From: Holdemanella biformis DSM 3989
GTDB lineage: Bacteria; Bacillota_I; Bacilli_A; Erysipelotrichales; Erysipelotrichaceae
Direction: 5' to 3'
DNA length: 64,000 bases
Assembly: GCF_000156655.1 (NCBI RefSeq)
Contig: NZ_DS996846.1
Location: 89,884 to 153,883, forward strand
The position numbers and the translations under genes are program-made. A model generated the notes under the pieces. It saw nothing but the letters and a program-made list of their open reading frames with translations, ran no database searches and was not told the DNA's origin. Positions 1-64,000 of the stretch are shown one piece after another (position 1 is the first letter of the stretch; each line of letters begins with the position of its first letter).

Positions 1-1
1 C

Positions 2-27
2 AAAAAAAGCCGAGGTATTTCCCCGGC
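2..27 (-). terminator. Rho-independent terminator / attenuator
   Basis: On the minus strand a 7-bp GC-rich stem (GCCGGGG/CCTCGGC, one G-U pair) is followed by seven T. It lies 11 nt after the stop of a Met-rich leader ORF, an attenuator arrangement. The 5' arm can alternatively pair CCGGG with CCCGG inside the ORF (plus positions 65-69). Confidence 0.8.
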
Positions 28-37
28 AATCGCACAC

Positions 38-121
38 TTAAATAAGCGACAAACGAATTGAAAACCGGGTCACATTTTTTAACATATACATTTGCATCAT
101 TGATATCATCATTGTTTTCAT
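38..121 (-). CDS. Met-rich leader peptide, 27 aa
   Basis: A short ORF encodes MKTMMISMMQMYM followed by LKNVTRFSIRLSLI. Seven of the first 13 residues are Met. The start has an excellent ribosome-binding site (AAGGAGG, 7 nt upstream), and a consensus-like promoter lies about 25 nt further up. The stop is followed by a strong terminator. This layout is what is known for ribosome-mediated attenuation, where stalling at codons for a scarce aminoacyl-tRNA lets an antiterminator form; the predicted signal here is Met-tRNA limitation. The regulated gene lies beyond the left edge, so its role is inferred. It is not a membrane toxin by composition. The ORF itself is convincing; the attenuation mechanism is less certain. 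Confidence 0.7.
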   Translation of the reverse strand: MKTMMISMMQMYMLKNVTRFSIRLSLI

Positions 122-146
122 TTTCGTTTCCTCCTTGCATGTCTGT

Positions 147-175
147 ATTCTACAAGAAGGTTTAGCTATTGTCTA
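147..175 (-). promoter_or_regulatory. Promoter of the Met-rich leader
   Basis: Minus-strand TAGACA (170-175), a 17-bp spacer and TAGAAT (147-152). It lies between the LysR stop and the leader ORF, so the leader is an independent transcript starting near 140. Confidence 0.55.
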
Positions 176-205
176 ATTGTTAAATTTTTGAAGCAGTAAT
201 AAATT

Positions 206-1126
206 TTATTTATTACTAAAATAATCTTTCATTGTTTGAATATACGTATTCCCAATCTCACTTAAAACCGTATATTTTCGAGTGATATATCCTATTTCCA
301 TTATGGAATTTGGATTTTCTACATTAGCCTGGTACGGAACAACTACATAGTCATCCCCATTCAAATCTTTACTAATGATCCCAGAACATAAAGTATATCC
401 ATTCAGTCCTCTCATTAAATTAAGCATCGTAGCACGATTATTCACTTGAATCTTTCTTGGAAATTCATTTTCAACCAATATCTCCTCTGCCGTATACATC
501 GAAGGATTATCCCCTTGATCAAATGTCATATTGGGATAGGGCAATAATTCTTCATACGTAATTGATTTTTTCTTAGCAAGAGGATGTCCCTTATACAAAT
601 ACACAAAGGCATCGCAATCGGCTAATTTATGAAATTCTAAATTCCATTCATCAAATTGTTTCATCATAAAATGACGATTGTAGTTCGATAAATATAAGAT
701 TCCTATCTCACTTAAAGAATTACCCACATCTTCAATGACATGCATTGTCTTTGTTTCACTGATCGCAAAATCATATTTAGAAGTCCCATATTTCTTTACT
801 GTATCCACAAATGCTTTGGTCGCAAACGAATAGTGTTGACAAGATACGCGAAACTTAATTCTTCTTAAACTTTCATCTTCATATCGATTCTTTAATAACT
901 CATATTGTTGATAAAGCTGTCTTGCGTATGTTAAAAACTCTTGTCCTTGTTGCGTCACAGTGACTCCATGACTTGTACGATTAAAGATTTGAATATTTAG
1001 TTCTTTTTCAAGCGATTGAATGGCAGACGTTAAAGTAGGTTGTGAAACAAAAAGCTTTTCAGCCGCCTTATTCATAGTTTTCTCATCGGATACCGTTAAT
1101 ACATAAAGTAATTGTTGAAGCGTCAT
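206..1126 (-). CDS. LysR-family transcriptional regulator
   Basis: 306 residues, the usual LysR length. Residues 1-60 form the winged HTH, with the typical stretch TMNKAAEKLFVSQPTLTSAI. Residues about 90-300 form the periplasmic-binding-like effector domain. The start is supported by AAGGAG seven nt upstream. The gene lies downstream of, and on the same strand as, an M20 amidohydrolase and an amino-acid ABC transporter but is separated from them by a terminator, so it probably has its own promoter in the 95-bp gap. LysR proteins often control neighbouring genes, so the amidohydrolase/transporter is a reasonable but unproven target. The effector is unknown. Confidence 0.85.
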   Translation of the reverse strand: MTLQQLLYVLTVSDEKTMNKAAEKLFVSQPTLTSAIQSLEKELNIQIFNRTSHGVTVTQQGQEFLTYARQLYQQYELLKNRYEDESLRRIKFRVSCQHYSFATKAFVDTVKKYGTSKYDFAISETKTMHVIEDVGNSLSEIGILYLSNYNRHFMMKQFDEWNLEFHKLADCDAFVYLYKGHPLAKKKSITYEELLPYPNMTFDQGDNPSMYTAEEILVENEFPRKIQVNNRATMLNLMRGLNGYTLCSGIISKDLNGDDYVVVPYQANVENPNSIMEIGYITRKYTVLSEIGNTYIQTMKDYFSNK

Positions 1127-1182
1127 TTTCAGTCTCCTTTATTTATATTGTTTTAATGAATATTTGTTGATTTTCAAGATTC

Positions 1183-1210
1183 CAAAATAAAAGAGCTTGA
1201 CAAGCTCTTT
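1183..1210 (-). terminator. Terminator after the M20 amidohydrolase
   Basis: Minus-strand stem AAAGAGCTT/AAGCTCTTT followed by TTATTTT, 12 nt past the amidohydrolase stop. Confidence 0.8.
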
Positions 1211-1221
1211 ACCTATAAAAG

Positions 1222-2427
1222 TTAGTTCTCCTTTTGATGTTCAACATGCCAAGCATGATCCTCTTTCACTTTCGCAAGTTCTTCTGGATTTTCAAATAAT
1301 TCTAGCGCCGTAAAAGCCAATGCTTTTGCCCCTTTGACAATCGCATCCATTGCCTTTTGACTGCATGAAGCATCCACCATATCTTGACTATGTCCTGCAA
1401 TCTGTACATCTGTAATACTAATGTGTGGTTGAATCGTAGGTACAACCTGACTAATATTACCTACATCACTACTTCCAGGCATGACCACATCTTCTACATG
1501 CTTTACAGTATTGCCAAGTTCTGTAATATATTTTTCATAGATCGCATCTAAAGAAGGTGTTAAAACCATATTTTCTACAAGATTTTGATACAACTTCATA
1601 CTTGAAGTACAACTCGTCTGTAAAGCGGAACCCTTCACAATATTTTCTACTTTTTCGTATAACTCATGTAATGTATCAATATCAGCAGCACGAATATAAT
1701 ATTTAGCCTTTGTGTATTCTGGAATGACATTAGGAGCTGTTCCTCCCTCAACAATCACACCATGAATACGAATACGATCGGTGAGTTGTTGGCGTAAAAC
1801 ACCAATGGCTGCATATGTTAAGATTTGCGCATCCAACGCATTGATTCCATCTTGAGGGCAGCCTGCTGCATGAGCTGGCTTTCCCCAAAATTCGATATCA
1901 ACAGGTGCACATGCATAATTACGCGTACTTAATCCATCTTCACTACCTGAGCCTGGATGAGTGCATAGGGCAAAATCCACATCGTTTAAGTAGCCCTTCT
2001 TCACAAAAGACCCCTTGGCACTTCCATTTTGTCCACCCTCTTCTCCAGGTGTTCCATATACACGTACTTCCCCACCAATTTGATCCACTATACTTTTTAA
2101 AGCAGCACCGGCAAGTGCAGAAGTAGCTCCAAATACATTGTGACCACAACCATGGCCTAAACCTGCAAGTGCATCATATTCTGCAAGAAAAACAACCGTA
2201 GGACCTGGTTTCTTACTTTTGTAGGTTGCCGCAAAGCCTGTACGATGTCCTGCCGCTGGTAATTCAATCTCAAATCCTTCTTTTTTTAATTGTTCACTCA
2301 ATGTTTGTGAAGCAAAATATTCAAAATCACTGACTTCCGGCTTGGCATGAATAGCCAAAGAAATATCTTGATATATTTTTGCGTTTGTATCTATAAATTG
2401 AGAAATTTGATTCTTTAATTCTGACAT
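1222..2427 (-). CDS. M20-family amidohydrolase (PM20D2/AbgB-like)
   Basis: A 401-residue zinc-type M20 peptidase. Visible motifs are FLAEYDAL (about 80-87), GHGCGHN (about 90-96, metal-binding Cys/His) and GTPGEEGG (about 125-132, catalytic Glu pair). A central lid domain with conserved His (PAHAAGCP) follows. The AEYDAL-GHGCGHN pattern is typical of the branch containing p-aminobenzoyl-glutamate hydrolase subunit B and Xaa-Arg dipeptidase-like enzymes, so it probably hydrolyses an N-acyl or peptide amide bond. The start is set at ATG 2427, with TAGGAGG upstream; an in-frame start at 2484 would lie inside the -35 box. Its neighbour is a polar amino-acid uptake system, which suggests import and deacylation of an amino-acid conjugate. 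No signal peptide, so cytosolic. The exact substrate is unknown. Confidence 0.85.
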   Translation of the reverse strand: MSELKNQISQFIDTNAKIYQDISLAIHAKPEVSDFEYFASQTLSEQLKKEGFEIELPAAGHRTGFAATYKSKKPGPTVVFLAEYDALAGLGHGCGHNVFGATSALAGAALKSIVDQIGGEVRVYGTPGEEGGQNGSAKGSFVKKGYLNDVDFALCTHPGSGSEDGLSTRNYACAPVDIEFWGKPAHAAGCPQDGINALDAQILTYAAIGVLRQQLTDRIRIHGVIVEGGTAPNVIPEYTKAKYYIRAADIDTLHELYEKVENIVKGSALQTSCTSSMKLYQNLVENMVLTPSLDAIYEKYITELGNTVKHVEDVVMPGSSDVGNISQVVPTIQPHISITDVQIAGHSQDMVDASCSQKAMDAIVKGAKALAFTALELFENPEELAKVKEDHAWHVEHQKEN

Positions 2428-2455
2428 AAAATAGTTCCTCCTAAAAGTTGGATCT

Positions 2456-2484
2456 ATTGTACAAAGAACAAGTGTTATATTCAA
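2456..2484 (-). promoter_or_regulatory. Promoter of the M20 amidohydrolase
   Basis: Minus-strand TTGAAT (2479-2484), 17-bp spacer, TACAAT (2456-2461), just upstream of the AGGAGG site. It shows the gene is transcribed separately from the ABC operon. Confidence 0.5.
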
Positions 2485-2530
2485 ATTCTATTTATTTATA
2501 TCTGGTTATAAATTATTTTTATATTTAAGT

Positions 2531-2555
2531 AAAAAGAAAAACGGCATAGCCGCTT
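2531..2555 (-). terminator. Terminator of the amino-acid ABC operon
   Basis: Minus-strand AAGCGGC-TAT-GCCGTTT followed by TTCTTTTT. The stem starts inside the stop codon of the substrate-binding protein. Confidence 0.65.
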
Positions 2556-3336
2556 ATTCTTTCGTTAGATCCTCACCAAAATACTTGATAGAAATCTTAG
2601 ATAAAGTTCCATCTTCTTTTAGTTCTTTTAAAGCCTTATTTACAGCTTTCTTTAAAGAGGCATTATCATCCCCTTTTACCATTGGAATCGCATAGGGTGT
2701 AGATTCTTTGGATTGATCGACAATTTTAAATGAACTATCCTTTGTCGTTTGAAGATAATCATTAATTGAAGTAGCCGCATTGATTGTCGCATCCACACCA
2801 CCACTCTTTACAAGATCCATACATTTTGTTAAATCATCAACACCTTTTACGGTTGCCCCATAGTCTTCACCCAATTCCATATAAGTAGATCCAATCGAAT
2901 TGGCCGTTGTCTTTCCTTTTAAATCACCAAACGAAGTAATTGTCGTATTATCATTACGAACAACTAAGACTGTATGATCATATGCATAAGGTGTAGAAAA
3001 ATCAAACTTCTTTTCTCTTTCCTTTGTGATATCGACACCATTAATAACTAAATCATACGTACCAGTTGATAATCCAGTTAATAATCCATCCCATTTACCT
3101 TCTACAATATTGGCTTTTACACCTAATTTCTTGGCAATATTCTTAGCAACTTCTACATCTACACCCACCAATTTATCATCCTTATCATGATAAGAAAATG
3201 GTTGCCAATCGCCTTCTAAACCAATTGTGATTTCACCTTTATCTTGAATTGTAGCTAAATGATCCTTACTAGATCCACATCCTACTAAAGTAAAAACCAT
3301 AGTTGTACTTAATAAACCTGCTAATAATTTTTTCAT
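2554..3336 (-). CDS. Amino-acid ABC transporter, substrate-binding lipoprotein
   Basis: 260 residues with a lipoprotein signal: basic N-terminus, hydrophobic core and lipobox LVGC (Cys20). The mature part is a type II periplasmic-binding fold of the solute-binding family 3, with the opening GEITIGLEGDWQPFSYHDKD, a family 3 signature close to the N-terminus, and GTYDLVINGVDITKERE in the hinge region. It would capture a polar amino acid or derivative at the outer membrane face and hand it to the adjacent permease. It is the third gene of the unit permease-ATPase-binding protein, starting 1 nt after the ATPase stop. The ligand cannot be read from sequence; the nearby M20 amidohydrolase hints at an acylated or dipeptide-like amino acid. 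Confidence 0.9.
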   Translation of the reverse strand: MKKLLAGLLSTTMVFTLVGCGSSKDHLATIQDKGEITIGLEGDWQPFSYHDKDDKLVGVDVEVAKNIAKKLGVKANIVEGKWDGLLTGLSTGTYDLVINGVDITKEREKKFDFSTPYAYDHTVLVVRNDNTTITSFGDLKGKTTANSIGSTYMELGEDYGATVKGVDDLTKCMDLVKSGGVDATINAATSINDYLQTTKDSSFKIVDQSKESTPYAIPMVKGDDNASLKKAVNKALKELKEDGTLSKISIKYFGEDLTKE

Positions 3337-3337
3337 C

Positions 3338-4078
3338 TTACATTTCCTCTTTCCTTAAAAATTCTTTTGTTCGTTCTTGTTTCGGATTTTCAAAGAAATC
3401 CTTTGAATTACCTTCTTCAACGATTTTTCCTTCTTCCATCAAAATCACATGACTAGAAACATTTTTCGCAAAAGCCATCTCATGCGTGACCACAACCATA
3501 GTCATTCCTTCATTAGCTAATGTTTTCATTACGCTTAATACTTCTTGAATCAATTCTGGATCCAGTGCTGAAGTTGGTTCATCAAAATAAATGATGTCAG
3601 GGCTTGTTGCTAATGCTCTTGCGATTGCGACACGCTGTTGTTGTCCACCCGATAATTGTGAAGGATAATGATTGGCACGATCTTGCATTCCTACTTTTTC
3701 AAGCATCTGCATACCAATTAAATCCGCATCTTCTTTGGAAACATTTCTAGCTACAGTAAGACCTAATGTTACATTTTGTAGGGCTGTTTTATTCGCAAAT
3801 AAATTGTAATTTTGAAATACAAATCCCGTATGCTTTCTAAGATCTGCAATTTCCTTCTTTGATGTATTTGATAAATCATAAGATTGATTTTTAAAAGTCA
3901 TAAATCCTACATCCGCTGTCTCTAAATAATTGATACAGCGTAATAAAGTTGTCTTACCTGATCCCGAAGGGCCTAATATCGCAATGACATCTCCTTTATT
4001 GACTGTAAGATCAATACCTTTTAAAACATGTAAATTTCCAAATGATTTATGAATATCTTTAATTTCTAATAAAGCCAT
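3338..4078 (-). CDS. Amino-acid ABC transporter, ATP-binding protein
   Basis: 246 residues, standard for the polar amino-acid (GlnQ/HisP-type) ATPases. Walker [10 protein letters not shown] is near residue 36, the Q-loop is FVFQNYNLF, the signature is LSGGQQQR near 143, Walker B with catalytic Glu is [12 protein letters not shown] near 162, and the switch His is in VVTHEM. It powers import through the permease encoded 3 nt upstream; the binding protein follows with a 1-nt gap. All catalytic motifs are intact. It is cytosolic and associated with the membrane. Confidence 0.95.
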
Positions 4079-4081
4079 TCT

Positions 4082-4738
4082 CTATCTCCCTGCCTGATAA
4101 TAATTCAGTTTCTTTTCACCCCAAGCTTGCAGCCAAGTTAAAACTGTACAGAAAATTAAATAGACGAATGCGACTTCTATATATAATTGCATAAACTGAT
4201 AGGTTCTTCCCGCAATTCTTTCTGTCTGCATAAACATTTCTGTAACAGTAATATTCGCTGCTAAAGAAGTATCTTTTACAAGTGAAATCAAGTTATTAAA
4301 CAAAGATGGAAAAGCACTTCGAAAAGCTTGTGGTAAAATAATATGCATCATGATCTGCATATAGCTCATTCCTACACAGTATCCGGCTTCCATTTGTCCT
4401 TGTGGTACACTTTCAATCGAGCCACGAATCGTTTCAGCACAATAAGCGCCCGTATTTAATGAGAATACGATAATAGCGGCAGTAATAGCCGATATTCTTA
4501 CGCCAATTGACTGCATACCAAAATACATAATAAACAATTGTACAAGCATAGGCGTTCCTCTAAATATCCATATATAGAATTGAACAATATTCTTTGCGAT
4601 TGGTACTTTCGCATATTGAATTATGGCACATACAATAGCTATTAGCATTGCGATAATAAATGATACTAGCGCAAGTGGTAATGTTATTACAATTCCCGAA
4701 ATAAATATTTTTGGGAATGATTCTAAAAACAATTCCAT
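4082..4738 (-). CDS. Amino-acid ABC transporter, permease
   Basis: 218 residues with about five membrane segments, typical of HisM/GlnP-type permeases of the polar amino-acid family. The EAA loop that docks with the ATPase is visible as QGQMEAGYCVGMSYMQIMMHIILPQAFR (start about 115). The segment FRGTPMLVQLFIMYFG is a family hallmark. The start is supported by AAGGAGGG. It is the first gene of the three-gene uptake operon. Only one permease is present, so the transporter probably works with a homodimer. Confidence 0.92.
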   Translation of the reverse strand: MELFLESFPKIFISGIVITLPLALVSFIIAMLIAIVCAIIQYAKVPIAKNIVQFYIWIFRGTPMLVQLFIMYFGMQSIGVRISAITAAIIVFSLNTGAYCAETIRGSIESVPQGQMEAGYCVGMSYMQIMMHIILPQAFRSAFPSLFNNLISLVKDTSLAANITVTEMFMQTERIAGRTYQFMQLYIEVAFVYLIFCTVLTWLQAWGEKKLNYYQAGR

Positions 4739-4774
4739 TCTTTCCCTCCTTAAAATCTTTTTATTAGTTTACAC

Positions 4775-4796
4775 CCTAAAGCAAACTTTAGGTCAA
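4775..4796 (-). promoter_or_regulatory. ABC-operon promoter with embedded dyad operator
   Basis: Minus-strand TTGACC (4791-4796) about 17-19 bp before TGTAAACT, directly ahead of the permease. The spacer is almost wholly a perfect dyad, CCTAAAG-TTTG-CTTTAGG (4775-4792), the usual place for a repressor operator. The repressor is not identified. Confidence 0.5.
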
Positions 4797-5732
4797 CTAA
4801 ATCAATCCAAACGATTTTAATATCGTTAACCAGAATGTAATACTAAAAGCACTAAGCAGTGTTGTTAACATCACAACACTTGATGTTAATACACCTTTAT
4901 GTCCCATACTTTTAGCCATCACAAAACCAGATACGGTTGTACTTGAACCGCACATAATCAAAATGGCAACTAAAGCTTGATTTCTAAATCCCAATAGAGC
5001 AGCAATTGGTAAGAAGATAGCACAAAAACCAATTAACTTCATAAATGTACAGAATAAGGATGGTTTTAATTCCCCTTTTGCCTGATCAAAATCAAAAGTG
5101 GCTCCCATCGCCATTAAACCTAGTGGTGTTGCCGTACTTGCGATCATTGAAATCGTTTTATTGATAACTTGAGGCAATTGAAATGGTAATAAACTAACAA
5201 GTACACCTACAACAATTCCTAGAATCAGTGGATTCTTTAAAATTCCAACAAACGTCTTCTTATAGTTAACCTTTGATTGTTCAGCCTTAAAGAAAGATAG
5301 AATCACAACAGATACTACGTTATACACAAATACAACACTCATCAACATCAATGGGGCAACACCAACGTCTGGATAAATATTCGATGTTAATGCAAGTCCT
5401 AATAAGGCAGCACTGCTTCTGTAACAAGCTTGAATAAATTCACCTTGAATCGCTTTATCTTTTAAACGTAATGAAAATAATATAGATAATAATATACTTA
5501 TTAAAGTAGCTACTACGCAAAATACGACAAACTTTGTATCCCAAAGATCTTTAAAATTAGATTTAGACACATCGACAAACAACAATAGTGGCAACGACAC
5601 TTTAAAGACAAATGAATTAAGTTTGGATGCCAAGACATCCTCTAAAATATTCATTTTATTTAAAAAATAACCGACAACCATCAATAGAAAGATGGGAATC
5701 GTTGCATTTAAGCTAAATAATAAATTTTCCAC
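4797..5732 (-). CDS. AEC-family (auxin efflux carrier-type) permease
   Basis: 311 residues with about ten hydrophobic segments arranged as in the AEC/BART transporters (for example malonate or malate carriers of bacteria). It opens with LFSLNATIPIFLLMVVGYFLNKMNI, the usual first helix of this family, and has the conserved MGATFDF region near the middle. The start is GTG with GGAGGG 7 nt upstream. It stands alone between the GRE operon terminator and the ABC operon promoter. The substrate is unknown; family members export or import organic acids. Confidence 0.85.
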   Translation of the reverse strand: MENLLFSLNATIPIFLLMVVGYFLNKMNILEDVLASKLNSFVFKVSLPLLLFVDVSKSNFKDLWDTKFVVFCVVATLISILLSILFSLRLKDKAIQGEFIQACYRSSAALLGLALTSNIYPDVGVAPLMLMSVVFVYNVVSVVILSFFKAEQSKVNYKKTFVGILKNPLILGIVVGVLVSLLPFQLPQVINKTISMIASTATPLGLMAMGATFDFDQAKGELKPSLFCTFMKLIGFCAIFLPIAALLGFRNQALVAILIMCGSSTTVSGFVMAKSMGHKGVLTSSVVMLTTLLSAFSITFWLTILKSFGLI

Positions 5733-5842
5733 AAAAATCCCTCCAAAACTAAATTATTGTTATTTTAACACAAATCTTATTCTTATGGATTGAATATACA
5801 TTTTATTCATTAAATGAATTACAACAATCAAAGAAATGTGAC

Positions 5843-5887
5843 AAAATTAAAAGGATTAACTCCTATAGAATACAGGAATCAATCCTT
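5843..5887 (-). terminator. Terminator of the glycyl-radical-enzyme operon
   Basis: A 14-bp minus-strand stem (AAGGATTGATTCCT with AGGAGTTAATCCTT, two G-U pairs) followed by TTAATTTT, about 50 nt after the NanE-like stop. Confidence 0.8.
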
Positions 5888-5938
5888 ATGTGCTAATTTA
5901 ATATCCAAGAAAATGAGGTCACTACATTTTAATTGTTC

Positions 5939-6712
5939 TTACTTTAATTCATTCGAATGTTTTGCACGCTCTGCATCACGCCAGTTATTCTGATATTTTC
6001 CTAGACAGTCTACAAATCGTTTTGTGACATAATGCGGACGAGTAATTGCACTTCCAACAACAACACTATGACATCCAATAAAAATACATTTCATCGCATC
6101 TTCTGGTGAATAGATATGTCCTTCCATCATGACACAAGCTTCCTCTTGTAGTTCACGACACATTTCAGCTACCATTCTAAAGTCTGCACCTTCAATATGT
6201 GCTGTTTCTTGCGTATATCCATAAAGTGTAGGAGCTACAATTTCCGCTCCATTTGCCGAAGCATGTTTTGCCTCTTCAATATTTGAAACATCCGCAAAAA
6301 TCAAATGATCAGGATATTTCTTGCGTACTTGAGGAAGTAAATCCCATGCGATAGTTCCCTCATGTGTTTTTTGTGCTGTACAATCGATTGCGATAATATC
6401 CGCTCCAGCCGCTACAATTTCATCCACCTCTTTCATTGTAGGGGTAATAAATACATCCGTATCCTCATGCCATACTTTATATAAACCAATGATTGGCAAA
6501 CCAAGATTGGCTTCTTTTACTTTGCGAATTTGTTCTGGGGAATTTAATCGTAAACCTACAGCACCTCCCCATTTTGCGCATTCTGCCATTTTTACAACCA
6601 TATCTTCTGTATAAATAGGCTCATCTTTCTGTGTTTGACAAGAAACAATAAGCCCACCTTTTAAACTTTCTAATAATGCTAATTTTTTAGGATCATTTGT
6701 CTTCATTTTCAT
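5939..6712 (-). CDS. nanE: NanE-type N-acylmannosamine-6-phosphate 2-epimerase
   Basis: 257 residues, a TIM barrel of the NanE family, normally converting ManNAc-6-P to GlcNAc-6-P in sialic-acid use. Family segments are intact: GGLIVSCQ at the first strand, GGAVGLRLNSPEQI, PIIGLYK with the conserved Lys, ITPTMKEVDEIVAAGADIIAIDCT, MMEGHIYSPEDA with the conserved Glu, and VVVGSAITRP in the phosphate-binding loop. The gene overlaps the DeoR gene by 20 nt and ends the GRE operon. No nanA, nanK or sialidase lies in this window, so it may act on another 2-acylamino or 2-keto sugar phosphate linked to the GRE. The fold assignment is firm; the substrate is not. Confidence 0.8.
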   Translation of the reverse strand: MKMKTNDPKKLALLESLKGGLIVSCQTQKDEPIYTEDMVVKMAECAKWGGAVGLRLNSPEQIRKVKEANLGLPIIGLYKVWHEDTDVFITPTMKEVDEIVAAGADIIAIDCTAQKTHEGTIAWDLLPQVRKKYPDHLIFADVSNIEEAKHASANGAEIVAPTLYGYTQETAHIEGADFRMVAEMCRELQEEACVMMEGHIYSPEDAMKCIFIGCHSVVVGSAITRPHYVTKRFVDCLGKYQNNWRDAERAKHSNELK

Positions 6713-7478
6713 CTTCTCCTTTGCAAACTAAAAAATTATCTGGTATTTCCCTAGCTTCTTCATATGCATCAACATATACGCTATGGAAATCTTTTAAGCT
6801 TGCCCAATTGCACATAGCCTTTACACCATATTTAGATGCATCTATCAATAAATCACACTTTTCACTGCATTCCATAATAGCCTTTTTACAGGCTCCAACA
6901 TTGAAATCAAATACATATACATTTCCATTTTCTAAATCAATGCCATTTGTACTTAAAAAAGCATGATCAAAATGAAACTGTCGAATCATTTCCAATGTCA
7001 AAGAACCATAACTCGTATCATATGACTTATTAAATTCTCCTCCCAATAAAAAGATATCTCCCTTAAAACTAGCAGGTAGTTTTCGAATCAAATAAATACT
7101 TGGAGTAACCAGTTTAATTCTTTTATCTTGAATATAATCTAAAATATGTGCAGGTGTTGTTCCAGAATCAATATATATGCAATCGCCATCACGAATACTT
7201 CGTGCAGCATGTGCGCAAATCAATTTTTTTTCTTCCATGTTCAAATTTTCTTTTGACACAACAGACATCTCATTAAAATTTGTCAAAGTTGTACTCACAC
7301 TTTTTAAGCTAGCACCGCCACGCTCTCTTTGAATCAAGCCTTGATTTTCTAATTCAATCAAATCACGCATGACACTTGATCTTGAAACATCAAAACTTTC
7401 CTGTAATTCTTTAACTGTCACGAATTGTCTTTCTTCTAAAAGCTGTACAATTCGAACCATTCTTTCTTTTGAAAGCAT
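6693..7478 (-). CDS. DeoR-family transcriptional regulator
   Basis: 261 residues. Residues 1-57 are the DeoR helix-turn-helix (FVTVKELQESFDVSRSSVMRDLIELENQGLI). Residues about 75-240 form the DeoRC sensor, with the phosphosugar-binding sequence YIDSGTTPAHI. DeoR proteins usually sense a phosphorylated sugar intermediate of the pathway they control. The gene is third in the operon, 3 nt after the activase and overlapping the epimerase, so it is very likely the operon's own regulator. The likely operators are the CAT-decamer array at 10651-10700 over the operon promoter. This supports a sugar-phosphate substrate for the pathway. Confidence 0.88.
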   Translation of the reverse strand: MLSKERMVRIVQLLEERQFVTVKELQESFDVSRSSVMRDLIELENQGLIQRERGGASLKSVSTTLTNFNEMSVVSKENLNMEEKKLICAHAARSIRDGDCIYIDSGTTPAHILDYIQDKRIKLVTPSIYLIRKLPASFKGDIFLLGGEFNKSYDTSYGSLTLEMIRQFHFDHAFLSTNGIDLENGNVYVFDFNVGACKKAIMECSEKCDLLIDASKYGVKAMCNWASLKDFHSVYVDAYEEAREIPDNFLVCKGEDENEDK

Positions 7479-7481
7479 ATA

Positions 7482-8366
7482 TTATCCTCCTATTTTTACT
7501 TTCACACCCCATTTTTTTCCAATATCCATATAGGGATTCAAAATATCACGATCCATCATAGAATCTTGATCATATTTAAATTTTATTTGCATTTGATTCC
7601 ATTTATTTTTTCCCATAGTATGAAAGGGTAGAAGGTTAACTTCAGCAAGTTTTAATACAGCACAAAACTTTATAACCTCTTCACAAATATCATCATTGAA
7701 CCTTGGAATTACCGGCATTCTTACAATCACTTTATTTGGACAATACTTTGCGAGATATCTGAAATTATTTAAAATCAAATCTAAATTCGCACCTGTAACA
7801 TCTTTTAATTTTTTAGCATCTAAATGCTTTAAGTCCATTAAAAACAAATCTATATACGGCAATGCCTGCTCCAATTTATCTAAACTGTAATTTCCCGTTG
7901 TTTCTACTGCAACATGTAATCCATTTTCTTTACATTGTTTAACCAATTCTAAAAAAGCATCAAACTGCATAAAAGGTTCTCCACCACTAATCGTGACGCC
8001 ACCATTGGATTGATCAAAATAATCTTTATCTTTTAAAACTTCCTTGATTACCTCATCAATTTCTATATCTTTCCCTACAAAAGAAATCGCATCTTGTAAA
8101 CAAGCATCCTCACACTTTTTACAATATATACATTTATCAATATCCCACTGAAATGGAAATGAAATCGCCTCCTGTGCACACATGTACATACAAGTTTTAC
8201 ATTGAACACACTTTCTTTCATCATGCAGTAAAGTGGGTTCCATCTTCCATGTCTCAGGATTAGCACACCAGGGACAATGTAGTGGACATCCCTTTAAAAA
8301 CACAGTTGTTCGAATGCCAGGCCCATCATGGGTGGCAAACTTTTCAATATTCGATACTCTAATCAT
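7482..8366 (-). CDS. Glycyl-radical enzyme activating protein (radical SAM)
   Basis: 294 residues. The radical-SAM cluster motif is C27-x3-C31-x2-C34 (GCPLHCPWCANP). Two ferredoxin-type clusters follow (CVQCKTCMYMCAQEAI and CIYCKKCEDACLQDAI, about 53-100). These extra clusters are typical of activases of non-PFL glycyl-radical enzymes. SAM-binding GGEP is present as ISGGEPFMQF. It would install the glycyl radical at Gly731 of the GRE encoded immediately upstream; the two genes overlap by 8 nt, suggesting translational coupling. It is an anaerobic, oxygen-sensitive enzyme of the cytosol. Confidence 0.93.
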   Translation of the reverse strand: MIRVSNIEKFATHDGPGIRTTVFLKGCPLHCPWCANPETWKMEPTLLHDERKCVQCKTCMYMCAQEAISFPFQWDIDKCIYCKKCEDACLQDAISFVGKDIEIDEVIKEVLKDKDYFDQSNGGVTISGGEPFMQFDAFLELVKQCKENGLHVAVETTGNYSLDKLEQALPYIDLFLMDLKHLDAKKLKDVTGANLDLILNNFRYLAKYCPNKVIVRMPVIPRFNDDICEEVIKFCAVLKLAEVNLLPFHTMGKNKWNQMQIKFKYDQDSMMDRDILNPYMDIGKKWGVKVKIGG

Positions 8367-10623
8367 ATAAAGTCCTACTTAATAGCTCATCTTGCACATC
8401 TTTTGTCAAATTCACAAAGACTGCACTGTACCCTGCTACTCGTACAATTAAATCTGGATATTTTTCTGGATGTTTTTGCGCATCTTCTAATTGACCATGA
8501 TCAACAACAGTAACCATCAATTGACATCCTCCCTTTTTAAAGTATGTATCAAATAATATTTTTACTTTCTCTTTATCTTCATACATCATACGAGGTGTAA
8601 ATTTAATGTTTTGTACACTTCCACCATGGTATTTCACATTAAACTTACTTAACGAATTCAATACAGCGGTTGGTCCACTATTTGCAGCATACCCCTGCGG
8701 ATTATTAGCCGGATTTAAATAGACACCTTTTAAACGTCCATCTAAACTTGCATCCGTTTGATGTCCCCAGTCTGTATTCGTTTGATTGTTTGAAATCACA
8801 ATCAAGTAGTAATCCATACCGTGTTGAATTCCTCTGTTTCGTATGCCTTTCGCTACATATTCATATAAGTCATTTGCGAATTCATCCACGTTTTCTATAT
8901 CATTCCCATATTTAGGTAAAGCTAATATTTCTTTACGTAATCGCTCATACCCTTCGTAATTATGTAATGCAGCCACATTCAATTCTTCTAGAGAATATTT
9001 CTTTTGGTCATACACCAATGTTTTGATGGCATATAATGCATCACTTGTGTTGATATTTCCATAGGTTTCATTGGTTCCTCCTAAAATTTCAACGCCTCCA
9101 TCCAATATTGCCTTTTGTCGACCTAAACAATCATCCATTAAGATGGAATTAAACAAGAAACTTACTTCTTGATTCATGACTTCATAAGAGTGCTTTTGAC
9201 AATATACACTTAAATCAAAATAGTAATCTAACAACACTTTATATTGATCATACAATTCTTCAAATGTTCTAAAGCTGGATAGTGGTAATACTTTTACTGG
9301 ACCCGCTTTATAAATGTGGTCCATCGGATCATAGCCAGAATTTAATGCCAATTGTAAGATTTTAGTCAAATTTAATAACGTATTGGGTGTGCCTACACTT
9401 TTTCCTTGAATCACATATTCTCCGCACCCAAACGGTACATATTGCTCGGCTATTTTACGATCAACACGCATTCCATATTGCACAGCATCCACATTCACAT
9501 CATCATTGTACAATGTTGGATATGTTGCTCCACTCGCTATACATTCATAGGCCATATCCATGATGTCTTTGGGTGTATTTGAATCAAATCGCAAAGTAAA
9601 TTGTGGCTCGACATAACGAGTATCCTTACAAACTTTCAAACAAATTCTTGTGAATAAATCACACGCCTCTACATTCTCTCTTCCTTTTCCACCTACAATG
9701 ATTCTACCATTTACAGTAGTTCTTCTGTTTTCAATCATTTTCCATAATGATTTTAAATAGCGATAAGCTTGATTTTCATCAATTAAACCTGAGTCTATAT
9801 CATTCTTTAAAAATGGACCTAAAACAATGTCCATACGCCCGTAATTAATACATCCTGCACATAATGCATATAGCCAGAATAATTGAAGTGCTTGATGAAA
9901 TGTTGCAGGTTTATGTTCTAAAATATACTCTAAATCACTTTTCATTAAATCTAAGTCACAATTACGAGCTTTGTCTTTTGTATAACATTGATCGCCCAAT
10001 TCAATTTGTCTACGAATAACCGATTTAAATAGATGCATACATTCAAGACTTGCCTGCATAAATTCATTTGTAGGATAACTTTGAATTAAATCAATCAATC
10101 CATTAATTCCTAATGTCACTAATTTTTTATAATCTAGCATCATACCAGATAGGCGGGCTGTAGCCATAAATGGATATTTACAATCGATAAAACGACCTGT
10201 TGTATCTTCATTTAATACATCCTGGCAATAAATACTTTTTACATCGTGTTCTTGCCAATAGTCATATAAGGCATCCACTCTTGTTCTTTCTTGATCTGTT
10301 TTTAGATGTTTTTTAAAAGCGCGTAGTTTATGGAAAACACAATAGTGACCTACACCACCAATACTAGTAACACTTCCAAAGCCAATTGGCAAAAAATCTA
10401 AGCGTCCTGCAATCAAATCGTCAGACTCAACGCTTCGAAACAAACGTGGGAATAACACTTTTAAGCACTCCACTTCGCGAATTGCCTTATGTTTTGAACG
10501 ATTCTCCTTATGCACCTTAGTATAAGCTTCCATAATTTCTAATTGTTCAGAATAACTTTTTTCACATGGGATTTTAATTGAAACTTCTACATTTTGTTCA
10601 CCATCAATATTAATTCGAGCCAT
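8359..10623 (-). CDS. Glycyl-radical enzyme, eliminase/lyase-type, substrate unknown
   Basis: 754 residues, a pyruvate-formate-lyase-like barrel. The catalytic loop is VPFGCGEYVI, with the thiyl Cys400 and Glu402. The C-terminal radical loop is RVAGYSAVFVNL with Gly731. PFL itself has two adjacent Cys, so this is not a formate acetyltransferase. The Cys-x-Glu arrangement is that of dehydratases and C-O, C-N or C-S lyases such as CutC, glycerol/propanediol dehydratase and IslA, but the middle residue is Gly rather than the usual Val. Together with divergent fucO and the NanE-like and DeoR genes, this suggests a sugar-phosphate lyase whose end product is reduced to 1,2-propanediol. Recently described anhydrohexitol-phosphate lyases (E. 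coli YbiW/PflD) are a possible comparison. The start has GAGGTG upstream. Confidence 0.85.
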   Translation of the reverse strand: MARINIDGEQNVEVSIKIPCEKSYSEQLEIMEAYTKVHKENRSKHKAIREVECLKVLFPRLFRSVESDDLIAGRLDFLPIGFGSVTSIGGVGHYCVFHKLRAFKKHLKTDQERTRVDALYDYWQEHDVKSIYCQDVLNEDTTGRFIDCKYPFMATARLSGMMLDYKKLVTLGINGLIDLIQSYPTNEFMQASLECMHLFKSVIRRQIELGDQCYTKDKARNCDLDLMKSDLEYILEHKPATFHQALQLFWLYALCAGCINYGRMDIVLGPFLKNDIDSGLIDENQAYRYLKSLWKMIENRRTTVNGRIIVGGKGRENVEACDLFTRICLKVCKDTRYVEPQFTLRFDSNTPKDIMDMAYECIASGATYPTLYNDDVNVDAVQYGMRVDRKIAEQYVPFGCGEYVIQGKSVGTPNTLLNLTKILQLALNSGYDPMDHIYKAGPVKVLPLSSFRTFEELYDQYKVLLDYYFDLSVYCQKHSYEVMNQEVSFLFNSILMDDCLGRQKAILDGGVEILGGTNETYGNINTSDALYAIKTLVYDQKKYSLEELNVAALHNYEGYERLRKEILALPKYGNDIENVDEFANDLYEYVAKGIRNRGIQHGMDYYLIVISNNQTNTDWGHQTDASLDGRLKGVYLNPANNPQGYAANSGPTAVLNSLSKFNVKYHGGSVQNIKFTPRMMYEDKEKVKILFDTYFKKGGCQLMVTVVDHGQLEDAQKHPEKYPDLIVRVAGYSAVFVNLTKDVQDELLSRTLYD

Positions 10624-10640
10624 ATTTTCACCTCACACTT

Positions 10641-10700
10641 ATGATATATCCATTTTCGTTCATTGTAAATCATTTTTATTCATTTTCGTTCATATGTGAC
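10641..10700 (-). promoter_or_regulatory. GRE operon promoter with phased CAT-decamer operators
   Basis: Minus-strand TTTACA (10664-10669), 17-bp spacer, TATCAT (10641-10646). On the plus strand, five consecutive decamers from 10651 each start with CAT: CATTTTCGTT, CATTGTAAAT, CATTTTTATT, CATTTTCGTT, CATATGTGAC. The outer exact copies of CATTTTCGTTCAT are 30 bp apart (10651, 10681). Helically phased direct repeats are usual for DeoR-type operators; the operon's DeoR protein is the likely binder. Confidence 0.6.
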
Positions 10701-10719
10701 ATTATTATCAATTTGTAAC

Positions 10720-10748
10720 TTGTATGTAAGCGCTTGAACTTGTAAAAT
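10720..10748 (+). promoter_or_regulatory. fucO promoter with cre (CcpA) site
   Basis: TTGTAT (10720-10725), 17-bp spacer, TAAAAT (10743-10748). The spacer region holds TGTAAGCGCTTGAA (10725-10738), matching 13 of 14 positions of the catabolite-responsive element consensus. Repression by CcpA during growth on preferred sugars is inferred. Confidence 0.65.
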
Positions 10749-10783
10749 GAAATTAACAAGTATACAAGGAGGAAATAATACTT

Positions 10784-11947
10784 ATGGCAAATCGTTTTAT
10801 TTTAAATGAAACAAGTTATCATGGTGCTGGAGCCATCAAAGAAGTGGTTACAGAAATTAAAGCACGTGGATTAAAGAAAGGTTTAGTTGTTACAGATAAA
10901 GACTTGATCAAATTTGGTGTAGCTACTAAAGTTACAGACTTATTGGATGAAGCTGGACTTCCTTACGAAATTTATGATGAAGTTAAGGCAAACCCAACTG
11001 TTGAACAAGTTAAAAATGGTGTACAAGCAGCTAAAGATGCTGGTGCTGACTATTTAATCGCTATTGGTGGTGGAAGCCCACAAGATACTTGTAAAGGTAT
11101 TGGAATTATCTTGGCTAACCCTGAATTTGAAGATGTAGTTAGCTTGGAAGGTGTTGCTCCAACTAAAAACAAATCAATTCCAGTTATCGCAATCGCTACT
11201 ACAGCAGGTACAGCAGCCGAAACTACAATCAACTATGTAATTACAGATACTGAAAAGAAAAGAAAATTCGTTTGTGTAGATGCTCACGATATTCCTGTTG
11301 TTGCGATTATCGATCCAGAAATGATGTCAAGTATGCCAAAAGGTTTAACCGCAAGTACGGGTCTTGACGCATTAACTCACGCTATTGAAGGATATACAAC
11401 TTTAGCTGCTTGGGAACTTGCTGATACATTAAACTTAAAAGCAATCGAAATCATTTCAAGAAGCTTACGTGCAGCATGTGCTAACGATCCAAAAGGACGT
11501 GAAGACATGGCTTTAGGACAATATATGACAGGTATGGCATTCTCTAACGTTGGTTTAGGTGTTGACCATGGTATGGCTCACCCATTAAGTGCATTCTATG
11601 GAATCCCTCATGGTGTAGCTTGTGCTACATTACTTCCATATGTTATGGAATTCAACAAAGATTATACAGGTGAAAAATTTAGAGAAATCGCTCGTGTAAT
11701 GGGAGTTGATGGTGTTGATGAAATGTCTCAAGAAGAATATCGTCAAGCAGCTATTGATGCCGTTATTCAATTAAGTAAAGATTGCGGAATTGCTCAAAGC
11801 TTAAAAGAAATCGGTGTTAAAGAAGAAGACTTACCTACATTAACAGATTCAGCAATGGCAGACGTTTGTACAGGTGGTAACCCTCGTCCATGTACAAAAG
11901 AATTAATCTTTGACTTATATAAATACGCATTTAACGGAAGAGACTAA
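10784..11947 (+). CDS. fucO: Lactaldehyde reductase / 1,2-propanediol oxidoreductase
   Basis: 387 residues, an iron-dependent group III alcohol dehydrogenase very close to E. coli FucO along its whole length (MANRFILNET, YLIAIGGGSPQDTCK, TAGTAAETTINYVITD). NAD-binding GGGSPQD is near 95-101. Iron ligands fit Asp195, His199, His262 and His276. It reduces lactaldehyde (or hydroxyacetone-like carbonyls) to 1,2-propanediol, reoxidising NADH. It is divergent from the GRE operon and shares its control region, so it is probably the last step of the same pathway. AAGGAGG precedes the start. Codon choice is more biased than in neighbours, suggesting high expression. Confidence 0.92.
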   Translation: MANRFILNETSYHGAGAIKEVVTEIKARGLKKGLVVTDKDLIKFGVATKVTDLLDEAGLPYEIYDEVKANPTVEQVKNGVQAAKDAGADYLIAIGGGSPQDTCKGIGIILANPEFEDVVSLEGVAPTKNKSIPVIAIATTAGTAAETTINYVITDTEKKRKFVCVDAHDIPVVAIIDPEMMSSMPKGLTASTGLDALTHAIEGYTTLAAWELADTLNLKAIEIISRSLRAACANDPKGREDMALGQYMTGMAFSNVGLGVDHGMAHPLSAFYGIPHGVACATLLPYVMEFNKDYTGEKFREIARVMGVDGVDEMSQEEYRQAAIDAVIQLSKDCGIAQSLKEIGVKEEDLPTLTDSAMADVCTGGNPRPCTKELIFDLYKYAFNGRD

Positions 11948-11956
11948 TTCCATATA

Positions 11957-11987
11957 GGAAGGCAATTAAATTTGCCTTTCTTTTTTT
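11957..11987 (+). terminator. fucO terminator
   Basis: AAGGCAA/TTGCCTT stem followed by TCTTTTTTT, starting about 10 nt after the stop codon. Confidence 0.85.
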
Positions 11988-12460
11988 GTGCAAATAAAAA
12001 AGATGAGAAACAACAAAACAACGTACAAAACCACTAAATAGTTAGATATCCTTTATTCATCGCATATACAAGGTTTTGTTCATGTTTTTGCCTCTTTTAC
12101 AAAACCAAACACCAACAATTCAAATTCTTAAGAGTTTCGTCTAAGGTCTTATTGAGTGTTGGCTCACCCCAATTGTCGATTCAAAACACGAACCAAGAAA
12201 AAGAGTTTTGTCGATTTAATGAAAAAGCAGGACGAACCTGCTTTGAATGTTTATGGGTTATTGTCTCCCTAAAATCAACAACTTCCATTATGAAGTCTTT
12301 TTTTACGTGTATTTTCAGTTTTACAAGAACTTAACCCCCCATAAAAACCCTATCAGTCAGAAATGACTTTTAGCCAAAGTAATAATCACCTAAACAAAGC
12401 CAAAACAGTACAAACTTGTCAAAACAGGGAAACTAATAGGAAACTGATAGGAAAGAAGCA
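11988..12460. other. Intergenic region without a convincing gene
   Basis: About 470 bp between two converging genes. It holds ACAAAACC/GGTTTTGTTCA motifs resembling the dispersed repeats near 30 and 42 kb, and a perfect 8-bp hairpin AAAGCAGG/CCTGCTTT (12224-12244) followed by five T on the minus strand, which could be a second terminator. A 60-codon ORF at 12152 lacks a ribosome-binding site and was not accepted. Confidence 0.5.
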
Positions 12461-12492
12461 AAATAAAAAGAGACCCCAAAAATAGAGTCTCT
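12461..12492 (-). terminator. Terminator of the BspA-like gene
   Basis: Minus-strand stem AGAGAC/GTCTCT followed by TTTTATTTTG. Confidence 0.8.
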
Positions 12493-12499
12493 AATAGCA

Positions 12500-13843
12500 T
12501 TACTGTTTTAAAGTTAAATATCCATCTGGACCAGTATGAGCTTTAGTAACGTCGGTTGTATTAAAGTCAAAGTTTGGAAGCTTTTCACAATACTCAAACA
12601 TATGGCCATCATTGGTCACTTTTTCTGTTGACCATTTAGAATCAACATAAATATTCGCCAAATTTGAACATTCACTAAACATACTATACATATTTGTGAC
12701 ATTTGATGTATCAAAACCACTTAAATCTAAAGATGTTAAATTTGTGCATTTATAAAACATACTACCCATATTAGTGATATTTTTTGTATTGAAGTTTGAT
12801 AAATCCAATTCTTTTAGATTTTCACAATCTGCAAACATCTCACTCATTTCCGTTACATTTGAAGTATTAAAACCACTTACATCTAAGGATGTCAAATTCG
12901 GACACTGTGCGAACATCCAAGTCATATCCGTCACTTTTGAAGTGTCAAAACTGCTTAAATCTAAAGATGTTGATGCTACACCGTTAAACATCCCATTCAT
13001 ACTCGTCACATTTGAAGTATCTATATTATCAAATGAAATTCGAGTTAGCCTTGGATTACAGAACATACCCAAACAGTTTTCATTGAATGTTACCGCTTTG
13101 TTAGGGTCCTGCGTACTTACTTTCCATGTGGCTCCATCCAACCACCCAACGACATCTCCATCTTTAGCTACCGTTAAATCGGTTGTAGAAACACCCTTTG
13201 GAGCTACTTCATCCGTAAATACAATAGCTGTAGCGGCTTTTGGAATTGTTTCCAAAAATTGAAATGTTGCAGATTCTCCGTCCCCTACAGTTCCAATAAT
13301 CGTTGAAGATTTTTCCTTTTGAATAGCTCCATCTTTGCCCCCAACTTCCGCATTATAAATTACATGTCCATTATAGTTACCTGCAACCTCAGCAGAACCC
13401 TTCTTTGTGTTCAATTTAAAATTCATATTCTGAGTTGCCGTATTGGTACCTGCTGGTACAGATAAGACATTCTCGTTAACACCCACAGCACCGTTATCGT
13501 CTGAAACGTCATAGTTCAACACTTCGCTTCCTCCATTATCTACTGTGAATGCATCGTTCGCTCCTGAACCTTTAACTGAAATGTTCAAATACTTTCCTTC
13601 AGGAATGACATTCTTTAAAACCTTGACCTGATTACCTGTGCGATCAACGGTTTTGCCTACTCCTGCATCAGCACCAAAGTCGATTGCACTGTGGATAATC
13701 CAGTCATATCTTGATGATACTTCATAGTTTAGTGTGGTTGTCTTGCTGTCTGGTTCAGCTGCAAACACCGATGTAATACTAGACATCATCATTAAAGCGG
13801 ACAGCCCAGCTGCTACAACCTTTTTAGTTTTTGTAAAATTCAT
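12500..13843 (-). CDS. Secreted BspA-like (DUF285) repeat protein
   Basis: 447 residues from ATG 13843, chosen because AAAAGGAG lies 8 nt upstream and the signal peptide then starts correctly (MNFTKTKKVVAAGLSALMMM, cleavage after VFAA). Residues about 30-200 form an uncharacterised beta-rich region. From about 250 to the end run repeats of about 24 residues of the type FDTSNVTNMxxMFxxCxNLTSLDLS, the DUF285/BspA leucine-rich-like surface repeat, often involved in host or matrix binding. There is no LPXTG motif or C-terminal membrane segment, so it is either secreted or held non-covalently. It is separated from the pilus operon by a terminator and a long leader. Confidence 0.85.
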   Translation of the reverse strand: MNFTKTKKVVAAGLSALMMMSSITSVFAAEPDSKTTTLNYEVSSRYDWIIHSAIDFGADAGVGKTVDRTGNQVKVLKNVIPEGKYLNISVKGSGANDAFTVDNGGSEVLNYDVSDDNGAVGVNENVLSVPAGTNTATQNMNFKLNTKKGSAEVAGNYNGHVIYNAEVGGKDGAIQKEKSSTIIGTVGDGESATFQFLETIPKAATAIVFTDEVAPKGVSTTDLTVAKDGDVVGWLDGATWKVSTQDPNKAVTFNENCLGMFCNPRLTRISFDNIDTSNVTSMNGMFNGVASTSLDLSSFDTSKVTDMTWMFAQCPNLTSLDVSGFNTSNVTEMSEMFADCENLKELDLSNFNTKNITNMGSMFYKCTNLTSLDLSGFDTSNVTNMYSMFSECSNLANIYVDSKWSTEKVTNDGHMFEYCEKLPNFDFNTTDVTKAHTGPDGYLTLKQ

Positions 13844-13869
13844 ATAATATTCTCCTTTTCCTGTTACAC

Positions 13870-13959
13870 TTATACAGTTAACCAAAAAACAAAAGCACTC
13901 GAAATCACAACGGTTGCTTGTCTGAACTTATTTGGTTTTGTTTTGTGTTTTTGTGACAT
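13870..13959 (-). CDS. Possible 29-aa membrane peptide upstream of the BspA-like gene
   Basis: An ORF of 29 codons (MSQKHKTKPNKFRQ, then a single hydrophobic stretch ATVVISSAFVFWLTV) ends 26 nt before the BspA-like start. AAGGAG lies 11 nt upstream of its ATG. A run of seven G (plus 13977-13983) lies just before that ribosome-binding site. A second overlapping ORF of 21 codons could use the same site. The basic N-terminus and single membrane segment suggest a small membrane peptide or a leader; its function is not recognised. Confidence 0.4.
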   Translation of the reverse strand: MSQKHKTKPNKFRQATVVISSAFVFWLTV

Positions 13960-14393
13960 TGGTTAGTCATCTCCTTCCCCCCCTACAATAAGCCATAGGA
14001 GCTCGCCATAAGACCCCATACTGTCATTCGACATAGGAGAATGCGACAACCATTTCTCTAAAAAGAGCAAAATTATCATCTTGAAATCTATCGACTCCGC
14101 TGGTTATTTAATATGAATGAAGGCCCCTTTCAAAGATGACGACGCTACCTCTAAAACCACTTTCCCCCAACAAAAAGCCAAAAAAAACTCATTTCTTTCA
14201 ACAACCGATCAAAACTCTCTGGATTTTAATCGCGTACAAAACACCCCCGCTATATATATAAGGAAGAAAGCGCGGAGAAATTGAGAGGATTTTCTCGAAT
14301 GCTGTGAGAACGCTCTCGTATATTATGCAAGTGTATTAGTTTATAACAACTCAAAAAGACACCTAAAACAATTCACTATAACTATAAGGTGTT
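13960..14393 (-). other. Long leader of the BspA-like unit, structured
   Basis: About 430 bp with no credible ORF. On the minus strand it has a hairpin at 14022-14048 (TGTC-CATTC with GAATG-ACA, 2-nt bulge), repeated GCCATA motifs (13992, 14005) around the palindrome GAGCTC, and the G7 run near 13980. TAATAT near 14326 may be a -10 box. The length and structure suggest a regulated 5' leader, but no known riboswitch core is recognisable. Confidence 0.35.
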
Positions 14394-14423
14394 AAAAAAA
14401 CAGAACCTTTCACAAGGCTCTGT
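14394..14423 (-). terminator. Terminator of the pilus operon
   Basis: Minus-strand stem ACAGAGCCTT/AAGGTTCTGT followed by TTTTTTAAC, just after the minor pilin stop. Confidence 0.85.
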
Positions 14424-14430
14424 CGAACAT

Positions 14431-15111
14431 TTATTTTCTTTTTAATCTTCTTCCAAGAATAACTATCATCCCAAAACTACATAACGCAAGAACAATCCAA
14501 GTCATTTTTTTCACTTGAACACCTGTATTCGTATCTTCTGGAGGATTCTTCTCACTTGGTTTTTCTGGAACAGATGAAGGCACATTATTTGTAAGCCATG
14601 TCACCTTTGGCTCCACCTTTACATCATATACAAGATATCCATCTATGTCGGATGGAATACTTACTAAAAATGGTGCGGATTCAAACGTATCATTTCCATT
14701 CTTTACAGAATCAATCTGAAAAACAAGATACATCCCTTCATTTAATCCACTAAACAAAGCATGACCCATACTATCTGTAAGCTGTTGATTTCCAGAAACA
14801 CCTTTTTTTCTAGCATATTCTAACAACTGTTTAGCCTGTTTATTTCTAGCTTCTGCACTGGTATCATGAAGTGAAACACCACAATCCACAAATGAAGATT
14901 GCCATACCCATTTTTCATTCTCTACATATTGAATGGGGATAATCTCAAACTTAGCTCCAGACAAGATAATCTCTTCCTGATTATCTGTTCTTCCTTTATA
15001 GTCAATATCAATACTTCCCATTCTACTGTCCGCATGAACTTGAATAAGAGAGACAAACAACAAGCTAATAAGGAGTAGAAAGAGCGAATGTATCTTTAAT
15101 TGTTTAATCAC
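14431..15111 (-). CDS. Minor (basal) pilin-like surface protein
   Basis: 226 residues. A signal peptide (residues 1-27, ending VHA) is followed by a SpaA/Cna-B-like domain (GAKFEIIPIQY near 52, GLNEGMYLVFQID near 120). A proline-rich spacer and a C-terminal membrane anchor with basic tail (GRRLKRK) follow. The expected sorting motif position reads EDTNTGVQ instead of LPXTG, so sorting would need a relaxed sortase specificity, or the protein may simply stay in the membrane. It overlaps the sortase gene by 4 nt, which fits a pilus subunit, most likely the base. Identity as a basal pilin is inferred from size, position and order. Confidence 0.7.
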   Translation of the reverse strand: MIKQLKIHSLFLLLISLLFVSLIQVHADSRMGSIDIDYKGRTDNQEEIILSGAKFEIIPIQYVENEKWVWQSSFVDCGVSLHDTSAEARNKQAKQLLEYARKKGVSGNQQLTDSMGHALFSGLNEGMYLVFQIDSVKNGNDTFESAPFLVSIPSDIDGYLVYDVKVEPKVTWLTNNVPSSVPEKPSEKNPPEDTNTGVQVKKMTWIVLALCSFGMIVILGRRLKRK

Positions 15112-15974
15112 TTTTTCTTCCTCCTTCTCTTATCATACAAACTATATAGCATGGCTATAACAAGTCCTATAAAAATAATTCCAAGTGTTACAATCAATAC
15201 CTTTGTAGTAAATGATAGTTCTATACCTGTACTAGTGTTTTTCTCAATCTTTACAGCTTCCTTATACGGAATACGATGACCTCTAACCAAGAGTCTATGC
15301 GTATTGATTGCGTATGGAGTACAAGTAACTAATGTCGCATAATCTTGTCCAGGTACGATTGATAAAGCTTCTGTTTCTTCTGGTAATACAGTAAGTATTT
15401 GATCCACTTTATATGCCAATGTCTCATCTAAGACTTTGATGTAGAACACATCCCCTTTAACAAGCTTATCCATATTCGTAAATAATGTTTTTGTAGGCAA
15501 ACCCCTATGACCTGTTAATACCGTATGTGTACTTTTGCCACCAACAGGAAGAGAAGTTCCCCAGAAATGGCCAACACCAGCCTGCAATACAGATTCAGAA
15601 GTTCCATGATAAATAGGAATCTCGACTTTGATCTTAGGAATACGAATATAGCCCATCATGCCAGATCCATCTATATTTAATAGGCTTTCATATCGAGCAT
15701 CCAAACTTTTTTCACCCTGAGAAAAAGGATCAATCAAATCAATATTACTTAACATTTCCTTATTGTATGCACGTGCATCTTCAAGCATCTTTTCTTTTTC
15801 TGCATTACTCAAACGAACACTTTCTGCATCATAATTCGATACAACCTTAGAACCATTCTTTTCATTTACATAACTACTGACTGTAGGATATAACAACACG
15901 GCGAATGCAACGACAAGCACAAGCAATCGAATTATATCTTTTATAGTCATTTTTCTTTTCTTATCACTCATCAT
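15108..15974 (-). CDS. srtC: Class C (pilus-polymerising) sortase
   Basis: 288 residues with an N-terminal membrane segment (about 15-32) and a second near the C-terminus (about 258-280), the class C layout. The catalytic His is in LTGHRG, Cys in TLVTCTPY and Arg in HRLLVRGHR. The lid region seen in pilus sortases is DPFSQGEKSLDARYESL, with DPF close to the canonical DPW/DPF lid motif. It would join pilin subunits through their LPXTG Thr. It lies between the major and minor pilin genes and overlaps the latter by 4 nt. Start MMSDKK follows GGGGG. Confidence 0.93.
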   Translation of the reverse strand: MMSDKKRKMTIKDIIRLLVLVVAFAVLLYPTVSSYVNEKNGSKVVSNYDAESVRLSNAEKEKMLEDARAYNKEMLSNIDLIDPFSQGEKSLDARYESLLNIDGSGMMGYIRIPKIKVEIPIYHGTSESVLQAGVGHFWGTSLPVGGKSTHTVLTGHRGLPTKTLFTNMDKLVKGDVFYIKVLDETLAYKVDQILTVLPEETEALSIVPGQDYATLVTCTPYAINTHRLLVRGHRIPYKEAVKIEKNTSTGIELSFTTKVLIVTLGIIFIGLVIAMLYSLYDKRRRKKK

Positions 15975-15997
15975 TGCATTCCCCCTATTGTCATATG

Positions 15998-16032
15998 GGA
16001 ATTGCGGCTATCAAAAGAGATAACCGCATTCC
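15998..16032 (-). promoter_or_regulatory. Intercistronic stem-loop between major pilin and sortase
   Basis: GGAATGCGGTTATC pairs with GATAGCCGCAATTCC across a CTCTTTT loop, giving about 14 bp. No T-run follows, so it is not a classic terminator. Such stems commonly protect the upstream message, which would keep major pilin mRNA more abundant than sortase mRNA. Confidence 0.55.
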
Positions 16033-16037
16033 ATTAA

Positions 16038-17585
16038 TTAACAAGCTTTTCTTTTATCACGAATGAAGCTTACAGCAACTCCAAATACTAATAGAATAGC
16101 TACACCTGCAAACACGATAACACCTGCTCCACCTGTTGATGGTAGTAGTGATCCTGTACTGTTCTCGATATCGATAATTTTATCTTCTTCATTAGCATTA
16201 TCCTTAGAGATAGTCCAATTATTTACATCAGCATCTGAGCTCTTAGTGATTTTAATTACGACTGGTGCTGTCAACTTATTGAATCCATCTGGTGCCTTTG
16301 TCTCTACTAAATAGTATGTTCCTTCTGCAAGACCATTAACGCGAAGGTTATATCCTTTCCCTGCAATATCATTTACTGATTCAAATTCAGTGACAGAAGA
16401 AGTTGAATCTACTACATAGTTTCCTTTGTTTCCTGAAACTGTAATTGCATTTTGACCTTTATCAGCATCATCTTTAGTTTTATAAAGGCTGAATTTTGCA
16501 CCTGCTAACTTTTCATCAGTTCCAGATTTTTTCTTTAAGATATCTAATGGATAAGTAGGTGTTTTAGCTTCACTAGGTGTAGTTGTTGTTGTTTCACCTG
16601 GTTTATTACCATATTCTAATTGAGCCTTATTCTTTTCTGTTACAACGGCACCCTTATTTACTTTTGCGTAATAAGTAACAGTGAATTCTTTTCCTTTGTT
16701 GTTTTCTTGGTTAGCTTTTACCCATGTAGATAAGTCTAAACTCATTTTTTTGTTGTTTGTGGAATCAAGAGTAGCTGTTATAGGTGCTATATTAGCATCA
16801 GTACCATCAGTAAATGCAACTTTAACATTTACAGCATTTCCTGTAACAGAAGTACCATTTTCATCATTCACAAAATCTAAACCATTTGACAATTCATCGT
16901 GAATAACATATTGATATTGATATTGATCATATCCTGTTGTATCTGGAATAGAACCTGTAACTGTATATTTAACTACTTGTCCAATTGACACAGTATCTCT
17001 ATCAGCAGTTTTAGTGATGCTAGGAGCTTCTGTTTTCAATTCAACTTTACTTGTTGTTGCATCTACTGTAACTAAAGAAGATTGAATTTCTTTTCCACCT
17101 GTAACATAAACTAAATAATAACCAGCAGCTAATCCTGTAAATTTATAACTAGTAACATCTCCTAATTTTCCAGAATTTGTTGTTGCAGCTAAACTATTTT
17201 GTAAAGCATATGCAGTAAAGTCATTAGCGAATTTTTGTACTTTGGCATTATTGCTTTCACCTAAAGCTGTAACAGCTTGTACAATTTGTTCATTTGTAGA
17301 ATTTTCAGGAATGCTTAATACTGATGCTAAAGTTGATTTATAACTTTCATTTACTGTATACGCATAGTTTTTTGCTGTTCCTGAAGTTGTTGTACTGTCA
17401 GATTCAGTTACATCAAACAATTTATATAGATTAATTGTTTGATCCTTCAAAGTTTGTGTCGGTTCCCCAGACTTTACACTTACTGTAAGTGTACAATTTT
17501 GTTCTGCAGCAAATGCTGTAACTGTCATAGTCATCATCATGATGGCTGTCAGCATGGCTGCCGCTAATTTTTTAATTCTTTTCAT
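16038..17585 (-). CDS. Major pilin, LPXTG-anchored, isopeptide type
   Basis: 515 residues. The signal peptide is 1-27 (TVTAFAAEQ). An N-terminal fimbrial domain is followed by a central isopeptide D2-type domain (SITKTADRDTVSIGQVVKYTVTG) and a Cna-B domain. The pilin-motif position is TYPLDILKKKSGT with candidate linking lysines. The E-box is YYLVETKAPDGF. The cell-wall signal is LPSTGGAG, followed by a hydrophobic segment and RDKRKAC. The order adhesin, major pilin, sortase and minor pilin is that of sortase-assembled Gram-positive pili. AAAAGGAG precedes the start. The many Thr/Ser/Asn residues and intramolecular bond motifs fit the shaft subunit. Confidence 0.93.
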   Translation of the reverse strand: MKRIKKLAAAMLTAIMMMTMTVTAFAAEQNCTLTVSVKSGEPTQTLKDQTINLYKLFDVTESDSTTTSGTAKNYAYTVNESYKSTLASVLSIPENSTNEQIVQAVTALGESNNAKVQKFANDFTAYALQNSLAATTNSGKLGDVTSYKFTGLAAGYYLVYVTGGKEIQSSLVTVDATTSKVELKTEAPSITKTADRDTVSIGQVVKYTVTGSIPDTTGYDQYQYQYVIHDELSNGLDFVNDENGTSVTGNAVNVKVAFTDGTDANIAPITATLDSTNNKKMSLDLSTWVKANQENNKGKEFTVTYYAKVNKGAVVTEKNKAQLEYGNKPGETTTTTPSEAKTPTYPLDILKKKSGTDEKLAGAKFSLYKTKDDADKGQNAITVSGNKGNYVVDSTSSVTEFESVNDIAGKGYNLRVNGLAEGTYYLVETKAPDGFNKLTAPVVIKITKSSDADVNNWTISKDNANEEDKIIDIENSTGSLLPSTGGAGVIVFAGVAILLVFGVAVSFIRDKRKAC

Positions 17586-17615
17586 TTTTTTACTCCTTTT
17601 CTTTGAATCGAATTT

Positions 17616-20600
17616 CTATAGCTTTTCTGCAAGCTGATTTTTCTTGTTTCTTTTTTTACCAGTAACAAGATAAATCGCTAAAAGCAGAAGACCTATCAAA
17701 TAAATTAAGTATCTTCCATTACCACCTGTATCAGGTAATCCTGGGAAGTGTTTGTTGGTTATTGTTAACGTAAATCCATCTTTCGATGTTTCTGTCGTAT
17801 AACCCTTTACTTCCGCTTCTGTAACGGAATACTTGTAATAATGTATGGTTTTGCCATCTTCATCTGTCTTGTAAGCTGGTAATCCTTTGATTACTTCCTT
17901 CCAAGTCGATTTATTGGCATCACCCTTTATTTCGTAACTCTCATATCCTGGAACGGTTTCAGTTTTATCCTCACCATTTTCTTTCCAAGCACGAGAAATT
18001 GTTACCTTAATACTTTTTGGTCTTAACTTGCTAAAATTATTCAAGTCTTTCCAGACCTTATTGATTGTTAATTTTATTTTCTTATCACAAGGATCTTGTG
18101 ACTCTGAAGGTTCAGGTGTGTCACTTTCTCCTGTGTTTAAATTTGTTTTTGTATCTGACATCAATACAGCTTTCGCATCAGATTCATATGCATTTAAATC
18201 TACTTTTTCTGAACCACTCGAATTCGTAATCTGAGCATTTTGTAAAGCATCATACTTATCAACTGGCTTCATATGTCCTAATGTATAGATGTTCCAGCCT
18301 GTTGAAGCATCCTTTGAATACTTCATATTTAATATTGTTGTATTCTTTTTAATTTTATCTAATGCCTTATCTAACTTTCTATAGATACGATAGTTATTTT
18401 TCTCTCCCTCAACATTTGCCTTTGTATTAAATGCATATACTGAATCGAGTTTACTATTTCCACTGAAAGGTCCAATTAGATTAGAAGTACCGCGAACAAC
18501 ATCACATAAATACATATCATTATTTTGTAGTAAGCCTTCGTTGTTGAATCCGACAAAGCCTCCACTCATACCTTTATTACCAGAACCATCTTTATCATTA
18601 TCAGCACCGCCGCCAAAGACATCATAGCCAGAACTTATTCCGTAAACTTGACTGCCCGTAATCTTTGTACGATTGGCCTTAATCAAACTTACACTGATAT
18701 TCGATTTTGCATCGTTGTCATTTAAAAGACCATTTTCATCGCATGGAAGCTTAATCGAAGAATCTCCAATTGTTATGATTGCAAAATCTGTTTGTTGGTC
18801 ATTATCCTTTGATTTTTTAGATAGTCCAACAGAAATATCCAATCCAAGTAAGTTTACATGAAGTAAATTTCCCTTATATAATGCTTCTACTTTAACGATT
18901 CCTAAATTGATTTTCAATAAATCTAAATCTTGAATCTTATCCAAATATAGTGCTTTTACAAGTCGGTTAAGAACTGCAAACAATACATTTACAGGACCAG
19001 AATCTAGTTTTGCATCTGCCAAATACGCAAAGCTAGTCTTTCCTACAAATCCACCCGCAATTTCATTGGATGCGACTTGTTTTAAGCCAAGAGAAGAATT
19101 ACTACTATCTCCAGCTGTACAATTTGACATTCTAGCTAGGTTTGCATAGCCAATAAAGCCTCCGGCAATCGGTTGTTCTCCACCCGTACTTTGAACAGTA
19201 TAGCCACCATTGATTCCTGTAACTGTAGAATCATCAATGTGAGAGCCGAAGACATCCATGACTCCTAAAGCACCACCTAAAAGCTGGCCAGTATTGTTGC
19301 CAAGAACATCAATCTTATCTGCTCCAACAACTCCACTCTTACCAGAATATCCGACAAAGCCACCAACACTATTCAGACCTCGAACATTACTTAAGTTCGT
19401 TACTGTACTGTTTTTAACTGATCCATTTAATAGTGAACCACCAAAACCTCCAGCCGTTCCACTATATGTAACCTCATTATTCTGACCATACTTATTAGCA
19501 ACATTTGCACTAACGCTAAGACCTGCATCTTTACTTCCACTTACATTTCCGTTATATACATAGCTTCTAAATGCATCCAGTACGTCTGCTCGACCTAGTT
19601 TTAAAAGTTTATCCAATAAAGACGTTTCACTACCTGCACTGATATTTGCAACACCTGCTACATCTGCAATTCCAAAACATCCACCAGCATATTCACCAGC
19701 CACTACAGAACGAATATTTTGGGCAGTAACACCAGCTAAAGCTTCTTCTTTTTTACCAAGTACGGTTCCTTCAAGCATTCCTGCAAATCCACCAACAGCT
19801 TTGGCATAAGAAGTGTTTTTGCCTCCACCATCATAAGCTCCATTGACGATAACACCCCAGTCATTCCATGATTCAACATCTGCATAACGGATAGTTGCGA
19901 CTGTTGCATTTAAGACTTTAATAAGATCTGTAGGTGTATTTAATAAAGTACCTAGTAACTTACTTAACAATCCTTCACCACGAACAGGATCTACTGTAGC
20001 CACACTACCAGGTTTTGAACTACCTACAAAGCCTCCAACATAACTTTTACCATCTACTCGTTTAAGCTTTGTGACCTTACAACGCAATGTGTCATCACCC
20101 CAGATTTGTCCACCAATCAGTTTTCCAACATAGCCACCCGCATATCCAAGTAATTCCTTATCATTTATTCCATTTGATTGAACCGTTAGACCACTTTGAT
20201 AGCCTTCGACTGAAGATTGTTGAATTACTGGTACAAATACATTTAATACGTCAAGCATCTGACTCAGCGGTAATTTCAATCCTAAAATGTCTACACCACC
20301 AAGATTAGCAGCACCACCATTGATCATTTCTCCGGCAAAACCACCAGCACAACGAATTCCTTTAACTAACTTAGTATCGTGAGCCTGACCATTTGTTATA
20401 GTTCCTGTTAACATGGAACCCACATAGCCACCAGCTGCACCACCATTTGAAAGAATCGTTTCATCCTGATAGTTACTTCTTCCAGCTACAACATTGTAGC
20501 CATATACATATTGGCCAATGATTTCATTTAATTTTTCTTGGCTCTCTACTTTTCCAATCTGAGCCAAATCACTACCATAGCCACTATACTTACCAACATG

Positions 20601-23600
20601 TTCAACCCATGAATTCCATGTGTTTAAATCCACTAAAGCAAGAGGTCCATAAACAGCTGTGTTTTCTTCAGTTGGATAAACAACACTTAATGCCCCTAAG
20701 ATGTTATCAACTTTTACTAAGTCCCATAATAGAGATAAGCTTCCAGCACTTGCCGTATCTGCCGATTCCATTAAACCAGTAAATCCACCCGCAATCTCTT
20801 CTCCGTAAACAGATCGAATACGAACAGCCTTACAAGTACTTATTGGTCCAGTGTAATTTTGACCCTTCCATGTCTCTGTATTATTTCCCCAGATATGACC
20901 GCCTTCATTATGACCAGCATAACCACCAGCCATACCTCTTTGAGTTGTTGTAGTAGAAATTGCATCTGCACGAACTGCACCACCACAAGGAATACAAGTC
21001 GTAGAACTATTTCGAATCGTAGGAACAAAATCCTGCGCTAAAGAAGCAAGTGTTTCTTTAGTCTTAACAAGACCCTCTAAAATAGATGTTTCACCTAATA
21101 CATTTGCCACACTACCTGGCTGTAAATCTCCAACATAACCACCAGCTGTAATCTGACCAATAATATATGAGAAGTTATAAGAATTTGAATTCTGAATATG
21201 ACCGCCAGAAATCTTTCCGGCAAATCCACCAGCATCTCCTAATACATCATCTGCAGAAGCATCAGAAGCTGTATTTTCCCATGAAGCTTTAACTGCAAAT
21301 CCTCCAGGACCTCCAGTAACATCAGAATGTTCTATTGTAGAAACTACAACATTTAATGCATCAAATACATCATTAAGACCAATCGCCGTACCTAAAACAC
21401 TCAAGCCTTTTCCAACCGAAGCAGCAGAGCCAATATTCATATAACCAATATATCCACCGGCATATCTAGCTCCTGTTACTGCATATGTACTGTTGTTATC
21501 AAAATAGGTAGGTGCCTTATCAATCTCTAAATTATCTGGAGCTTTTACTTTTGTATTTTTTAAATTTGTTACATCACAATGACTAACTTGAACTCCACTG
21601 CCATAGCCAATAAAGCCACCTGCACTACCAGAATTTGTATCATCTGATTTAATTTTATTAGCCGTAACTGTAAATCCATTATCAGATTTAACTCCTGCAT
21701 ATTCAATAATTGGAACATATGCATTGATCAAGTTAACAAGATCTCCAATATTTATATTTAAACCATTAATATTTCCTAGAACACTAATACCTTTACCAGC
21801 ATCCGCCAAAGCGCCAGAATAAACATTTCCGCCAAAGCCCCCCGCATAACTTTGACCATTTACAGAATCTAAGTTGTATACTGCATAATAATCATTTTCC
21901 CCACGAGCACTATTATCCACTGTTCCACTTTGGAAATCCGCTGCAAAACCACCAGCAACATCCGCGGTAACACTTCCTCCATTCACAAAGGAAACGGTGC
22001 AATTTGTATATTTAGGAATCAAATATCCTACAGCACTTACTAATCTATTAGCCTCAATCAATGATTTAATTGAAGTATCATCGGCAACCTCTGCCAGGCC
22101 ACCTGTTTTTGAAATAGCCACAAATCCAGAAGCATAACCACCATTATCTGCAGCCTGTACAGATTTAAGATTTGACACATGAGAATTTTCTACTTTTGTA
22201 CTTCCACTTTTTGCGATAAAACCAGAAGCACTATAATCTCGAACCGACTCACCTTCACGAGAACCCTTTGCGTGTACCGTAAATCCATTTGTGACTCCAT
22301 TCACATTTACATTATTAATCTTAACTTCGATAGCTTGTCCTAAAGAAAGCAAATGATTCAATTTCAATACATGATTCAAACCTAATAGGTTAACAGTTAA
22401 TCCACCATCTGTTCCAGCCAAATCGCCAGGACCAGAAAGACCAATAAATCCACCAACATAGTTATTACCTTCAACTGAATTAAGATTATCAATCTTTACA
22501 GTTTGAATTGAACCACCAAGCGCATCACCAAAACTACCGCCAACACGCTCATTTCCTTCAATTCTTAAATCATTGCCACTTATATAAACATTGTCTACAG
22601 TAAACGCAAGATAAGATGCAACGCCAAGCGTAGTATTTAATAATCCAGCAACACTAGCTGTACCCATCGAGCCAGCAATACCGCCAACATAATCATTTCC
22701 TGTTATATTTGATAATCCGGTCAAAGATACACCAAGTACGGAAACAGAACCAACATCATAAACATTATTTTTCCAATATGATATTTTCTGTAAATTATCT
22801 TTATTAGATTGTGCTATATATGCACCATTACCTCGACCTGTAATACCACCAACATAATCTTTACCACTCACTGTAAGTGAAGCATTCATTGAACATCCTA
22901 AGATATGTGATGGATTTACACCAGCTAAAGAAAGTAAGGATGAAGTGGCTCCTGGATTACTACTTATCAGTTGTACAACAAGATCAACTACACCACCAAG
23001 CAAGTTATCCTTTGTATCAGCTTTACCTAAGTCAGCTGCCCATCCAAGCGATGCAATACCGGCAAAACCACCAGCATAATTTCCAGAAGCTGTTACAGTG
23101 AGTGCATTATCCGATTTAACATTACAATTGACAGTTGATGCATTGGCCAATCCACCGGCAAAACCACCAATATAACTTTCACCAGAAACAGACACAACTG
23201 CATTATTTAATGAACAATTTAGAAGTAAACTTTCCGTATTCATCTTAGGAAGTTTTGTCTGTATATCCAATGCCCCTGATAGTGTTCCTTCAATCACATC
23301 ATCACGAGCTAGACCAACAAAGCCACCTACAAAATTCTTTCCACCAATTGTATTCGTGCCACCTGTTACAGAACAACTCTCTACAATAGCACCCTTTTGC
23401 ATGCCAATAAATCCACCGGCATATTCTTTATCGGATGCTGTTGAAATCGTTAAACCATTTACATTACAATTCACTATCTTCGGATTGATATATCCTGTTG
23501 GAATTAACTTTCCTAAAGGAATTGCGTTCCCTAATAGAATCTTAATTAAATCACCTAAGCCTAAACCTGGGATGACATTTAAAATATTTGTTAATAATTT

Positions 23601-25430
23601 AACCAAATCCCCTAAAGCATTCGATAATCCATCGTATTGAGTTGAACCAACGGCATATCCAACAAAACCACCTGTATAGCCATTCACATTTTTTACATTT
23701 GCATTATTGACTTCAATATTTGAAAATTCAACCTGTCCTTCAACTCGCCCAGCAATTGCTCCAGTTGATAAAGCTGTAGGATCTTTTTTACGTGCATCTA
23801 AAACATCACCTAATGTTTTGCCTAAATCAATTTTCACTTGACCAAAAGTTAAAATAAATGTTAACCCACTCAACAATCCACCCAATAACTTTCCTAGAGT
23901 ATTTGTAAGTGTACTTACTAATGTAGATGGATAATATGTTTCATTGGTTGTTGTATGAACTTTTAGATTATCAAATTGAATATTCGATACTTTAACTAAA
24001 CCTTTGCTTAGACCGATATCCTTTTCACTTACTTCACTTGAAATTGTGGAAAAGAACCCAACCCCCATTTGTTCACCAACATTAATCTTAGTTGATTGAT
24101 TTACAGTTACATTTGATAACACTGGTTTATCAGTTGTATTTAAAACACCATCTTTCCAAAGTCCATCTTTTTCTGCAGATTTAGCACCAATCATTGTGCC
24201 TTGGAAAGTAAGTGGAGTCCAATCTGAACTACTTAAATCAATATCACGGAATATAATATAATTTCCATTCGGAGAATACGTTAACTGTTTCTTTTCTCCA
24301 GAAGCTGCATATTTGATATCTAAGTCTGGATCAATTTTTCCTGTCTCTTGATCAACACCGCACTGACCTCTCATATGAATAGAACTTTCACTACTTATAC
24401 TTTTATTTGTATCTAAAACAGTTCCAAATATGAAATCTTGTTTTCCGTTCTGTTCCTTCTTCAAGTCGGCATCGCCACCATACAACATGATAGGCTTGCG
24501 TTGCGTATCTGTATCAATTTTCCATGTAAGTCCATCTTTATATGCTTGATATACCGCACCATTCACAGGAACATATTTATCATTTTTCTTTACACCTATT
24601 GCTCTTAACTGTTCTTCATTACCAATTAAGATATAGGTTTTACCATCTATTTTCTTTGTAATTTGGCCCTTAAAATCACGACCCTCAGTATCTGTTGTTG
24701 CAGGATTTATGCTTAACTGATCCGCAATCAATTCAGGTTTGTCTGAACTGAAGTTCTTTGAAAGGACATAATTATGATTTTTACTATAAGTTAAATAATC
24801 TTTGTCTTCTCCATTTGGATAGATCATTTGTCCCATACCAAACTGTGGTGCATCATAATCCAATGACATTACAGGCTCTTTATCTGAATCTTCTTGATTC
24901 AATACCATTAATTGATACGGATTATAAATATAGATTGTATCTGTTTTCTTATCATATAAAGTAGGAGTTTCATCTTCTTTGATTGCTTCTCCCTCTATCT
25001 TTCCTGTAAAGTCATCCTTTACATTCCAAATTGATTTTGTATCCATTTTGATTTCATTCATCAATAGATACTGAGCTTCCTTACCATAAGTAAGCTGAGT
25101 TCCTTTATTTACTACAATGTCTCCAGTTCCAATATCCCCATCTTTATCTTTTGTATAGACAAAGGCATCTGAACCTATTTGTTTCAATTGATCATAATTG
25201 TAAATAAGAATTTTTCCATCTTTATAATATTCATCCAATTTTTCTGTTGTTTGTGGAACATCCTGCACTTCCTGTACTTCACTTGTTTCTGGAGTTGTTT
25301 CTTGTACAACCTCTTCTGTAGGAGTATCCTCTGTTTCTTCAGCACTTACCATATGAATCTGTGTTATAAAGGTAGTCATGCAAAGAATGCATACAAGAAA
25401 ATTGGATGTTAACTTTCTTATCCTTCTCAT
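17616..25430 (-). CDS. Giant LPXTG adhesin with GLUG-type repeats (pilus tip candidate)
   Basis: 2604 residues. A signal peptide (1-30) precedes a region with repeated YNYDQLKQIG-like segments (about 70-290). About 2000 residues follow that are dominated by repeats of the form YVGGFVGxxxxG, matching the GLUG motif, interspersed with hydrophobic stretches such as LGKLLGGLLSGLTF. A Cna-B domain (KLTINKVWKDLNN, about 2465-2560) precedes the sorting signal LPDTGGNG, membrane segment and basic tail. It is probably the tip adhesin of the pilus: its gene precedes the major pilin and it carries the same type of sorting signal. The reading frame is open throughout, unusual for a gene this repetitive. 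The ligand is unknown. Confidence 0.88.
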   Translation of the reverse strand: MRRIRKLTSNFLVCILCMTTFITQIHMVSAEETEDTPTEEVVQETTPETSEVQEVQDVPQTTEKLDEYYKDGKILIYNYDQLKQIGSDAFVYTKDKDGDIGTGDIVVNKGTQLTYGKEAQYLLMNEIKMDTKSIWNVKDDFTGKIEGEAIKEDETPTLYDKKTDTIYIYNPYQLMVLNQEDSDKEPVMSLDYDAPQFGMGQMIYPNGEDKDYLTYSKNHNYVLSKNFSSDKPELIADQLSINPATTDTEGRDFKGQITKKIDGKTYILIGNEEQLRAIGVKKNDKYVPVNGAVYQAYKDGLTWKIDTDTQRKPIMLYGGDADLKKEQNGKQDFIFGTVLDTNKSISSESSIHMRGQCGVDQETGKIDPDLDIKYAASGEKKQLTYSPNGNYIIFRDIDLSSSDWTPLTFQGTMIGAKSAEKDGLWKDGVLNTTDKPVLSNVTVNQSTKINVGEQMGVGFFSTISSEVSEKDIGLSKGLVKVSNIQFDNLKVHTTTNETYYPSTLVSTLTNTLGKLLGGLLSGLTFILTFGQVKIDLGKTLGDVLDARKKDPTALSTGAIAGRVEGQVEFSNIEVNNANVKNVNGYTGGFVGYAVGSTQYDGLSNALGDLVKLLTNILNVIPGLGLGDLIKILLGNAIPLGKLIPTGYINPKIVNCNVNGLTISTASDKEYAGGFIGMQKGAIVESCSVTGGTNTIGGKNFVGGFVGLARDDVIEGTLSGALDIQTKLPKMNTESLLLNCSLNNAVVSVSGESYIGGFAGGLANASTVNCNVKSDNALTVTASGNYAGGFAGIASLGWAADLGKADTKDNLLGGVVDLVVQLISSNPGATSSLLSLAGVNPSHILGCSMNASLTVSGKDYVGGITGRGNGAYIAQSNKDNLQKISYWKNNVYDVGSVSVLGVSLTGLSNITGNDYVGGIAGSMGTASVAGLLNTTLGVASYLAFTVDNVYISGNDLRIEGNERVGGSFGDALGGSIQTVKIDNLNSVEGNNYVGGFIGLSGPGDLAGTDGGLTVNLLGLNHVLKLNHLLSLGQAIEVKINNVNVNGVTNGFTVHAKGSREGESVRDYSASGFIAKSGSTKVENSHVSNLKSVQAADNGGYASGFVAISKTGGLAEVADDTSIKSLIEANRLVSAVGYLIPKYTNCTVSFVNGGSVTADVAGGFAADFQSGTVDNSARGENDYYAVYNLDSVNGQSYAGGFGGNVYSGALADAGKGISVLGNINGLNINIGDLVNLINAYVPIIEYAGVKSDNGFTVTANKIKSDDTNSGSAGGFIGYGSGVQVSHCDVTNLKNTKVKAPDNLEIDKAPTYFDNNSTYAVTGARYAGGYIGYMNIGSAASVGKGLSVLGTAIGLNDVFDALNVVVSTIEHSDVTGGPGGFAVKASWENTASDASADDVLGDAGGFAGKISGGHIQNSNSYNFSYIIGQITAGGYVGDLQPGSVANVLGETSILEGLVKTKETLASLAQDFVPTIRNSSTTCIPCGGAVRADAISTTTTQRGMAGGYAGHNEGGHIWGNNTETWKGQNYTGPISTCKAVRIRSVYGEEIAGGFTGLMESADTASAGSLSLLWDLVKVDNILGALSVVYPTEENTAVYGPLALVDLNTWNSWVEHVGKYSGYGSDLAQIGKVESQEKLNEIIGQYVYGYNVVAGRSNYQDETILSNGGAAGGYVGSMLTGTITNGQAHDTKLVKGIRCAGGFAGEMINGGAANLGGVDILGLKLPLSQMLDVLNVFVPVIQQSSVEGYQSGLTVQSNGINDKELLGYAGGYVGKLIGGQIWGDDTLRCKVTKLKRVDGKSYVGGFVGSSKPGSVATVDPVRGEGLLSKLLGTLLNTPTDLIKVLNATVATIRYADVESWNDWGVIVNGAYDGGGKNTSYAKAVGGFAGMLEGTVLGKKEEALAGVTAQNIRSVVAGEYAGGCFGIADVAGVANISAGSETSLLDKLLKLGRADVLDAFRSYVYNGNVSGSKDAGLSVSANVANKYGQNNEVTYSGTAGGFGGSLLNGSVKNSTVTNLSNVRGLNSVGGFVGYSGKSGVVGADKIDVLGNNTGQLLGGALGVMDVFGSHIDDSTVTGINGGYTVQSTGGEQPIAGGFIGYANLARMSNCTAGDSSNSSLGLKQVASNEIAGGFVGKTSFAYLADAKLDSGPVNVLFAVLNRLVKALYLDKIQDLDLLKINLGIVKVEALYKGNLLHVNLLGLDISVGLSKKSKDNDQQTDFAIITIGDSSIKLPCDENGLLNDNDAKSNISVSLIKANRTKITGSQVYGISSGYDVFGGGADNDKDGSGNKGMSGGFVGFNNEGLLQNNDMYLCDVVRGTSNLIGPFSGNSKLDSVYAFNTKANVEGEKNNYRIYRKLDKALDKIKKNTTILNMKYSKDASTGWNIYTLGHMKPVDKYDALQNAQITNSSGSEKVDLNAYESDAKAVLMSDTKTNLNTGESDTPEPSESQDPCDKKIKLTINKVWKDLNNFSKLRPKSIKVTISRAWKENGEDKTETVPGYESYEIKGDANKSTWKEVIKGLPAYKTDEDGKTIHYYKYSVTEAEVKGYTTETSKDGFTLTITNKHFPGLPDTGGNGRYLIYLIGLLLLAIYLVTGKKRNKKNQLAEKL

Positions 25431-26869
25431 ACAGCTTCCCTCTCACTTCTTTTTATCCAATTGTTTTGGCTTGAAACCTTTTTAAAACAATGAAGCAGTT
25501 CGTCTGAAAACTTGCCACATTCACCATTCAAAATCATTTGCACTGCTTGGTCATGTTCTAGCTTTTTCTTATATGGACGAACACTAAGAAGAGCATCATA
25601 GGCATCTACTAAACCTACGACTTGCGCACTCAAAGGGATATCTTCACCCTTTAATCCATCAGGATATCCTGTACCATCATACCTTTCATGATGATGTCTA
25701 CAGATTTCATAACTATATTGATTCAATTTTTCTGTTGTTAATCCTTTTGGAAATCTCTGCGTCATTTCAGCACCAACCAAAGGATGCTGCTTTACAATAT
25801 CCATCTCTTCCTTTGTTAGCTTTCCTGGCTTATTCAAGATTTCAATTGGAACACGAACCTTACCAATATCATGAATAGGAGCTAAATGAGTCACGATTTC
25901 AATATCTTCGTCTGTAATTCCATATTTTGGATAATCCTTTTGAAGCTGAAGATACATCTGTTGCGTATAAAAACTAATATCATCGTGATATTCTTTATCC
26001 ACTACATTATTATGATTTAATACCGCTACTAAAAGAGTTACCATGTCCCAATATTGCTTCAACATGACCTTCTCTTTATTTCTTAATTCCTGTTCCATAC
26101 TTACAATGGTATTTTGGAAAATCTTATTATTATGCAATGTGATTATCGCCTTATGATTGTCAGTATCCACATATTTCTTGGCTTCCATCCAAATATAAGA
26201 ATCCTTGTTCAATCTACGATATGGAAGATCTTCTTCTATACAAGAATCCACTTTCTTTAGTTCATTCAACAATAAGAAAGATTCAATCTTTTCTTGATCC
26301 GATTCAAAGACAAACCGATTGACATAGTTTTTTATAAATTCATCATAACTATCTATAATCTCAGATTGGTCATACACATCCTGATTGTGTGAATATACAC
26401 ACTCATAGCTGTTCTTCTTTAGATTGACTTTTAGTACAACATAGAAACGCCCAAAATATTCATCTTTACCTGGACGAATCAAATCTGATACCTTAATATT
26501 TTCTAATTTATTATTATATGTATTTTGTACATCCAATAAGACCTTGTGTACTCTACAATGATTTACGGCATTTCTAGAACAAAAACCATCTCGTTCTAAA
26601 CAACGGTTGATAGCCATTGTTTCTTCCATACAAGAAATGATTTCCTTTAAAGAAATATCCTCTGCTCTTTTGGCAAGAGTATATCCACCCTTTACACCTT
26701 CACAGGCTACTATAATATTGGCGTCTTTTAATTTTTTTGCGATCTTAGGAATATACGTTGTTGCAATGTATAGCTGCTTTGATAACTCAGAAGTAGAAAT
26801 CATCCCATTATGCGTTGCTAAATAACATACAATTCGTATCGCATAATCAGTCGAACTCTTCAGCTGCAT
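25427..26869 (-). CDS. Rrf2-type DNA-binding domain fused to HD-GYP domain
   Basis: 480 residues. Residues 1-110 are a complete Rrf2 regulator: MQLKSSTDYAIRIVCYLATH, the wing EGVKGGYTLAKR, and cysteines C90, C97 and C105 in the position where IscR/NsrR hold a 2Fe-2S cluster. Residues about 130-235 look PAS-like. Residues about 265-465 are an HD-GYP phosphodiesterase domain with HDIGKV (H333-D334) and HHHERYDGTGYPDG (392-405), the motifs associated with c-di-GMP hydrolysis. The gene overlaps the giant adhesin by 4 nt and is first in the pilus operon. One protein may therefore sense redox or NO, bind its own operon and lower c-di-GMP. I know of no standard family with this architecture. Confidence 0.88.
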   Translation of the reverse strand: MQLKSSTDYAIRIVCYLATHNGMISTSELSKQLYIATTYIPKIAKKLKDANIIVACEGVKGGYTLAKRAEDISLKEIISCMEETMAINRCLERDGFCSRNAVNHCRVHKVLLDVQNTYNNKLENIKVSDLIRPGKDEYFGRFYVVLKVNLKKNSYECVYSHNQDVYDQSEIIDSYDEFIKNYVNRFVFESDQEKIESFLLLNELKKVDSCIEEDLPYRRLNKDSYIWMEAKKYVDTDNHKAIITLHNNKIFQNTIVSMEQELRNKEKVMLKQYWDMVTLLVAVLNHNNVVDKEYHDDISFYTQQMYLQLQKDYPKYGITDEDIEIVTHLAPIHDIGKVRVPIEILNKPGKLTKEEMDIVKQHPLVGAEMTQRFPKGLTTEKLNQYSYEICRHHHERYDGTGYPDGLKGEDIPLSAQVVGLVDAYDALLSVRPYKKKLEHDQAVQMILNGECGKFSDELLHCFKKVSSQNNWIKRSEREAV

Positions 26870-26888
26870 TGCTTTACCTCGCTTTAAC

Positions 26889-26912
26889 TAAACTCTATAC
26901 AGTCCTAGTTTA
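26889..26912 (-). promoter_or_regulatory. Candidate Rrf2 operator
   Basis: Imperfect 24-bp dyad with arms TAAACT/AGTTTA, 20 bp upstream of the Rrf2-HD-GYP start. Rrf2 proteins bind dyads of this size and frequently autoregulate. No firm promoter boxes could be set beside it. Confidence 0.35.
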
Positions 26913-27052
26913 TATTAAAAAAATTGTGTTTTTATAACTGCATGTTCATTATAGCTTCTATTAAATTTTATTATAATGCACAAAACATGTAAAAATTTTG
27001 GCGTTTTAGTGTAAAAAGTGTTCCATTTGTAACAATTTCATTTTATAACCAT

Positions 27053-27086
27053 AAAAAAAGAGAACCATATCCAACGATATGATTCT
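27053..27086 (-). terminator. Terminator of the PucR-type regulator
   Basis: Minus-strand 11-bp stem AGAATCATATC/GATATGGTTCT followed by CTTTTTTT. It begins inside the stop codon and separates the regulator from the pilus operon. Confidence 0.85.
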
Positions 27087-28798
27087 ACATCGCTTCAACC
27101 AATCTATAGGTAATCAATCCATTTCGTACAGCCAACATTTCTGCTGGATTATCAAAATCCATACCAGATATTTCTTTAATCTTTTCTAGACGATACGAAA
27201 CTGTTCTATAATGAACAAACATTTTTTTAGAAGTTTGTTTCAAACTTTGCTTGTTGTTAAGAAAACATTCGAGTGTTTCAATAAGACTTCCATTTTTTTG
27301 TTTATCGTATTCATACAATTTTTGTAAAGATTCAGGTACATAAGATAGTAATTCTTTCTTATCACTAACCTTTACAAACATTCTAAAAAAGCCTAACTTT
27401 GAACATTCAACAACCGATTTATTTTCGTCACCTATTACTTTACGAATAACATGAATATATTCCAAGGCTATTTTAGAATCAGAAAACGATTCCTTTAATG
27501 CATGGTACCCTTTTACTTTTTTACCGATTCCTACTATAAATTCAGCATTCGCATGTCGCTTATCCAAATCACTTTGAATCTTCTTTTGCAGTTCTTCAAT
27601 TCTCAATCGAAGTTGAAGATTACTCATCTGTTCATCTTTCTTGCAAATATAAATAATTTGGTTTGTATTACTCATCGTATACTTTTCTGGTAAATCACGT
27701 AAAAATTCCTTTTCTACGATTTCCGTTTGTCTTAACTGTTCACTCGTGAATCTTTGATTATTATTTCTTGAAAGCAAACGAAAAACAACAACACGAAGAT
27801 CATCCGTATCCTTTAATCCAAGAATATTCGCAACATCATCCTCTTCTTCATTTGATAACGTACCAACTAATAAGCGATATTCTAAATCTTTTTGATACTT
27901 ATTGTTCAACTCTTCCTCAGCAGAAAGGCGCATCATTGCAAACTGTAAAGATGTAATTGCATCTTCCATACCACAAAAATCCATACCAGTTAATTCATTA
28001 TTTTTTTCAGTCATCACAAGATAAAAATATCGACCATCAAACAATTGTATCTTATTGATATATTCTACATATTCTCTTTTTTGTATAAAGTATTGATGCT
28101 TAGTTACGATATCTGGTATATAGCTTTTTACATTTTGAGCAACATTAAAACCTGCAGGATTTTTTTCACTCGATGCGTAACAATCATAATTACTACTATA
28201 TAATGCAACTGGATTGTCTAACATTTTATTAAGTAAAACTAATAGTTTTTCAATCACAACATTCAAATCAGATTCATTTAATAAAACATCACTAAAATTT
28301 TCATGTGTCAAAATAAAATATGAATAGTTAGCAAGCTCCTCATCAAACACTTGTTTTAATATATATTTAACAATACGCCAAAAATATTGATTTTGTAACA
28401 TTTCTAAAACCGGAATTCGATTTTCTTCACAATACTCCAATAAAATATCAAATAAATAAGATGGAATAGATTCATTTCGCATAATAATAAATCCACTAAT
28501 TTCCTTTTTATTTAACTCTTCCAAATGAAAAAGAAACTGATCTTTACTCATTTTTTCATACACATTAAGACTCGTTAAAAGTATTTCCCCACCAATTATA
28601 TGCTTCTCTGTATCTGATTCTTTAACAATTCTAATTCCTTTTATTTCTCTGTCTACCCCCCCCGAGATTTTTGCCTATTAACCGAATCTGCAAATTTTCA
28701 TTTGATTCAAGTAAATTTTTTATGGTATACAAATTACATCCCACACTTTCATATTTATGACACAAATACTGTATTGTATTTAAATGTTTTACCTCCAT
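27085..28798 (-). pseudogene. PucR-family regulator, frame-interrupted at a G8 tract (probably phase-variable, OFF)
   Basis: Two open segments join into one PucR-type protein. The first starts at ATG 28798 (MEVKHLNTIQYLCHKYE) and reaches LIGKNLGG at a run of eight G. Read with seven G, it continues VDREIKGIRIVKESDTEKHI, IGGEILLTSLNVYEKMSK and then 490 further residues. Together these give the PucR N-terminal domain (SIPSYLFDILLEYC), a GGDEF-like middle and a C-terminal PucR HTH (KQTSKKMFVHYRTVSYRLEK). With G8 the protein stops about 13 codons after the tract. A TGCTATAAT extended -10 lies at 28836-28844. An internal GTG at 28563 could yield an N-truncated protein. It sits directly upstream of the pilus operon. 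A sequencing indel is the alternative explanation. Confidence 0.8.
28656..28663 (-). repeat. Homopolymeric G8 tract inside the PucR-type gene
   Basis: Eight consecutive C on the plus strand. Loss of one base (or gain of two) restores the full reading frame, the hallmark of slipped-strand phase variation. Confidence 0.85.
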
Positions 28799-28913
28799 AA
28801 TTCTGGTTATATTTCCAATCAATATCGTTATTTTAATTATAGCATAGCGTGTAGCAGATTGTAGCTTTGATTCACGTCGTTTTACAATTCGTTAATATAT
28901 TCCTGTCATATAC

Positions 28914-28938
28914 TAAAAAAAGACTCTTTCGAGCCTCT
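28914..28938 (-). terminator. Terminator of the lipoprotein gene
   Basis: Minus-strand AGAGGCTC-GAAA-GAGTCTTT followed by TTTTAG; the stem overlaps the stop codon. Confidence 0.8.
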
Positions 28939-29602
28939 ATTGATTGTTTCTAACTATAGTTCCGTATTTTAACTGTCCGTCCTCATACACAAATGACCAC
29001 TGTTCTTGAGTGTCATTAATATTTCCGTTAAGGTCTTTAGAATAGTACGCAAACCATACTTCATCGTCTGTTTTTTGTGTAATATGGTCAAAGAAATACG
29101 TAGCACCGATGAATCCATCAATACGATATCGTTCATAGACCTGTCCATTTTCTTCCCAGAACGGAGTCTCTTTAAAGGCATTTGTATTTACATCCATATA
29201 TGGGATTGGGTATCTTCTAGAAAAATACTGATACCATACGTTCTCAACATCTTGTAACGAGTGGATTCTTGGATCAGTAATTAACATATTTCCATTTTCT
29301 CCTGAACTTTCAAAGAATGTTCCTGCCATAAACCAATAGTATGTATGCCAAAAGTCATCACGATGGTCATTTGCATAAGCCAGAAGTTCTTCATCCGTAT
29401 ATAAATCAGACAAAGTGGTATCAACAACAGGCTTAGCTTCAGATTCTTCAGGCAAGCTGACTGCTTCCTGCTTTGATTCCTTCTTTTCTTTCTTCTTCTG
29501 AACTGCTTTCTCATCCTTTTTGTCTTTGTTGTTTTCGCATGCACATCCAGACAAAGTCAATACAGCTGCTAAAACTGCTGCGATTATCCTATTTCTTTTC
29601 AT
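28937..29602 (-). CDS. Putative lipoprotein of unknown function
   Basis: 221 residues. A lipoprotein signal ends at LSGC (Cys20). A highly charged Lys/Glu linker (about 24-60) precedes a globular domain rich in Trp and Tyr (FWHTYYWFMAG, VWYQYFSRRYP, VWFAYYSKD). No known family was recognised. The domain's aromatic content and outer-surface location suggest a binding or sensor role, but nothing specific can be said. It is monocistronic, with its own terminator, downstream of a candidate ncRNA on the same strand. Confidence 0.75.
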   Translation of the reverse strand: MKRNRIIAAVLAAVLTLSGCACENNKDKKDEKAVQKKKEKKESKQEAVSLPEESEAKPVVDTTLSDLYTDEELLAYANDHRDDFWHTYYWFMAGTFFESSGENGNMLITDPRIHSLQDVENVWYQYFSRRYPIPYMDVNTNAFKETPFWEENGQVYERYRIDGFIGATYFFDHITQKTDDEVWFAYYSKDLNGNINDTQEQWSFVYEDGQLKYGTIVRNNQ

Positions 29603-29646
29603 ATTCCCACCATTTTCCTGCTATTAGTATATCATCTGGATACAAA

Positions 29647-29711
29647 ACAAACAAAATCTCGATTGACTTCATGCAACCTCTCAATCGTCATGAAAATTTT
29701 TGGATTTTGCT
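29647..29711. repeat. Dispersed intergenic repeat, copy 1
   Basis: About 65 bp beginning AACAAACAAAATCTCGATT and ending TTTTTGGATTTTGCTCA, with an internal inverted pair CGATTGA/TCAATCG. It is closely similar to the copy at 31056-31121, on the other side of the exodeoxyribonuclease gene, and more distantly to 30049-30118. Confidence 0.65.
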
Positions 29712-29713
29712 CA

Positions 29714-29982
29714 TAAAAAAAGCATCTATACAAGATGCTAATATATGCCATTCTCGGCTGCCGTTAGTTTTTTTCTACCTCTACTTTTTTCAAAGTGACT
29801 TGTTGCTGACTTAGGACAATCGGTCAGAACCCGAAATAACTGCCGTTAGTTTTTGTTTACCTCTACTTACCAATGGTTTTTATCATTAATAAGCGACTTG
29901 TTACTGACTTAAGACAATCGGTCAGAATCCTAATAAAGAGAATGACAACAATAATAACATGTAGATAGAATCTCTATCTACA
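29714..29982 (-). ncRNA. Candidate structured ncRNA with two tandem domains
   Basis: A self-contained unit on the minus strand: a promoter ends about 6 bp before a perfect 10-bp hairpin (29960-29982). Two direct repeats follow, 29840-29927 and 29758-29829, each beginning TTCTGACCGATTGTC, containing AAGTCAG and AACAAGTC, and ending AACTAACGGCAG. In each repeat CTG-CCG at the start can pair with CGGCAG at the end, closing a domain. A terminator (stem 29721-29739, then seven T) ends the unit. No ORF has a ribosome-binding site. It does not match a riboswitch class I can recall. Confidence 0.55.
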
Positions 29983-29987
29983 CTTGT

Positions 29988-30016
29988 AATATACAATATA
30001 TAGTGCGAAATGTAAA
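29988..30016 (-). promoter_or_regulatory. Promoter of the candidate ncRNA
   Basis: Minus-strand TTTACA (30011-30016), 17-bp spacer, TATATT (29988-29993). The predicted start site falls at the first base of the 5' hairpin. Confidence 0.6.
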
Positions 30017-30048
30017 TGAATTCTATACTGTAGTATTTTTAATATCTA

Positions 30049-30118
30049 AACAAAATCCCGGCTAATCCCAAATACCATCTCAATCGTTGCGAGTTTGTAC
30101 ATTTTGAGTTTTGTTCAG
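30049..30118. repeat. Dispersed intergenic repeat, copy 2 (diverged)
   Basis: Begins AAACAAAATCCCGGC and ends TTGAGTTTTGTTCAG, with the shared core CATCTCAATCGTT. Same orientation as the copies at 29647 and 31056. Confidence 0.5.
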
Positions 30119-30132
30119 GGAAAAATGTTTGA

Positions 30133-30160
30133 ACAAAAAAAAGGAGTGAAACCACTCCTA
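30133..30160 (-). terminator. Terminator of the exodeoxyribonuclease gene
   Basis: Minus-strand AGGAGTG-GTTT-CACTCCT followed by eight T. Confidence 0.85.
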
Positions 30161-30907
30161 AATGTTAATATCCAACATAATTGGACAATGATCAGAACCA
30201 TAGATGTCATCTAGAATCTTGGAATCCACGATTTTATCCTTCAAATCATTCGATACGAGCCAATAATCCAGCCTCATTCCAATATTGTTCTCTCTTGCCT
30301 GACCTCGATAACTCCACCACGAATATTGGATGGTTTCTGGATTTAAAACTCGATATGTATCCACCAAGTTACTCAACAAATTCTCTTTAAAACTGTCTCG
30401 TTCTTCATCAGAGAATCCTGCTGTGCCACGAATCATGTCAGGATACGGAACATCAATCTCATTATTAGCTACATTGAAATCACCGCAGGCCATAACTGGT
30501 TTATCTAAAGACTTTAAGTAGTTTCCAAATGCTTCATCCCATTCCAATCGGTAATCTAAACGCATTAAACCATCACCTGATGTCGGTGTATAGACGGTTA
30601 CAAGATAGAATTCTGGATACTCCAGAGTAATGATGCGACCCTCATCATCGAATTCAGGTACATTTATACCGTATTTAATGGATAAAGGCTTCTTTTTACA
30701 GAGAACCATAGTCCCACTGTACCCTTTACGCTTGGCGCTGTTGATGTATTGATACGGGTAATTATCCGTATATGATTCGATTTGTTCTGGATGAGCCTTC
30801 GTCTCCTGAATACATACAAAATCTGCATCTAATTCATCCAGAACATCCGTAAAGCCTTTCTTCATCACAGCTCGAATCCCATTCACATTCCACGAAATAA
30901 GTTTCAT
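30158..30907 (-). CDS. xth: Exodeoxyribonuclease III / AP endonuclease
   Basis: 249 residues from ATG 30907, chosen because AAGGAGG lies about 9 nt upstream and the conserved N-terminus MKLISWNVNGIRA begins there. The Mg-binding Glu is in CIQETKAH, the catalytic Tyr/His region is VTVYTPTSG, the Asp/Asn pair is CGDFNVANNEID, and the C-terminal DDIYGSDHCPIMLDI holds the catalytic Asp-His. It cleaves DNA at abasic sites and acts as a 3' exonuclease in base-excision repair. It is monocistronic, flanked on both sides by members of one intergenic repeat family. Confidence 0.93.
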   Translation of the reverse strand: MKLISWNVNGIRAVMKKGFTDVLDELDADFVCIQETKAHPEQIESYTDNYPYQYINSAKRKGYSGTMVLCKKKPLSIKYGINVPEFDDEGRIITLEYPEFYLVTVYTPTSGDGLMRLDYRLEWDEAFGNYLKSLDKPVMACGDFNVANNEIDVPYPDMIRGTAGFSDEERDSFKENLLSNLVDTYRVLNPETIQYSWWSYRGQARENNIGMRLDYWLVSNDLKDKIVDSKILDDIYGSDHCPIMLDINI

Positions 30908-31055
30908 AAAGCGACACCTCCTTGTATTTGTCAAGTATATGTTATTACACAAGATACAGATAATTCCAACAGCCGTTCCCGTCACGAAACCCAAACAAAA
31001 TCTCGGCGAAAAGAGTTTACGCCATTCCAAAACAAACAAAATCCCGTTGAACACA

Positions 31056-31121
31056 AACAAAATCTCGATTAACTTTAAACAGCCTCTCAATCATCATGAA
31101 GATTTTTGGGTTTTGTTCAGA
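31056..31121. repeat. Dispersed intergenic repeat, copy 3, with partial units
   Basis: Begins AAACAAAATCTCGATTAAC and ends TTTTTGGGTTTTGTTCAG; close to copy 1. Two partial starts (AAACAAAATCTCGGC near 30991 and AACAAAATCCCG near 31032) precede it, suggesting nested insertions. Confidence 0.6.
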
Positions 31122-31235
31122 AAAAACCAAATGCACAAAACCCCTCTTCAAAGCTTCTGAAAGACTTTCTCATTGTAATTGAACGATTTCTAGGCTTTTT
31201 TATTTGGAATCCGACGGGAAAATGTTTGGATTTGC

Positions 31236-31272
31236 AGCAAAAAAACAAGCAGTAGAAATGATAATCTACTGC
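31236..31272 (-). terminator. Terminator of the resolvase-like gene
   Basis: Minus-strand GGCAGTAGA/TCTACTGCT stem followed by TTGTTTTTTT. Confidence 0.8.
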
Positions 31273-31281
31273 CTTTTGTGT

Positions 31282-31926
31282 TTATTTTGTAGGTTTCTTG
31301 TCTTTGATTTCCTTCTTGTACTTGTAGTAAGTCGCTCTAGGAATGTCGAGTTTTTTAATCAGTTCAATATCTGAATAGGTTCCATCGAATGATTTTGAAT
31401 ACTGCATAATCTGCTTCTTCATATCCTCAGCCTTTGGGATGTTATAAACAGCTCCTTTTACTCCACCGATTTGAGAACCGTTCTTCTTGGCTGCCATTAG
31501 TGCAGCTCTTTTTAGGCTGGACGACATTTCCTTGCTCCATCGAGCCTGCTCAGCACAGCACTTCAGACATCGTATGACATACTCCCCAATCTTCCTTTCA
31601 GGCGGTTTGACGTCCAAAGTCTCAAACAATTCCCTGATAAACGAAAGATTACATTCGGGTGTATTGATAAAATAAATGTCAATGCCTCTGAAAAAGCATT
31701 CCACATAGAATTCAAAGAAATCCTCTTCATTTCTGAAATCTTTTAACGTCATGAAATAGTCGCAGAAATATATTTTGCTTCTCCAATCGATACGTGAAAG
31801 ATACTGCGTTAGTTCATCCGAATTTACACTAACCAGTTGAATATCATGGTAAAGTTCAAACAGATTAGGCATCGTCTTTCCGTTCTTTTTTTCTTCTTCT
31901 GATGTTTTGAAATAATATCGTTTCAT
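31282..31926 (-). CDS. Divergent serine-recombinase-like protein
   Basis: 214 residues with the architecture of a small serine resolvase. RYYFKTS at the N-terminus lines up with the catalytic YARVS (Ser9). FFRGIDIYFINTP matches the GVxFxSL strand. QARWSKEMSSSLKRAALMAAKKNGSQIGG matches the E-helix and linker. A C-terminal helix-turn-helix ends IPRATYYKYKKE. The usual DRLxR arginine segment reads DYFMTLKDF, so the active site is probably incomplete and the protein may be a DNA-binding regulator or accessory factor. It diverges from the tyrosine recombinase operon, with two dyads between them. The family assignment comes from reading alone. Confidence 0.6.
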   Translation of the reverse strand: MKRYYFKTSEEEKKNGKTMPNLFELYHDIQLVSVNSDELTQYLSRIDWRSKIYFCDYFMTLKDFRNEEDFFEFYVECFFRGIDIYFINTPECNLSFIRELFETLDVKPPERKIGEYVIRCLKCCAEQARWSKEMSSSLKRAALMAAKKNGSQIGGVKGAVYNIPKAEDMKKQIMQYSKSFDGTYSDIELIKKLDIPRATYYKYKKEIKDKKPTK

Positions 31927-31993
31927 GGCTTTATTATATTCTATTTTCTAAATCATGACAATTGTTAACCTGTAAAAAATCTATATTTAGGTG

Positions 31994-32076
31994 TTGCATT
32001 TATATACTTTCGTTGTTATCATAGTTTTGTAAAGTACATATTTAGTTATATTCTTTATAGACTTTGTAACGTACAA
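31994..32076 (+). promoter_or_regulatory. Promoter and twin dyads of the recombinase operon
   Basis: TTGCAT (31994-31999), 17-bp spacer, TATCAT (32017-32022). Just downstream, two dyads of the form TTGTA-N3-TACA(A/T) lie at 32027-32039 and 32064-32076, centres 37 bp apart. They sit over the start region, where a repressor would block transcription. The divergent HTH-bearing resolvase-like protein is the natural candidate; recombinase binding is the alternative. Confidence 0.5.
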
Positions 32077-32098
32077 CGCACTTTAGGAGGTATGGCTT

Positions 32099-33412
32099 AT
32101 GGAAGGAAATAGAACAAACAGCAACAAACTGCATTTTGGTATCTACAATCATGTTCTGACTGTAGATAACGATAAATTAGTAACTCGAAAACTGATAGTT
32201 CTCAAAGATGGAAAACTTCCGGTTGCTTTCACCAATTTCGATATGTTTGCTGGAGGCTCAGGAACTCCTCTGAAACATCTGGACAGCAACGATGGACCTC
32301 AGTACTTATATGTATGCAAGTTTCTCAATTATGTATTCTTTGAGAAATATTCCATTACGAAGCTGACAGATATAACAGCCGAAATGCTCATCTCTTTTTT
32401 AAAAGGCTATGGTTCATGCACTCTGCCAAATGATGATGAAAATACATCCAGAAGCAAATCCTCAGTGAACAGGTGTGTCAATTATGTTCTGAGCTTTGTA
32501 CATGAACTGGAACGTCAGAATCACAAGACAAAAGTAGACTGGAAGAAGATCTACAGGAAAGTCAAGAAAATCAGTACAAAGGCAAGACGTGTCATAACGG
32601 AAGAACAGCTTGCGTTTGAGATTCGATACAAGGAAAACGTCAATGAAATATTCAGGGATATTACAGAAGAAGCTTTCCAGATCATTATGCAGGTGATCAT
32701 AGACAGGCATACAAACATTCTGATGCTTGCTGCTCTGGGAGCTTTTGCAGGACTGAGACCTTCTGAAGCCTGCAATGTACGCCGAGAAGAATACGGCGGA
32801 ATCTTTTTCGAGCTATTTGGCGATGAAATCTACAATATCGAAATCGACCTGACAAAAGAAGTTCGTCTACGCAGTGACGATGTACCTGTTGGCGGTATAA
32901 AAAAACACAGAAGACAAAAGGTATATCCAGCGTTTCTTGCCGAATTTCGAACGCTGTATGAAATCTATATGGATTTTATTGAAGGCAGAAAGTTTGAAAC
33001 CGATTATGGTCCATTGACAACGAATCAATACGGCAAAGCTTACACATATAATGCCTATTTACGTGAATTTAAAAAGGTCATCTGTGAAGCCAGAGAAATA
33101 ATGATTCACAGTGACAACCCGAGCACACAGCTTTACGGGCATATGCTGTACACTCATTCATTGACTCCGCATATATTCAGGCACTGGTTTACGGTAAAGC
33201 TTGTTCAGTTTGGTGAACAGCTTCCTACAATCATGAAATACAGAGGAGACAGAAGTCCAGAATCTGCCAACACCTATCTACAGAACAAGAGCGAGCTTAT
33301 CAAACAGCTTGACAGTGTTGAAGATGAAATCTGGAGCTATAACACATGGAGGGTAAATAAAATTTATGGTCAATCTAACCCAGAAAATCAAGAATCTAGC
33401 ACTACAGAATAA
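32099..33412 (+). CDS. Tyrosine recombinase 1 (TnpA-like)
   Basis: 437 residues. An N-terminal SAM-like core-binding region spans about 65-150. The catalytic domain has Arg220 (AGLRPSE), His358-x2-Arg361 (TPHIFRHWF) and nucleophile Tyr393 (ANTYLQNK). The usual second His (LGH) reads RGD, a known variable position. The start is supported by AGGAGG, 8 nt upstream. It is the first of three recombinases translated from one message; the next gene begins inside its 3' end (47-nt overlap). In Tn554-type elements the first recombinase acts together with the second in site-specific transposition; a similar division of labour is inferred. Confidence 0.85.
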   Translation: MEGNRTNSNKLHFGIYNHVLTVDNDKLVTRKLIVLKDGKLPVAFTNFDMFAGGSGTPLKHLDSNDGPQYLYVCKFLNYVFFEKYSITKLTDITAEMLISFLKGYGSCTLPNDDENTSRSKSSVNRCVNYVLSFVHELERQNHKTKVDWKKIYRKVKKISTKARRVITEEQLAFEIRYKENVNEIFRDITEEAFQIIMQVIIDRHTNILMLAALGAFAGLRPSEACNVRREEYGGIFFELFGDEIYNIEIDLTKEVRLRSDDVPVGGIKKHRRQKVYPAFLAEFRTLYEIYMDFIEGRKFETDYGPLTTNQYGKAYTYNAYLREFKKVICEAREIMIHSDNPSTQLYGHMLYTHSLTPHIFRHWFTVKLVQFGEQLPTIMKYRGDRSPESANTYLQNKSELIKQLDSVEDEIWSYNTWRVNKIYGQSNPENQESSTTE

Positions 33413-35264
33413 CATTCCCTATCAGGACTGCACTGCAAAACTGACGGAATATTTCGTTTTCAACAACTGGTTCAATGACACTCCCAAAGTCATAAACAAA
33501 GAACTCTACATCTCGGATGAGACATGGAACAACAACGAAAATGAAATCGTCAGCTACTTCAGCTCATTCAACAAAACACCTGACCAGAAATATGAAAGGC
33601 TTATTCAGATGTTTGAAAAGGAATTCCCTGAGACTTTTGGGTATTTCAATAGATTCAAAAGAGATGTCACTGTTGACAGAAGCTCTATTATAAGTGTTCT
33701 GGATTTTATGCTTTATTACCTTCCTGGTGAGATTGCTTTTTCCAGCAACACAGAAATCAAGTATCTGTTAAAAGACGCATCAGAACACCTGAAAAGATGT
33801 GACGCCGAAGTGCTCGTTTTCTTCATCAACTGGCTGAGCGAAAGCCGAAGTATCCGAACCGCTTTTAATGGACTCTATCAGGTAAACAACTATTCAAAAG
33901 CCAAGAACAATGAAGCATATGACCTGAACTTCTATCTAAATGTTCTTTATCATATGCTGAACGCTGACTACATTTCAAAGAATCAGATGTATCTGAAAGC
34001 AGCCGAATCCAAGGATTTCATTGATACATGGCTCTTTATCTCACTGCATTTTCTATGTGCTTTGAGAACTACGGACTTACTGCGTTTTCCGCATCCCAAG
34101 CTTGCCTACTCTCCTGAAGAAGTATTAGAGAAAGTCAAAAAGGGCGAATTCACAGATGAAGATGCAAAACGTACACTGCTGTCCATAAATGTGTATTTAA
34201 ATGCGGTCCAGCTGACTCCAAACAAGACGAAAGACTACTCTGGAATTTCGACCATTCATTTTCATGTACCTTCATCTCTGGAAGTGCATGTCGGTACTCT
34301 GTTTGCAATTGCCGAAGCACATTTTCAGCTGTCTGGAGCCGATGAAAGCCAGCCGCTGCTACGAGTTATCCGTGAATACAGAGATATTAAGAAAGCGATG
34401 GGCGATGAGATTGCAAATCTGTTCATCAAATCCAACTTCCACTGTCGTCAGGCAACCAAGTCATTCCTTCAGATGATTGAGTATCTGACAAGAGATGTAA
34501 TTGCATCCAACAATGATTTCAACGTAAAAGGCTATGAATTAGCATCAAGAGCTCGTTCACACAAAGGAAGCTTTACAGAATTTGCAAATACGACACGAGT
34601 ATACCTGCAAGACCAAAAAATGTCTGGATACACTGCCGATTTTGTTGCACACGAATTGCTGGAGCGTGGCGTACTTTCAAACATTGCCACAATGCTTCTG
34701 AAAATGCTGTACAAGGATAAATTCGAAGAACTTGGCGTAGAGAACCAGACAAAGCTGATAAAGGAACTCTCTATGTCTCCTTTGGAAATTGAAAACTCAA
34801 TCGGCGTCATGCAAAGAGCGACGAATCAATCCAAACAGGCAGCAATCGAAATCATCAAAGCAGCAAACAAACAGGAGATTCTTGTCATTCTTCACCGTAT
34901 CGGCAACGACGAGGCACTCTCTAAAACTGAAGGAAGCCTGTGCATCATGTCTGCTATGAAAAAGCAGTGCCCTTTCAAAGAAAAAAGCACATGTATTGGC
35001 TGTCAGTATGAAGTATCGACAAAAACGACCGTATTCCAGCTGGCACAAATGTCACTGGACCTTAAAAGCCAGTACGATAAAGCAACCACTCAAATTGAAA
35101 AAGACCGATTAAAGACAATCGTTACTCAAACCATTCTGCCTAAATTACAGGATGTCCTGCTATGTATCAAGGAAAACTACGGCGATACTGAATTCAGCAT
35201 AATGAACAATCTAGTAAAGGAGCTAACTATAAATGAGCAGCAACAACGACAACAACATCAATAG
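33366..35264 (+). CDS. Tyrosine recombinase 2 (TnpB-like)
   Basis: 632 residues, close to the length of Tn554 TnpB. Catalytic candidates are Arg in CALRTTDLLRF, the His/Arg pair in SNFHCRQATKSF, His in RARSHKGSF and Tyr in TRVYLQDQK. A C-terminal cysteine group CPFKEKSTCIGCQYE could bind zinc. It overlaps recombinase 1 by 47 nt and recombinase 3 by 32 nt, so the three are translationally coupled. The ribosome-binding site is weak (GGAGGG 14 nt upstream), which fits coupling. Long N-terminal half without recognised domains, possibly DNA-binding. Confidence 0.8.
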   Translation: MVNLTQKIKNLALQNNIPYQDCTAKLTEYFVFNNWFNDTPKVINKELYISDETWNNNENEIVSYFSSFNKTPDQKYERLIQMFEKEFPETFGYFNRFKRDVTVDRSSIISVLDFMLYYLPGEIAFSSNTEIKYLLKDASEHLKRCDAEVLVFFINWLSESRSIRTAFNGLYQVNNYSKAKNNEAYDLNFYLNVLYHMLNADYISKNQMYLKAAESKDFIDTWLFISLHFLCALRTTDLLRFPHPKLAYSPEEVLEKVKKGEFTDEDAKRTLLSINVYLNAVQLTPNKTKDYSGISTIHFHVPSSLEVHVGTLFAIAEAHFQLSGADESQPLLRVIREYRDIKKAMGDEIANLFIKSNFHCRQATKSFLQMIEYLTRDVIASNNDFNVKGYELASRARSHKGSFTEFANTTRVYLQDQKMSGYTADFVAHELLERGVLSNIATMLLKMLYKDKFEELGVENQTKLIKELSMSPLEIENSIGVMQRATNQSKQAAIEIIKAANKQEILVILHRIGNDEALSKTEGSLCIMSAMKKQCPFKEKSTCIGCQYEVSTKTTVFQLAQMSLDLKSQYDKATTQIEKDRLKTIVTQTILPKLQDVLLCIKENYGDTEFSIMNNLVKELTINEQQQRQQHQ

Positions 35265-36927
35265 AAACAACATCATCACATCAGTCATCATGATTCCCGA
35301 ACTGAATGAATTTTCCTATAAGGAAGCTAAAAGACTGTTTCTAAGCTACAAGGAAAAAGGCGTTATCACAAGTGGGTACTTTGATGATAAAAGCTGGAGT
35401 GTAACAGATGAATACGCCAATTACGGATTGAACTTTGATTTAAAGAATATTGACTGTGATACATTTCTAAATACCATTGGTATCACAAAGCATGAATACA
35501 TCAATTATGTAAAAACCTATACGATATTCAAGTTTGGCGAACTTGCCTTCACAACACTTCGGGATTTTGTTGGACAGCTAAAGCATTTCATCGCATCCTA
35601 CGACTTTAACAAGCCAAGATTCGTTGATGATTACTACTATAATACGTGTAATCAAATCTCAGAGTTCTTTTCACTTATTAAAATCAGTGATGATTCGATT
35701 CAGGACAATCTTTTAAGAGCATTGGAAGATGTTCAGGACGATTTCAGAAAAAGAGCCCCAACACATCAGAGGACACTGGCATCCTTTGAATCCTATTTCA
35801 AATTCAACGACATTCTAAGCCGGTTCTGGGAAGAATCTACTGATGAGGATGAAAAGCTGTTCTACTTCCCTGTTTATTTGTGGTGGAATCTTTCTGGTGT
35901 TCTTCCTATGAGACCTCGTGAGTTTGTTCTGACTCCAAGAAACTGCCTGAAAAAATCAGGTGATTCATGGACGCTCACAATCGTCAAAGACAAATTAAAA
36001 GGAAGCAACAGGAAAGTATCGTATAAGATATCGACAGATTATGAAAGGGTTACGTATTCCGTTCCTGATAAGTTTGCCGATTTAATCAGCTGGTATCTGG
36101 AAGCTACGAAAAAGTATTCTGATAACAAACTGTACACACTCTTTATTGCTGATACGCACTATAGAAAGTGGGATAGGTGTATTCCCTACAACAGCCGCTA
36201 TTTTACCTATCATAACCTTTGTACCTGTCTGAGATATTTCTTTGAACAGATTGTTTCAGAAAGATATGGATATCATATCGTTTATGACAAGTCCCTGCAC
36301 AACCTGACTTCAAACGATATCGAATACATCTACCTTGGAGATACACGACATCTGGCTATGATCAATATCGTCATGGAAGGAGCTCCTCCTATGATTGCCT
36401 CTATTCTTGCAGGTCATGACAATACAAACATGACAGCATTTTATTTCAGCAATGTAGCTGAATATGTGGAATGTAAGGCAAGAAGACAGTATGTAAGGAC
36501 GATTCAGGGCAAACAGACGTATTCAATCAGTAAACGATACAATCAGCCTTTGCTTGCCAAAAACTATATACCTCTTGGTGACAACCGGTTCTGCTGCAAT
36601 CCACAGGTGGCAGAACACGACTTCTCGTACTGCCTGAATATCGCAGATGACAATGGATATATTGGCAGCTGTGAAAAATGCATCTATTACAGAAATTCAG
36701 GAACGAGCTTCAAAAAGACAGAAGAAAACATCCGAAACGATTTGCAGATTCAGCTGGCCACACTGAAGGATATCGTCCATGAATACAGAATGCATGAGAA
36801 GAATAAAGAAGATATCGAGCAGGCGGTTTTAAAGCTTCAAAACGCCGAGTATTCGTACAGACGATTCAAGATGGAACAGATGCTGCTGGAAAACACGGAA
36901 AAAGAAGAAAATGAAGGAGATGACTGA
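35233..36927 (+). CDS. Tyrosine recombinase 3
   Basis: 564 residues. The catalytic set is Arg227 (LPMRPREF), Arg372 (GDTRHLAM), His395 (LAGHDNTNM) and Tyr404 (TAFYFSNV). A cysteine/histidine cluster after the active site (CCNPQ, SYCLN, GSCEKCIYY) is probably zinc-binding, as in large Tn554-like recombinases. AAAGGAG precedes the start. A third recombinase of this size in one operon is the recombinase-in-trio arrangement. The gene ends 3 nt before the coiled-coil gene. The C-terminal 70 residues are strongly helical and charged. Confidence 0.85.
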   Translation: MSSNNDNNINRNNIITSVIMIPELNEFSYKEAKRLFLSYKEKGVITSGYFDDKSWSVTDEYANYGLNFDLKNIDCDTFLNTIGITKHEYINYVKTYTIFKFGELAFTTLRDFVGQLKHFIASYDFNKPRFVDDYYYNTCNQISEFFSLIKISDDSIQDNLLRALEDVQDDFRKRAPTHQRTLASFESYFKFNDILSRFWEESTDEDEKLFYFPVYLWWNLSGVLPMRPREFVLTPRNCLKKSGDSWTLTIVKDKLKGSNRKVSYKISTDYERVTYSVPDKFADLISWYLEATKKYSDNKLYTLFIADTHYRKWDRCIPYNSRYFTYHNLCTCLRYFFEQIVSERYGYHIVYDKSLHNLTSNDIEYIYLGDTRHLAMINIVMEGAPPMIASILAGHDNTNMTAFYFSNVAEYVECKARRQYVRTIQGKQTYSISKRYNQPLLAKNYIPLGDNRFCCNPQVAEHDFSYCLNIADDNGYIGSCEKCIYYRNSGTSFKKTEENIRNDLQIQLATLKDIVHEYRMHEKNKEDIEQAVLKLQNAEYSYRRFKMEQMLLENTEKEENEGDD

Positions 36928-36930
36928 TAT

Positions 36931-37650
36931 ATGGCACGACCTAGATTATTCACAGAAGACGAACTTATTGCTTTAATCAACGAATATTATCTGGAATATC
37001 CAAATAGGATGATTAAAACATCAGACCTTGAGCGATATGCAAGGACTCATGGACGCCCTAATTTCAAGGCGTATTCCATTCGACGCTGTCCAAAAGCCAA
37101 ACAATATATTGACCAAATCAACGCCAGTAATCAGGTGACATTGGAAACGACAATCGTTACATGGAGACAGCTTGATGTCGATGCTTTTCTGAATCTGAAC
37201 CGTTCAAGAAGTGACTTGAAAAATGCTCTCATTCAACGAGACAACTATTATGGCGAAGTATGCCGCAGTGCTGGAGAATTTCTCAGGGACAAAGAGCGTC
37301 TGGAAGCTAAAATCACTCGTATGAATTCTGAAATCAACAATTTAAAGAATCAGGTTGCTGAATTAGAGCAGATGAATACCAATAAAATCAATCGGTATTC
37401 ACAGGAAATGCTTTCAAAAATGAAGAAGGTTCTGGATACGTATGTTTATCCAGATATCGCAAATGAGATTCTGAAAAAAGAAGGACTGGACTCTTTGTTT
37501 GGCCTGTACGTCAACCCTGAAAGTGTTGAATCAGAGCTGATTACTCCTGAATCAGTACTTGAAATCGGCGATAATCAAACCACCACTTCAGATGAAGACG
37601 ATACAGTAGATTCTATTCAGGATCTGATGGGAGGTTTTGACGATGAGTAA
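36931..37650 (+). CDS. Coiled-coil accessory protein (TnpC-like)
   Basis: 239 residues. Residues 1-60 may form a small DNA-binding region (FTEDELIALINEYYLEYP, KTSDLERYARTHGRPN). Residues about 95-160 form a clear coiled coil (RDKERLEAKITRMNSEINNL). The tail is very acidic. Tn554-type elements carry a small TnpC after the two recombinases that sets transposition frequency and orientation; position and coiled coil suggest an equivalent here, though TnpC is shorter. GAAGGAG precedes the start. It overlaps the zinc-ribbon gene by 8 nt. Confidence 0.65.
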   Translation: MARPRLFTEDELIALINEYYLEYPNRMIKTSDLERYARTHGRPNFKAYSIRRCPKAKQYIDQINASNQVTLETTIVTWRQLDVDAFLNLNRSRSDLKNALIQRDNYYGEVCRSAGEFLRDKERLEAKITRMNSEINNLKNQVAELEQMNTNKINRYSQEMLSKMKKVLDTYVYPDIANEILKKEGLDSLFGLYVNPESVESELITPESVLEIGDNQTTTSDEDDTVDSIQDLMGGFDDE

Positions 37651-40399
37651 GAAAAGAATCTTTGCGGAAGAACATCCTGAGTACCTGAAGTACTGGGATT
37701 TTGAAAAGAACACGCTCGATCCATACAAAATTGGACCGATGTGCAACGAAAAAGCCTACTGGAAATGCGAACATGGGCATCGGTTTGAACGTATAGTTTT
37801 TAATATGTCTAGAGGAAACACAACCTGTCCAGAATGCAAAAAGCGTTCAACAATGGTTATTTCAAAACCTGGAATCATGAAATTCTGGGATAAAGAAAAA
37901 AACACACTTGATCCTGAAATCACTCCTGCAAGAAGTAATGAATATGCCTGGTTTAAATGTCCTAAATGTGGATATTCATGGAGGACTCAGATATGTGGAC
38001 GTTTAAGAACGGACAAATGTCCAGCATGCGAGACAAATAATGTTATAAGAAAAGGAGTAAATGACTTCCGAACAGTTTCCCCTCAACTCGCATTGGATAC
38101 ATCAGATGAATTGAATCCTGATATTGATTTAAATAAACTTGGAATAGGCTCAAAAACAAGAATCCATTGGAAATGTCATATATGTGGATTTGAATGGGAT
38201 GCTCCTATTCATGGACGTGCACATCGCTATAATGGTAATAACGGAATCGCTGCTTGTCCTGCCTGTGCTAAAATCCGCAGAAAAGATGGATATGATGTTG
38301 ATTATCCGGAACTAGTGCCTTTATATTCTCCAAATAATCCAATACCTTTAAACGAAGTACGAGGGGTAAAAGCAAAATTTTTATGGATTTGTCCAAAGCA
38401 CGGTGAATATGAACAAAAACTTGGGCACATGATTCGTGCTTTAAAAAATGGTACTATAGGATGCCCATATTGTAACGGTTTTAAAGTCCGTCGTGAAGAT
38501 AGTGCTGGAGCAAAAGCACCTGAACTAATCAAAGAGTGGGCCTCATCAAATGAATCAACCCTATATGAATATGCACCTAACTCCAAATATCTTGCTACTT
38601 GGTGTTGTCCTGACTGTAGAACAAAATGGAAAGCTCCTATCAATGTAAGAGTTCAAGGATATGGCAAATGTCCTACCTGTTATGGTAATAAGACATTTAA
38701 GGAACGATATCCTGAATTAGAAAAGTTTTATGCCAAAGATAACACGCTTCCTTATGAAGATGCTATTGTTTCTGATTATACTCCGAGAAACTGGATCTGT
38801 GAAAAAGGTCATGAATTCACGGCTTCATTTTACAAAATTCATGATCAAGGTTTTAGATGTCCTTATTGCGAAAATAAAAAAGCACTGAAAGGATACAATG
38901 ACTTTGAACATCTTTATCCTGTACTTGCACAAGATTATGACGAAGAAAAGAATGGCAACAAAGCCAGTGAAGTTGTTGTTTCTTACCGAAATGTTTACTT
39001 TAAGTGTAAGAACGGTCATTCATTTGTACGGCCTATTATACGACATGTCGAATTAAATGGGCAATGTCCTATTTGCAGTGGAACTGTACTTAAAAAAGGT
39101 AGTAATGATTTAGCAACGATTTATCCAGCGGTAATTTTATTCTGGGATTATGAAAAGAATGAAAAAAGACCTGATCAAGTTTTAGCAACGCTTGACAATA
39201 GTTACCATTTTGTCTGTTCTAATGGTCATCATTTTAAATGCACATTACGAGAGCTCGTTGAAAATGATTTCCATTGTCCTGTCTGTGAAGGTAAACGTGT
39301 TGACCCAGAAAAAACTTCTCTTCAAGCTTTAAATCCAGAACTTGCTTCAGAATTTTCTGTAAATAATAAATCAACAGCAAGTCAGATTGCCTTTGATACA
39401 AGCAGAAAAGTATTATGGACATGCCCTACTTGTGGGGAAGATTACTTGTATCCTGTAAATGAACGTAAAATCGGCGATAATTCCTGTCCATATTGCAACC
39501 ATACAAAATTAAAATCAGGAGTTAATGATTTAACGATTACCAACCCACAACTTGCCAGTGAATTTTCGCCTAGAAATGACAAAAAGGCAAATGAAGTTGG
39601 TGAATGGCAGGTATATGAAGTATATTGGATTTGTTCAAAATGTGGTACTGAATATTACGCTAAAATACGAGATCGAAGTGTTGGAGATGCTTCTTGTCCT
39701 GCTTGTGCTGGAAAAAGAGTTCAAGCTGGTTTCAACTCTTTTGCAGATGAACATCCTGATATAGCCAAAGACTGGTCTCCTGACAATGATAAGAAACCTA
39801 CTGAAGTTCTATCAAACAGTTCTTATATAGCCGAATGGATTTGTTCAAAATGTGGTTATACATACAAAGCTACTATCAAAGATAGAGTCGCTAATGACAA
39901 CCTATGTCCTGCTTGTGCTGGTAAAAAAGCCCAACCTGGTTTCAACTCTTTTGCAGATGAACATCCTGATATAGTCAAAGACTGGTCTCCTGACAATGAT
40001 AAGAAACCTACTGAAGTTCTATCAAACAGTTCTTATATAGCCGAATGGATTTGTCCTACTTGTGGCTATACGTACAAAGCTTCTGTACGAGATAGAGTTG
40101 CATCAGGTGATTTATGCCCAGCCTGTGCTGGTAAAAAAGCTCAGGCAGGTTTTAACAGTTTATTAGACCTTTATCCTGAAATTCAAGATGAATGGGCTGA
40201 AAACGAAAACACTCTGCTAGGCATCTTCCCAGATGAGATTCTGCCTAGCAGTACTGCAAGAGTCTGGTGGGAGTGCAAAGACTGTGGACGAAAATATTTA
40301 CTCAGCGTCAACATGTGGGTAGAGAAACACATTCGTGGAATGACTTCCTGTACATACTGTAGCGGTTTGAGAATGCGTGAAACTCATGTCCTGTTGTAA
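37643..40399 (+). CDS. Giant zinc-ribbon protein with 13 repeats
   Basis: 918 residues from ATG 37643, chosen over an upstream TTG because GGGAGG lies 8 nt before it. The protein is built of 13 units of about 68-70 residues, each with an aromatic/charged opening (PELxxxW, SPxND), then CxxC or CxxGH, a short spacer and CPxC. This fits the probable zinc-ribbon domain family (DUF4379-like). Units 11 and 12 are nearly identical, from a recent duplication. No catalytic domain is present, so it is likely a DNA- or RNA-binding scaffold. Its place at the end of the recombinase operon suggests a role in the element (target choice, synapsis or cargo). The stop codon abuts a group II intron. Confidence 0.8.
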   Translation: MSKKRIFAEEHPEYLKYWDFEKNTLDPYKIGPMCNEKAYWKCEHGHRFERIVFNMSRGNTTCPECKKRSTMVISKPGIMKFWDKEKNTLDPEITPARSNEYAWFKCPKCGYSWRTQICGRLRTDKCPACETNNVIRKGVNDFRTVSPQLALDTSDELNPDIDLNKLGIGSKTRIHWKCHICGFEWDAPIHGRAHRYNGNNGIAACPACAKIRRKDGYDVDYPELVPLYSPNNPIPLNEVRGVKAKFLWICPKHGEYEQKLGHMIRALKNGTIGCPYCNGFKVRREDSAGAKAPELIKEWASSNESTLYEYAPNSKYLATWCCPDCRTKWKAPINVRVQGYGKCPTCYGNKTFKERYPELEKFYAKDNTLPYEDAIVSDYTPRNWICEKGHEFTASFYKIHDQGFRCPYCENKKALKGYNDFEHLYPVLAQDYDEEKNGNKASEVVVSYRNVYFKCKNGHSFVRPIIRHVELNGQCPICSGTVLKKGSNDLATIYPAVILFWDYEKNEKRPDQVLATLDNSYHFVCSNGHHFKCTLRELVENDFHCPVCEGKRVDPEKTSLQALNPELASEFSVNNKSTASQIAFDTSRKVLWTCPTCGEDYLYPVNERKIGDNSCPYCNHTKLKSGVNDLTITNPQLASEFSPRNDKKANEVGEWQVYEVYWICSKCGTEYYAKIRDRSVGDASCPACAGKRVQAGFNSFADEHPDIAKDWSPDNDKKPTEVLSNSSYIAEWICSKCGYTYKATIKDRVANDNLCPACAGKKAQPGFNSFADEHPDIVKDWSPDNDKKPTEVLSNSSYIAEWICPTCGYTYKASVRDRVASGDLCPACAGKKAQAGFNSLLDLYPEIQDEWAENENTLLGIFPDEILPSSTARVWWECKDCGRKYLLSVNMWVEKHIRGMTSCTYCSGLRMRETHVLL
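39731..40150 (+). repeat. Recent tandem duplication of a zinc-ribbon unit
   Basis: Two 210-bp units starting TTCAACTCTTTTGCAGATGA at 39731 and 39941 are almost identical over their first 150 bp or so. The repeat can expand or contract by recombination, changing the zinc-ribbon number in multiples of 70 residues. Confidence 0.85.
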
Positions 40400-42329
40400 A
40401 TAGGGTAGAGGGATAAAATAAAATTATCGCCCCTCCCGTTGAACCGTACGTACGGGTCTCGTATACGGCTCTACATTTATATCGAAACTATAACGAATCA
40501 CAAAATCTCAAGATAGTAAATAAGGGGATTGACCAAACCTGGCCTATCTCCTTTCTTTATGCCTAGAACAGTAGGAGAAAGAAGAAAGTTTACGATATTT
40601 CCACAACTTCTCCTATACCATCCGAGTCTAGAGTTAGCACATTTAAATATATCTTCGTGGGTAAGATTACTTCTACATGCTTTATTTAGTTTCACAAGAT
40701 TGTTGTATATAGTCATTGGCCTTTTCCATTGTTTAATGATGATACATCTAACTTTATGTCGCAACCATTGGCCAAATTTATCCAAGAATCCTTTGATACT
40801 TGAGATTTTAAAATATTGTATCCAACCTCTGACCATTTGATTCAATTTTTCAAATGTAACTGATAGAGGTCTTGAAACTGCATGTTTTCTTTCCATCCAT
40901 TTCTGAATATTTGAGTACAGACGTTTCTTCCTATCTTTAGTAGGAGTACATTTCCACACTGTTCTAGCTTTGTAAAATGTAAAACCAAGAAATTGACCTT
41001 TAGTTGGTCTAACTACTTTAGTCTTTGTTGCACTAACCTTCAAGAATAGTTTTCTTTCTAGCCACGATGTCACTGATTTCATTACACGATTTGCACTCAT
41101 TTCACTTTTAACGAAAATGATACAGTATAGTCGGCATACCTAGCGAAGCGAAGATTTCTAGATTCTAGCTCCTTATCAAACTTGTCTAAATAGATGTTTG
41201 AAAGAATTACACTAATTGGACCACCTTGTGGTGTTCCAATAGTAGAACTACTTACTAGTCCTTTATCCAAAATTCCTGCTTGCAGATAAGCTCGTATCAA
41301 ATGTAATGTTTTACTATCATTGACACGCTCTCTTAAGATTGAAATTAATTTATCATGATTTACTGTGTCGAAGAATTTCTCAATATCCAGGTCAACAATC
41401 CATTCATAGCCTTCATTTAGATAGCTAAGCACTTCTTCCATCGCCATGTGTGCACTACGATTTGGTCTAAAGCCATAACTGTGTTCACTAAATACGGGTT
41501 CATAGATTTCACTTAGCACTTGTAACATAGCTTGTTGGATTACTCGGTCTACAACGGTTGGTATACCCAATGGTCTTTGTTTGCCATTTGGCTTAGGAAT
41601 ATAGACTCTTTTGACGGGCATGGGCTTGTATTGTTTATTCAAAATTTTGGAAATTAGGTCTTCCTTATATTGATTAAACCACTCCTCAACCTCTTGCACA
41701 GTCATTTTATCCACTCCTGGTGCACCTTTGTTCTTCTTGACCTTTCGGATTGCTTTCTGTAGATTCTCTTCACTTAAAATCTTTTCAATCAATTCCATTT
41801 GCTGCTCCTCCTTCTATCTGTAAATTTATCTGGAAACATCCCAATTACCTTTACCATCTATGGTTACGTTCCATAGTTCTAGGCTATTCTCATATTCGGA
41901 CTATCCAAACATTGCTAATAGAGATTCGCACTCTATAAACGTTTCAGTCCTTCAGTATTGCTACCTACTATGACTTCATCTGAATTCTCATGGTTAACCT
42001 TTTTCGCTACAAGGGTACTATCACTGATTTTAAAGTTTACTAGAATTCCTTGTCCATGAGACCTCCCGGGGTAAGACATGGGTCCTATTTCTTTCACAAC
42101 GTCTTGATTTACTGTCTTGGTTTTACGTTTACCTTTTGGACTTCGATTTGTAATGCAATCTCATCCACCATTTAGCCTCATCAAGTTTCTGTGCGTACGC
42201 TCAAAAGAATTGCTACACCACTTCCTTCACCCATGACATCACTGCCAACGGCTTGTGGTTCACTACACTTGGCGGTAACTACCCATGGTTGGTTTAACTC
42301 CAACTGAACTCATGCCATGCCCGGCACAC
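40400..42329 (-). ncRNA. Group II intron RNA (probably class C)
   Basis: On the minus strand the intron starts GTGTGCCGGGCATGG (5' end 42329, GUGYG rule). Domain V is at 40441-40471 (GAGCCGTATACGAGACC, CGTACGTACGGTTC), and a domain VI-like stem ends CTACCCTAT at 40400. The reverse transcriptase lies in domain IV. The 5' flank is a terminator hairpin with its T-run, the usual insertion site of bacterial class C introns. Its 3' end falls exactly at the zinc-ribbon stop codon on the other strand. The boundaries are read from consensus, accurate to a few bases. Confidence 0.85.
40498..41798 (-). pseudogene. ltrA: Group II intron reverse transcriptase/maturase, frameshifted at YADD
   Basis: The reading frame from 41798 gives normal reverse transcriptase blocks (KKNKGAPGVD, RPLGIPTVVDRVIQQA, YGFRPNRSAH, DIEKFFDTVNH, GTPQGGPIS) and reaches FARYAD. 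There the expected second Asp codon is replaced by TATAC, a net gain of 2 bp that destroys the catalytic YADD motif and shifts the frame. The downstream frame continues CIIFVKSEMSANRVMKS through the maturase domain (FLGFTFYK, GWIQYFKIS) to 40498. Expected full length is about 430 residues. The protein is inactive as read; splicing would need a maturase supplied in trans. A genuine small mutation is more likely than a sequencing error because the bases themselves differ. Confidence 0.88.
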
Positions 42330-42331
42330 GC

Positions 42332-42373
42332 AAAAAAAAGGTATGAATTCTTCTTGAACTCATACTTTTTTTG
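42332..42373. terminator. Bidirectional terminator beside the intron
   Basis: Stem GGTATGAATTC/GAACTCATAC flanked by T-runs on both strands. It probably served the zinc-ribbon gene (plus) and the NlpC/P60-like gene (minus); the intron now separates it from the former. Confidence 0.75.
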
Positions 42374-42375
42374 TG

Positions 42376-42496
42376 GGTTTTGTTCATTTTAACAATTTTT
42401 GCCTGAATTTTAGATTTAAGTTATCATGGGGGTTTTGTTCATTTTTTCCAAAATTCCTCATTTTTTGAATTTAAGTTTACATGGGGGTTTTGTTCA
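42376..42496. repeat. Three GGTTTTGTTCA motifs at an exact 55-bp period
   Basis: Copies at 42376, 42431 and 42486, the last two preceded by ATGGG and TTTAAGTT-like sequence. It is followed by an inverted ACAAAACC near 42504. The same motif ends the dispersed repeats near 30-31 kb. Confidence 0.6.
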
Positions 42497-42557
42497 AATT
42501 TTGTACAAAACCACCTAAAAATTTTTTTCAGTTACTTTTCACGAATTTCTCATCTCA

Positions 42558-43427
42558 TTAACGATTTACATGAACATAGCCAATAAATGGTTGCCCACAT
42601 GCTACACTTGTTAAAACAGTTTGGTTACCTAGCCATCCACCATGAACAGCTTGATTATTACCGACATATAATGCAACATGCCCTTGATATACACAAATAT
42701 CACCTGGAACTGGATTATTTGTCAATGTACCTAAACTTAAATAAGCTGTGGGTGCCCCATGGAAATGAATTCCAACGGCAGCTAAAGAATTTGTGACTAA
42801 CATTGTACAATCTTGATATACACCAATCTGAGCTAATGCAGCATCCGCAATTTTTTGATAAAAACTCTTTTCAACATGAACTGTAATATTTTTTTCACTC
42901 ACATTACCAGCTGTATCTTTGGCTTTAATCGTTGTTGTGAATGTTCCTACATCAGCCGTATTGATATTGTCCGTTAATTGAATCGTTCCTTCTTCATTTA
43001 AAGAAACATAGCTATTGATATCGAAAACTTCATTTTGTTCAACTGTAAGAACATCTTCACAAGTAATTTCAGGAGCTGTAGTATCTTGTACTTTTACTTT
43101 TACTTCAGCACTATGTTTTTCACTTGTTTGTTTATTTTCTCCCTCAATAGAAATAGTTTGTTTTCCAATTGTATCAATATCTAAATCTTTAACTTTTACC
43201 TTATAATTCTTTGATTCATATACAGAAACATTTTTTGTTTTCTTCTTAAATTCTACATTCGCATATTTTTTATGTAATTCTTTTTTAAATACAGATTTCA
43301 TGGAATCTGCATCTTGATATTCGACTTTATAAGCTGGTGTGTTTTCTTTTGCTGCAACATTTGTAACGCCTCCAAATGTAGATGTAGCAATAATCAAACT
43401 TACGAATGCTTGGACTAATTTTTTCAT
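42558..43427 (-). CDS. Secreted NlpC/P60- or CHAP-like cell-wall hydrolase
   Basis: 289 residues. A signal peptide (1-26) is followed by a basic region (about 40-115) and a bacterial Ig-like domain (about 115-185, DTTAPEITCED to KDTAGNVSEKNITVHV). The C-terminal papain-like domain has the probable catalytic Cys in VYQDCTMLV and His in GHVALYVG. PVPGDICVYQ is the usual substrate-groove strand. It would cleave peptidoglycan stem peptides or cross-bridges outside the cell. The start has AGGAGG. It is transcribed alone, away from the BlaRI-like locus. Confidence 0.82.
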   Translation of the reverse strand: MKKLVQAFVSLIIATSTFGGVTNVAAKENTPAYKVEYQDADSMKSVFKKELHKKYANVEFKKKTKNVSVYESKNYKVKVKDLDIDTIGKQTISIEGENKQTSEKHSAEVKVKVQDTTAPEITCEDVLTVEQNEVFDINSYVSLNEEGTIQLTDNINTADVGTFTTTIKAKDTAGNVSEKNITVHVEKSFYQKIADAALAQIGVYQDCTMLVTNSLAAVGIHFHGAPTAYLSLGTLTNNPVPGDICVYQGHVALYVGNNQAVHGGWLGNQTVLTSVACGQPFIGYVHVNR

Positions 43428-43597
43428 AGTTATGGGCCTCCTCCTTGCTCACACAATTAAAGAGGCTACACTATTTAGTCCAAAGTGTCAAAAGAATACC
43501 CGTATTTCCCACAATTTAACATATTAATTTGTTTTAATTTGCCATTATTAACAAGTCTGTCCCATTTTTTTGCACTTTTTAGTAGAAATAAAAACTA

Positions 43598-43728
43598 CAA
43601 AAAGGACCTGAACAAGTTAATGTTGTCCAAGTCCAATACTAGCTATAATACGTTTTGAAACTTATACCGCACTTTAAATTATTGTAGATAAAATTCACCT
43701 AACTCCACCAAAATTTATAATGCTAGTA
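43598..43728 (-). repeat. 3'-end repeat with terminator hairpin, copy 1
   Basis: About 130 bp directly after the stop codon of a small secreted protein. It ends with a 12-bp hairpin (GGACTTGGACAA with TTGTTCAGGTCC) and five T. A diverged copy follows metK at 46205-46335. Shared blocks are AAATTTTGG, TTAGGTGAATTT, TATAGCT and ATTGGACTTGGACAAC. Confidence 0.7.
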
Positions 43729-43732
43729 CAAG

Positions 43733-44053
43733 TTATTGATTGTCAGACTCTGCTTGTCTGCTTTTTAAGATTTCCTTTGCTTCTTTAACAGTGATTGCAC
43801 TCGAATCCGTTTCACTATTCAAGCAGATCTCTTCATCCCCGTTTTGTAAGTAAGCTTCTCCACCTAGAAAGCCATCTCCTAATGGGATCACTTTTTCATC
43901 ATCATCACATCCAGGAAAATAGCCTACATCCTCATTTGCTTCATTCACTTCTTCAACATTGACCGGTTCTTCACTCGATCTTGCAAAAGCTGGATAAGCT
44001 GTAACAGCAACTAAACCAATAAACAAAGGAATCAATAGTCGAATCTTTTTCAT
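43733..44053 (-). CDS. Small secreted acidic protein A, unknown function
   Basis: 106 residues from ATG 44053 (GGGAGGTG upstream; the longer frame would destroy the signal peptide). The signal peptide is 1-24 (KKIRLLIPLFIG to AFA). The mature protein is strongly acidic and has two Cys (FPGCDDDE, EEICLN). Its C-terminus SAITVKEAKEILKS matches RIITVKQAKEIEKA of the upstream gene, so the two are paralogues. It is cotranscribed with that gene (19-nt gap) and divergent from a BlaI/BlaR1-like pair, hence probably under its control. Unknown function. Confidence 0.75.
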   Translation of the reverse strand: MKKIRLLIPLFIGLVAVTAYPAFARSSEEPVNVEEVNEANEDVGYFPGCDDDEKVIPLGDGFLGGEAYLQNGDEEICLNSETDSSAITVKEAKEILKSRQAESDNQ

Positions 44054-44071
44054 TGTTTCACCTCCCATCCA

Positions 44072-44410
44072 TTAATCTTCATCCTCTAAATATGATGCTT
44101 TTTCAATTTCTTTTGCCTGCTTCACTGTGATAATTCGATCCCCATCCTGTAAATCAGATTTATCCACATCTGAACCATCTTCATTCAGTAAATAGCCACC
44201 ATCTTTTACTAGAATAATATGCTGACTATTCTTCAATCCTTTAAATTTAAAATCCACATATTGTTGAGCCTGTACCTTTGAATCGGCATCAACATTTATA
44301 GTAGGACCTTCTACTTGGATAGGCTCATGATAACTAGCTGCAAATGCTTTAAAGGTACAAACTGTTACAACAGCAGATAAACATAAAATGTGCATTGTTC
44401 TCTTTTTCAT
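44072..44410 (-). CDS. Small secreted protein B, paralogue of A
   Basis: 112 residues from ATG 44410 (AAGGAGG 8 nt upstream). The signal peptide is MKKRTMHILCLSAVVTVCTF to FAA. The mature part has a short beta-rich region (VDFKFKGLKNSQHIILVKDG, GGYLLNEDGSDVDKSD) and the shared C-terminal ITVKQAKEIEKA. It is first gene of the two-gene unit facing blaI. Both promoters carry the same dyad, so it should be induced together with the regulator pair. Possibly an extracellular effector or immunity factor responding to cell-envelope stress; this is inference. Confidence 0.75.
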   Translation of the reverse strand: MKKRTMHILCLSAVVTVCTFKAFAASYHEPIQVEGPTINVDADSKVQAQQYVDFKFKGLKNSQHIILVKDGGYLLNEDGSDVDKSDLQDGDRIITVKQAKEIEKASYLEDED

Positions 44411-44455
44411 AAGTCTTTTCCTCCTTCTTTTTTTGCGAAAACGTTTCCTATCTTC

Positions 44456-44538
44456 ATTATATTCCGATTGCATATTTTTGCAAGCGTTTCGTGTTTTAAT
44501 TTATATTGCAAATTTTTGAAACAATGTTAGAATTATAT
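44456..44538. promoter_or_regulatory. Divergent promoters with twin BlaI-type dyads
   Basis: Minus unit: TTGCAA (44478-44483), 16 bp, TATAAT (44456-44461). Plus unit: TTGCAA (from 44506), 16 bp, TAGAAT. Each -35 box is embedded in a dyad-like box, TTGCATATTTTTGCAA (44468-44483) and TTGCAAATTTTTGAAA (44506-44521), 38 bp apart. The two gene pairs therefore share one repressor. Confidence 0.7.
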
Positions 44539-44550
44539 TGGGTGATAATT

Positions 44551-44913
44551 ATGATACAACTAACAAAAAAAGAAAGAAGTGTTATGGACATTCTATGGGA
44601 CAGTCACATTGAAATGTCAGCAAGTGAAATTAGAGAAACCTCTAATGAAGAATTGAGTATTTACACTATCCAACAAGCTTTGCGCCATTTATTAGAAATA
44701 CGTTTTATTGAAGTGTACGACATTGCCTTCAACAACAAATCTTTAACACGTAAGTATAAACCACTCGTATCACAAGCTGAATATGTAGATTCTTTTATCA
44801 ACAATGATACAAGACTTCAATTAGCCAGTAACTTTGTCAATAATACGGATGATTTAGAAGAATTAGAAAAACTTCAAAAACTCATCGAGAAAAAATTAAG
44901 AGCATTAAAATGA
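44551..44913 (+). CDS. blaI: BlaI/MecI-family repressor
   Basis: 120 residues from ATG 44551 (GGTGA just upstream); the in-frame start at 44506 lies in the operator. The winged helix is at 1-75 (LTKKERSVMDILWDSHIEMSASEI, TIQQALRHLLE), and the C-terminal dimerisation helices follow (DDLEELEKLQKLIEKKL). BlaI proteins repress divergently arranged promoters until cleaved on signal from a BlaR1-type protease. The next gene is that protease, overlapping by 4 nt. No beta-lactamase or PBP gene lies here, so the target is probably the two small secreted proteins. Confidence 0.85.
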   Translation: MIQLTKKERSVMDILWDSHIEMSASEIRETSNEELSIYTIQQALRHLLEIRFIEVYDIAFNNKSLTRKYKPLVSQAEYVDSFINNDTRLQLASNFVNNTDDLEELEKLQKLIEKKLRALK

Positions 44914-46133
44914 CATTTTCCTTGACTTCATTCTTTTCCGGATTATGCAGTGTTACTTTATTCATAATGTGTTTTGGATTTATACTACGACATAAAAAGG
45001 CATATAAATACTTTCGTACAGATGCACTCTTATTAATCATATGTCTGATTTTTATTCGCTTACTGTTTCCGTTTGAACATAAACACATGATCTATATTCC
45101 AATCCAAAAAGTAATGAATCCACTTTTGGATTTCTTCGATCAAACATATATAGTAAAGCTTTTGATCTTATTGTGGCTTATAGGAAGTGTAATCTTTTTG
45201 ATCTACTTCATAAAAGATTATATTCATACAGAATATATCTACAAAAAAATAATGAAGCAAAGCCAAATTGTTGGATATAGACAATCTTATCCTGTATACA
45301 AATCAAATTTGATCTATGGACCTTGTGTGATTGGATTACACAAAACTATTTTACTTCCTGAAATTGACTTTTCAGAATCGGATTTAAATTCAATCCTCGC
45401 ACATGAAAGTTACCACATCAAGAAGAATCACAATCTAATCAAAGGCATATTAAATATTATTTGCTGCATATACTGGTGGTTTATCCCCATATATTTCTTC
45501 AAAAAATATATTTTCCTATATTTAGAAATGAAAACTGATGATTCTATAATCCAAAATCTTGATGAAAAAGAAAGCTTTGCCTATATGCAGACTCTGATTC
45601 AAATTCAGAGGCAATCCTCTCAGAAATCATTCACGTCCTATATTTCTTCAAACGGATTCATTCTTAATTACCGAATCCATTACATGATGAAAGGATTACA
45701 CAAAAAGAAAACAAATACTGTTATTTTGGTTTCAACTATATTGATCTGTTTCTTATCTACCTTTATAAACATTTCTGGATATTATACAAATACTGAGTTA
45801 ACAGAAAATACATTTGAAATCACAAATGCAAATGCGTATATATTTGAAAACAAAAACAATCCTCCATCCTTATTATTTTATTTAGATAATCAATATATCT
45901 TAGGTGGATATACCAACTTAAAAGAAATACAAGACGAACAAAAACTACCAACATACAAAGATCTTGGAAAAACCCGAAACATTCAATCAATCACAAATAC
46001 ACAGAATACAGTCATCAAGAATTCAAAACAAACTACTTACCGATGGAAATATAAATTAGAAGATGGTTATGTATACAGAAGGCTATATAATGCATGTAAA
46101 AACACTTGGGTTTCCGATTGGATGTCAGCCTGA
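44910..46133 (+). CDS. BlaR1/MecR1-like M56 metallopeptidase sensor
   Basis: 407 residues. Membrane segments (about 1-20, 35-52, 80-105) are followed by the M56 zinc protease domain with HESYH in ILAHESYHIKKNHNL, and a further membrane helix (about 275-293). The extracellular C-terminal part of about 115 residues is not a penicillin-binding domain, lacking SxxK and KTG motifs; it contains YYTNTELTENTFEI and WKYKLEDGYVYRR. The sensor therefore detects something other than a beta-lactam. The start overlaps blaI by 4 nt. On activation it should trigger BlaI cleavage and derepress the divergent secreted-protein operon. Confidence 0.83.
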   Translation: MTFSLTSFFSGLCSVTLFIMCFGFILRHKKAYKYFRTDALLLIICLIFIRLLFPFEHKHMIYIPIQKVMNPLLDFFDQTYIVKLLILLWLIGSVIFLIYFIKDYIHTEYIYKKIMKQSQIVGYRQSYPVYKSNLIYGPCVIGLHKTILLPEIDFSESDLNSILAHESYHIKKNHNLIKGILNIICCIYWWFIPIYFFKKYIFLYLEMKTDDSIIQNLDEKESFAYMQTLIQIQRQSSQKSFTSYISSNGFILNYRIHYMMKGLHKKKTNTVILVSTILICFLSTFINISGYYTNTELTENTFEITNANAYIFENKNNPPSLLFYLDNQYILGGYTNLKEIQDEQKLPTYKDLGKTRNIQSITNTQNTVIKNSKQTTYRWKYKLEDGYVYRRLYNACKNTWVSDWMSA

Positions 46134-46140
46134 AATTTAT

Positions 46141-46170
46141 AACGAAGATTACCACAGTCTTCGTTTTTTT
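46141..46170 (+). terminator. Terminator of the BlaRI-like operon
   Basis: AACGAAGA/TCTTCGTT stem with seven T, 7 nt after the stop codon. Confidence 0.85.
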
Positions 46171-46204
46171 ATTCAACAAGGATAACTTACGCATTAAAAT
46201 GCCT

Positions 46205-46335
46205 GAAAAAAAGGACCCAGACAAATAAAACGTTGTCCAAGTCCAATATCAGCTATAAATAGTTTTGGGATATATGCCTCCTGTTAAAATTTTGGAGAGC
46301 AAATTCACCTAACCACATCCAAATTTATTGCGCCG
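46205..46335 (-). repeat. 3'-end repeat with terminator hairpin, copy 2
   Basis: Follows the metK stop codon by about 10 nt and ends with the hairpin GGACTTGGACAAC/TTGTCTGGGTCC and a T-run. A diverged copy of the element at 43598-43728, at the same place relative to its gene. Confidence 0.7.
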
Positions 46336-46345
46336 CTCCAATCGA

Positions 46346-47440
46346 TTAATATTCTAACTTTTTAACTTTTTCCCAAGTAAATTGAGGATCACCAAAGTGT
46401 CCATAGCATGATGTTTTGTGGTAAACTGGCTTTCTTAAATCCAATTCTGAAATGATGTTTCCTACTTCAAAATTGAAGTTTTTCTTAACGATTTCTAATA
46501 GTTTTTCATCATCAAATTTACCTGTTCCAAAAGTATCTACACATAAAGATACAGGTTGTGCTTTACCAATTGCGTACGCAACTTCAACTTCACAACGACG
46601 AGCTAAGCCATTGGCAACAATGTTTTTAGCTACATAACGAGAGTAGTAAGCCGCACTACGGTCTACTTTTGTAGGGTCTTTACTAGAGAAGCATCCTCCT
46701 CCAATACGTCCACGTCCACCATATGTATCACATACGATTTTACGTCCTGTAGTTCCTGAATCTCCCCATGATCCACCTACAACGAAGCTTCCAGATGGGT
46801 TGATGAAATATTTTGTGTTTTCATCTAAGTATTTTTCATCAATACAAGGTTTGATGACTTCATTCATAATCAATTCTTTAATTTCTTCTTGCGTAATGTC
46901 TTTTGAGTGTTGAGTAGAAACTACGATTGTATCAATACGTTTGATTTCATCATTTTCATATTCAACAGATACCTGTGTTTTTCCATCTGGCTTTAACAAA
47001 TCTGGATGTTGTCTTCTAACTTTTGTCAATTGACGAGCTAAAAGGTGTGCATAGTAGATTGTTAATGGCATGTACTCATCATTTTCATCACATGCATATC
47101 CAAACATAATACCTTGGTCACCAGCACATACTTCATCACGGTTTACGGCATTGTGAATTTCAGGACTTTGTTGGTTTACAACAGTATGTACATGATATTC
47201 TTCAGTATATCCAATACGTTTGATTTCATTTAATGCGATTGTTTCATAATCCAATTCTGCTTTTGTATTACATTCACCATAAATCAATACAAAATCATCT
47301 TTGATTGTACATTCAACAGCCATATTTGAATATGGATCTTGAGCTAATGCAGCATCTACGATCGCATCGGCAATTTGGTCACAAATTTTATCTGGATGAC
47401 CTTCAGTAACACTTTCACTTGTAAAAATATAGTCTTTCAT
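46346..47440 (-). CDS. metK: S-adenosylmethionine synthetase
   Basis: 364 residues, about 20-35 shorter than most bacterial MetK. It makes SAM from Met and ATP. Conserved segments are TSESVTEGHPDKICDQIADA (N-terminal ATP/Met site), CAGDQGIMFGYA and FINPSGSFVVGG. The P-loop-like GGGAFSGKD reads GGGCFSSKDPTKVDRSAAY, retaining Lys and Asp but with Ala-to-Cys and Gly-to-Ser changes. A SAM-I riboswitch with terminator lies in the 5' leader, so synthesis is shut off by its product. The start has AGGAG upstream. Monocistronic. Confidence 0.95.
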   Translation of the reverse strand: MKDYIFTSESVTEGHPDKICDQIADAIVDAALAQDPYSNMAVECTIKDDFVLIYGECNTKAELDYETIALNEIKRIGYTEEYHVHTVVNQQSPEIHNAVNRDEVCAGDQGIMFGYACDENDEYMPLTIYYAHLLARQLTKVRRQHPDLLKPDGKTQVSVEYENDEIKRIDTIVVSTQHSKDITQEEIKELIMNEVIKPCIDEKYLDENTKYFINPSGSFVVGGSWGDSGTTGRKIVCDTYGGRGRIGGGCFSSKDPTKVDRSAAYYSRYVAKNIVANGLARRCEVEVAYAIGKAQPVSLCVDTFGTGKFDDEKLLEIVKKNFNFEVGNIISELDLRKPVYHKTSCYGHFGDPQFTWEKVKKLEY

Positions 47441-47463
47441 TTTGTCTCCTCTTCTCTTGCTTA

Positions 47464-47495
47464 TCCATAAAAAAACATACTTTAAGAAGTATGTT
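47464..47495 (-). terminator. metK attenuator terminator
   Basis: AACATACTT-CTTA-AAGTATGTT followed by seven T. The alternative antiterminator pairs AAGAAGTAT (3' side of riboswitch P1) with ATACTTCTT of this stem. Confidence 0.85.
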
Positions 47496-47511
47496 ACAAA
47501 TCTTTATACTT

Positions 47512-47600
47512 CTTATCGCTGTTAGCAGGACCACCTTAACATATTGTCAGGTTGGCGTGAAGTCAACGAGCTAACTCTCTACTTCAACTCTGGATAATTT
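47512..47600 (-). ncRNA. SAM-I (S-box) riboswitch
   Basis: P1 is TTATC (5') with GATAA (3'). Next to P1 is CAGAG, then P2 TGAAGT/ACTTCA. The P2 loop GTTAGC pairs with GCTAAC (joining region) to form the class-defining pseudoknot. P3 is GCCAACC to GGTGG. The 3' P1 strand can instead form an antiterminator with the following terminator. When SAM binds, P1 forms and metK is terminated. A promoter TTGCAT, 17 bp, TTTAAT lies just upstream (about 47613-47641). Confidence 0.88.
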
Positions 47601-47672
47601 TTTTACGCATAAAGATTAAAACATGAAACTACAAATAATGCAAGAAATTCATCATTATAATTATACACATAT

Positions 47673-47700
47673 CAAAAAATGGCTAAATTGTATAGCCATT
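47673..47700 (-). terminator. Terminator after the LUD gene
   Basis: AATGGCTA/TAGCCATT stem followed by TTTTTTG. Confidence 0.85.
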
Positions 47701-47705
47701 TCTTT

Positions 47706-48335
47706 CTAATATCCTAATACTTCATCCACTAAAATGACATGAATACGATCAGGTTCCATACTGTTTCTTGTGATAACCAATTGGTCGCAAATACAACCTT
47801 GGGCTAAACAATTTGCACAACTACCCGTAACTTGACACGGCCTATTTCCAGCAAATCGTTGACTGTTAATTGGTGCAGCTATATTTCTTACGCGAGAAAT
47901 TGCACTCTCTACATCTTTTGTGACCTTATTCATACCTACAATCATTATTATATGTTTAGGCCCAAAACATAAACATGACACACGATTACAATGCCCATCC
48001 ATATTGACTAAAATTCCATCTTCTGTCATGGCATTCGTACTCATTAAATAGTAGTCTGTATAAAAACAATCTCTTTCTAATTTATACTTTTCTTCAGCAT
48101 CCCTAGCTTTATCACGATCGATAACTTTAAAATTTCTTTTATATAGTTCTTCCTTGATTCCTATTTTATTTAAAGTATCTGAGCCTCCCCAACCTACACT
48201 TGTACCTGGTTTCATAATTTCAAATGCTAAATCCAAAGCTTCTTGTTTCGAATGCACATAATATCCATTCATATGTCTATTTTTTAAGCCTTGAATCACT
48301 TTTTTAGATAATAAATCATTTCGTTTTGTGATCAT
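47706..48335 (-). CDS. LUD-domain protein (LutC/YkgG-like)
   Basis: 209 residues of the LUD family, typified by lactate-utilisation proteins LutC/LutB. The conserved glycine-rich VGWGGSDTLNKIGI is near 47-60 and NMDGHCNRVSCLCFGPKHIIMIVGMNKV near 110-137. A Cys cluster at the C-terminus (CQVTGSCANCLAQGCICDQL) could hold an iron-sulfur cluster or zinc. No lutA or lutB is beside it; the gene follows dnaE with a 3-nt gap. Stand-alone LUD proteins of this kind are common in anaerobic Firmicutes and not well characterised. Function is uncertain. Confidence 0.8.
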   Translation of the reverse strand: MITKRNDLLSKKVIQGLKNRHMNGYYVHSKQEALDLAFEIMKPGTSVGWGGSDTLNKIGIKEELYKRNFKVIDRDKARDAEEKYKLERDCFYTDYYLMSTNAMTEDGILVNMDGHCNRVSCLCFGPKHIIMIVGMNKVTKDVESAISRVRNIAAPINSQRFAGNRPCQVTGSCANCLAQGCICDQLVITRNSMEPDRIHVILVDEVLGY

Positions 48336-48338
48336 TTT

Positions 48339-51300
48339 TTACACCTCGATCCATTCTATTCTATTTACTACAATTGATGTTGGACGATCTTTCTTGCCTT
48401 GAATCAAACAAATACGATCTTTTTGAATGTTTTCTTTTTGTTGTTCATACAAACGAGGCATGATAACTGCATCCATTTTACCGGCTTCATCCTCTACGCT
48501 CATAAAGCACATCCAATCCCCTTTTTTTGTCTTATGTGTTCTAAAAGATGCCACACGCACTAAAATATTCATATATCCATCTCTATTTACCGCATTCAAT
48601 AATGGAATGCAATTTGGATATTTATGCATACGTAAAGATTGTACAGGATGCTCACTTACATAAAAGCCATATACATATTGTTCTTTTTGCGCTTTTTGAA
48701 TTGGATTCTCTTTAATTCTTTGAATGCCCGGACGAGACACAATACTAAAATCAAAACGTAAATCATTAGGATCTTCGATTCGTACAATATTTACATAATC
48801 CATCAGTTTTCTTAAATTCTCATTTAAAGTTGCTCGATTATATCCAAAACAATCCAACGCGCCTCCATCAATTAAGATACGAATTGTAGATTCATTGATT
48901 TTATACATACTTGCCTTAGCCAAAAAATCAAATAAATCTGTATACGGCACATGTTCAATAATTGTTGGATAAATCGTCTTTCCTACACCCTTTAAGACTT
49001 GTAACGGCATACGAATTGAATTTTGTTCAATCGTATAGAAAGCCTTTGAATGATTAATATCGCATCCATTCACAACAATATTTCTTCTTTTACATTCATA
49101 AATATATTGCGAAGTTTTTATACCTGAACCAATGACACTATTTAATAGGCTCTGATAAAAATATAAAGGATAATTTGCCTTTAAATAAGCCATTTGATAA
49201 GCGACTAAACTATAAGCATAACTATGTGATTTATTAAATCCATAACCTGCAAATTGTTCCATTATAGAAAATATCTCATTGGAAACAGAATCTTTGATAC
49301 GATTCTTTCGTGCACCTAAAATAAATTGTTCCTTTAAATTCTGCATAACATCCAATTTCTTTTTCGACATCGCCTTACGCAAAGTATCGGCTTGCGCCAA
49401 ACTAAATCCACCAATTACTTGGGCTGTCTGCATAACTTGTTCCTGATAGATCATGATCCCATAGGTTTCTTTTAAAATAGGCTCTAATAAAGGATGTGGA
49501 TATACAACTTTTGAAGGATCCTTTTTTCTTTCAATATATGTATCAATATGTTGCATCGCTCCAGGACGATATAAAGCAAGGACTACACTAATATCCTCAA
49601 TTTTATTGGGTTGTATCTTTTGGAGTAAAGTTGTAATTCCACTAGACTCCAATTGAAATACACCAAGTGTATTTCCAAGGGATAATAGTTGATATGTTTT
49701 CGCATCCTTTAAATTGATTTTCATCATATCTAAAGAAATATGTTTCTGTTCTTTTAGATTTGTGACAATTTCATGAATCGTTGTTAGATTACGAATTCCC
49801 AAAAAATCCATTTTGATCAAACCTAAATCTTCAAGATATTCTGCCGTAAATTGTGTAGCTTGTATATCTCCATCCACACTTACAAGAGGACAAACATTCA
49901 CAATAGGCTGATCTGAAAGGACAATTCCTGCCGCATGCAAAGATGTATGGCGTGGTAATCCTTCAATACTTACACACATCTGAAATAATTCAATCAATTT
50001 TTGATCTGATTGAATCCTTTTTCGAAATAAAGCATTATCATTATAAGCCTGCATTAACGTAATTTTAGGCGTATTCTTTAACATTTTTGAAAGCTCATCC
50101 ACAATTCTTGCCGGAATATTCATCACACGTCCTACATCACGAATAGCTTGTCTTGCTTGTAATGTATTGAATGTTACAATATGACTCACATGATCCTGTC
50201 CATAGAGTTTGCGAACATATCGAATGACTTCATCTCTTCTGTCATCTGGAAAATCCGTATCGATATCGGGCATAGAAATACGTGATGGATTTAAAAATCT
50301 TTCAAACAACAAATTATTTTGAATTGGATCAATATGCGTAATACCAAGACAATATGCAACTAAAGAACCTGCTGCACTACCACGTCCTGGACCCACAAAT
50401 ATATCTTTACTTCTGGCATATCGGATAAAGTCCCAGACAATCAAAAAATAATCAGTAAATCCCATATTGATAATGACACTCAATTCATATTCTAGACGAT
50501 TCATATAAACTGCATCTAGATTCCCGTTTAATCGTTTTTCTAATCCCTTTTTACAAAGCTTCACCAAATAATCACTAGAATCAATATGCAGCTTATTTTC
50601 AAACACTGGAAGCTTTGATTTTTGAAACGCCATTTGAACATTGCACATTCTTGCGATTTGTTCTGTAGCCAACAAATCACATTCATCATACAACGCTTCC
50701 ATTTCTTGTGGACTTCTTAAATATCTTTGAAATTGAACATCTAAGCCTTGGTTTTCTATACTTGTTTGTTTAGCAATAGCTCTTAATGCTTGTAATGACT
50801 TTACATCTTCACTCTTCTCATAAAGAATACGCGACAGTGCTACACACTTACAATCAAGTTGTTTCAAAATCTTATTGTCGACTCTTTTTTTTCCTGAATC
50901 ATTCATAGATATGGAAACATAAAAATCCGAAAAAGAATTTTTACATAGTTCTACAAACGCACTTAACTTTTCTAAATCCTGATGTTCAATATATGCACTA
51001 AATGTATCTTTTCCATCACTTGAAGTAAGGACAACACAATCTTTGGCATACTTTATAACTTCATCAAAAGATACATTTTCTTTTATGATCGAACTTAATT
51101 TATATAAATTCTGTAGACCCATATCATTCTTCGCTAGAAGAATAAAATGAAAGGGCTCTTCATTATAGATGGAATCAACTTCTAAACCAATAATCGCATG
51201 AACATTATGTTTTTTACATAGTTGATAGAACTCCATCGTTCCATACATCACATTATGATCGGTTAAACAAACATGATTATATCCGAGTTGTTTTTGATGA

Positions 51301-51371
51301 AGAATCATACTTTCTAAACGAATTGGCGATTCCAATAAAGAATATGAACTTCGCATATGTAAGTGAACCAT
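48339..51371 (-). CDS. dnaE: DNA polymerase III alpha subunit
   Basis: 1010 residues from ATG 51371 (AAAGGTGG upstream), somewhat shorter than E. coli DnaE (1160), typical of the Firmicutes DnaE3 form. The PHP domain is at 1-200 (HLHMRSSYSLLES, TDHNVMYGTMEFY). The palm has the catalytic Asp residues in PDIDTDFPDDRRDEV near 375, and the fingers contain GPGRGSAAGSLVAYCLGI and YQEQVMQTAQVIGGFS. The C-terminal OB-fold is near 900-1000 (VRVASFRTHKTKKGDWMCFM). In this group it assists PolC in lagging-strand synthesis. It sits between nrnA-like and LUD genes. Confidence 0.95.
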   Translation of the reverse strand: MVHLHMRSSYSLLESPIRLESMILHQKQLGYNHVCLTDHNVMYGTMEFYQLCKKHNVHAIIGLEVDSIYNEEPFHFILLAKNDMGLQNLYKLSSIIKENVSFDEVIKYAKDCVVLTSSDGKDTFSAYIEHQDLEKLSAFVELCKNSFSDFYVSISMNDSGKKRVDNKILKQLDCKCVALSRILYEKSEDVKSLQALRAIAKQTSIENQGLDVQFQRYLRSPQEMEALYDECDLLATEQIARMCNVQMAFQKSKLPVFENKLHIDSSDYLVKLCKKGLEKRLNGNLDAVYMNRLEYELSVIINMGFTDYFLIVWDFIRYARSKDIFVGPGRGSAAGSLVAYCLGITHIDPIQNNLLFERFLNPSRISMPDIDTDFPDDRRDEVIRYVRKLYGQDHVSHIVTFNTLQARQAIRDVGRVMNIPARIVDELSKMLKNTPKITLMQAYNDNALFRKRIQSDQKLIELFQMCVSIEGLPRHTSLHAAGIVLSDQPIVNVCPLVSVDGDIQATQFTAEYLEDLGLIKMDFLGIRNLTTIHEIVTNLKEQKHISLDMMKINLKDAKTYQLLSLGNTLGVFQLESSGITTLLQKIQPNKIEDISVVLALYRPGAMQHIDTYIERKKDPSKVVYPHPLLEPILKETYGIMIYQEQVMQTAQVIGGFSLAQADTLRKAMSKKKLDVMQNLKEQFILGARKNRIKDSVSNEIFSIMEQFAGYGFNKSHSYAYSLVAYQMAYLKANYPLYFYQSLLNSVIGSGIKTSQYIYECKRRNIVVNGCDINHSKAFYTIEQNSIRMPLQVLKGVGKTIYPTIIEHVPYTDLFDFLAKASMYKINESTIRILIDGGALDCFGYNRATLNENLRKLMDYVNIVRIEDPNDLRFDFSIVSRPGIQRIKENPIQKAQKEQYVYGFYVSEHPVQSLRMHKYPNCIPLLNAVNRDGYMNILVRVASFRTHKTKKGDWMCFMSVEDEAGKMDAVIMPRLYEQQKENIQKDRICLIQGKKDRPTSIVVNRIEWIEV

Positions 51372-51408
51372 AGAATACCACCTTTCCATTGTAGATATTA
51401 TAGCATAA

Positions 51409-51438
51409 GAAAAAGAGATAGCTTCTTAAGCTACCTCT
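51409..51438 (-). terminator. Terminator of the nrnA-like gene
   Basis: GAGAGGTAGCTT/AAGCTATCTC stem followed by TTTTTC, overlapping the stop codon. Confidence 0.8.
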
Positions 51439-52358
51439 CGATTTGATAAAATTTCGATAATTTGATCGACTTGATCACGCGTTAAGTTTTTGATTCCACT
51501 TGCACATTCGTGGCCGCCACCACCAAATTCCATAGCTACATCACGAATTGGAATATTTCTTGATCTTAAAGATGCACTATAGTGAATTTGATCTTCCATG
51601 CGTGTAAATAAAGCCCACATTTCAACACAATCAATACCGGCTAAACAATACACTTTATCTTTGGCATCTGTAAAGTTTAAACCATACTCTTCATAATCTT
51701 CACATTCTAGAATCGAATAAAGAAATTTATTATTAAGTATTGTATGATTTCGTACAACCGTTTCATATCTGTAATCTTCAATCGATTTAGAGAAGTTAAG
51801 TTGTTCAACTTTAGTAACATCTACACCTTGTTCAAATAAGTATTTTGCGGCATCAAATGTAGCTGGGCGAACATTATTTGTCGTAAAACGAATGTTGTCT
51901 GCCGTCAATCCTAAATATAACATTAATGCACTTTCTACAGGAATATTTACTTTATTTTCTTGAAGATATAAAGCTAATAACTCACAAGTAGCACTTGCCT
52001 TATCGTCAATCCATTCTTCATCACAAATGGTTTCTACTTGTGCGTGATGATCGATACGTATCGATTTTTTTGCGAACTTGTAACGTTCATCATCAATACG
52101 TGCTGCATTTGAAGTGTCTAAAACAATAGCTAAACTGGAAGCGACTACGTCATCATCTACTTCATCCATCGTTACATTGTTTCTTTGTGATACAGGACAA
52201 TTACTTCCTAAACAATAGATTTTTTTATCTGGATAAGCACTTTCTAAATAGTACTTCAATCCAAATTGAGATCCGATCGCATCCATGTCGGCAAAAACAT
52301 GTCGAAAGATTGTGATTGTATTAAAATCTTTTACACTTTCTAAAATAGCATTAGGCAT
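51426..52358 (-). CDS. nrnA: NrnA-like DHH/DHHA1 phosphoesterase (oligoribonuclease/pAp phosphatase)
   Basis: 310 residues with DHH-family motifs: FRHVFADMDAIGSQFG (metal Asp), VLDTSNAARID, IRIDHHAQVE (the DHH motif) and, in the DHHA1 half, GGGGHECASGIK. NrnA degrades nano-RNAs of 2-5 nt and dephosphorylates pAp, finishing RNA decay. Overlaps ackA by 8 nt. The assignment over other DHH proteins (for example c-di-AMP GdpP) rests on length and absence of membrane segments. Confidence 0.85.
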   Translation of the reverse strand: MPNAILESVKDFNTITIFRHVFADMDAIGSQFGLKYYLESAYPDKKIYCLGSNCPVSQRNNVTMDEVDDDVVASSLAIVLDTSNAARIDDERYKFAKKSIRIDHHAQVETICDEEWIDDKASATCELLALYLQENKVNIPVESALMLYLGLTADNIRFTTNNVRPATFDAAKYLFEQGVDVTKVEQLNFSKSIEDYRYETVVRNHTILNNKFLYSILECEDYEEYGLNFTDAKDKVYCLAGIDCVEMWALFTRMEDQIHYSASLRSRNIPIRDVAMEFGGGGHECASGIKNLTRDQVDQIIEILSNREVA

Positions 52359-53550
52359 TAGCCATCAAATCCTTGTAGGCATCACGTGCGATAACTAATT
52401 CTTCATTTGTAGGTAATAACCATACTTGCATTTTTGATTCAGGAGCACTTAATAATTTTTCAACTCCACGAACTCCATCGTTGTCTTCTGGTTTTACAAC
52501 AACACCAAATGCGGATAATCCATCACAAATTCTTTGACGCATTGCACAGTCATTTTCACCGATACCACCCGCAAAGACGATCGCATCAGCACCACCCATT
52601 AATCCATAGTATCCTGATACAACTTCAACAATACGGTTAACGTAAACATTTTGAGTTAAGATTGCACGTGGATTTCCTTCTTTGATAGCTGCTTCAATGT
52701 CACGACCATCACTAGAGATTCCACTTACACCTAACATACCAGATTTTTTGTTCATGATTGTATCCATTTCATCTGGTGTATAACCATATTTATTTTCTAA
52801 GAATGGAACGATTGCAGGGTCAATATCTCCACAACGAGTACCCATCATGATTCCTCCAAGAGGTGTAAATCCCATTGATGTCTTATAGGATTTACCATTT
52901 TTTACAGCTGTGATACTTGCACCATTTCCCAAGTGACAAGTGATGATGTTCATTTCTTCTTGTGTTTTTCCTTGAAGCTCAGCTAAACGTTTTGTCAAAT
53001 ATTCATGACTCGTTCCATGAGCTCCGTAACGACGTACTTTATCATTTGTATAATATTCATAAGGAAGTGGGAAGATATAGTTTTCTTCTGGCATACTTTG
53101 GTGGAATGCTGTATCAAATACAAATGTATGTTTACATTCTGGTAAAGCATCTCTAAATGAACGGTATCCGACTAATGCAGCTGGGTTGTGTAAAGGAGCT
53201 AATGCACATAATTCTTCTACTTTAGCTTCTACATCTGCATCTACAGGAACAGAATGAGAGAAATATTCTCCACCATGAACAACACGGTGTCCAATCGCTT
53301 TGATATCTTCTAAGCTATTTACAACTTTGTGTTCGATCAAAGCTTCCATTAACTTTTTAACAGCTACTGCGTGATCTTTGATATCTAAGATTTCCTCAAT
53401 TTTTTCTCCATTGGCTTTCATTCCAAAAATAGAATCATTCAAACCAATACGTTCAACATTTCCTTGTGCTAGAACTTCTTCTTCTGGCATCTTAAAAACT
53501 TGGAATTTCAATGATGAACTTCCTGCATTAACACTCATAACAATCGACAT
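52351..53550 (-). CDS. ackA: Acetate kinase
   Basis: 399 residues, complete. The ASKHA signatures are VNAGSSSLKFQVF at the N-terminus (phosphate-binding), VVHGGEYFSHS, FDTAFHQSMPEENYIFPLP (catalytic Asp/His region), HLGNGASITAVKNGKS, GFTPLGGIMMGTRCGDIDP and FAGGIGENDCAMR. It makes ATP from acetyl phosphate, the main energy step of mixed-acid fermentation, which suits an anaerobe. No pta in the window. AGGAGG precedes the start. It lies 12 nt after ylxM. Confidence 0.97.
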   Translation of the reverse strand: MSIVMSVNAGSSSLKFQVFKMPEEEVLAQGNVERIGLNDSIFGMKANGEKIEEILDIKDHAVAVKKLMEALIEHKVVNSLEDIKAIGHRVVHGGEYFSHSVPVDADVEAKVEELCALAPLHNPAALVGYRSFRDALPECKHTFVFDTAFHQSMPEENYIFPLPYEYYTNDKVRRYGAHGTSHEYLTKRLAELQGKTQEEMNIITCHLGNGASITAVKNGKSYKTSMGFTPLGGIMMGTRCGDIDPAIVPFLENKYGYTPDEMDTIMNKKSGMLGVSGISSDGRDIEAAIKEGNPRAILTQNVYVNRIVEVVSGYYGLMGGADAIVFAGGIGENDCAMRQRICDGLSAFGVVVKPEDNDGVRGVEKLLSAPESKMQVWLLPTNEELVIARDAYKDLMANA

Positions 53551-53562
53551 TTTTTGATCCTC

Positions 53563-53856
53563 CTAAAATATTTCTTTTAATATTTCGATTTGTTCAACAT
53601 CCTCATGTTGTAAAATCCATGCATCTAATAATTTTTTCTTAGCGACATATCCAATCGCTGCTTCATATTTTTCCAGTAATTTCGTAGCTCGATGAACCGA
53701 ATCCATCGCCGCTGCACGAGAAATCTCTAGTTCCTCACTTATTTCAGTATAAGAGAAATCTTCTTCATAGTAAAGAGATAAAATCTCTCTTTGACGTTTA
53801 GTCAACAAGTCTCCGTATACATCAAATAAATCATTCGCATCTAATTTTGAAATCAT
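53563..53856 (-). CDS. ylxM: YlxM-type SRP-associated protein (UPF0122)
   Basis: 97 residues with a sigma-factor-like helix-turn-helix: DLLTKRQREILSLYYEEDFSYTEI and ISRAAAMDSVHRATKLLEKYE. YlxM/UPF0122 proteins are encoded next to SRP components and modulate the SRP pathway. Here it follows ftsY (1-nt stop/start overlap), with ffh apparently elsewhere. Confidence 0.9.
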   Translation of the reverse strand: MISKLDANDLFDVYGDLLTKRQREILSLYYEEDFSYTEISEELEISRAAAMDSVHRATKLLEKYEAAIGYVAKKKLLDAWILQHEDVEQIEILKEIF

Positions 53857-54815
53857 TATTCTTCTATACCTTTTGTGATGCCCATCAAGAATGCATTAAT
53901 ATCAAAAGGTCTTAAATCCGCTGGTTTTTCTCCTAAACCTAAGAAGCGAACTGGTAAATGTAACAAGTCTCGAATCGCAAGCACAACGCCACCTTTGGCA
54001 GTTCCATCCATCTTCGTTAAAACAATACCTGTTACATCTGTGGCTTCTAAGAATACTTTTGCCTGAGAAATACCATTTTGTCCTGTTGTCGCATCTAAAA
54101 CTAACCAAACTTCTTGTGGAGCCCCCTCAATTTCTCTTTGAACAACACGATGCATCTTGCTTAATTCATTCATTAAATTTGTCTTATTTTGTAGACGACC
54201 TGCAGTATCACAAATCAAAATATCTACATCGTTTTCTTTAGCATAGCGACAAGCATCTACAAGTACAGAACTTGGATCTTGATTCATTTTTCCTTTTATA
54301 CAAGGAACACCTAAACGATTTGCCCAAGTATCAATTTGGTCAATGGCTCCTGCACGGAATGTATCGGCTGCTGCAACAGCCACCTTCTTTCCTTGCTCTT
54401 TATAATATTGAATTAATTTAGCGCTTGTAGTCGTCTTACCACTACCATTTACACCAACCATCAAAATGACAGTTGGACCTTCTTCATTTATTTTAATTGG
54501 TTCATCGCTTGACTCATCATAAAAATCATAAAGAATAGATATTAAGTAATCTAACATAGAATCATAATCTTTAACATGTTTTCCATTGGATTCAAACGCA
54601 TCCACAATTTTTTGTGCTGTATGAATACCCACATCACTCTCAAGTAGAATAACCATGATTTGTTCTAATAAATCATCATCAATTCCATGAAAGTTATTGG
54701 ATAAAGCACGCATACGATCTCCAAAACTTTTTTTTGAACGATCAAGACCCGATAAATACTTATCTTTATCTTCACTTTTCACGAAAGCTTCTTTGATTTT
54801 TGAAAAGACCGACAT
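53856..54815 (-). CDS. ftsY: Signal recognition particle receptor FtsY
   Basis: 319 residues. An N-domain (about 25-100) precedes the G-domain, with [16 protein letters not shown] (G1), [27 protein letters not shown] (G3), [12 protein letters not shown] (G4) and [14 protein letters not shown] (G5). There is no acidic N-terminal A-domain, as in many Gram-positives. It receives the ribosome-SRP complex at the membrane. Stop and start codons overlap with smc above and ylxM below, so the three are co-translated. Confidence 0.97.
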
Positions 54816-57742
54816 TACTCTTCCTCCTTAGCTATATGTACTGCATCTTTTAACTGCACCTTTAATACTTTACTAACACCATCTTTTTGCATCGTAACAC
54901 CATATAAAGTATCACACTGTTCCATAGTTCCTGGTCTATGTGTTACCGCAATAAATTGAGATTGACCACGATAATGCGATAGATAACGTGCAAAACGTTC
55001 TACATTAGCCTGGTCTAATGCCGCTTCAACCTCATCGAAGATACATAATGGCATTGTTCTAGCTTTTAATATCGCAAACAATACACTGATCGCAATCAAT
55101 GCTTTTTCTCCACCAGAGAATGTTTGAATATTTTTAACCATCTTTCCAGGAGGCTGAACATCAATATCAATTCCCGTATTTAACACGTCATCTGGATCTA
55201 CCATAGAAAGACTTGCACGACCTCCACCAAACATGGCTTTAAATACGCCATCTAATTCCGCGTTAATTTTATTAAACATATCTGTAAATTGACTAATCAT
55301 AGTCTGATCCATTTCATCGATGGCTGCCAAAATTTGTTGACTTGCCTTTTCTAAATCTTCTTTTTGACTTGTCATAAAATCAAAGCGTTCTTTGACTTCT
55401 TTATATTCATTTGGAGCATCCAAGTTTACATTTCCCAAACGAGAAATGGCTTGACGAAGTTGAATAACTTCTTCTTTAGCACTTTCAATTTCTACATCTT
55501 CCTTTTTCGTTAATGCATATTCATAAGTCATTTCATAATCTGTACTTAAGCGGTTCAATGCATTTTCCAATTGTGTTTTGACCTTCACAATTTCCATCTC
55601 ATAATTATGGATTTGCGATTGTTTAGAATTCATTTCTCTTCGAACTAAACGAATTTGATTTTCAAGCTGCTCCGCATCATTTCCCTTATCAAAGCGTGAC
55701 TGACGCAAACTTTGTATTTCTAAAGACAATGAATCTAATACCGCATGCATTTTGGACATCTGCACAACTAAATCATCTTGTGCTAATTCTGCATTCTCTT
55801 CAATATCGACACCTAGTTCTTGGTATTCTGCAAGAATTGAATCATATTTTGCCTTTTTTGTTGCGTAAATATTCTCTAATTTAGCCAATTCAATCTGTAA
55901 AGTTACAATCGCATCATTTTCTTTTTGAAGTTTTTGTGTAAGTATATCTGTTTCATTCAGACAACTATCGGCTTTGATTTTCTGCCCCTCAATTTTAGAA
56001 TTAATTGTATCTAATTCTTGACGCATTGTGACAGGGGTACTTTGGTTTTTCGTAACACCACCTGTCATACTACCACCAGTATGAACGATGTCTCCATCTA
56101 AAGTAACAATCTTATATGCATAGCGTAGTCGTTTTGCGGTTTCATTGGCATTTTGTAGTGTGTCTACAACAATGACATTGCCTAACAATCTTTCTTTAAC
56201 AGGATCAAAGATCTCTTTACAATCCACACATTCGCTCGCAAAGCCTAAAAAGCCAGGGCTTGTTGAAGCAATCGTAATGACTTGTTCATTCATTTTTCTA
56301 GGATGACATACACTTAATGGTAAGAAAGTAGCACGTCCGCTACGGTTTCTTTTTAAGAAAGAAATGGCATTTCTTGCATCCGCCTCATTTTTAGTGATAA
56401 TTTGATAGATACTTCCACCTAAAGCAGCATTGACCGCCAATGCTTTATCTGCATGAGCAATCAATAATTCACTAACAACTCCATAAACGCCGGATAAAGA
56501 ATTTTTAGCCTGCATAACAGAACGTACACCTTGTTGGTGTGCAAAAGGTTGCTTCATCATATTTTCTAATACTTGTCGACGATTTTGAAGTTGTGTCAAA
56601 ATATTGTTTGCCTGATCCGATTCATAACGTGCTTTCGATATCTTCGTTTTTAGATCATTCACAATATTACGACGATTATTTAAATCTTGTTGTGTCTGCA
56701 TCAAACGTTGATGACGATCTTGATATTCAAAACGAGCTTCCTCTAACATTGCCTGAATTTCTTTTTGACGAGCCTTTTTATCAGCCACCTTCAACATATA
56801 TTTACGCTTTTCATCTTGTTCGATCTTACGTCTTTCAAGCTGATAGTTTTCTTCCATCGCCTTTGTATATTTTCCTTGCAACTCATTGATCTGTTTATCA
56901 AGAGCATACATTTCTTTTCGAATACTTTCTAAACGCGTTTCTTGCTTTAATAATTCTACATTTTCAGATGTATGCATAGCTTGAATATCAAACAATTCTT
57001 TATTAATTTGATTGATTTTCTCATTGTATTGATCAATATCTTCTACAAGTACACTAATTTCAATTTTTGATAATTTGTCTCTTAAAGAAATATACTTCTC
57101 TGCTTTTTTTGCTTGTTTTTCCAAAGGACCAATTTGTCTTTCAAGCTCATCTAGAATGTCCTGCAAACGATCTAGATTTTCTTTTGTTTGCTCTAATTTT
57201 GACAATGAGATTTTTTTTCTCTTTTTATATTTTGCAACACCCGCAGCCTCTTCAAACAAAGAACGCCTGTCTTCTGGTTTAGCATCCGCAAAAGAAGAGA
57301 TGTTTCCCTGTGTAATAATGCTTAAGGAATCTTTACCTAAACCAGTATCCATAACCAAATCATTAATATCTTTTAGTCGACATGGGGTTTTATTTATAAA
57401 ATAACTTGCTTCATTATTTGCGCGAAGTATTTGTCGTGTAATTTCGATTTCATCAAAATCCGAATCAAAAACACGTGTTGAATTGTCAAACACCAATGTA
57501 ACGCGTGCCATATTTACAGGTTTTCTATACTCACTTCCCGAGAAGATAATATCTGACATATTCGTTCCAGAACGAAGTGATTTTACACTCTGTTCACCTA
57601 ACACCCAACGAATAGCGTCATTTACATTACTTTTACCACATCCGTTTGGTCCAACTATACCTGTAATATCTTGATCAAATTGAATCACTGTTTTGTCCGC
57701 AAAGCTTTTAAAGCCTTGTAATTCAATACGTTTTAAAAACAT
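54815..57742 (-). CDS. smc: Chromosome-segregation ATPase SMC
   Basis: 975 residues from ATG 57742 (GGAGGG upstream). Most bacterial SMCs are about 1150-1190, so each coiled-coil arm is roughly 100 residues shorter than usual. Walker A is GPNGCGKSNVNDAIRW, the hinge is at about 405-560 (GVYGVVSELL to TGGSMTGGV), the signature is FSGGEKALIAISVLF, and Walker B is PLCIFDEVEAALD. It condenses and orients the chromosome with ScpA/ScpB. It heads the smc-ftsY-ylxM unit, an arrangement conserved in Firmicutes. Confidence 0.95.
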   Translation of the reverse strand: MFLKRIELQGFKSFADKTVIQFDQDITGIVGPNGCGKSNVNDAIRWVLGEQSVKSLRSGTNMSDIIFSGSEYRKPVNMARVTLVFDNSTRVFDSDFDEIEITRQILRANNEASYFINKTPCRLKDINDLVMDTGLGKDSLSIITQGNISSFADAKPEDRRSLFEEAAGVAKYKKRKKISLSKLEQTKENLDRLQDILDELERQIGPLEKQAKKAEKYISLRDKLSKIEISVLVEDIDQYNEKINQINKELFDIQAMHTSENVELLKQETRLESIRKEMYALDKQINELQGKYTKAMEENYQLERRKIEQDEKRKYMLKVADKKARQKEIQAMLEEARFEYQDRHQRLMQTQQDLNNRRNIVNDLKTKISKARYESDQANNILTQLQNRRQVLENMMKQPFAHQQGVRSVMQAKNSLSGVYGVVSELLIAHADKALAVNAALGGSIYQIITKNEADARNAISFLKRNRSGRATFLPLSVCHPRKMNEQVITIASTSPGFLGFASECVDCKEIFDPVKERLLGNVIVVDTLQNANETAKRLRYAYKIVTLDGDIVHTGGSMTGGVTKNQSTPVTMRQELDTINSKIEGQKIKADSCLNETDILTQKLQKENDAIVTLQIELAKLENIYATKKAKYDSILAEYQELGVDIEENAELAQDDLVVQMSKMHAVLDSLSLEIQSLRQSRFDKGNDAEQLENQIRLVRREMNSKQSQIHNYEMEIVKVKTQLENALNRLSTDYEMTYEYALTKKEDVEIESAKEEVIQLRQAISRLGNVNLDAPNEYKEVKERFDFMTSQKEDLEKASQQILAAIDEMDQTMISQFTDMFNKINAELDGVFKAMFGGGRASLSMVDPDDVLNTGIDIDVQPPGKMVKNIQTFSGGEKALIAISVLFAILKARTMPLCIFDEVEAALDQANVERFARYLSHYRGQSQFIAVTHRPGTMEQCDTLYGVTMQKDGVSKVLKVQLKDAVHIAKEEE

Positions 57743-57844
57743 CAAGACCCTCCACTCTAACTGAATTATTATACCAAAAAATACACGCAAAATATATCTA
57801 GTATCTATTTCTAGATTGTGTATTATTAATTAATATGTTATAGT

Positions 57845-58507
57845 ATGTGTATGAACAAGAAAGATAGTATGCGGTATGTGTATCCTCTTTGTTTTGGTGA
57901 AGAAGTAGGAAACTGTATTACACATGGAGTTATGGCAATTTTGATTCTATTCTCACTTCCTTATTATAGTGTTCGCGCATATTTAAGGGGTGGTACTATA
58001 GAAACCATTGGAACAGCTGTGTTTTTGATTTGCCTACTCTTCATGTTTGCCGGATCTTGTCTTTACCATAGCATGCCACATGAAACAACACACAAGTATG
58101 TATTTAGAAAGCTAGATCATATTATGATCTTACTAGCTATTGCAGGTACCTACACGCCTATTTGTTTAAAGCTTATGAATAATTGGAAAGGATATACTAT
58201 ATTAGCTATTGAATGGGTTATGGTGATTATGGGTATCTTATTAAAATCGATTGCGACAAAAACTTATCCAAAATTATCAATGACAATTTATATGGTGATG
58301 GGATGGTTAGCCATCTTTATTTTGCCAACATTGATTAAAGAAACACAGCCCATCTTCATTATTTTGATTGCCCTAGGTGGTATCATGTATACAATTGGAA
58401 CTTTCTTTTATTCAAAACCACAAAAAAGATATTTCCATTTTGTCTGGCACATTTTCATTATCCTAGCAAGTATTTGCCACTTGTTAGCCATTCTGTATTT
58501 TATCTAA
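57845..58507 (+). CDS. Hemolysin III-family (PAQR-type) membrane protein
   Basis: 220 residues with seven membrane segments. The family motifs are EEVGNCITHGVMA (first His), GSCLYHSMPHE with SxxH-type Ser/His, KLDHIMILLAIAGTYTP (Asp/His) and FVWHIFIILASICHLLAI (final His pair). These conserved His/Asp/Ser positions bind zinc in the related adiponectin receptors. The hemolysin label is historical; many of these proteins are uncharacterised, perhaps membrane-lipid hydrolases. Divergent from smc, monocistronic. The start may instead be a few codons downstream. Confidence 0.85.
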   Translation: MCMNKKDSMRYVYPLCFGEEVGNCITHGVMAILILFSLPYYSVRAYLRGGTIETIGTAVFLICLLFMFAGSCLYHSMPHETTHKYVFRKLDHIMILLAIAGTYTPICLKLMNNWKGYTILAIEWVMVIMGILLKSIATKTYPKLSMTIYMVMGWLAIFILPTLIKETQPIFIILIALGGIMYTIGTFFYSKPQKRYFHFVWHIFIILASICHLLAILYFI

Positions 58508-58515
58508 AAAGAAAA

Positions 58516-58547
58516 ACCTATATTGTAAAATATAGGTCCTTTTTTTT
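58516..58547. terminator. Terminator between hemolysin III-like gene and rseP
   Basis: ACCTATAT/ATATAGGT stem followed by eight T on the plus strand and by TTTTTC on the minus strand, so it can serve both convergent genes. Confidence 0.75.
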
Positions 58548-59619
58548 AAAACATTCGAGCAATATCATTATATGTAGCATAAATAAAGAGTATCATCAAT
58601 AATACAAAACTTGCCAAAATAATATTTTCAACAATTTTAGTAGAAACTTTTCGTCCAATCAATTTCTCAATTAGTAAAATCAAAATTCTTCCACCATCTA
58701 ATGCAGGAATTGGAAGTGCATTAAAGATACCAATATTTAATGAGATCATCGCAAATAAACTAAAATACATATCTAATCCATATTGTACAGATTTACTTGT
58801 TACATTTAATATGCCAACTGGACCCGATAAATTTTCAAGTCCTTGTCCACGAATAATCATATTCAAAGATTTAAATATAGTTGTTGCACTATCCCAAGTA
58901 TTTTGACAACCCACCCATAATGATTGATACCATGGGATTTTTTTTGCATACGCAATCGCCTTATAGCCAAGTGTATAACCTTCCATATCTTTATCATAAG
59001 ATGGAGTTAATGTCGTTTTAAATGTTGTACCATCTCTTTTCACAGTTAATGTCAGTGTATCATGATGATATTGAATAAACTCTAAAATTTCATATTGCGT
59101 TTTAGGTTGAATACTATTTCCATCTTCACTTAAAACTTTGATGATGTGATCATCCTTTTCAGGTCCTGCCTTTTGAGCAACTGAGTTTTCTTCAACTACA
59201 TAAACAACAGGCTTAGCTTCTTCAACCACATAGCCTTGTGCTAAAGCAACTCCCATATAAATAATCCATGCCAAAAGAATATTCATCACAATTCCTGCAA
59301 TCATAATACAGACTTGTTTCCATTTTTCTATACCATTTAATCGTCTGTTTTCTGGTATATCTTTTAACCAATTATCTTCTTCACTTTGGGATCCATCTTC
59401 TTCTCCAGCCATCATAACATAGCCACCAAAAGGAATGGCACGAATTGAAAAAGCTGTTTCTTTTCCTTGTTTTTGATAAAGGCATGGCCCCATACCAATC
59501 GAAAATTCTTTACAATAAACACCAAAATGTTTTGCGACTAAAAAATGTCCTAATTCATGTAAAATGACAATCACACTTAACATGATAATAAATGCGATCA
59601 ATCCAATAACAAAATCCAT
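58546..59619 (-). CDS. rseP: Site-2 intramembrane protease
   Basis: 357 residues. The zinc-protease motif is HELGHFLVAKHFGV near residue 21, inside the first membrane helix, and the second catalytic motif is ALPIPALDGGRI (LDG) near 310. A PDZ domain lies between (about 135-210, AQKAGPEKDDHIIKV). It cleaves membrane-embedded anti-sigma factors and signal-peptide remnants. It follows cdsA in the conserved order uppS-cdsA-rseP, with an 11-nt gap. Confidence 0.95.
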   Translation of the reverse strand: MDFVIGLIAFIIMLSVIVILHELGHFLVAKHFGVYCKEFSIGMGPCLYQKQGKETAFSIRAIPFGGYVMMAGEEDGSQSEEDNWLKDIPENRRLNGIEKWKQVCIMIAGIVMNILLAWIIYMGVALAQGYVVEEAKPVVYVVEENSVAQKAGPEKDDHIIKVLSEDGNSIQPKTQYEILEFIQYHHDTLTLTVKRDGTTFKTTLTPSYDKDMEGYTLGYKAIAYAKKIPWYQSLWVGCQNTWDSATTIFKSLNMIIRGQGLENLSGPVGILNVTSKSVQYGLDMYFSLFAMISLNIGIFNALPIPALDGGRILILLIEKLIGRKVSTKIVENIILASFVLLMILFIYATYNDIARMF

Positions 59620-59630
59620 CTAGATCCTCC

Positions 59631-60398
59631 TTAGAGAATGATTGTATATAACACACTAAATAACATAATATTCAATAATAGTGAGTCTACACGATCCAAA
59701 ACCCCACCATGTCCTGGTAATAGGTTTGAAAAATCTTTTACGGCAAAATGACGTTTTATAGCACTAAAACACAAATCTCCAAGTTCTGCAGTAATTGGAC
59801 ATAATAAACATAAGAGTGTATTTAATACAGGATTTAAATTTGAAACATAACTAAAACTTACGGCTAAGCTCAATATAAATCCAAATACAATGCCTCCTAC
59901 AAAACCTTCCCAACTCTTTTTAGGTGAGATTCTTGGATTCATTTTATGTTTCCCAATAGCGCGCCCTACAAAATAAGCTCCTGTATCACTTCCGTATGTA
60001 GCAAATACAATGGTCCATAAATATTGATGTACACCTGAGATTTGTCCAACCGCATGATATACTAGTGAGAAAATTGTTACATATGAAATGCACACAAAGG
60101 AATCCATAATTGAGAAATTCTCAACAAATACAACTAAACTCCACAAAAATAGCACAATCAGTGTTACGACTACTAAAAAGTATTTATCGGGTAAGATTCT
60201 TGTGAATATAACAGCTAAAGCACAAAGTGGCATAACATATTTAGGCCATTTTTTAAAATCGGGTTGTATGTGCATCCATTCATAAGCTGATGCACATACA
60301 ATAAACAAAGCCAAAGCTTCTAGCCAAAGCCCACCAAGTGCTACAGGTAAAGCAACAACAAGAATGATACCTATTGCGGTAATAATTCTTTGTTTCAT
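59631..60398 (-). CDS. cdsA: Phosphatidate cytidylyltransferase
   Basis: 255 residues with about eight membrane segments. The CTP-binding signature is KRHFAVKDFSNLLPGHGGVLDRVDSLL near the C-terminus. It makes CDP-diacylglycerol for phospholipid synthesis. Its start overlaps uppS by 4 nt. Complete. Confidence 0.95.
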   Translation of the reverse strand: MKQRIITAIGIILVVALPVALGGLWLEALALFIVCASAYEWMHIQPDFKKWPKYVMPLCALAVIFTRILPDKYFLVVVTLIVLFLWSLVVFVENFSIMDSFVCISYVTIFSLVYHAVGQISGVHQYLWTIVFATYGSDTGAYFVGRAIGKHKMNPRISPKKSWEGFVGGIVFGFILSLAVSFSYVSNLNPVLNTLLCLLCPITAELGDLCFSAIKRHFAVKDFSNLLPGHGGVLDRVDSLLLNIMLFSVLYTIIL

Positions 60399-61087
60399 GA
60401 TGTTAAGCCTCCAAATCTGCGATCTCTTGAGGCAAATTCATCTAAGCAATCTTTTAATGCTTTTTCATCAAAATCTGGCCATGCGACTGGCGTAAAAATC
60501 AATTCTGCATATGCGAGTTGCCATAATAAATAATTGGAAATACGTAGTTCTCCGCTTGTACGAATCATCAAATCGATATCTTCTGGAACAAATAAATACT
60601 TAGAGAATTCTTCTTCAGTTAAATCGTTTTCTCTTTTACCTGAAGCTACTTCGTCTGCATATTTTTTTATTGACAAAAGCATTTCTCGGCGAGAACCATA
60701 ATTGATAGCTAAACATAATTCTAAGCCAGTATTCTTTGAAGTCATATTTACAGCTTTATTGATGACATCTTGTGTTGCTTTTGGGAATTTTTCTAATTCC
60801 CCCGCAAATGTAACTTGAATATTCTTTTCCATTAATTCATTGATAAATTTATTAAAGAATAAGCCAGGTAACTTGCATAAATAAGAAACTTCATCTTCGG
60901 GTCTTTTCCAGTTTTCTGTTGAAAAAGCATATAAAATTAATTTTTGAATCCCCATATCCTGAGCAGCTAAAGCCACAGTACGAATTGTATCTGCACCCTT
61001 TTTGTGTCCTGCTGTTCTTGGTAAGCCTCTTTGTTTGGCCCAACGACCATTACCATCCATGATTATAGCTACTGTTTTTGGTGCCAT
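60395..61087 (-). CDS. uppS: Undecaprenyl pyrophosphate synthase
   Basis: 230 residues from ATG 61087 (AAGGAGG upstream; the longer frame has no site and runs through a terminator stem). The substrate-binding motif is IMDGNGRWAKQRGLPR and the catalytic Asp is in its first part. Other conserved parts are LYAFSTENWKRP, NYGSRREML, DLMIRTSGELRISNYLLWQLAYAE and FTPVAWPDF. It builds the C55 carrier for peptidoglycan. Complete, with cdsA overlapping by 4 nt. Confidence 0.96.
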   Translation of the reverse strand: MAPKTVAIIMDGNGRWAKQRGLPRTAGHKKGADTIRTVALAAQDMGIQKLILYAFSTENWKRPEDEVSYLCKLPGLFFNKFINELMEKNIQVTFAGELEKFPKATQDVINKAVNMTSKNTGLELCLAINYGSRREMLLSIKKYADEVASGKRENDLTEEEFSKYLFVPEDIDLMIRTSGELRISNYLLWQLAYAELIFTPVAWPDFDEKALKDCLDEFASRDRRFGGLTS

Positions 61088-61101
61088 ATAAACCTCCTTT
61101 T

Positions 61102-61129
61102 TAAAAAAGTCCAAATCAAGTTTGGACTT
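61102..61129 (-). terminator. Hairpin between frr and uppS
   Basis: AAGTCCAAA/TTTGGACTT stem followed by TTTTA, overlapping the frr stop. Probably a partial terminator that lowers uppS-cdsA-rseP expression relative to the translation genes. Confidence 0.7.
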
Positions 61130-61673
61130 AGACATTTAAAATTTCTTTTTTCTTTGTTTCAGTAATTGAATCAACATCTTTAATGTATTTATCTGTTAAT
61201 TTTTGTGATTCTTCCAATGTTTGTTTCTTTTCATCTTCAGGAAGTTCTTTATCTTTCTTGATCGCATCATTTGCATCACGACGTACGTTACGAATAGCTA
61301 CTTTAGCTTCTTCACCATATTTTTGAGCATCTTTTGCTAATTCTTTACGACGATCTTCTGTCAATTGAGGAACTTGAATACGAATAACGTCTGCTTCAGC
61401 CTGTGGATTTAATCCTAAGTTAGCAGCTTGAATTGCATGTGCAATACCTTTGACGATTGAACGATCGTAAGGTTTAACAACCAATTGTGTTCCTTCTACA
61501 ACTGAGATTTGTGCAATCTGATTAATTGGAGTCATAGCTCCATAATATTCAACTTGTACACGTTCTAGCATTTGTCCACTAGCACGTCCTGTACGAATTT
61601 GACGTAGGTTTGATTCTAAGTTATCAATTGCCCCCATCATTTTTTCTTCTGCATTTAATAAAATATCACTCAT
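61128..61673 (-). CDS. frr: Ribosome recycling factor
   Basis: 181 residues, complete. The three-helix bundle has the conserved RTGRASGQMLERVQVEYYGAMTPINQIA and the C-terminal RDANDAIKKDKELPEDE. It splits post-termination ribosomes together with EF-G. It follows pyrH with an 11-nt gap. Confidence 0.97.
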   Translation of the reverse strand: MSDILLNAEEKMMGAIDNLESNLRQIRTGRASGQMLERVQVEYYGAMTPINQIAQISVVEGTQLVVKPYDRSIVKGIAHAIQAANLGLNPQAEADVIRIQVPQLTEDRRKELAKDAQKYGEEAKVAIRNVRRDANDAIKKDKELPEDEKKQTLEESQKLTDKYIKDVDSITETKKKEILNV

Positions 61674-61684
61674 GTTATTTCTCC

Positions 61685-62395
61685 TTATTTCTTTTTAGTG
61701 ATTGTAGTACCATTTACTTCACGGCGAACAGCCTTAACAATATTTCCTGGTTCATTCATATTGAATACAACTAAATCAATATCATTATCCATACACATAC
61801 TAATAGCTGTTGAATCCATGACTTGTAAACCTTCATTTAGTACGTCCATATAATTTAGTGTATCATATTTTTTCGCGTTTGGATTCTTTTTAGGATCCGA
61901 ATCATATACACCATCAACACCATTTTTTGCCATTAAGATAACATCTGCATTAATTTCAGAAGCACGTAATGCAGCGGTTGTATCTGTTGAGAAGTATGGA
62001 GAACCTGTTCCAGCTCCAAAAATAACGATTCTTCCTTTTTCTAAGTGACGCAATGCACGTCTTAAAATGAATGGTTCAGCAACTTTTTGCATTTCAACAG
62101 CTGTTTGAACACGTGTTTGCACACCTTCTTGTTCTAAAGCATTTTGAACTGCTAATGCATTGATTACTGTACCTAACATACCCATATAATCAGCTTGAGC
62201 ACGATTCATTCCCATTTCAGCCATCATTTTGCCACGAATGAAGTTGCCACCACCGACAACGATTGCAAGTTCTACTCCCAATTTTTGAACTTCTTTTAAT
62301 TCTTTTGCTAATCTCTTTAAGATTTCTGGATCAAAAGCAGCTTCAGGACTAGATAATGCTTCACCACTTAATTTTAATAAAACACGTTTATACAT
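61685..62395 (-). CDS. pyrH: UMP kinase
   Basis: 236 residues. The nucleotide-binding segments are [63 protein letters not shown] and [14 protein letters not shown]. It phosphorylates UMP as a hexamer. It precedes frr in the standard order tsf-pyrH-frr, but a terminator lies between it and tsf. Confidence 0.97.
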
Positions 62396-62449
62396 AAATA
62401 TTGCTCCTTATTGAATTATCATAACAATTATACACTATCTTTCATTAAA

Positions 62450-62482
62450 GAAAAAGAAAAACCCTTGGAATTTCCAAGGGTT
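62450..62482 (-). terminator. Terminator of the rpsB-tsf unit
   Basis: AACCCTTGGAA/TTCCAAGGGTT stem followed by TTTCTTTTTC, after tsf. Confidence 0.85.
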
Positions 62483-62498
62483 AGAAGTAAAAGTTAAA

Positions 62499-63389
62499 TT
62501 ACTTAGCCATTTGAGCAGCAACTTCTTCAGCAAAATTTTCTTCGCGTTTTTCGATACCTTCACCAGTTTGGAAACGTACGAAAGTTACTACTTCAGCTTT
62601 GTTGTCTTTCAAGAATTGAGAAACCTTAGTTTTTGGTTCTAAGAAATATTCTTGATCTAATAAGCATTGGTCTTTAAAGTGTTTGTCAACTTTTCCTTTT
62701 AAGATTCCTACCAATACTTTTTCTGGCTTGCTAGCCATGTTAGGATCAGCCTTCATCATTTGTAATTGAAGTTCACGTTCGTGTTCAACTTCTTCACTTG
62801 GTACTTCAGCTTGAGATACATATTTTGGAGCCATACTAGCAACTTGCATTGCTAAGTTTTTAGCTACAGTAGCATCTTCAGTCCCTTTAACAACTACAAC
62901 AGCAGAAATTGATCCACCCATGTGCATGTATGAACCGAAAATCTCATCATCTGCTTTTTCAACAACAGCGACACGACGGAAAGAAATTTTTTCTCCGATA
63001 GTAGCTGTAGCGTTGATGATCAAATCATTGATAGTTCCTTCAGCAGTTTGGATGTTCAAAGCTTCTTCAGTTGAAGCAGGTTTGTTTGCAAGAATTGCTT
63101 CTTGTAAAGTGTTCATCAAACCTAAGAATTGTTCATTCTTACTTACGAAGTCTGTTTCTGAGTTAACTTCGAATAATACAGCAGTGTTTCCACTAACAGC
63201 AACACGAGTTAAACCTTCAGCAGCAATACGTCCTTCTTTTTTAGCAGATTTTGCGATTCCTTTTTCACGTAACCAGTCAACAGCTTTTGCAATATCGCCT
63301 TCACATTCAGTTAAGGCTTTTTTGCAATCCATCATACCAGCACCTGTTTTTTCACGTAATTCTTTTACTTGAGCAGCAGTGATAGCCAT
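62499..63389 (-). CDS. tsf: Translation elongation factor Ts
   Basis: 296 residues, complete. The N-terminal UBA-like domain is MAITAAQVKELREKTGAGMMDCKKAL; the core has VNSETDFVSKNEQF and HMGGSISAVVVVKG. It recharges EF-Tu by GDP/GTP exchange. Cotranscribed with rpsB, 24 nt downstream of it. Confidence 0.97.
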   Translation of the reverse strand: MAITAAQVKELREKTGAGMMDCKKALTECEGDIAKAVDWLREKGIAKSAKKEGRIAAEGLTRVAVSGNTAVLFEVNSETDFVSKNEQFLGLMNTLQEAILANKPASTEEALNIQTAEGTINDLIINATATIGEKISFRRVAVVEKADDEIFGSYMHMGGSISAVVVVKGTEDATVAKNLAMQVASMAPKYVSQAEVPSEEVEHERELQLQMMKADPNMASKPEKVLVGILKGKVDKHFKDQCLLDQEYFLEPKTKVSQFLKDNKAEVVTFVRFQTGEGIEKREENFAEEVAAQMAK

Positions 63390-63413
63390 TTTAGCATCCT
63401 CCTATATTTTTAA

Positions 63414-64000
63414 TTATTCAGCAGCTTTTGCTTCTTCAGCTTTAGCAGCTGGTTTTACGTCTTCACCTTTTTTGTTGAAAGGACGACGATTTTTACGTTC
63501 GAAGTTACGTTTTCTACGTTCTTCATTTCTTTGACGACGACGGCGTTCGTTTTCAGCGATTTGTGCTTCAACATTTTTGATTACGTCTTCCATAGTTACA
63601 TCATCTTCAGTTTCATCTAAGTAAGCCATTTCTAAAAGACCACCCTTAGCATCAACGATAGCATCAGCTAAGATTGTTGTAACTAATTTAATTGAGCGAA
63701 CTGCATCATCATTAGAAGCGATTGCGAAATCAGCATCTTCTGGATCACAGTTTGTATCTAACATAGCGAATACAGGGATTCCTAATTTTTTAGCTTCAGC
63801 GATAGCATTGTGTTCTTCTTTTGGATCGATAACAACTAATGCATCTGGAAGTTTCTTCATTTCTTTGATTCCACCTAAAGAACCTTCCAATTTAGCTTTT
63901 TCTTTACGTAAGTTAGCTTGTTCTTTCTTAGTATAAACTTCGATTTTTCCGCTAGCTTCCATTTCTTCGATTTCAACTAAACGTTTGATACGTTTTTGGA
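63414..64000 (-). CDS. rpsB: Ribosomal protein S2 (C-terminal part; cut by the window edge)
   Basis: The frame stays open to the right edge (KRIKRLVEIEEMEASG precedes the internal Met at 63962), so the gene begins outside the window. Conserved S2 segments are LGGIKEMKKLPDALVVIDPKEE, LDTNCDPEDADFAIASNDDA and SIKLVTTILADAI. Beyond the usual end there is an extension of about 50 residues, first Arg-rich (RRRRQRNEERRKRNFERKNR) and then Ala/Glu-rich, which may contact rRNA or the S1-like platform. Confidence 0.95.
   Translation of the reverse strand, partial: QKRIKRLVEIEEMEASGKIEVYTKKEQANLRKEKAKLEGSLGGIKEMKKLPDALVVIDPKEEHNAIAEAKKLGIPVFAMLDTNCDPEDADFAIASNDDAVRSIKLVTTILADAIVDAKGGLLEMAYLDETEDDVTMEDVIKNVEAQIAENERRRRQRNEERRKRNFERKNRRPFNKKGEDVKPAAKAEEAKAAE

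Follow-up and report, generated by a model that had tools for sequence, protein, structure and literature searches.

In genomic islands of the GInt type, a small fourth gene accompanies three recombinase-type genes, and in Pseudomonas both excision and integration require all four (PMC5385486). Strand-biased circularizing elements are organized around a four-gene module, IntA-Tfp-IntB-Srap (PMC10214605). The window analysed here, a stretch of 64,000 nucleotides from Holdemanella biformis DSM 3989, contains three tyrosine-recombinase-type genes (A, B and C) followed by a gene for a coiled-coil protein (D) and a gene for a protein of many zinc repeats (ZR). A sequence-only reading of the window had regarded three recombinases together with a TnpC-like protein as going beyond known elements, a view that the four-gene modules cited above make outdated.

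Extent and content of the island

The adh and NlpC/P60 genes, which are far apart in the window, are adjacent in a sister species (G001, locus L022). Window positions 10692-12008 align to L022 6609-7925 and positions 42548-43600 to L022 7930-8982, with a gap of four bases. Because the two genes are contiguous in G001, the insertion is placed at approximately 12009-42547, a length of ~30.5 kb, with the insertion point on the right fixed to no better than ~20 bp. The sequence-only reading had put the element at 31282-40399; the empty site replaces these ends, and position 31282 marks no more than the stop codon of an accessory, divergently oriented HTH gene. The same comparison, which that reading had proposed as a check, locates the ZR gene inside the insertion boundaries. 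The insertion lies within a host hairpin (GATGAGA-tcac-TCTCATC in G001). No clear direct repeat is seen by eye at the junction, where the hairpin halves GATGAGA and TCTCATC are found; GInts have imperfect direct repeats of 10-17 nt. The flanks and ends are as follows.

10784-11947, + strand: adh, iron-type alcohol dehydrogenase-like; left flank, outside the island; the orthologue (L022 6701-7864) adjoins the NlpC/P60 gene
12003-12100: left end (attL side); hairpin half GATGAGA(AA), then GTACAAAACCACT (12023) and AGGTTTTGTTCATG (12071); empty-site homology stops at 12008
42340-42372: terminator-like hairpin after ZR and the intron; DNA fold z -4.75
42373-42547: right end; GGGTTTTGTTCA three times at 55-bp spacing, GTACAAAACCACC, AAAAATTTTTTT and CAGTTAC; empty-site homology resumes at 42548
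42558-43427, - strand: NlpC/P60 (CHAP-like) gene; right flank, outside the island, its 3' end adjoining the insertion site

There are four copies of GGGTTTTGTTCA in the 2.5-Mb genome, all in the island region (31108, 42375, 42430 and 42485), and GTACAAAACCACC at no more than one mismatch occurs in the window at positions 12023 and 42503 only. This placement means that both outer junctions carry the element's own motifs. In the island ends there are direct repeats that point outward; long inverted repeats were not found.

The statement that the element has no other cargo does not hold, as ~19 kb of cargo lie on the A side, including a sortase-pilus locus, regulators and an exonuclease III gene. 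The contents outside the module are listed below.

12500-13885, - strand: BspA-type leucine-rich-repeat surface protein (Pfam DUF285/LRR_5)
14431-15111, - strand: putative minor pilin or wall protein, assigned by its neighbours (sortase and pilin); no Pfam match
15108-15974, - strand: sortase (PF04203, E 2e-26)
16038-17585, - strand: pilin backbone protein (GramPos_pilinBB and SpaA domains)
17616-25430, - strand: giant surface protein, 2604 aa, with an LPxTG-like C terminus (ORF and C-terminal sequence by eye)
25427-26869, - strand: Rrf2-HD regulator (PF02082, PF13487)
27085-28563, - strand: PucR-type regulator (PF13556)
28937-29602, - strand: lipoprotein (signal/lipobox by eye); no Pfam match
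29638-29725: internal end-like repeat X1, homologous to X2 and X3 (E ~1e-22 in a three-repeat model built on X1-X3 themselves)
30041-30138: internal end-like repeat X2, homologous to X1 and X3
30158-30907, - strand: exonuclease III gene xth (TIGR00633, E 4e-84; start set by domain position)
30988-31139: internal end-like repeat X3, with three AACAAAATCYCG motifs and GGGTTTTGTTCA
31282-31926, - strand: accessory divergent gene, 214 aa, HTH like a resolvase C terminus (weak resolvase match, E 0.008)
40400-42329, - strand: group II intron directly after the ZR stop codon (Rfam RF00029, RF01998, RF02001; ends by eye)

The reverse-transcriptase ORF of the intron is split into two RT/maturase halves (41798-41097 and 41100-40498). 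The accessory HTH gene has a homologue at the same place in one relative (L007, 32% identity) and was not found in most relatives examined. We also considered X1-X3 as attC-like single-strand hairpins and dropped this idea, since they fold no better than shuffled sequences (z -0.5 to -1.5).

The five-gene module

The module occupies 32099-40399 and consists of five ORFs, all on the + strand, whose neighbours overlap or are 3 bp apart. The sequence-only reading is borne out in this respect: between 31282 and 40399 it had recognized three tyrosine-recombinase-type genes, a coiled-coil gene and a zinc-protein gene. Judging by the overlaps, the five genes may be translationally coupled.

32099-33412, + strand: A, 437 aa, tyrosine recombinase, R-K-HxxR-D-Y
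33366-35264, + strand: B, 632 aa, large tyrosine-recombinase-like protein, R-K-K-H-Y, with a C-terminal Cys cluster
35233-36927, + strand: C, 564 aa, tyrosine-recombinase-like protein, R-K-GDxR-H-Y, with a C-terminal Cys cluster
36931-37650, + strand: D, 239 aa, coiled-coil protein in the position of GinD/Srap/TnpC
37637-40399, + strand: ZR, 920 aa from TTG or 918 from ATG, with 13 DUF4379 (treble-clef zinc) repeats

A is the only one of the three recombinase-type proteins with a sequence match to known recombinases; B and C have no match in Pfam or among solved recombinase structures, where the PDB sequence search returned chance matches only. C is homologous to an annotated tyrosine-type recombinase/integrase, and B to the B protein of a four-gene element. 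In alignments of 13 relatives the invariant residues are R220, K268, H358xxR361 and Y393 in A, which has D at the position where H or W is usual; R234, K287, K365, H399 and Y413 in B; and R227, K256, R372, H395 and Y404 in C. With respect to A and C, the earlier claim that all three recombinases have recognizable catalytic residues thus roughly stands; it applies only in part to B, in which Lys365 seems to take the place of the second Arg. Because of this apparent replacement, B is possibly degenerate. A structure model of B was dropped as proof of a recombinase fold, with mean pLDDT of 66 (about 45 in the catalytic half) and no PDB match at E <= 0.001. D gives weak matches to coiled-coil families and could be aligned among 13 members.

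ZR matches PF14311 (DUF4379) 13 times (Pfam E 6e-130), and a recount again gave 13 repeats, in agreement with the 918-residue, 13-repeat protein described before. A structure model of a three-repeat stretch (pLDDT 92.5) found convincing matches in both structure and sequence only to DUF4379 proteins of solved trypanosomatid mitoribosomes or their assembly intermediates, which suggests that ZR binds nucleic acid. In the literature we searched, which is an incomplete sample, DUF4379 is mentioned in passing with no function described, no connection between DUF4379 and recombinases was found, and as far as this search goes the fifth core gene is undescribed. The idea that DUF4379 marks such elements only was rejected, as DUF4379 genes without the module occur in three genomes (G030, where the contig is short, G035 and G023); the domain is therefore not specific to recombination.

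Relatives, end motif and targets

A search of GTDB genomes with a profile of B yielded 15 loci, among them loci from Streptococcus infantis, S. cristatus, two Secundilactobacillus, Anaerosporobacter faecicola and [Clostridium] spiroforme. Three of these loci had been found twice (L031 = L006, L032 = L007, L044 = L008). The order A-B-C-D-ZR is present in all 13 loci with contigs extending past C (L030-L035, L037-L041, L043 and L044), which belong to several families of Clostridia, Bacilli and Erysipelotrichia. This answers the co-occurrence survey that the sequence-only reading had proposed: the five genes occur together in 13 of 13 extended relatives, with varying cargo. As to the other two loci, the contig of L036 stops within C, and L042 is a decayed copy that retains pieces of ZR. 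ZR is the sole constant gene after D in the 13 extended relatives; the remaining cargo differs and includes, across the islands, restriction-modification genes, other defence-like genes and a pilus locus. One relative (L037) is an 11-kb element with little cargo. The number of ZR repeats among relatives ranges from 4 to 20, where the counts for L041, L006, L007 and L008 refer to partial or split ORFs; the contigs of L006 and L007 stop within ZR, and the S. cristatus gene (L041) is broken into two ORFs. Identity among the ZR proteins falls into the same blocks as identity among A, B and C (L006/L007/L033, L035/L043, L037/L038 and L039/L041).

The elements are rare, since the B profile found no relative besides the host in a drawn phylum sample of 392 genomes. 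No match was found in a phage collection or in a scan of genome contigs with C alone, where the alignment of B succeeded.

Four-gene modules related to the one in the window are carried by plasmids of Paenibacillus lautus (L080), Cytobacillus firmus (L086) and Enterococcus faecalis (L087). Their A, B and C proteins match the five-gene profiles in identical order; in L080 these align with the profiles over most of their length and the small fourth gene (D) aligns weakly. No DUF4379 match was found in the three modules, and cargo begins right after D, with mercury resistance in L086 and a caspase-like gene in L087. In a tree of C, some end branches of which are long, a single branch with support 100/99 separates the 13 ZR-bearing sequences from the three without ZR, so that a single gain of ZR suffices. 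Since the profile used to find the relatives came from the ZR-bearing clade, the limits of this clade have only been sampled.

Of the 13 element loci examined, nine (the window, L006, L034, L035, L037, L038, L040, L041 and L043) contain the composite motif GTWCRWWTT-N(4-50)-A(4-8)T(6-9) once each and nowhere but next to the target; the other four (L007, L030, L033 and L039) gave no match. In shuffled sequence 0.05 occurrences are expected per pass. Since these sequences also served to define the motif, its uniqueness weighs more than this expectation; across the entire host genome, a slightly narrower form has a single occurrence. The targets, read from neighbouring genes and named by eye unless backed by a database match, are usually at gene 3' ends.

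NlpC/P60 3' end: the window
nrdD 3' end: L006, L007 and L040
hup 3' end: L037 and L038
xerS 3' end: L034, L035 and L043
upstream of xerS: L041

A relative of genome G079 (L082) lacks the end found in L006, and homology begins with the final codons of nrdD. The operon seems inverted relative to the ends in L006 and L007, as these loci have the typical end on the A side. The notion that ZR alone sets the target is unsupported: L006/L007 and L040 share nrdD, yet their ZR proteins are only ~33% identical, and L033 has a ZR close to those of L006/L007, but its ZR side adjoins icd.

The role of ZR and comparison with described elements

We consider it probable that a mobile island of ~30.5 kb is integrated in the window and that it has a five-gene mobility module, in which ZR is a core protein that aids end-joining or target recognition. 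The island would occupy 12009-42547, with adh and the NlpC/P60 gene on either side and the terminator region between these two genes as its insertion site. The tyrosine-recombinase-type proteins A, B and C and the coiled-coil accessory D would work like ginABCD, by excision of a circle and site-specific insertion, and ZR would be a constant fifth member of the core machinery in one Bacillota clade of such islands. With its 4-20 zinc repeats, ZR probably binds nucleic acid; from its linkage and from the DUF4379 proteins of trypanosome mitoribosomes, it most likely acts in end synapsis, helping to unite the ends, or in the choice of target, possibly through recognition of the phased repeats at the right end. 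A bolder version, to which we give little credence, is that the repeats form a modular nucleic-acid-reading array that directs the recombinases by recognizing the target, the phased repeats of the end or an RNA, in which case changes in the repeats would shift the insertion site.

A possible, though doubtful, scenario is that of a composite insert, in which a smaller five-gene element (~30990-42547) lies beside, or came after, an independently acquired pilus region. The end-like repeats X1-X3 flanking xth and the module give this scenario its standing, and the 11-kb element with little cargo in L037 is consistent with it. However, motifs belonging to the element itself are found at the outer left junction (12009), and the whole of 12009-42547 is missing from the empty site. 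This question concerns the extent of the island and is compatible with any reading of ZR.

As to ZR itself, we find it unlikely that the island is an ordinary four-gene GInt-like island with ZR as a passenger, related for example to defence or surface biology, that is by chance first in the cargo. DUF4379 genes do occur alone elsewhere, and the cargo of the four-gene relatives L086 and L087 starts directly after D. Against this, ZR is the only constant gene after D in all 13 extended relatives from several families, with other cargo differing, its similarity tracks the recombinases, and one gain is enough on the tree of C. The constant linkage and shared history with the recombinases support ZR as a core machinery gene rather than chance cargo, and its position within the empty-site boundaries further sustains the earlier suggestion that the zinc protein is likely part of the machinery. 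Less likely again would be a regulatory ZR that, for instance, binds mRNA or end repeats to limit expression of the module, without a role in recombination. Its place as the last gene of a compact operon and the solved DUF4379 relatives in mitoribosomes would suit such a regulator, but no sign of regulation was found, six relative loci contain no Rfam family, and the size and repeat number (4-20) seem too great for a plain regulator.

A way to approach why GInt-type islands need as many as four proteins is offered by a clade in which a fifth one, composed of many zinc repeats, is fixed. As defence-like genes and a pilus locus are aboard, the islands may be relevant to how genes spread among Bacillota of the gut and mouth, and the conserved end motif allows further islands to be found and delimited.

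Compared by description, the Tn554 family (TnpA, TnpB, TnpC) resembles the module in combining tyrosine recombinases with a coiled-coil accessory and in site-specific insertion, and differs in having exactly two recombinases and no DUF4379 gene. RIT elements possess three recombinases in tandem, whereas they have no fourth or fifth gene, smaller proteins and 34-bp terminal inverted repeats (PMC10214605), compared with five core genes here. Strand-biased circularizing elements share the order of an ordinary recombinase, a non-canonical recombinase-like protein, a large recombinase and a coiled-coil accessory; they are reported from Gammaproteobacteria, contain no zinc-repeat gene, and their second protein lacks RHRY; B retains R, K, H and Y, with Lys apparently in place of the second Arg.

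The GInts (ginABCD, Bardaji et al. 2017, PMC5385486) likewise have three recombinase-type genes and a small fourth in one operon, the fourth with HLH or coiled-coil character, as D directly after C. They are islands with variable cargo and site-specific insertion, often at gene ends, and have a short AT-rich end with conserved stretches, to which the composite AT-rich motif of nine loci corresponds here. The fourth gene of GInts is followed by cargo from its stop codon onward, whereas here ZR follows D and most of the cargo in the window lies on the A side. The first Arg of RHRHY is reportedly missing in GinC; here C keeps R227 and B is the non-canonical protein. We call the island GInt-like rather than a proven GInt because two GInt features are absent here and the homology we show is to Bacillota four-gene relatives only. 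GInts have no fifth gene, and it is the DUF4379 gene after the fourth, ZR alone, by which the module exceeds the known four-gene elements.

Operon orientation and the target-neighbour gene

Two relatives with the element inserted at nrdD (L006 and L007) have the typical AT-rich end next to A, at nrdD, and the operon therefore seems to be inverted relative to the ends when compared with the window and with L040. The Lachnospiraceae element at L037 carries, just within its A-side end, a second rqcP-like gene with an S4 domain (positions 7700–8418 of the locus), which adjoins the resident copy; judged by eye, this looks like a duplication of the target-neighbour gene.

Repeats and a group II intron in the window

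Within the island, the exonuclease III gene is flanked by end-like repeats, three in all and related to one another (window positions 29638–29725, 30041–30138 and 30988–31139). A group II intron (40400–42329) directly follows the stop codon of the zinc protein gene ZR, and a copy of it, 93–95% similar, is found in the sister species G001 (L028).

Cargo and genes outside the module

Some genomes of this order have long DUF4379 genes that are not accompanied by the recombinase module (L075, L076 and L077). By eye, the A-side cargo of the related elements often resembles restriction-modification or other defence genes (L007, L033, L040, L030, L034 and L039). On Bacillota plasmids, mercury resistance and bcrABC efflux genes adjoin four-gene modules (L086 and L088).
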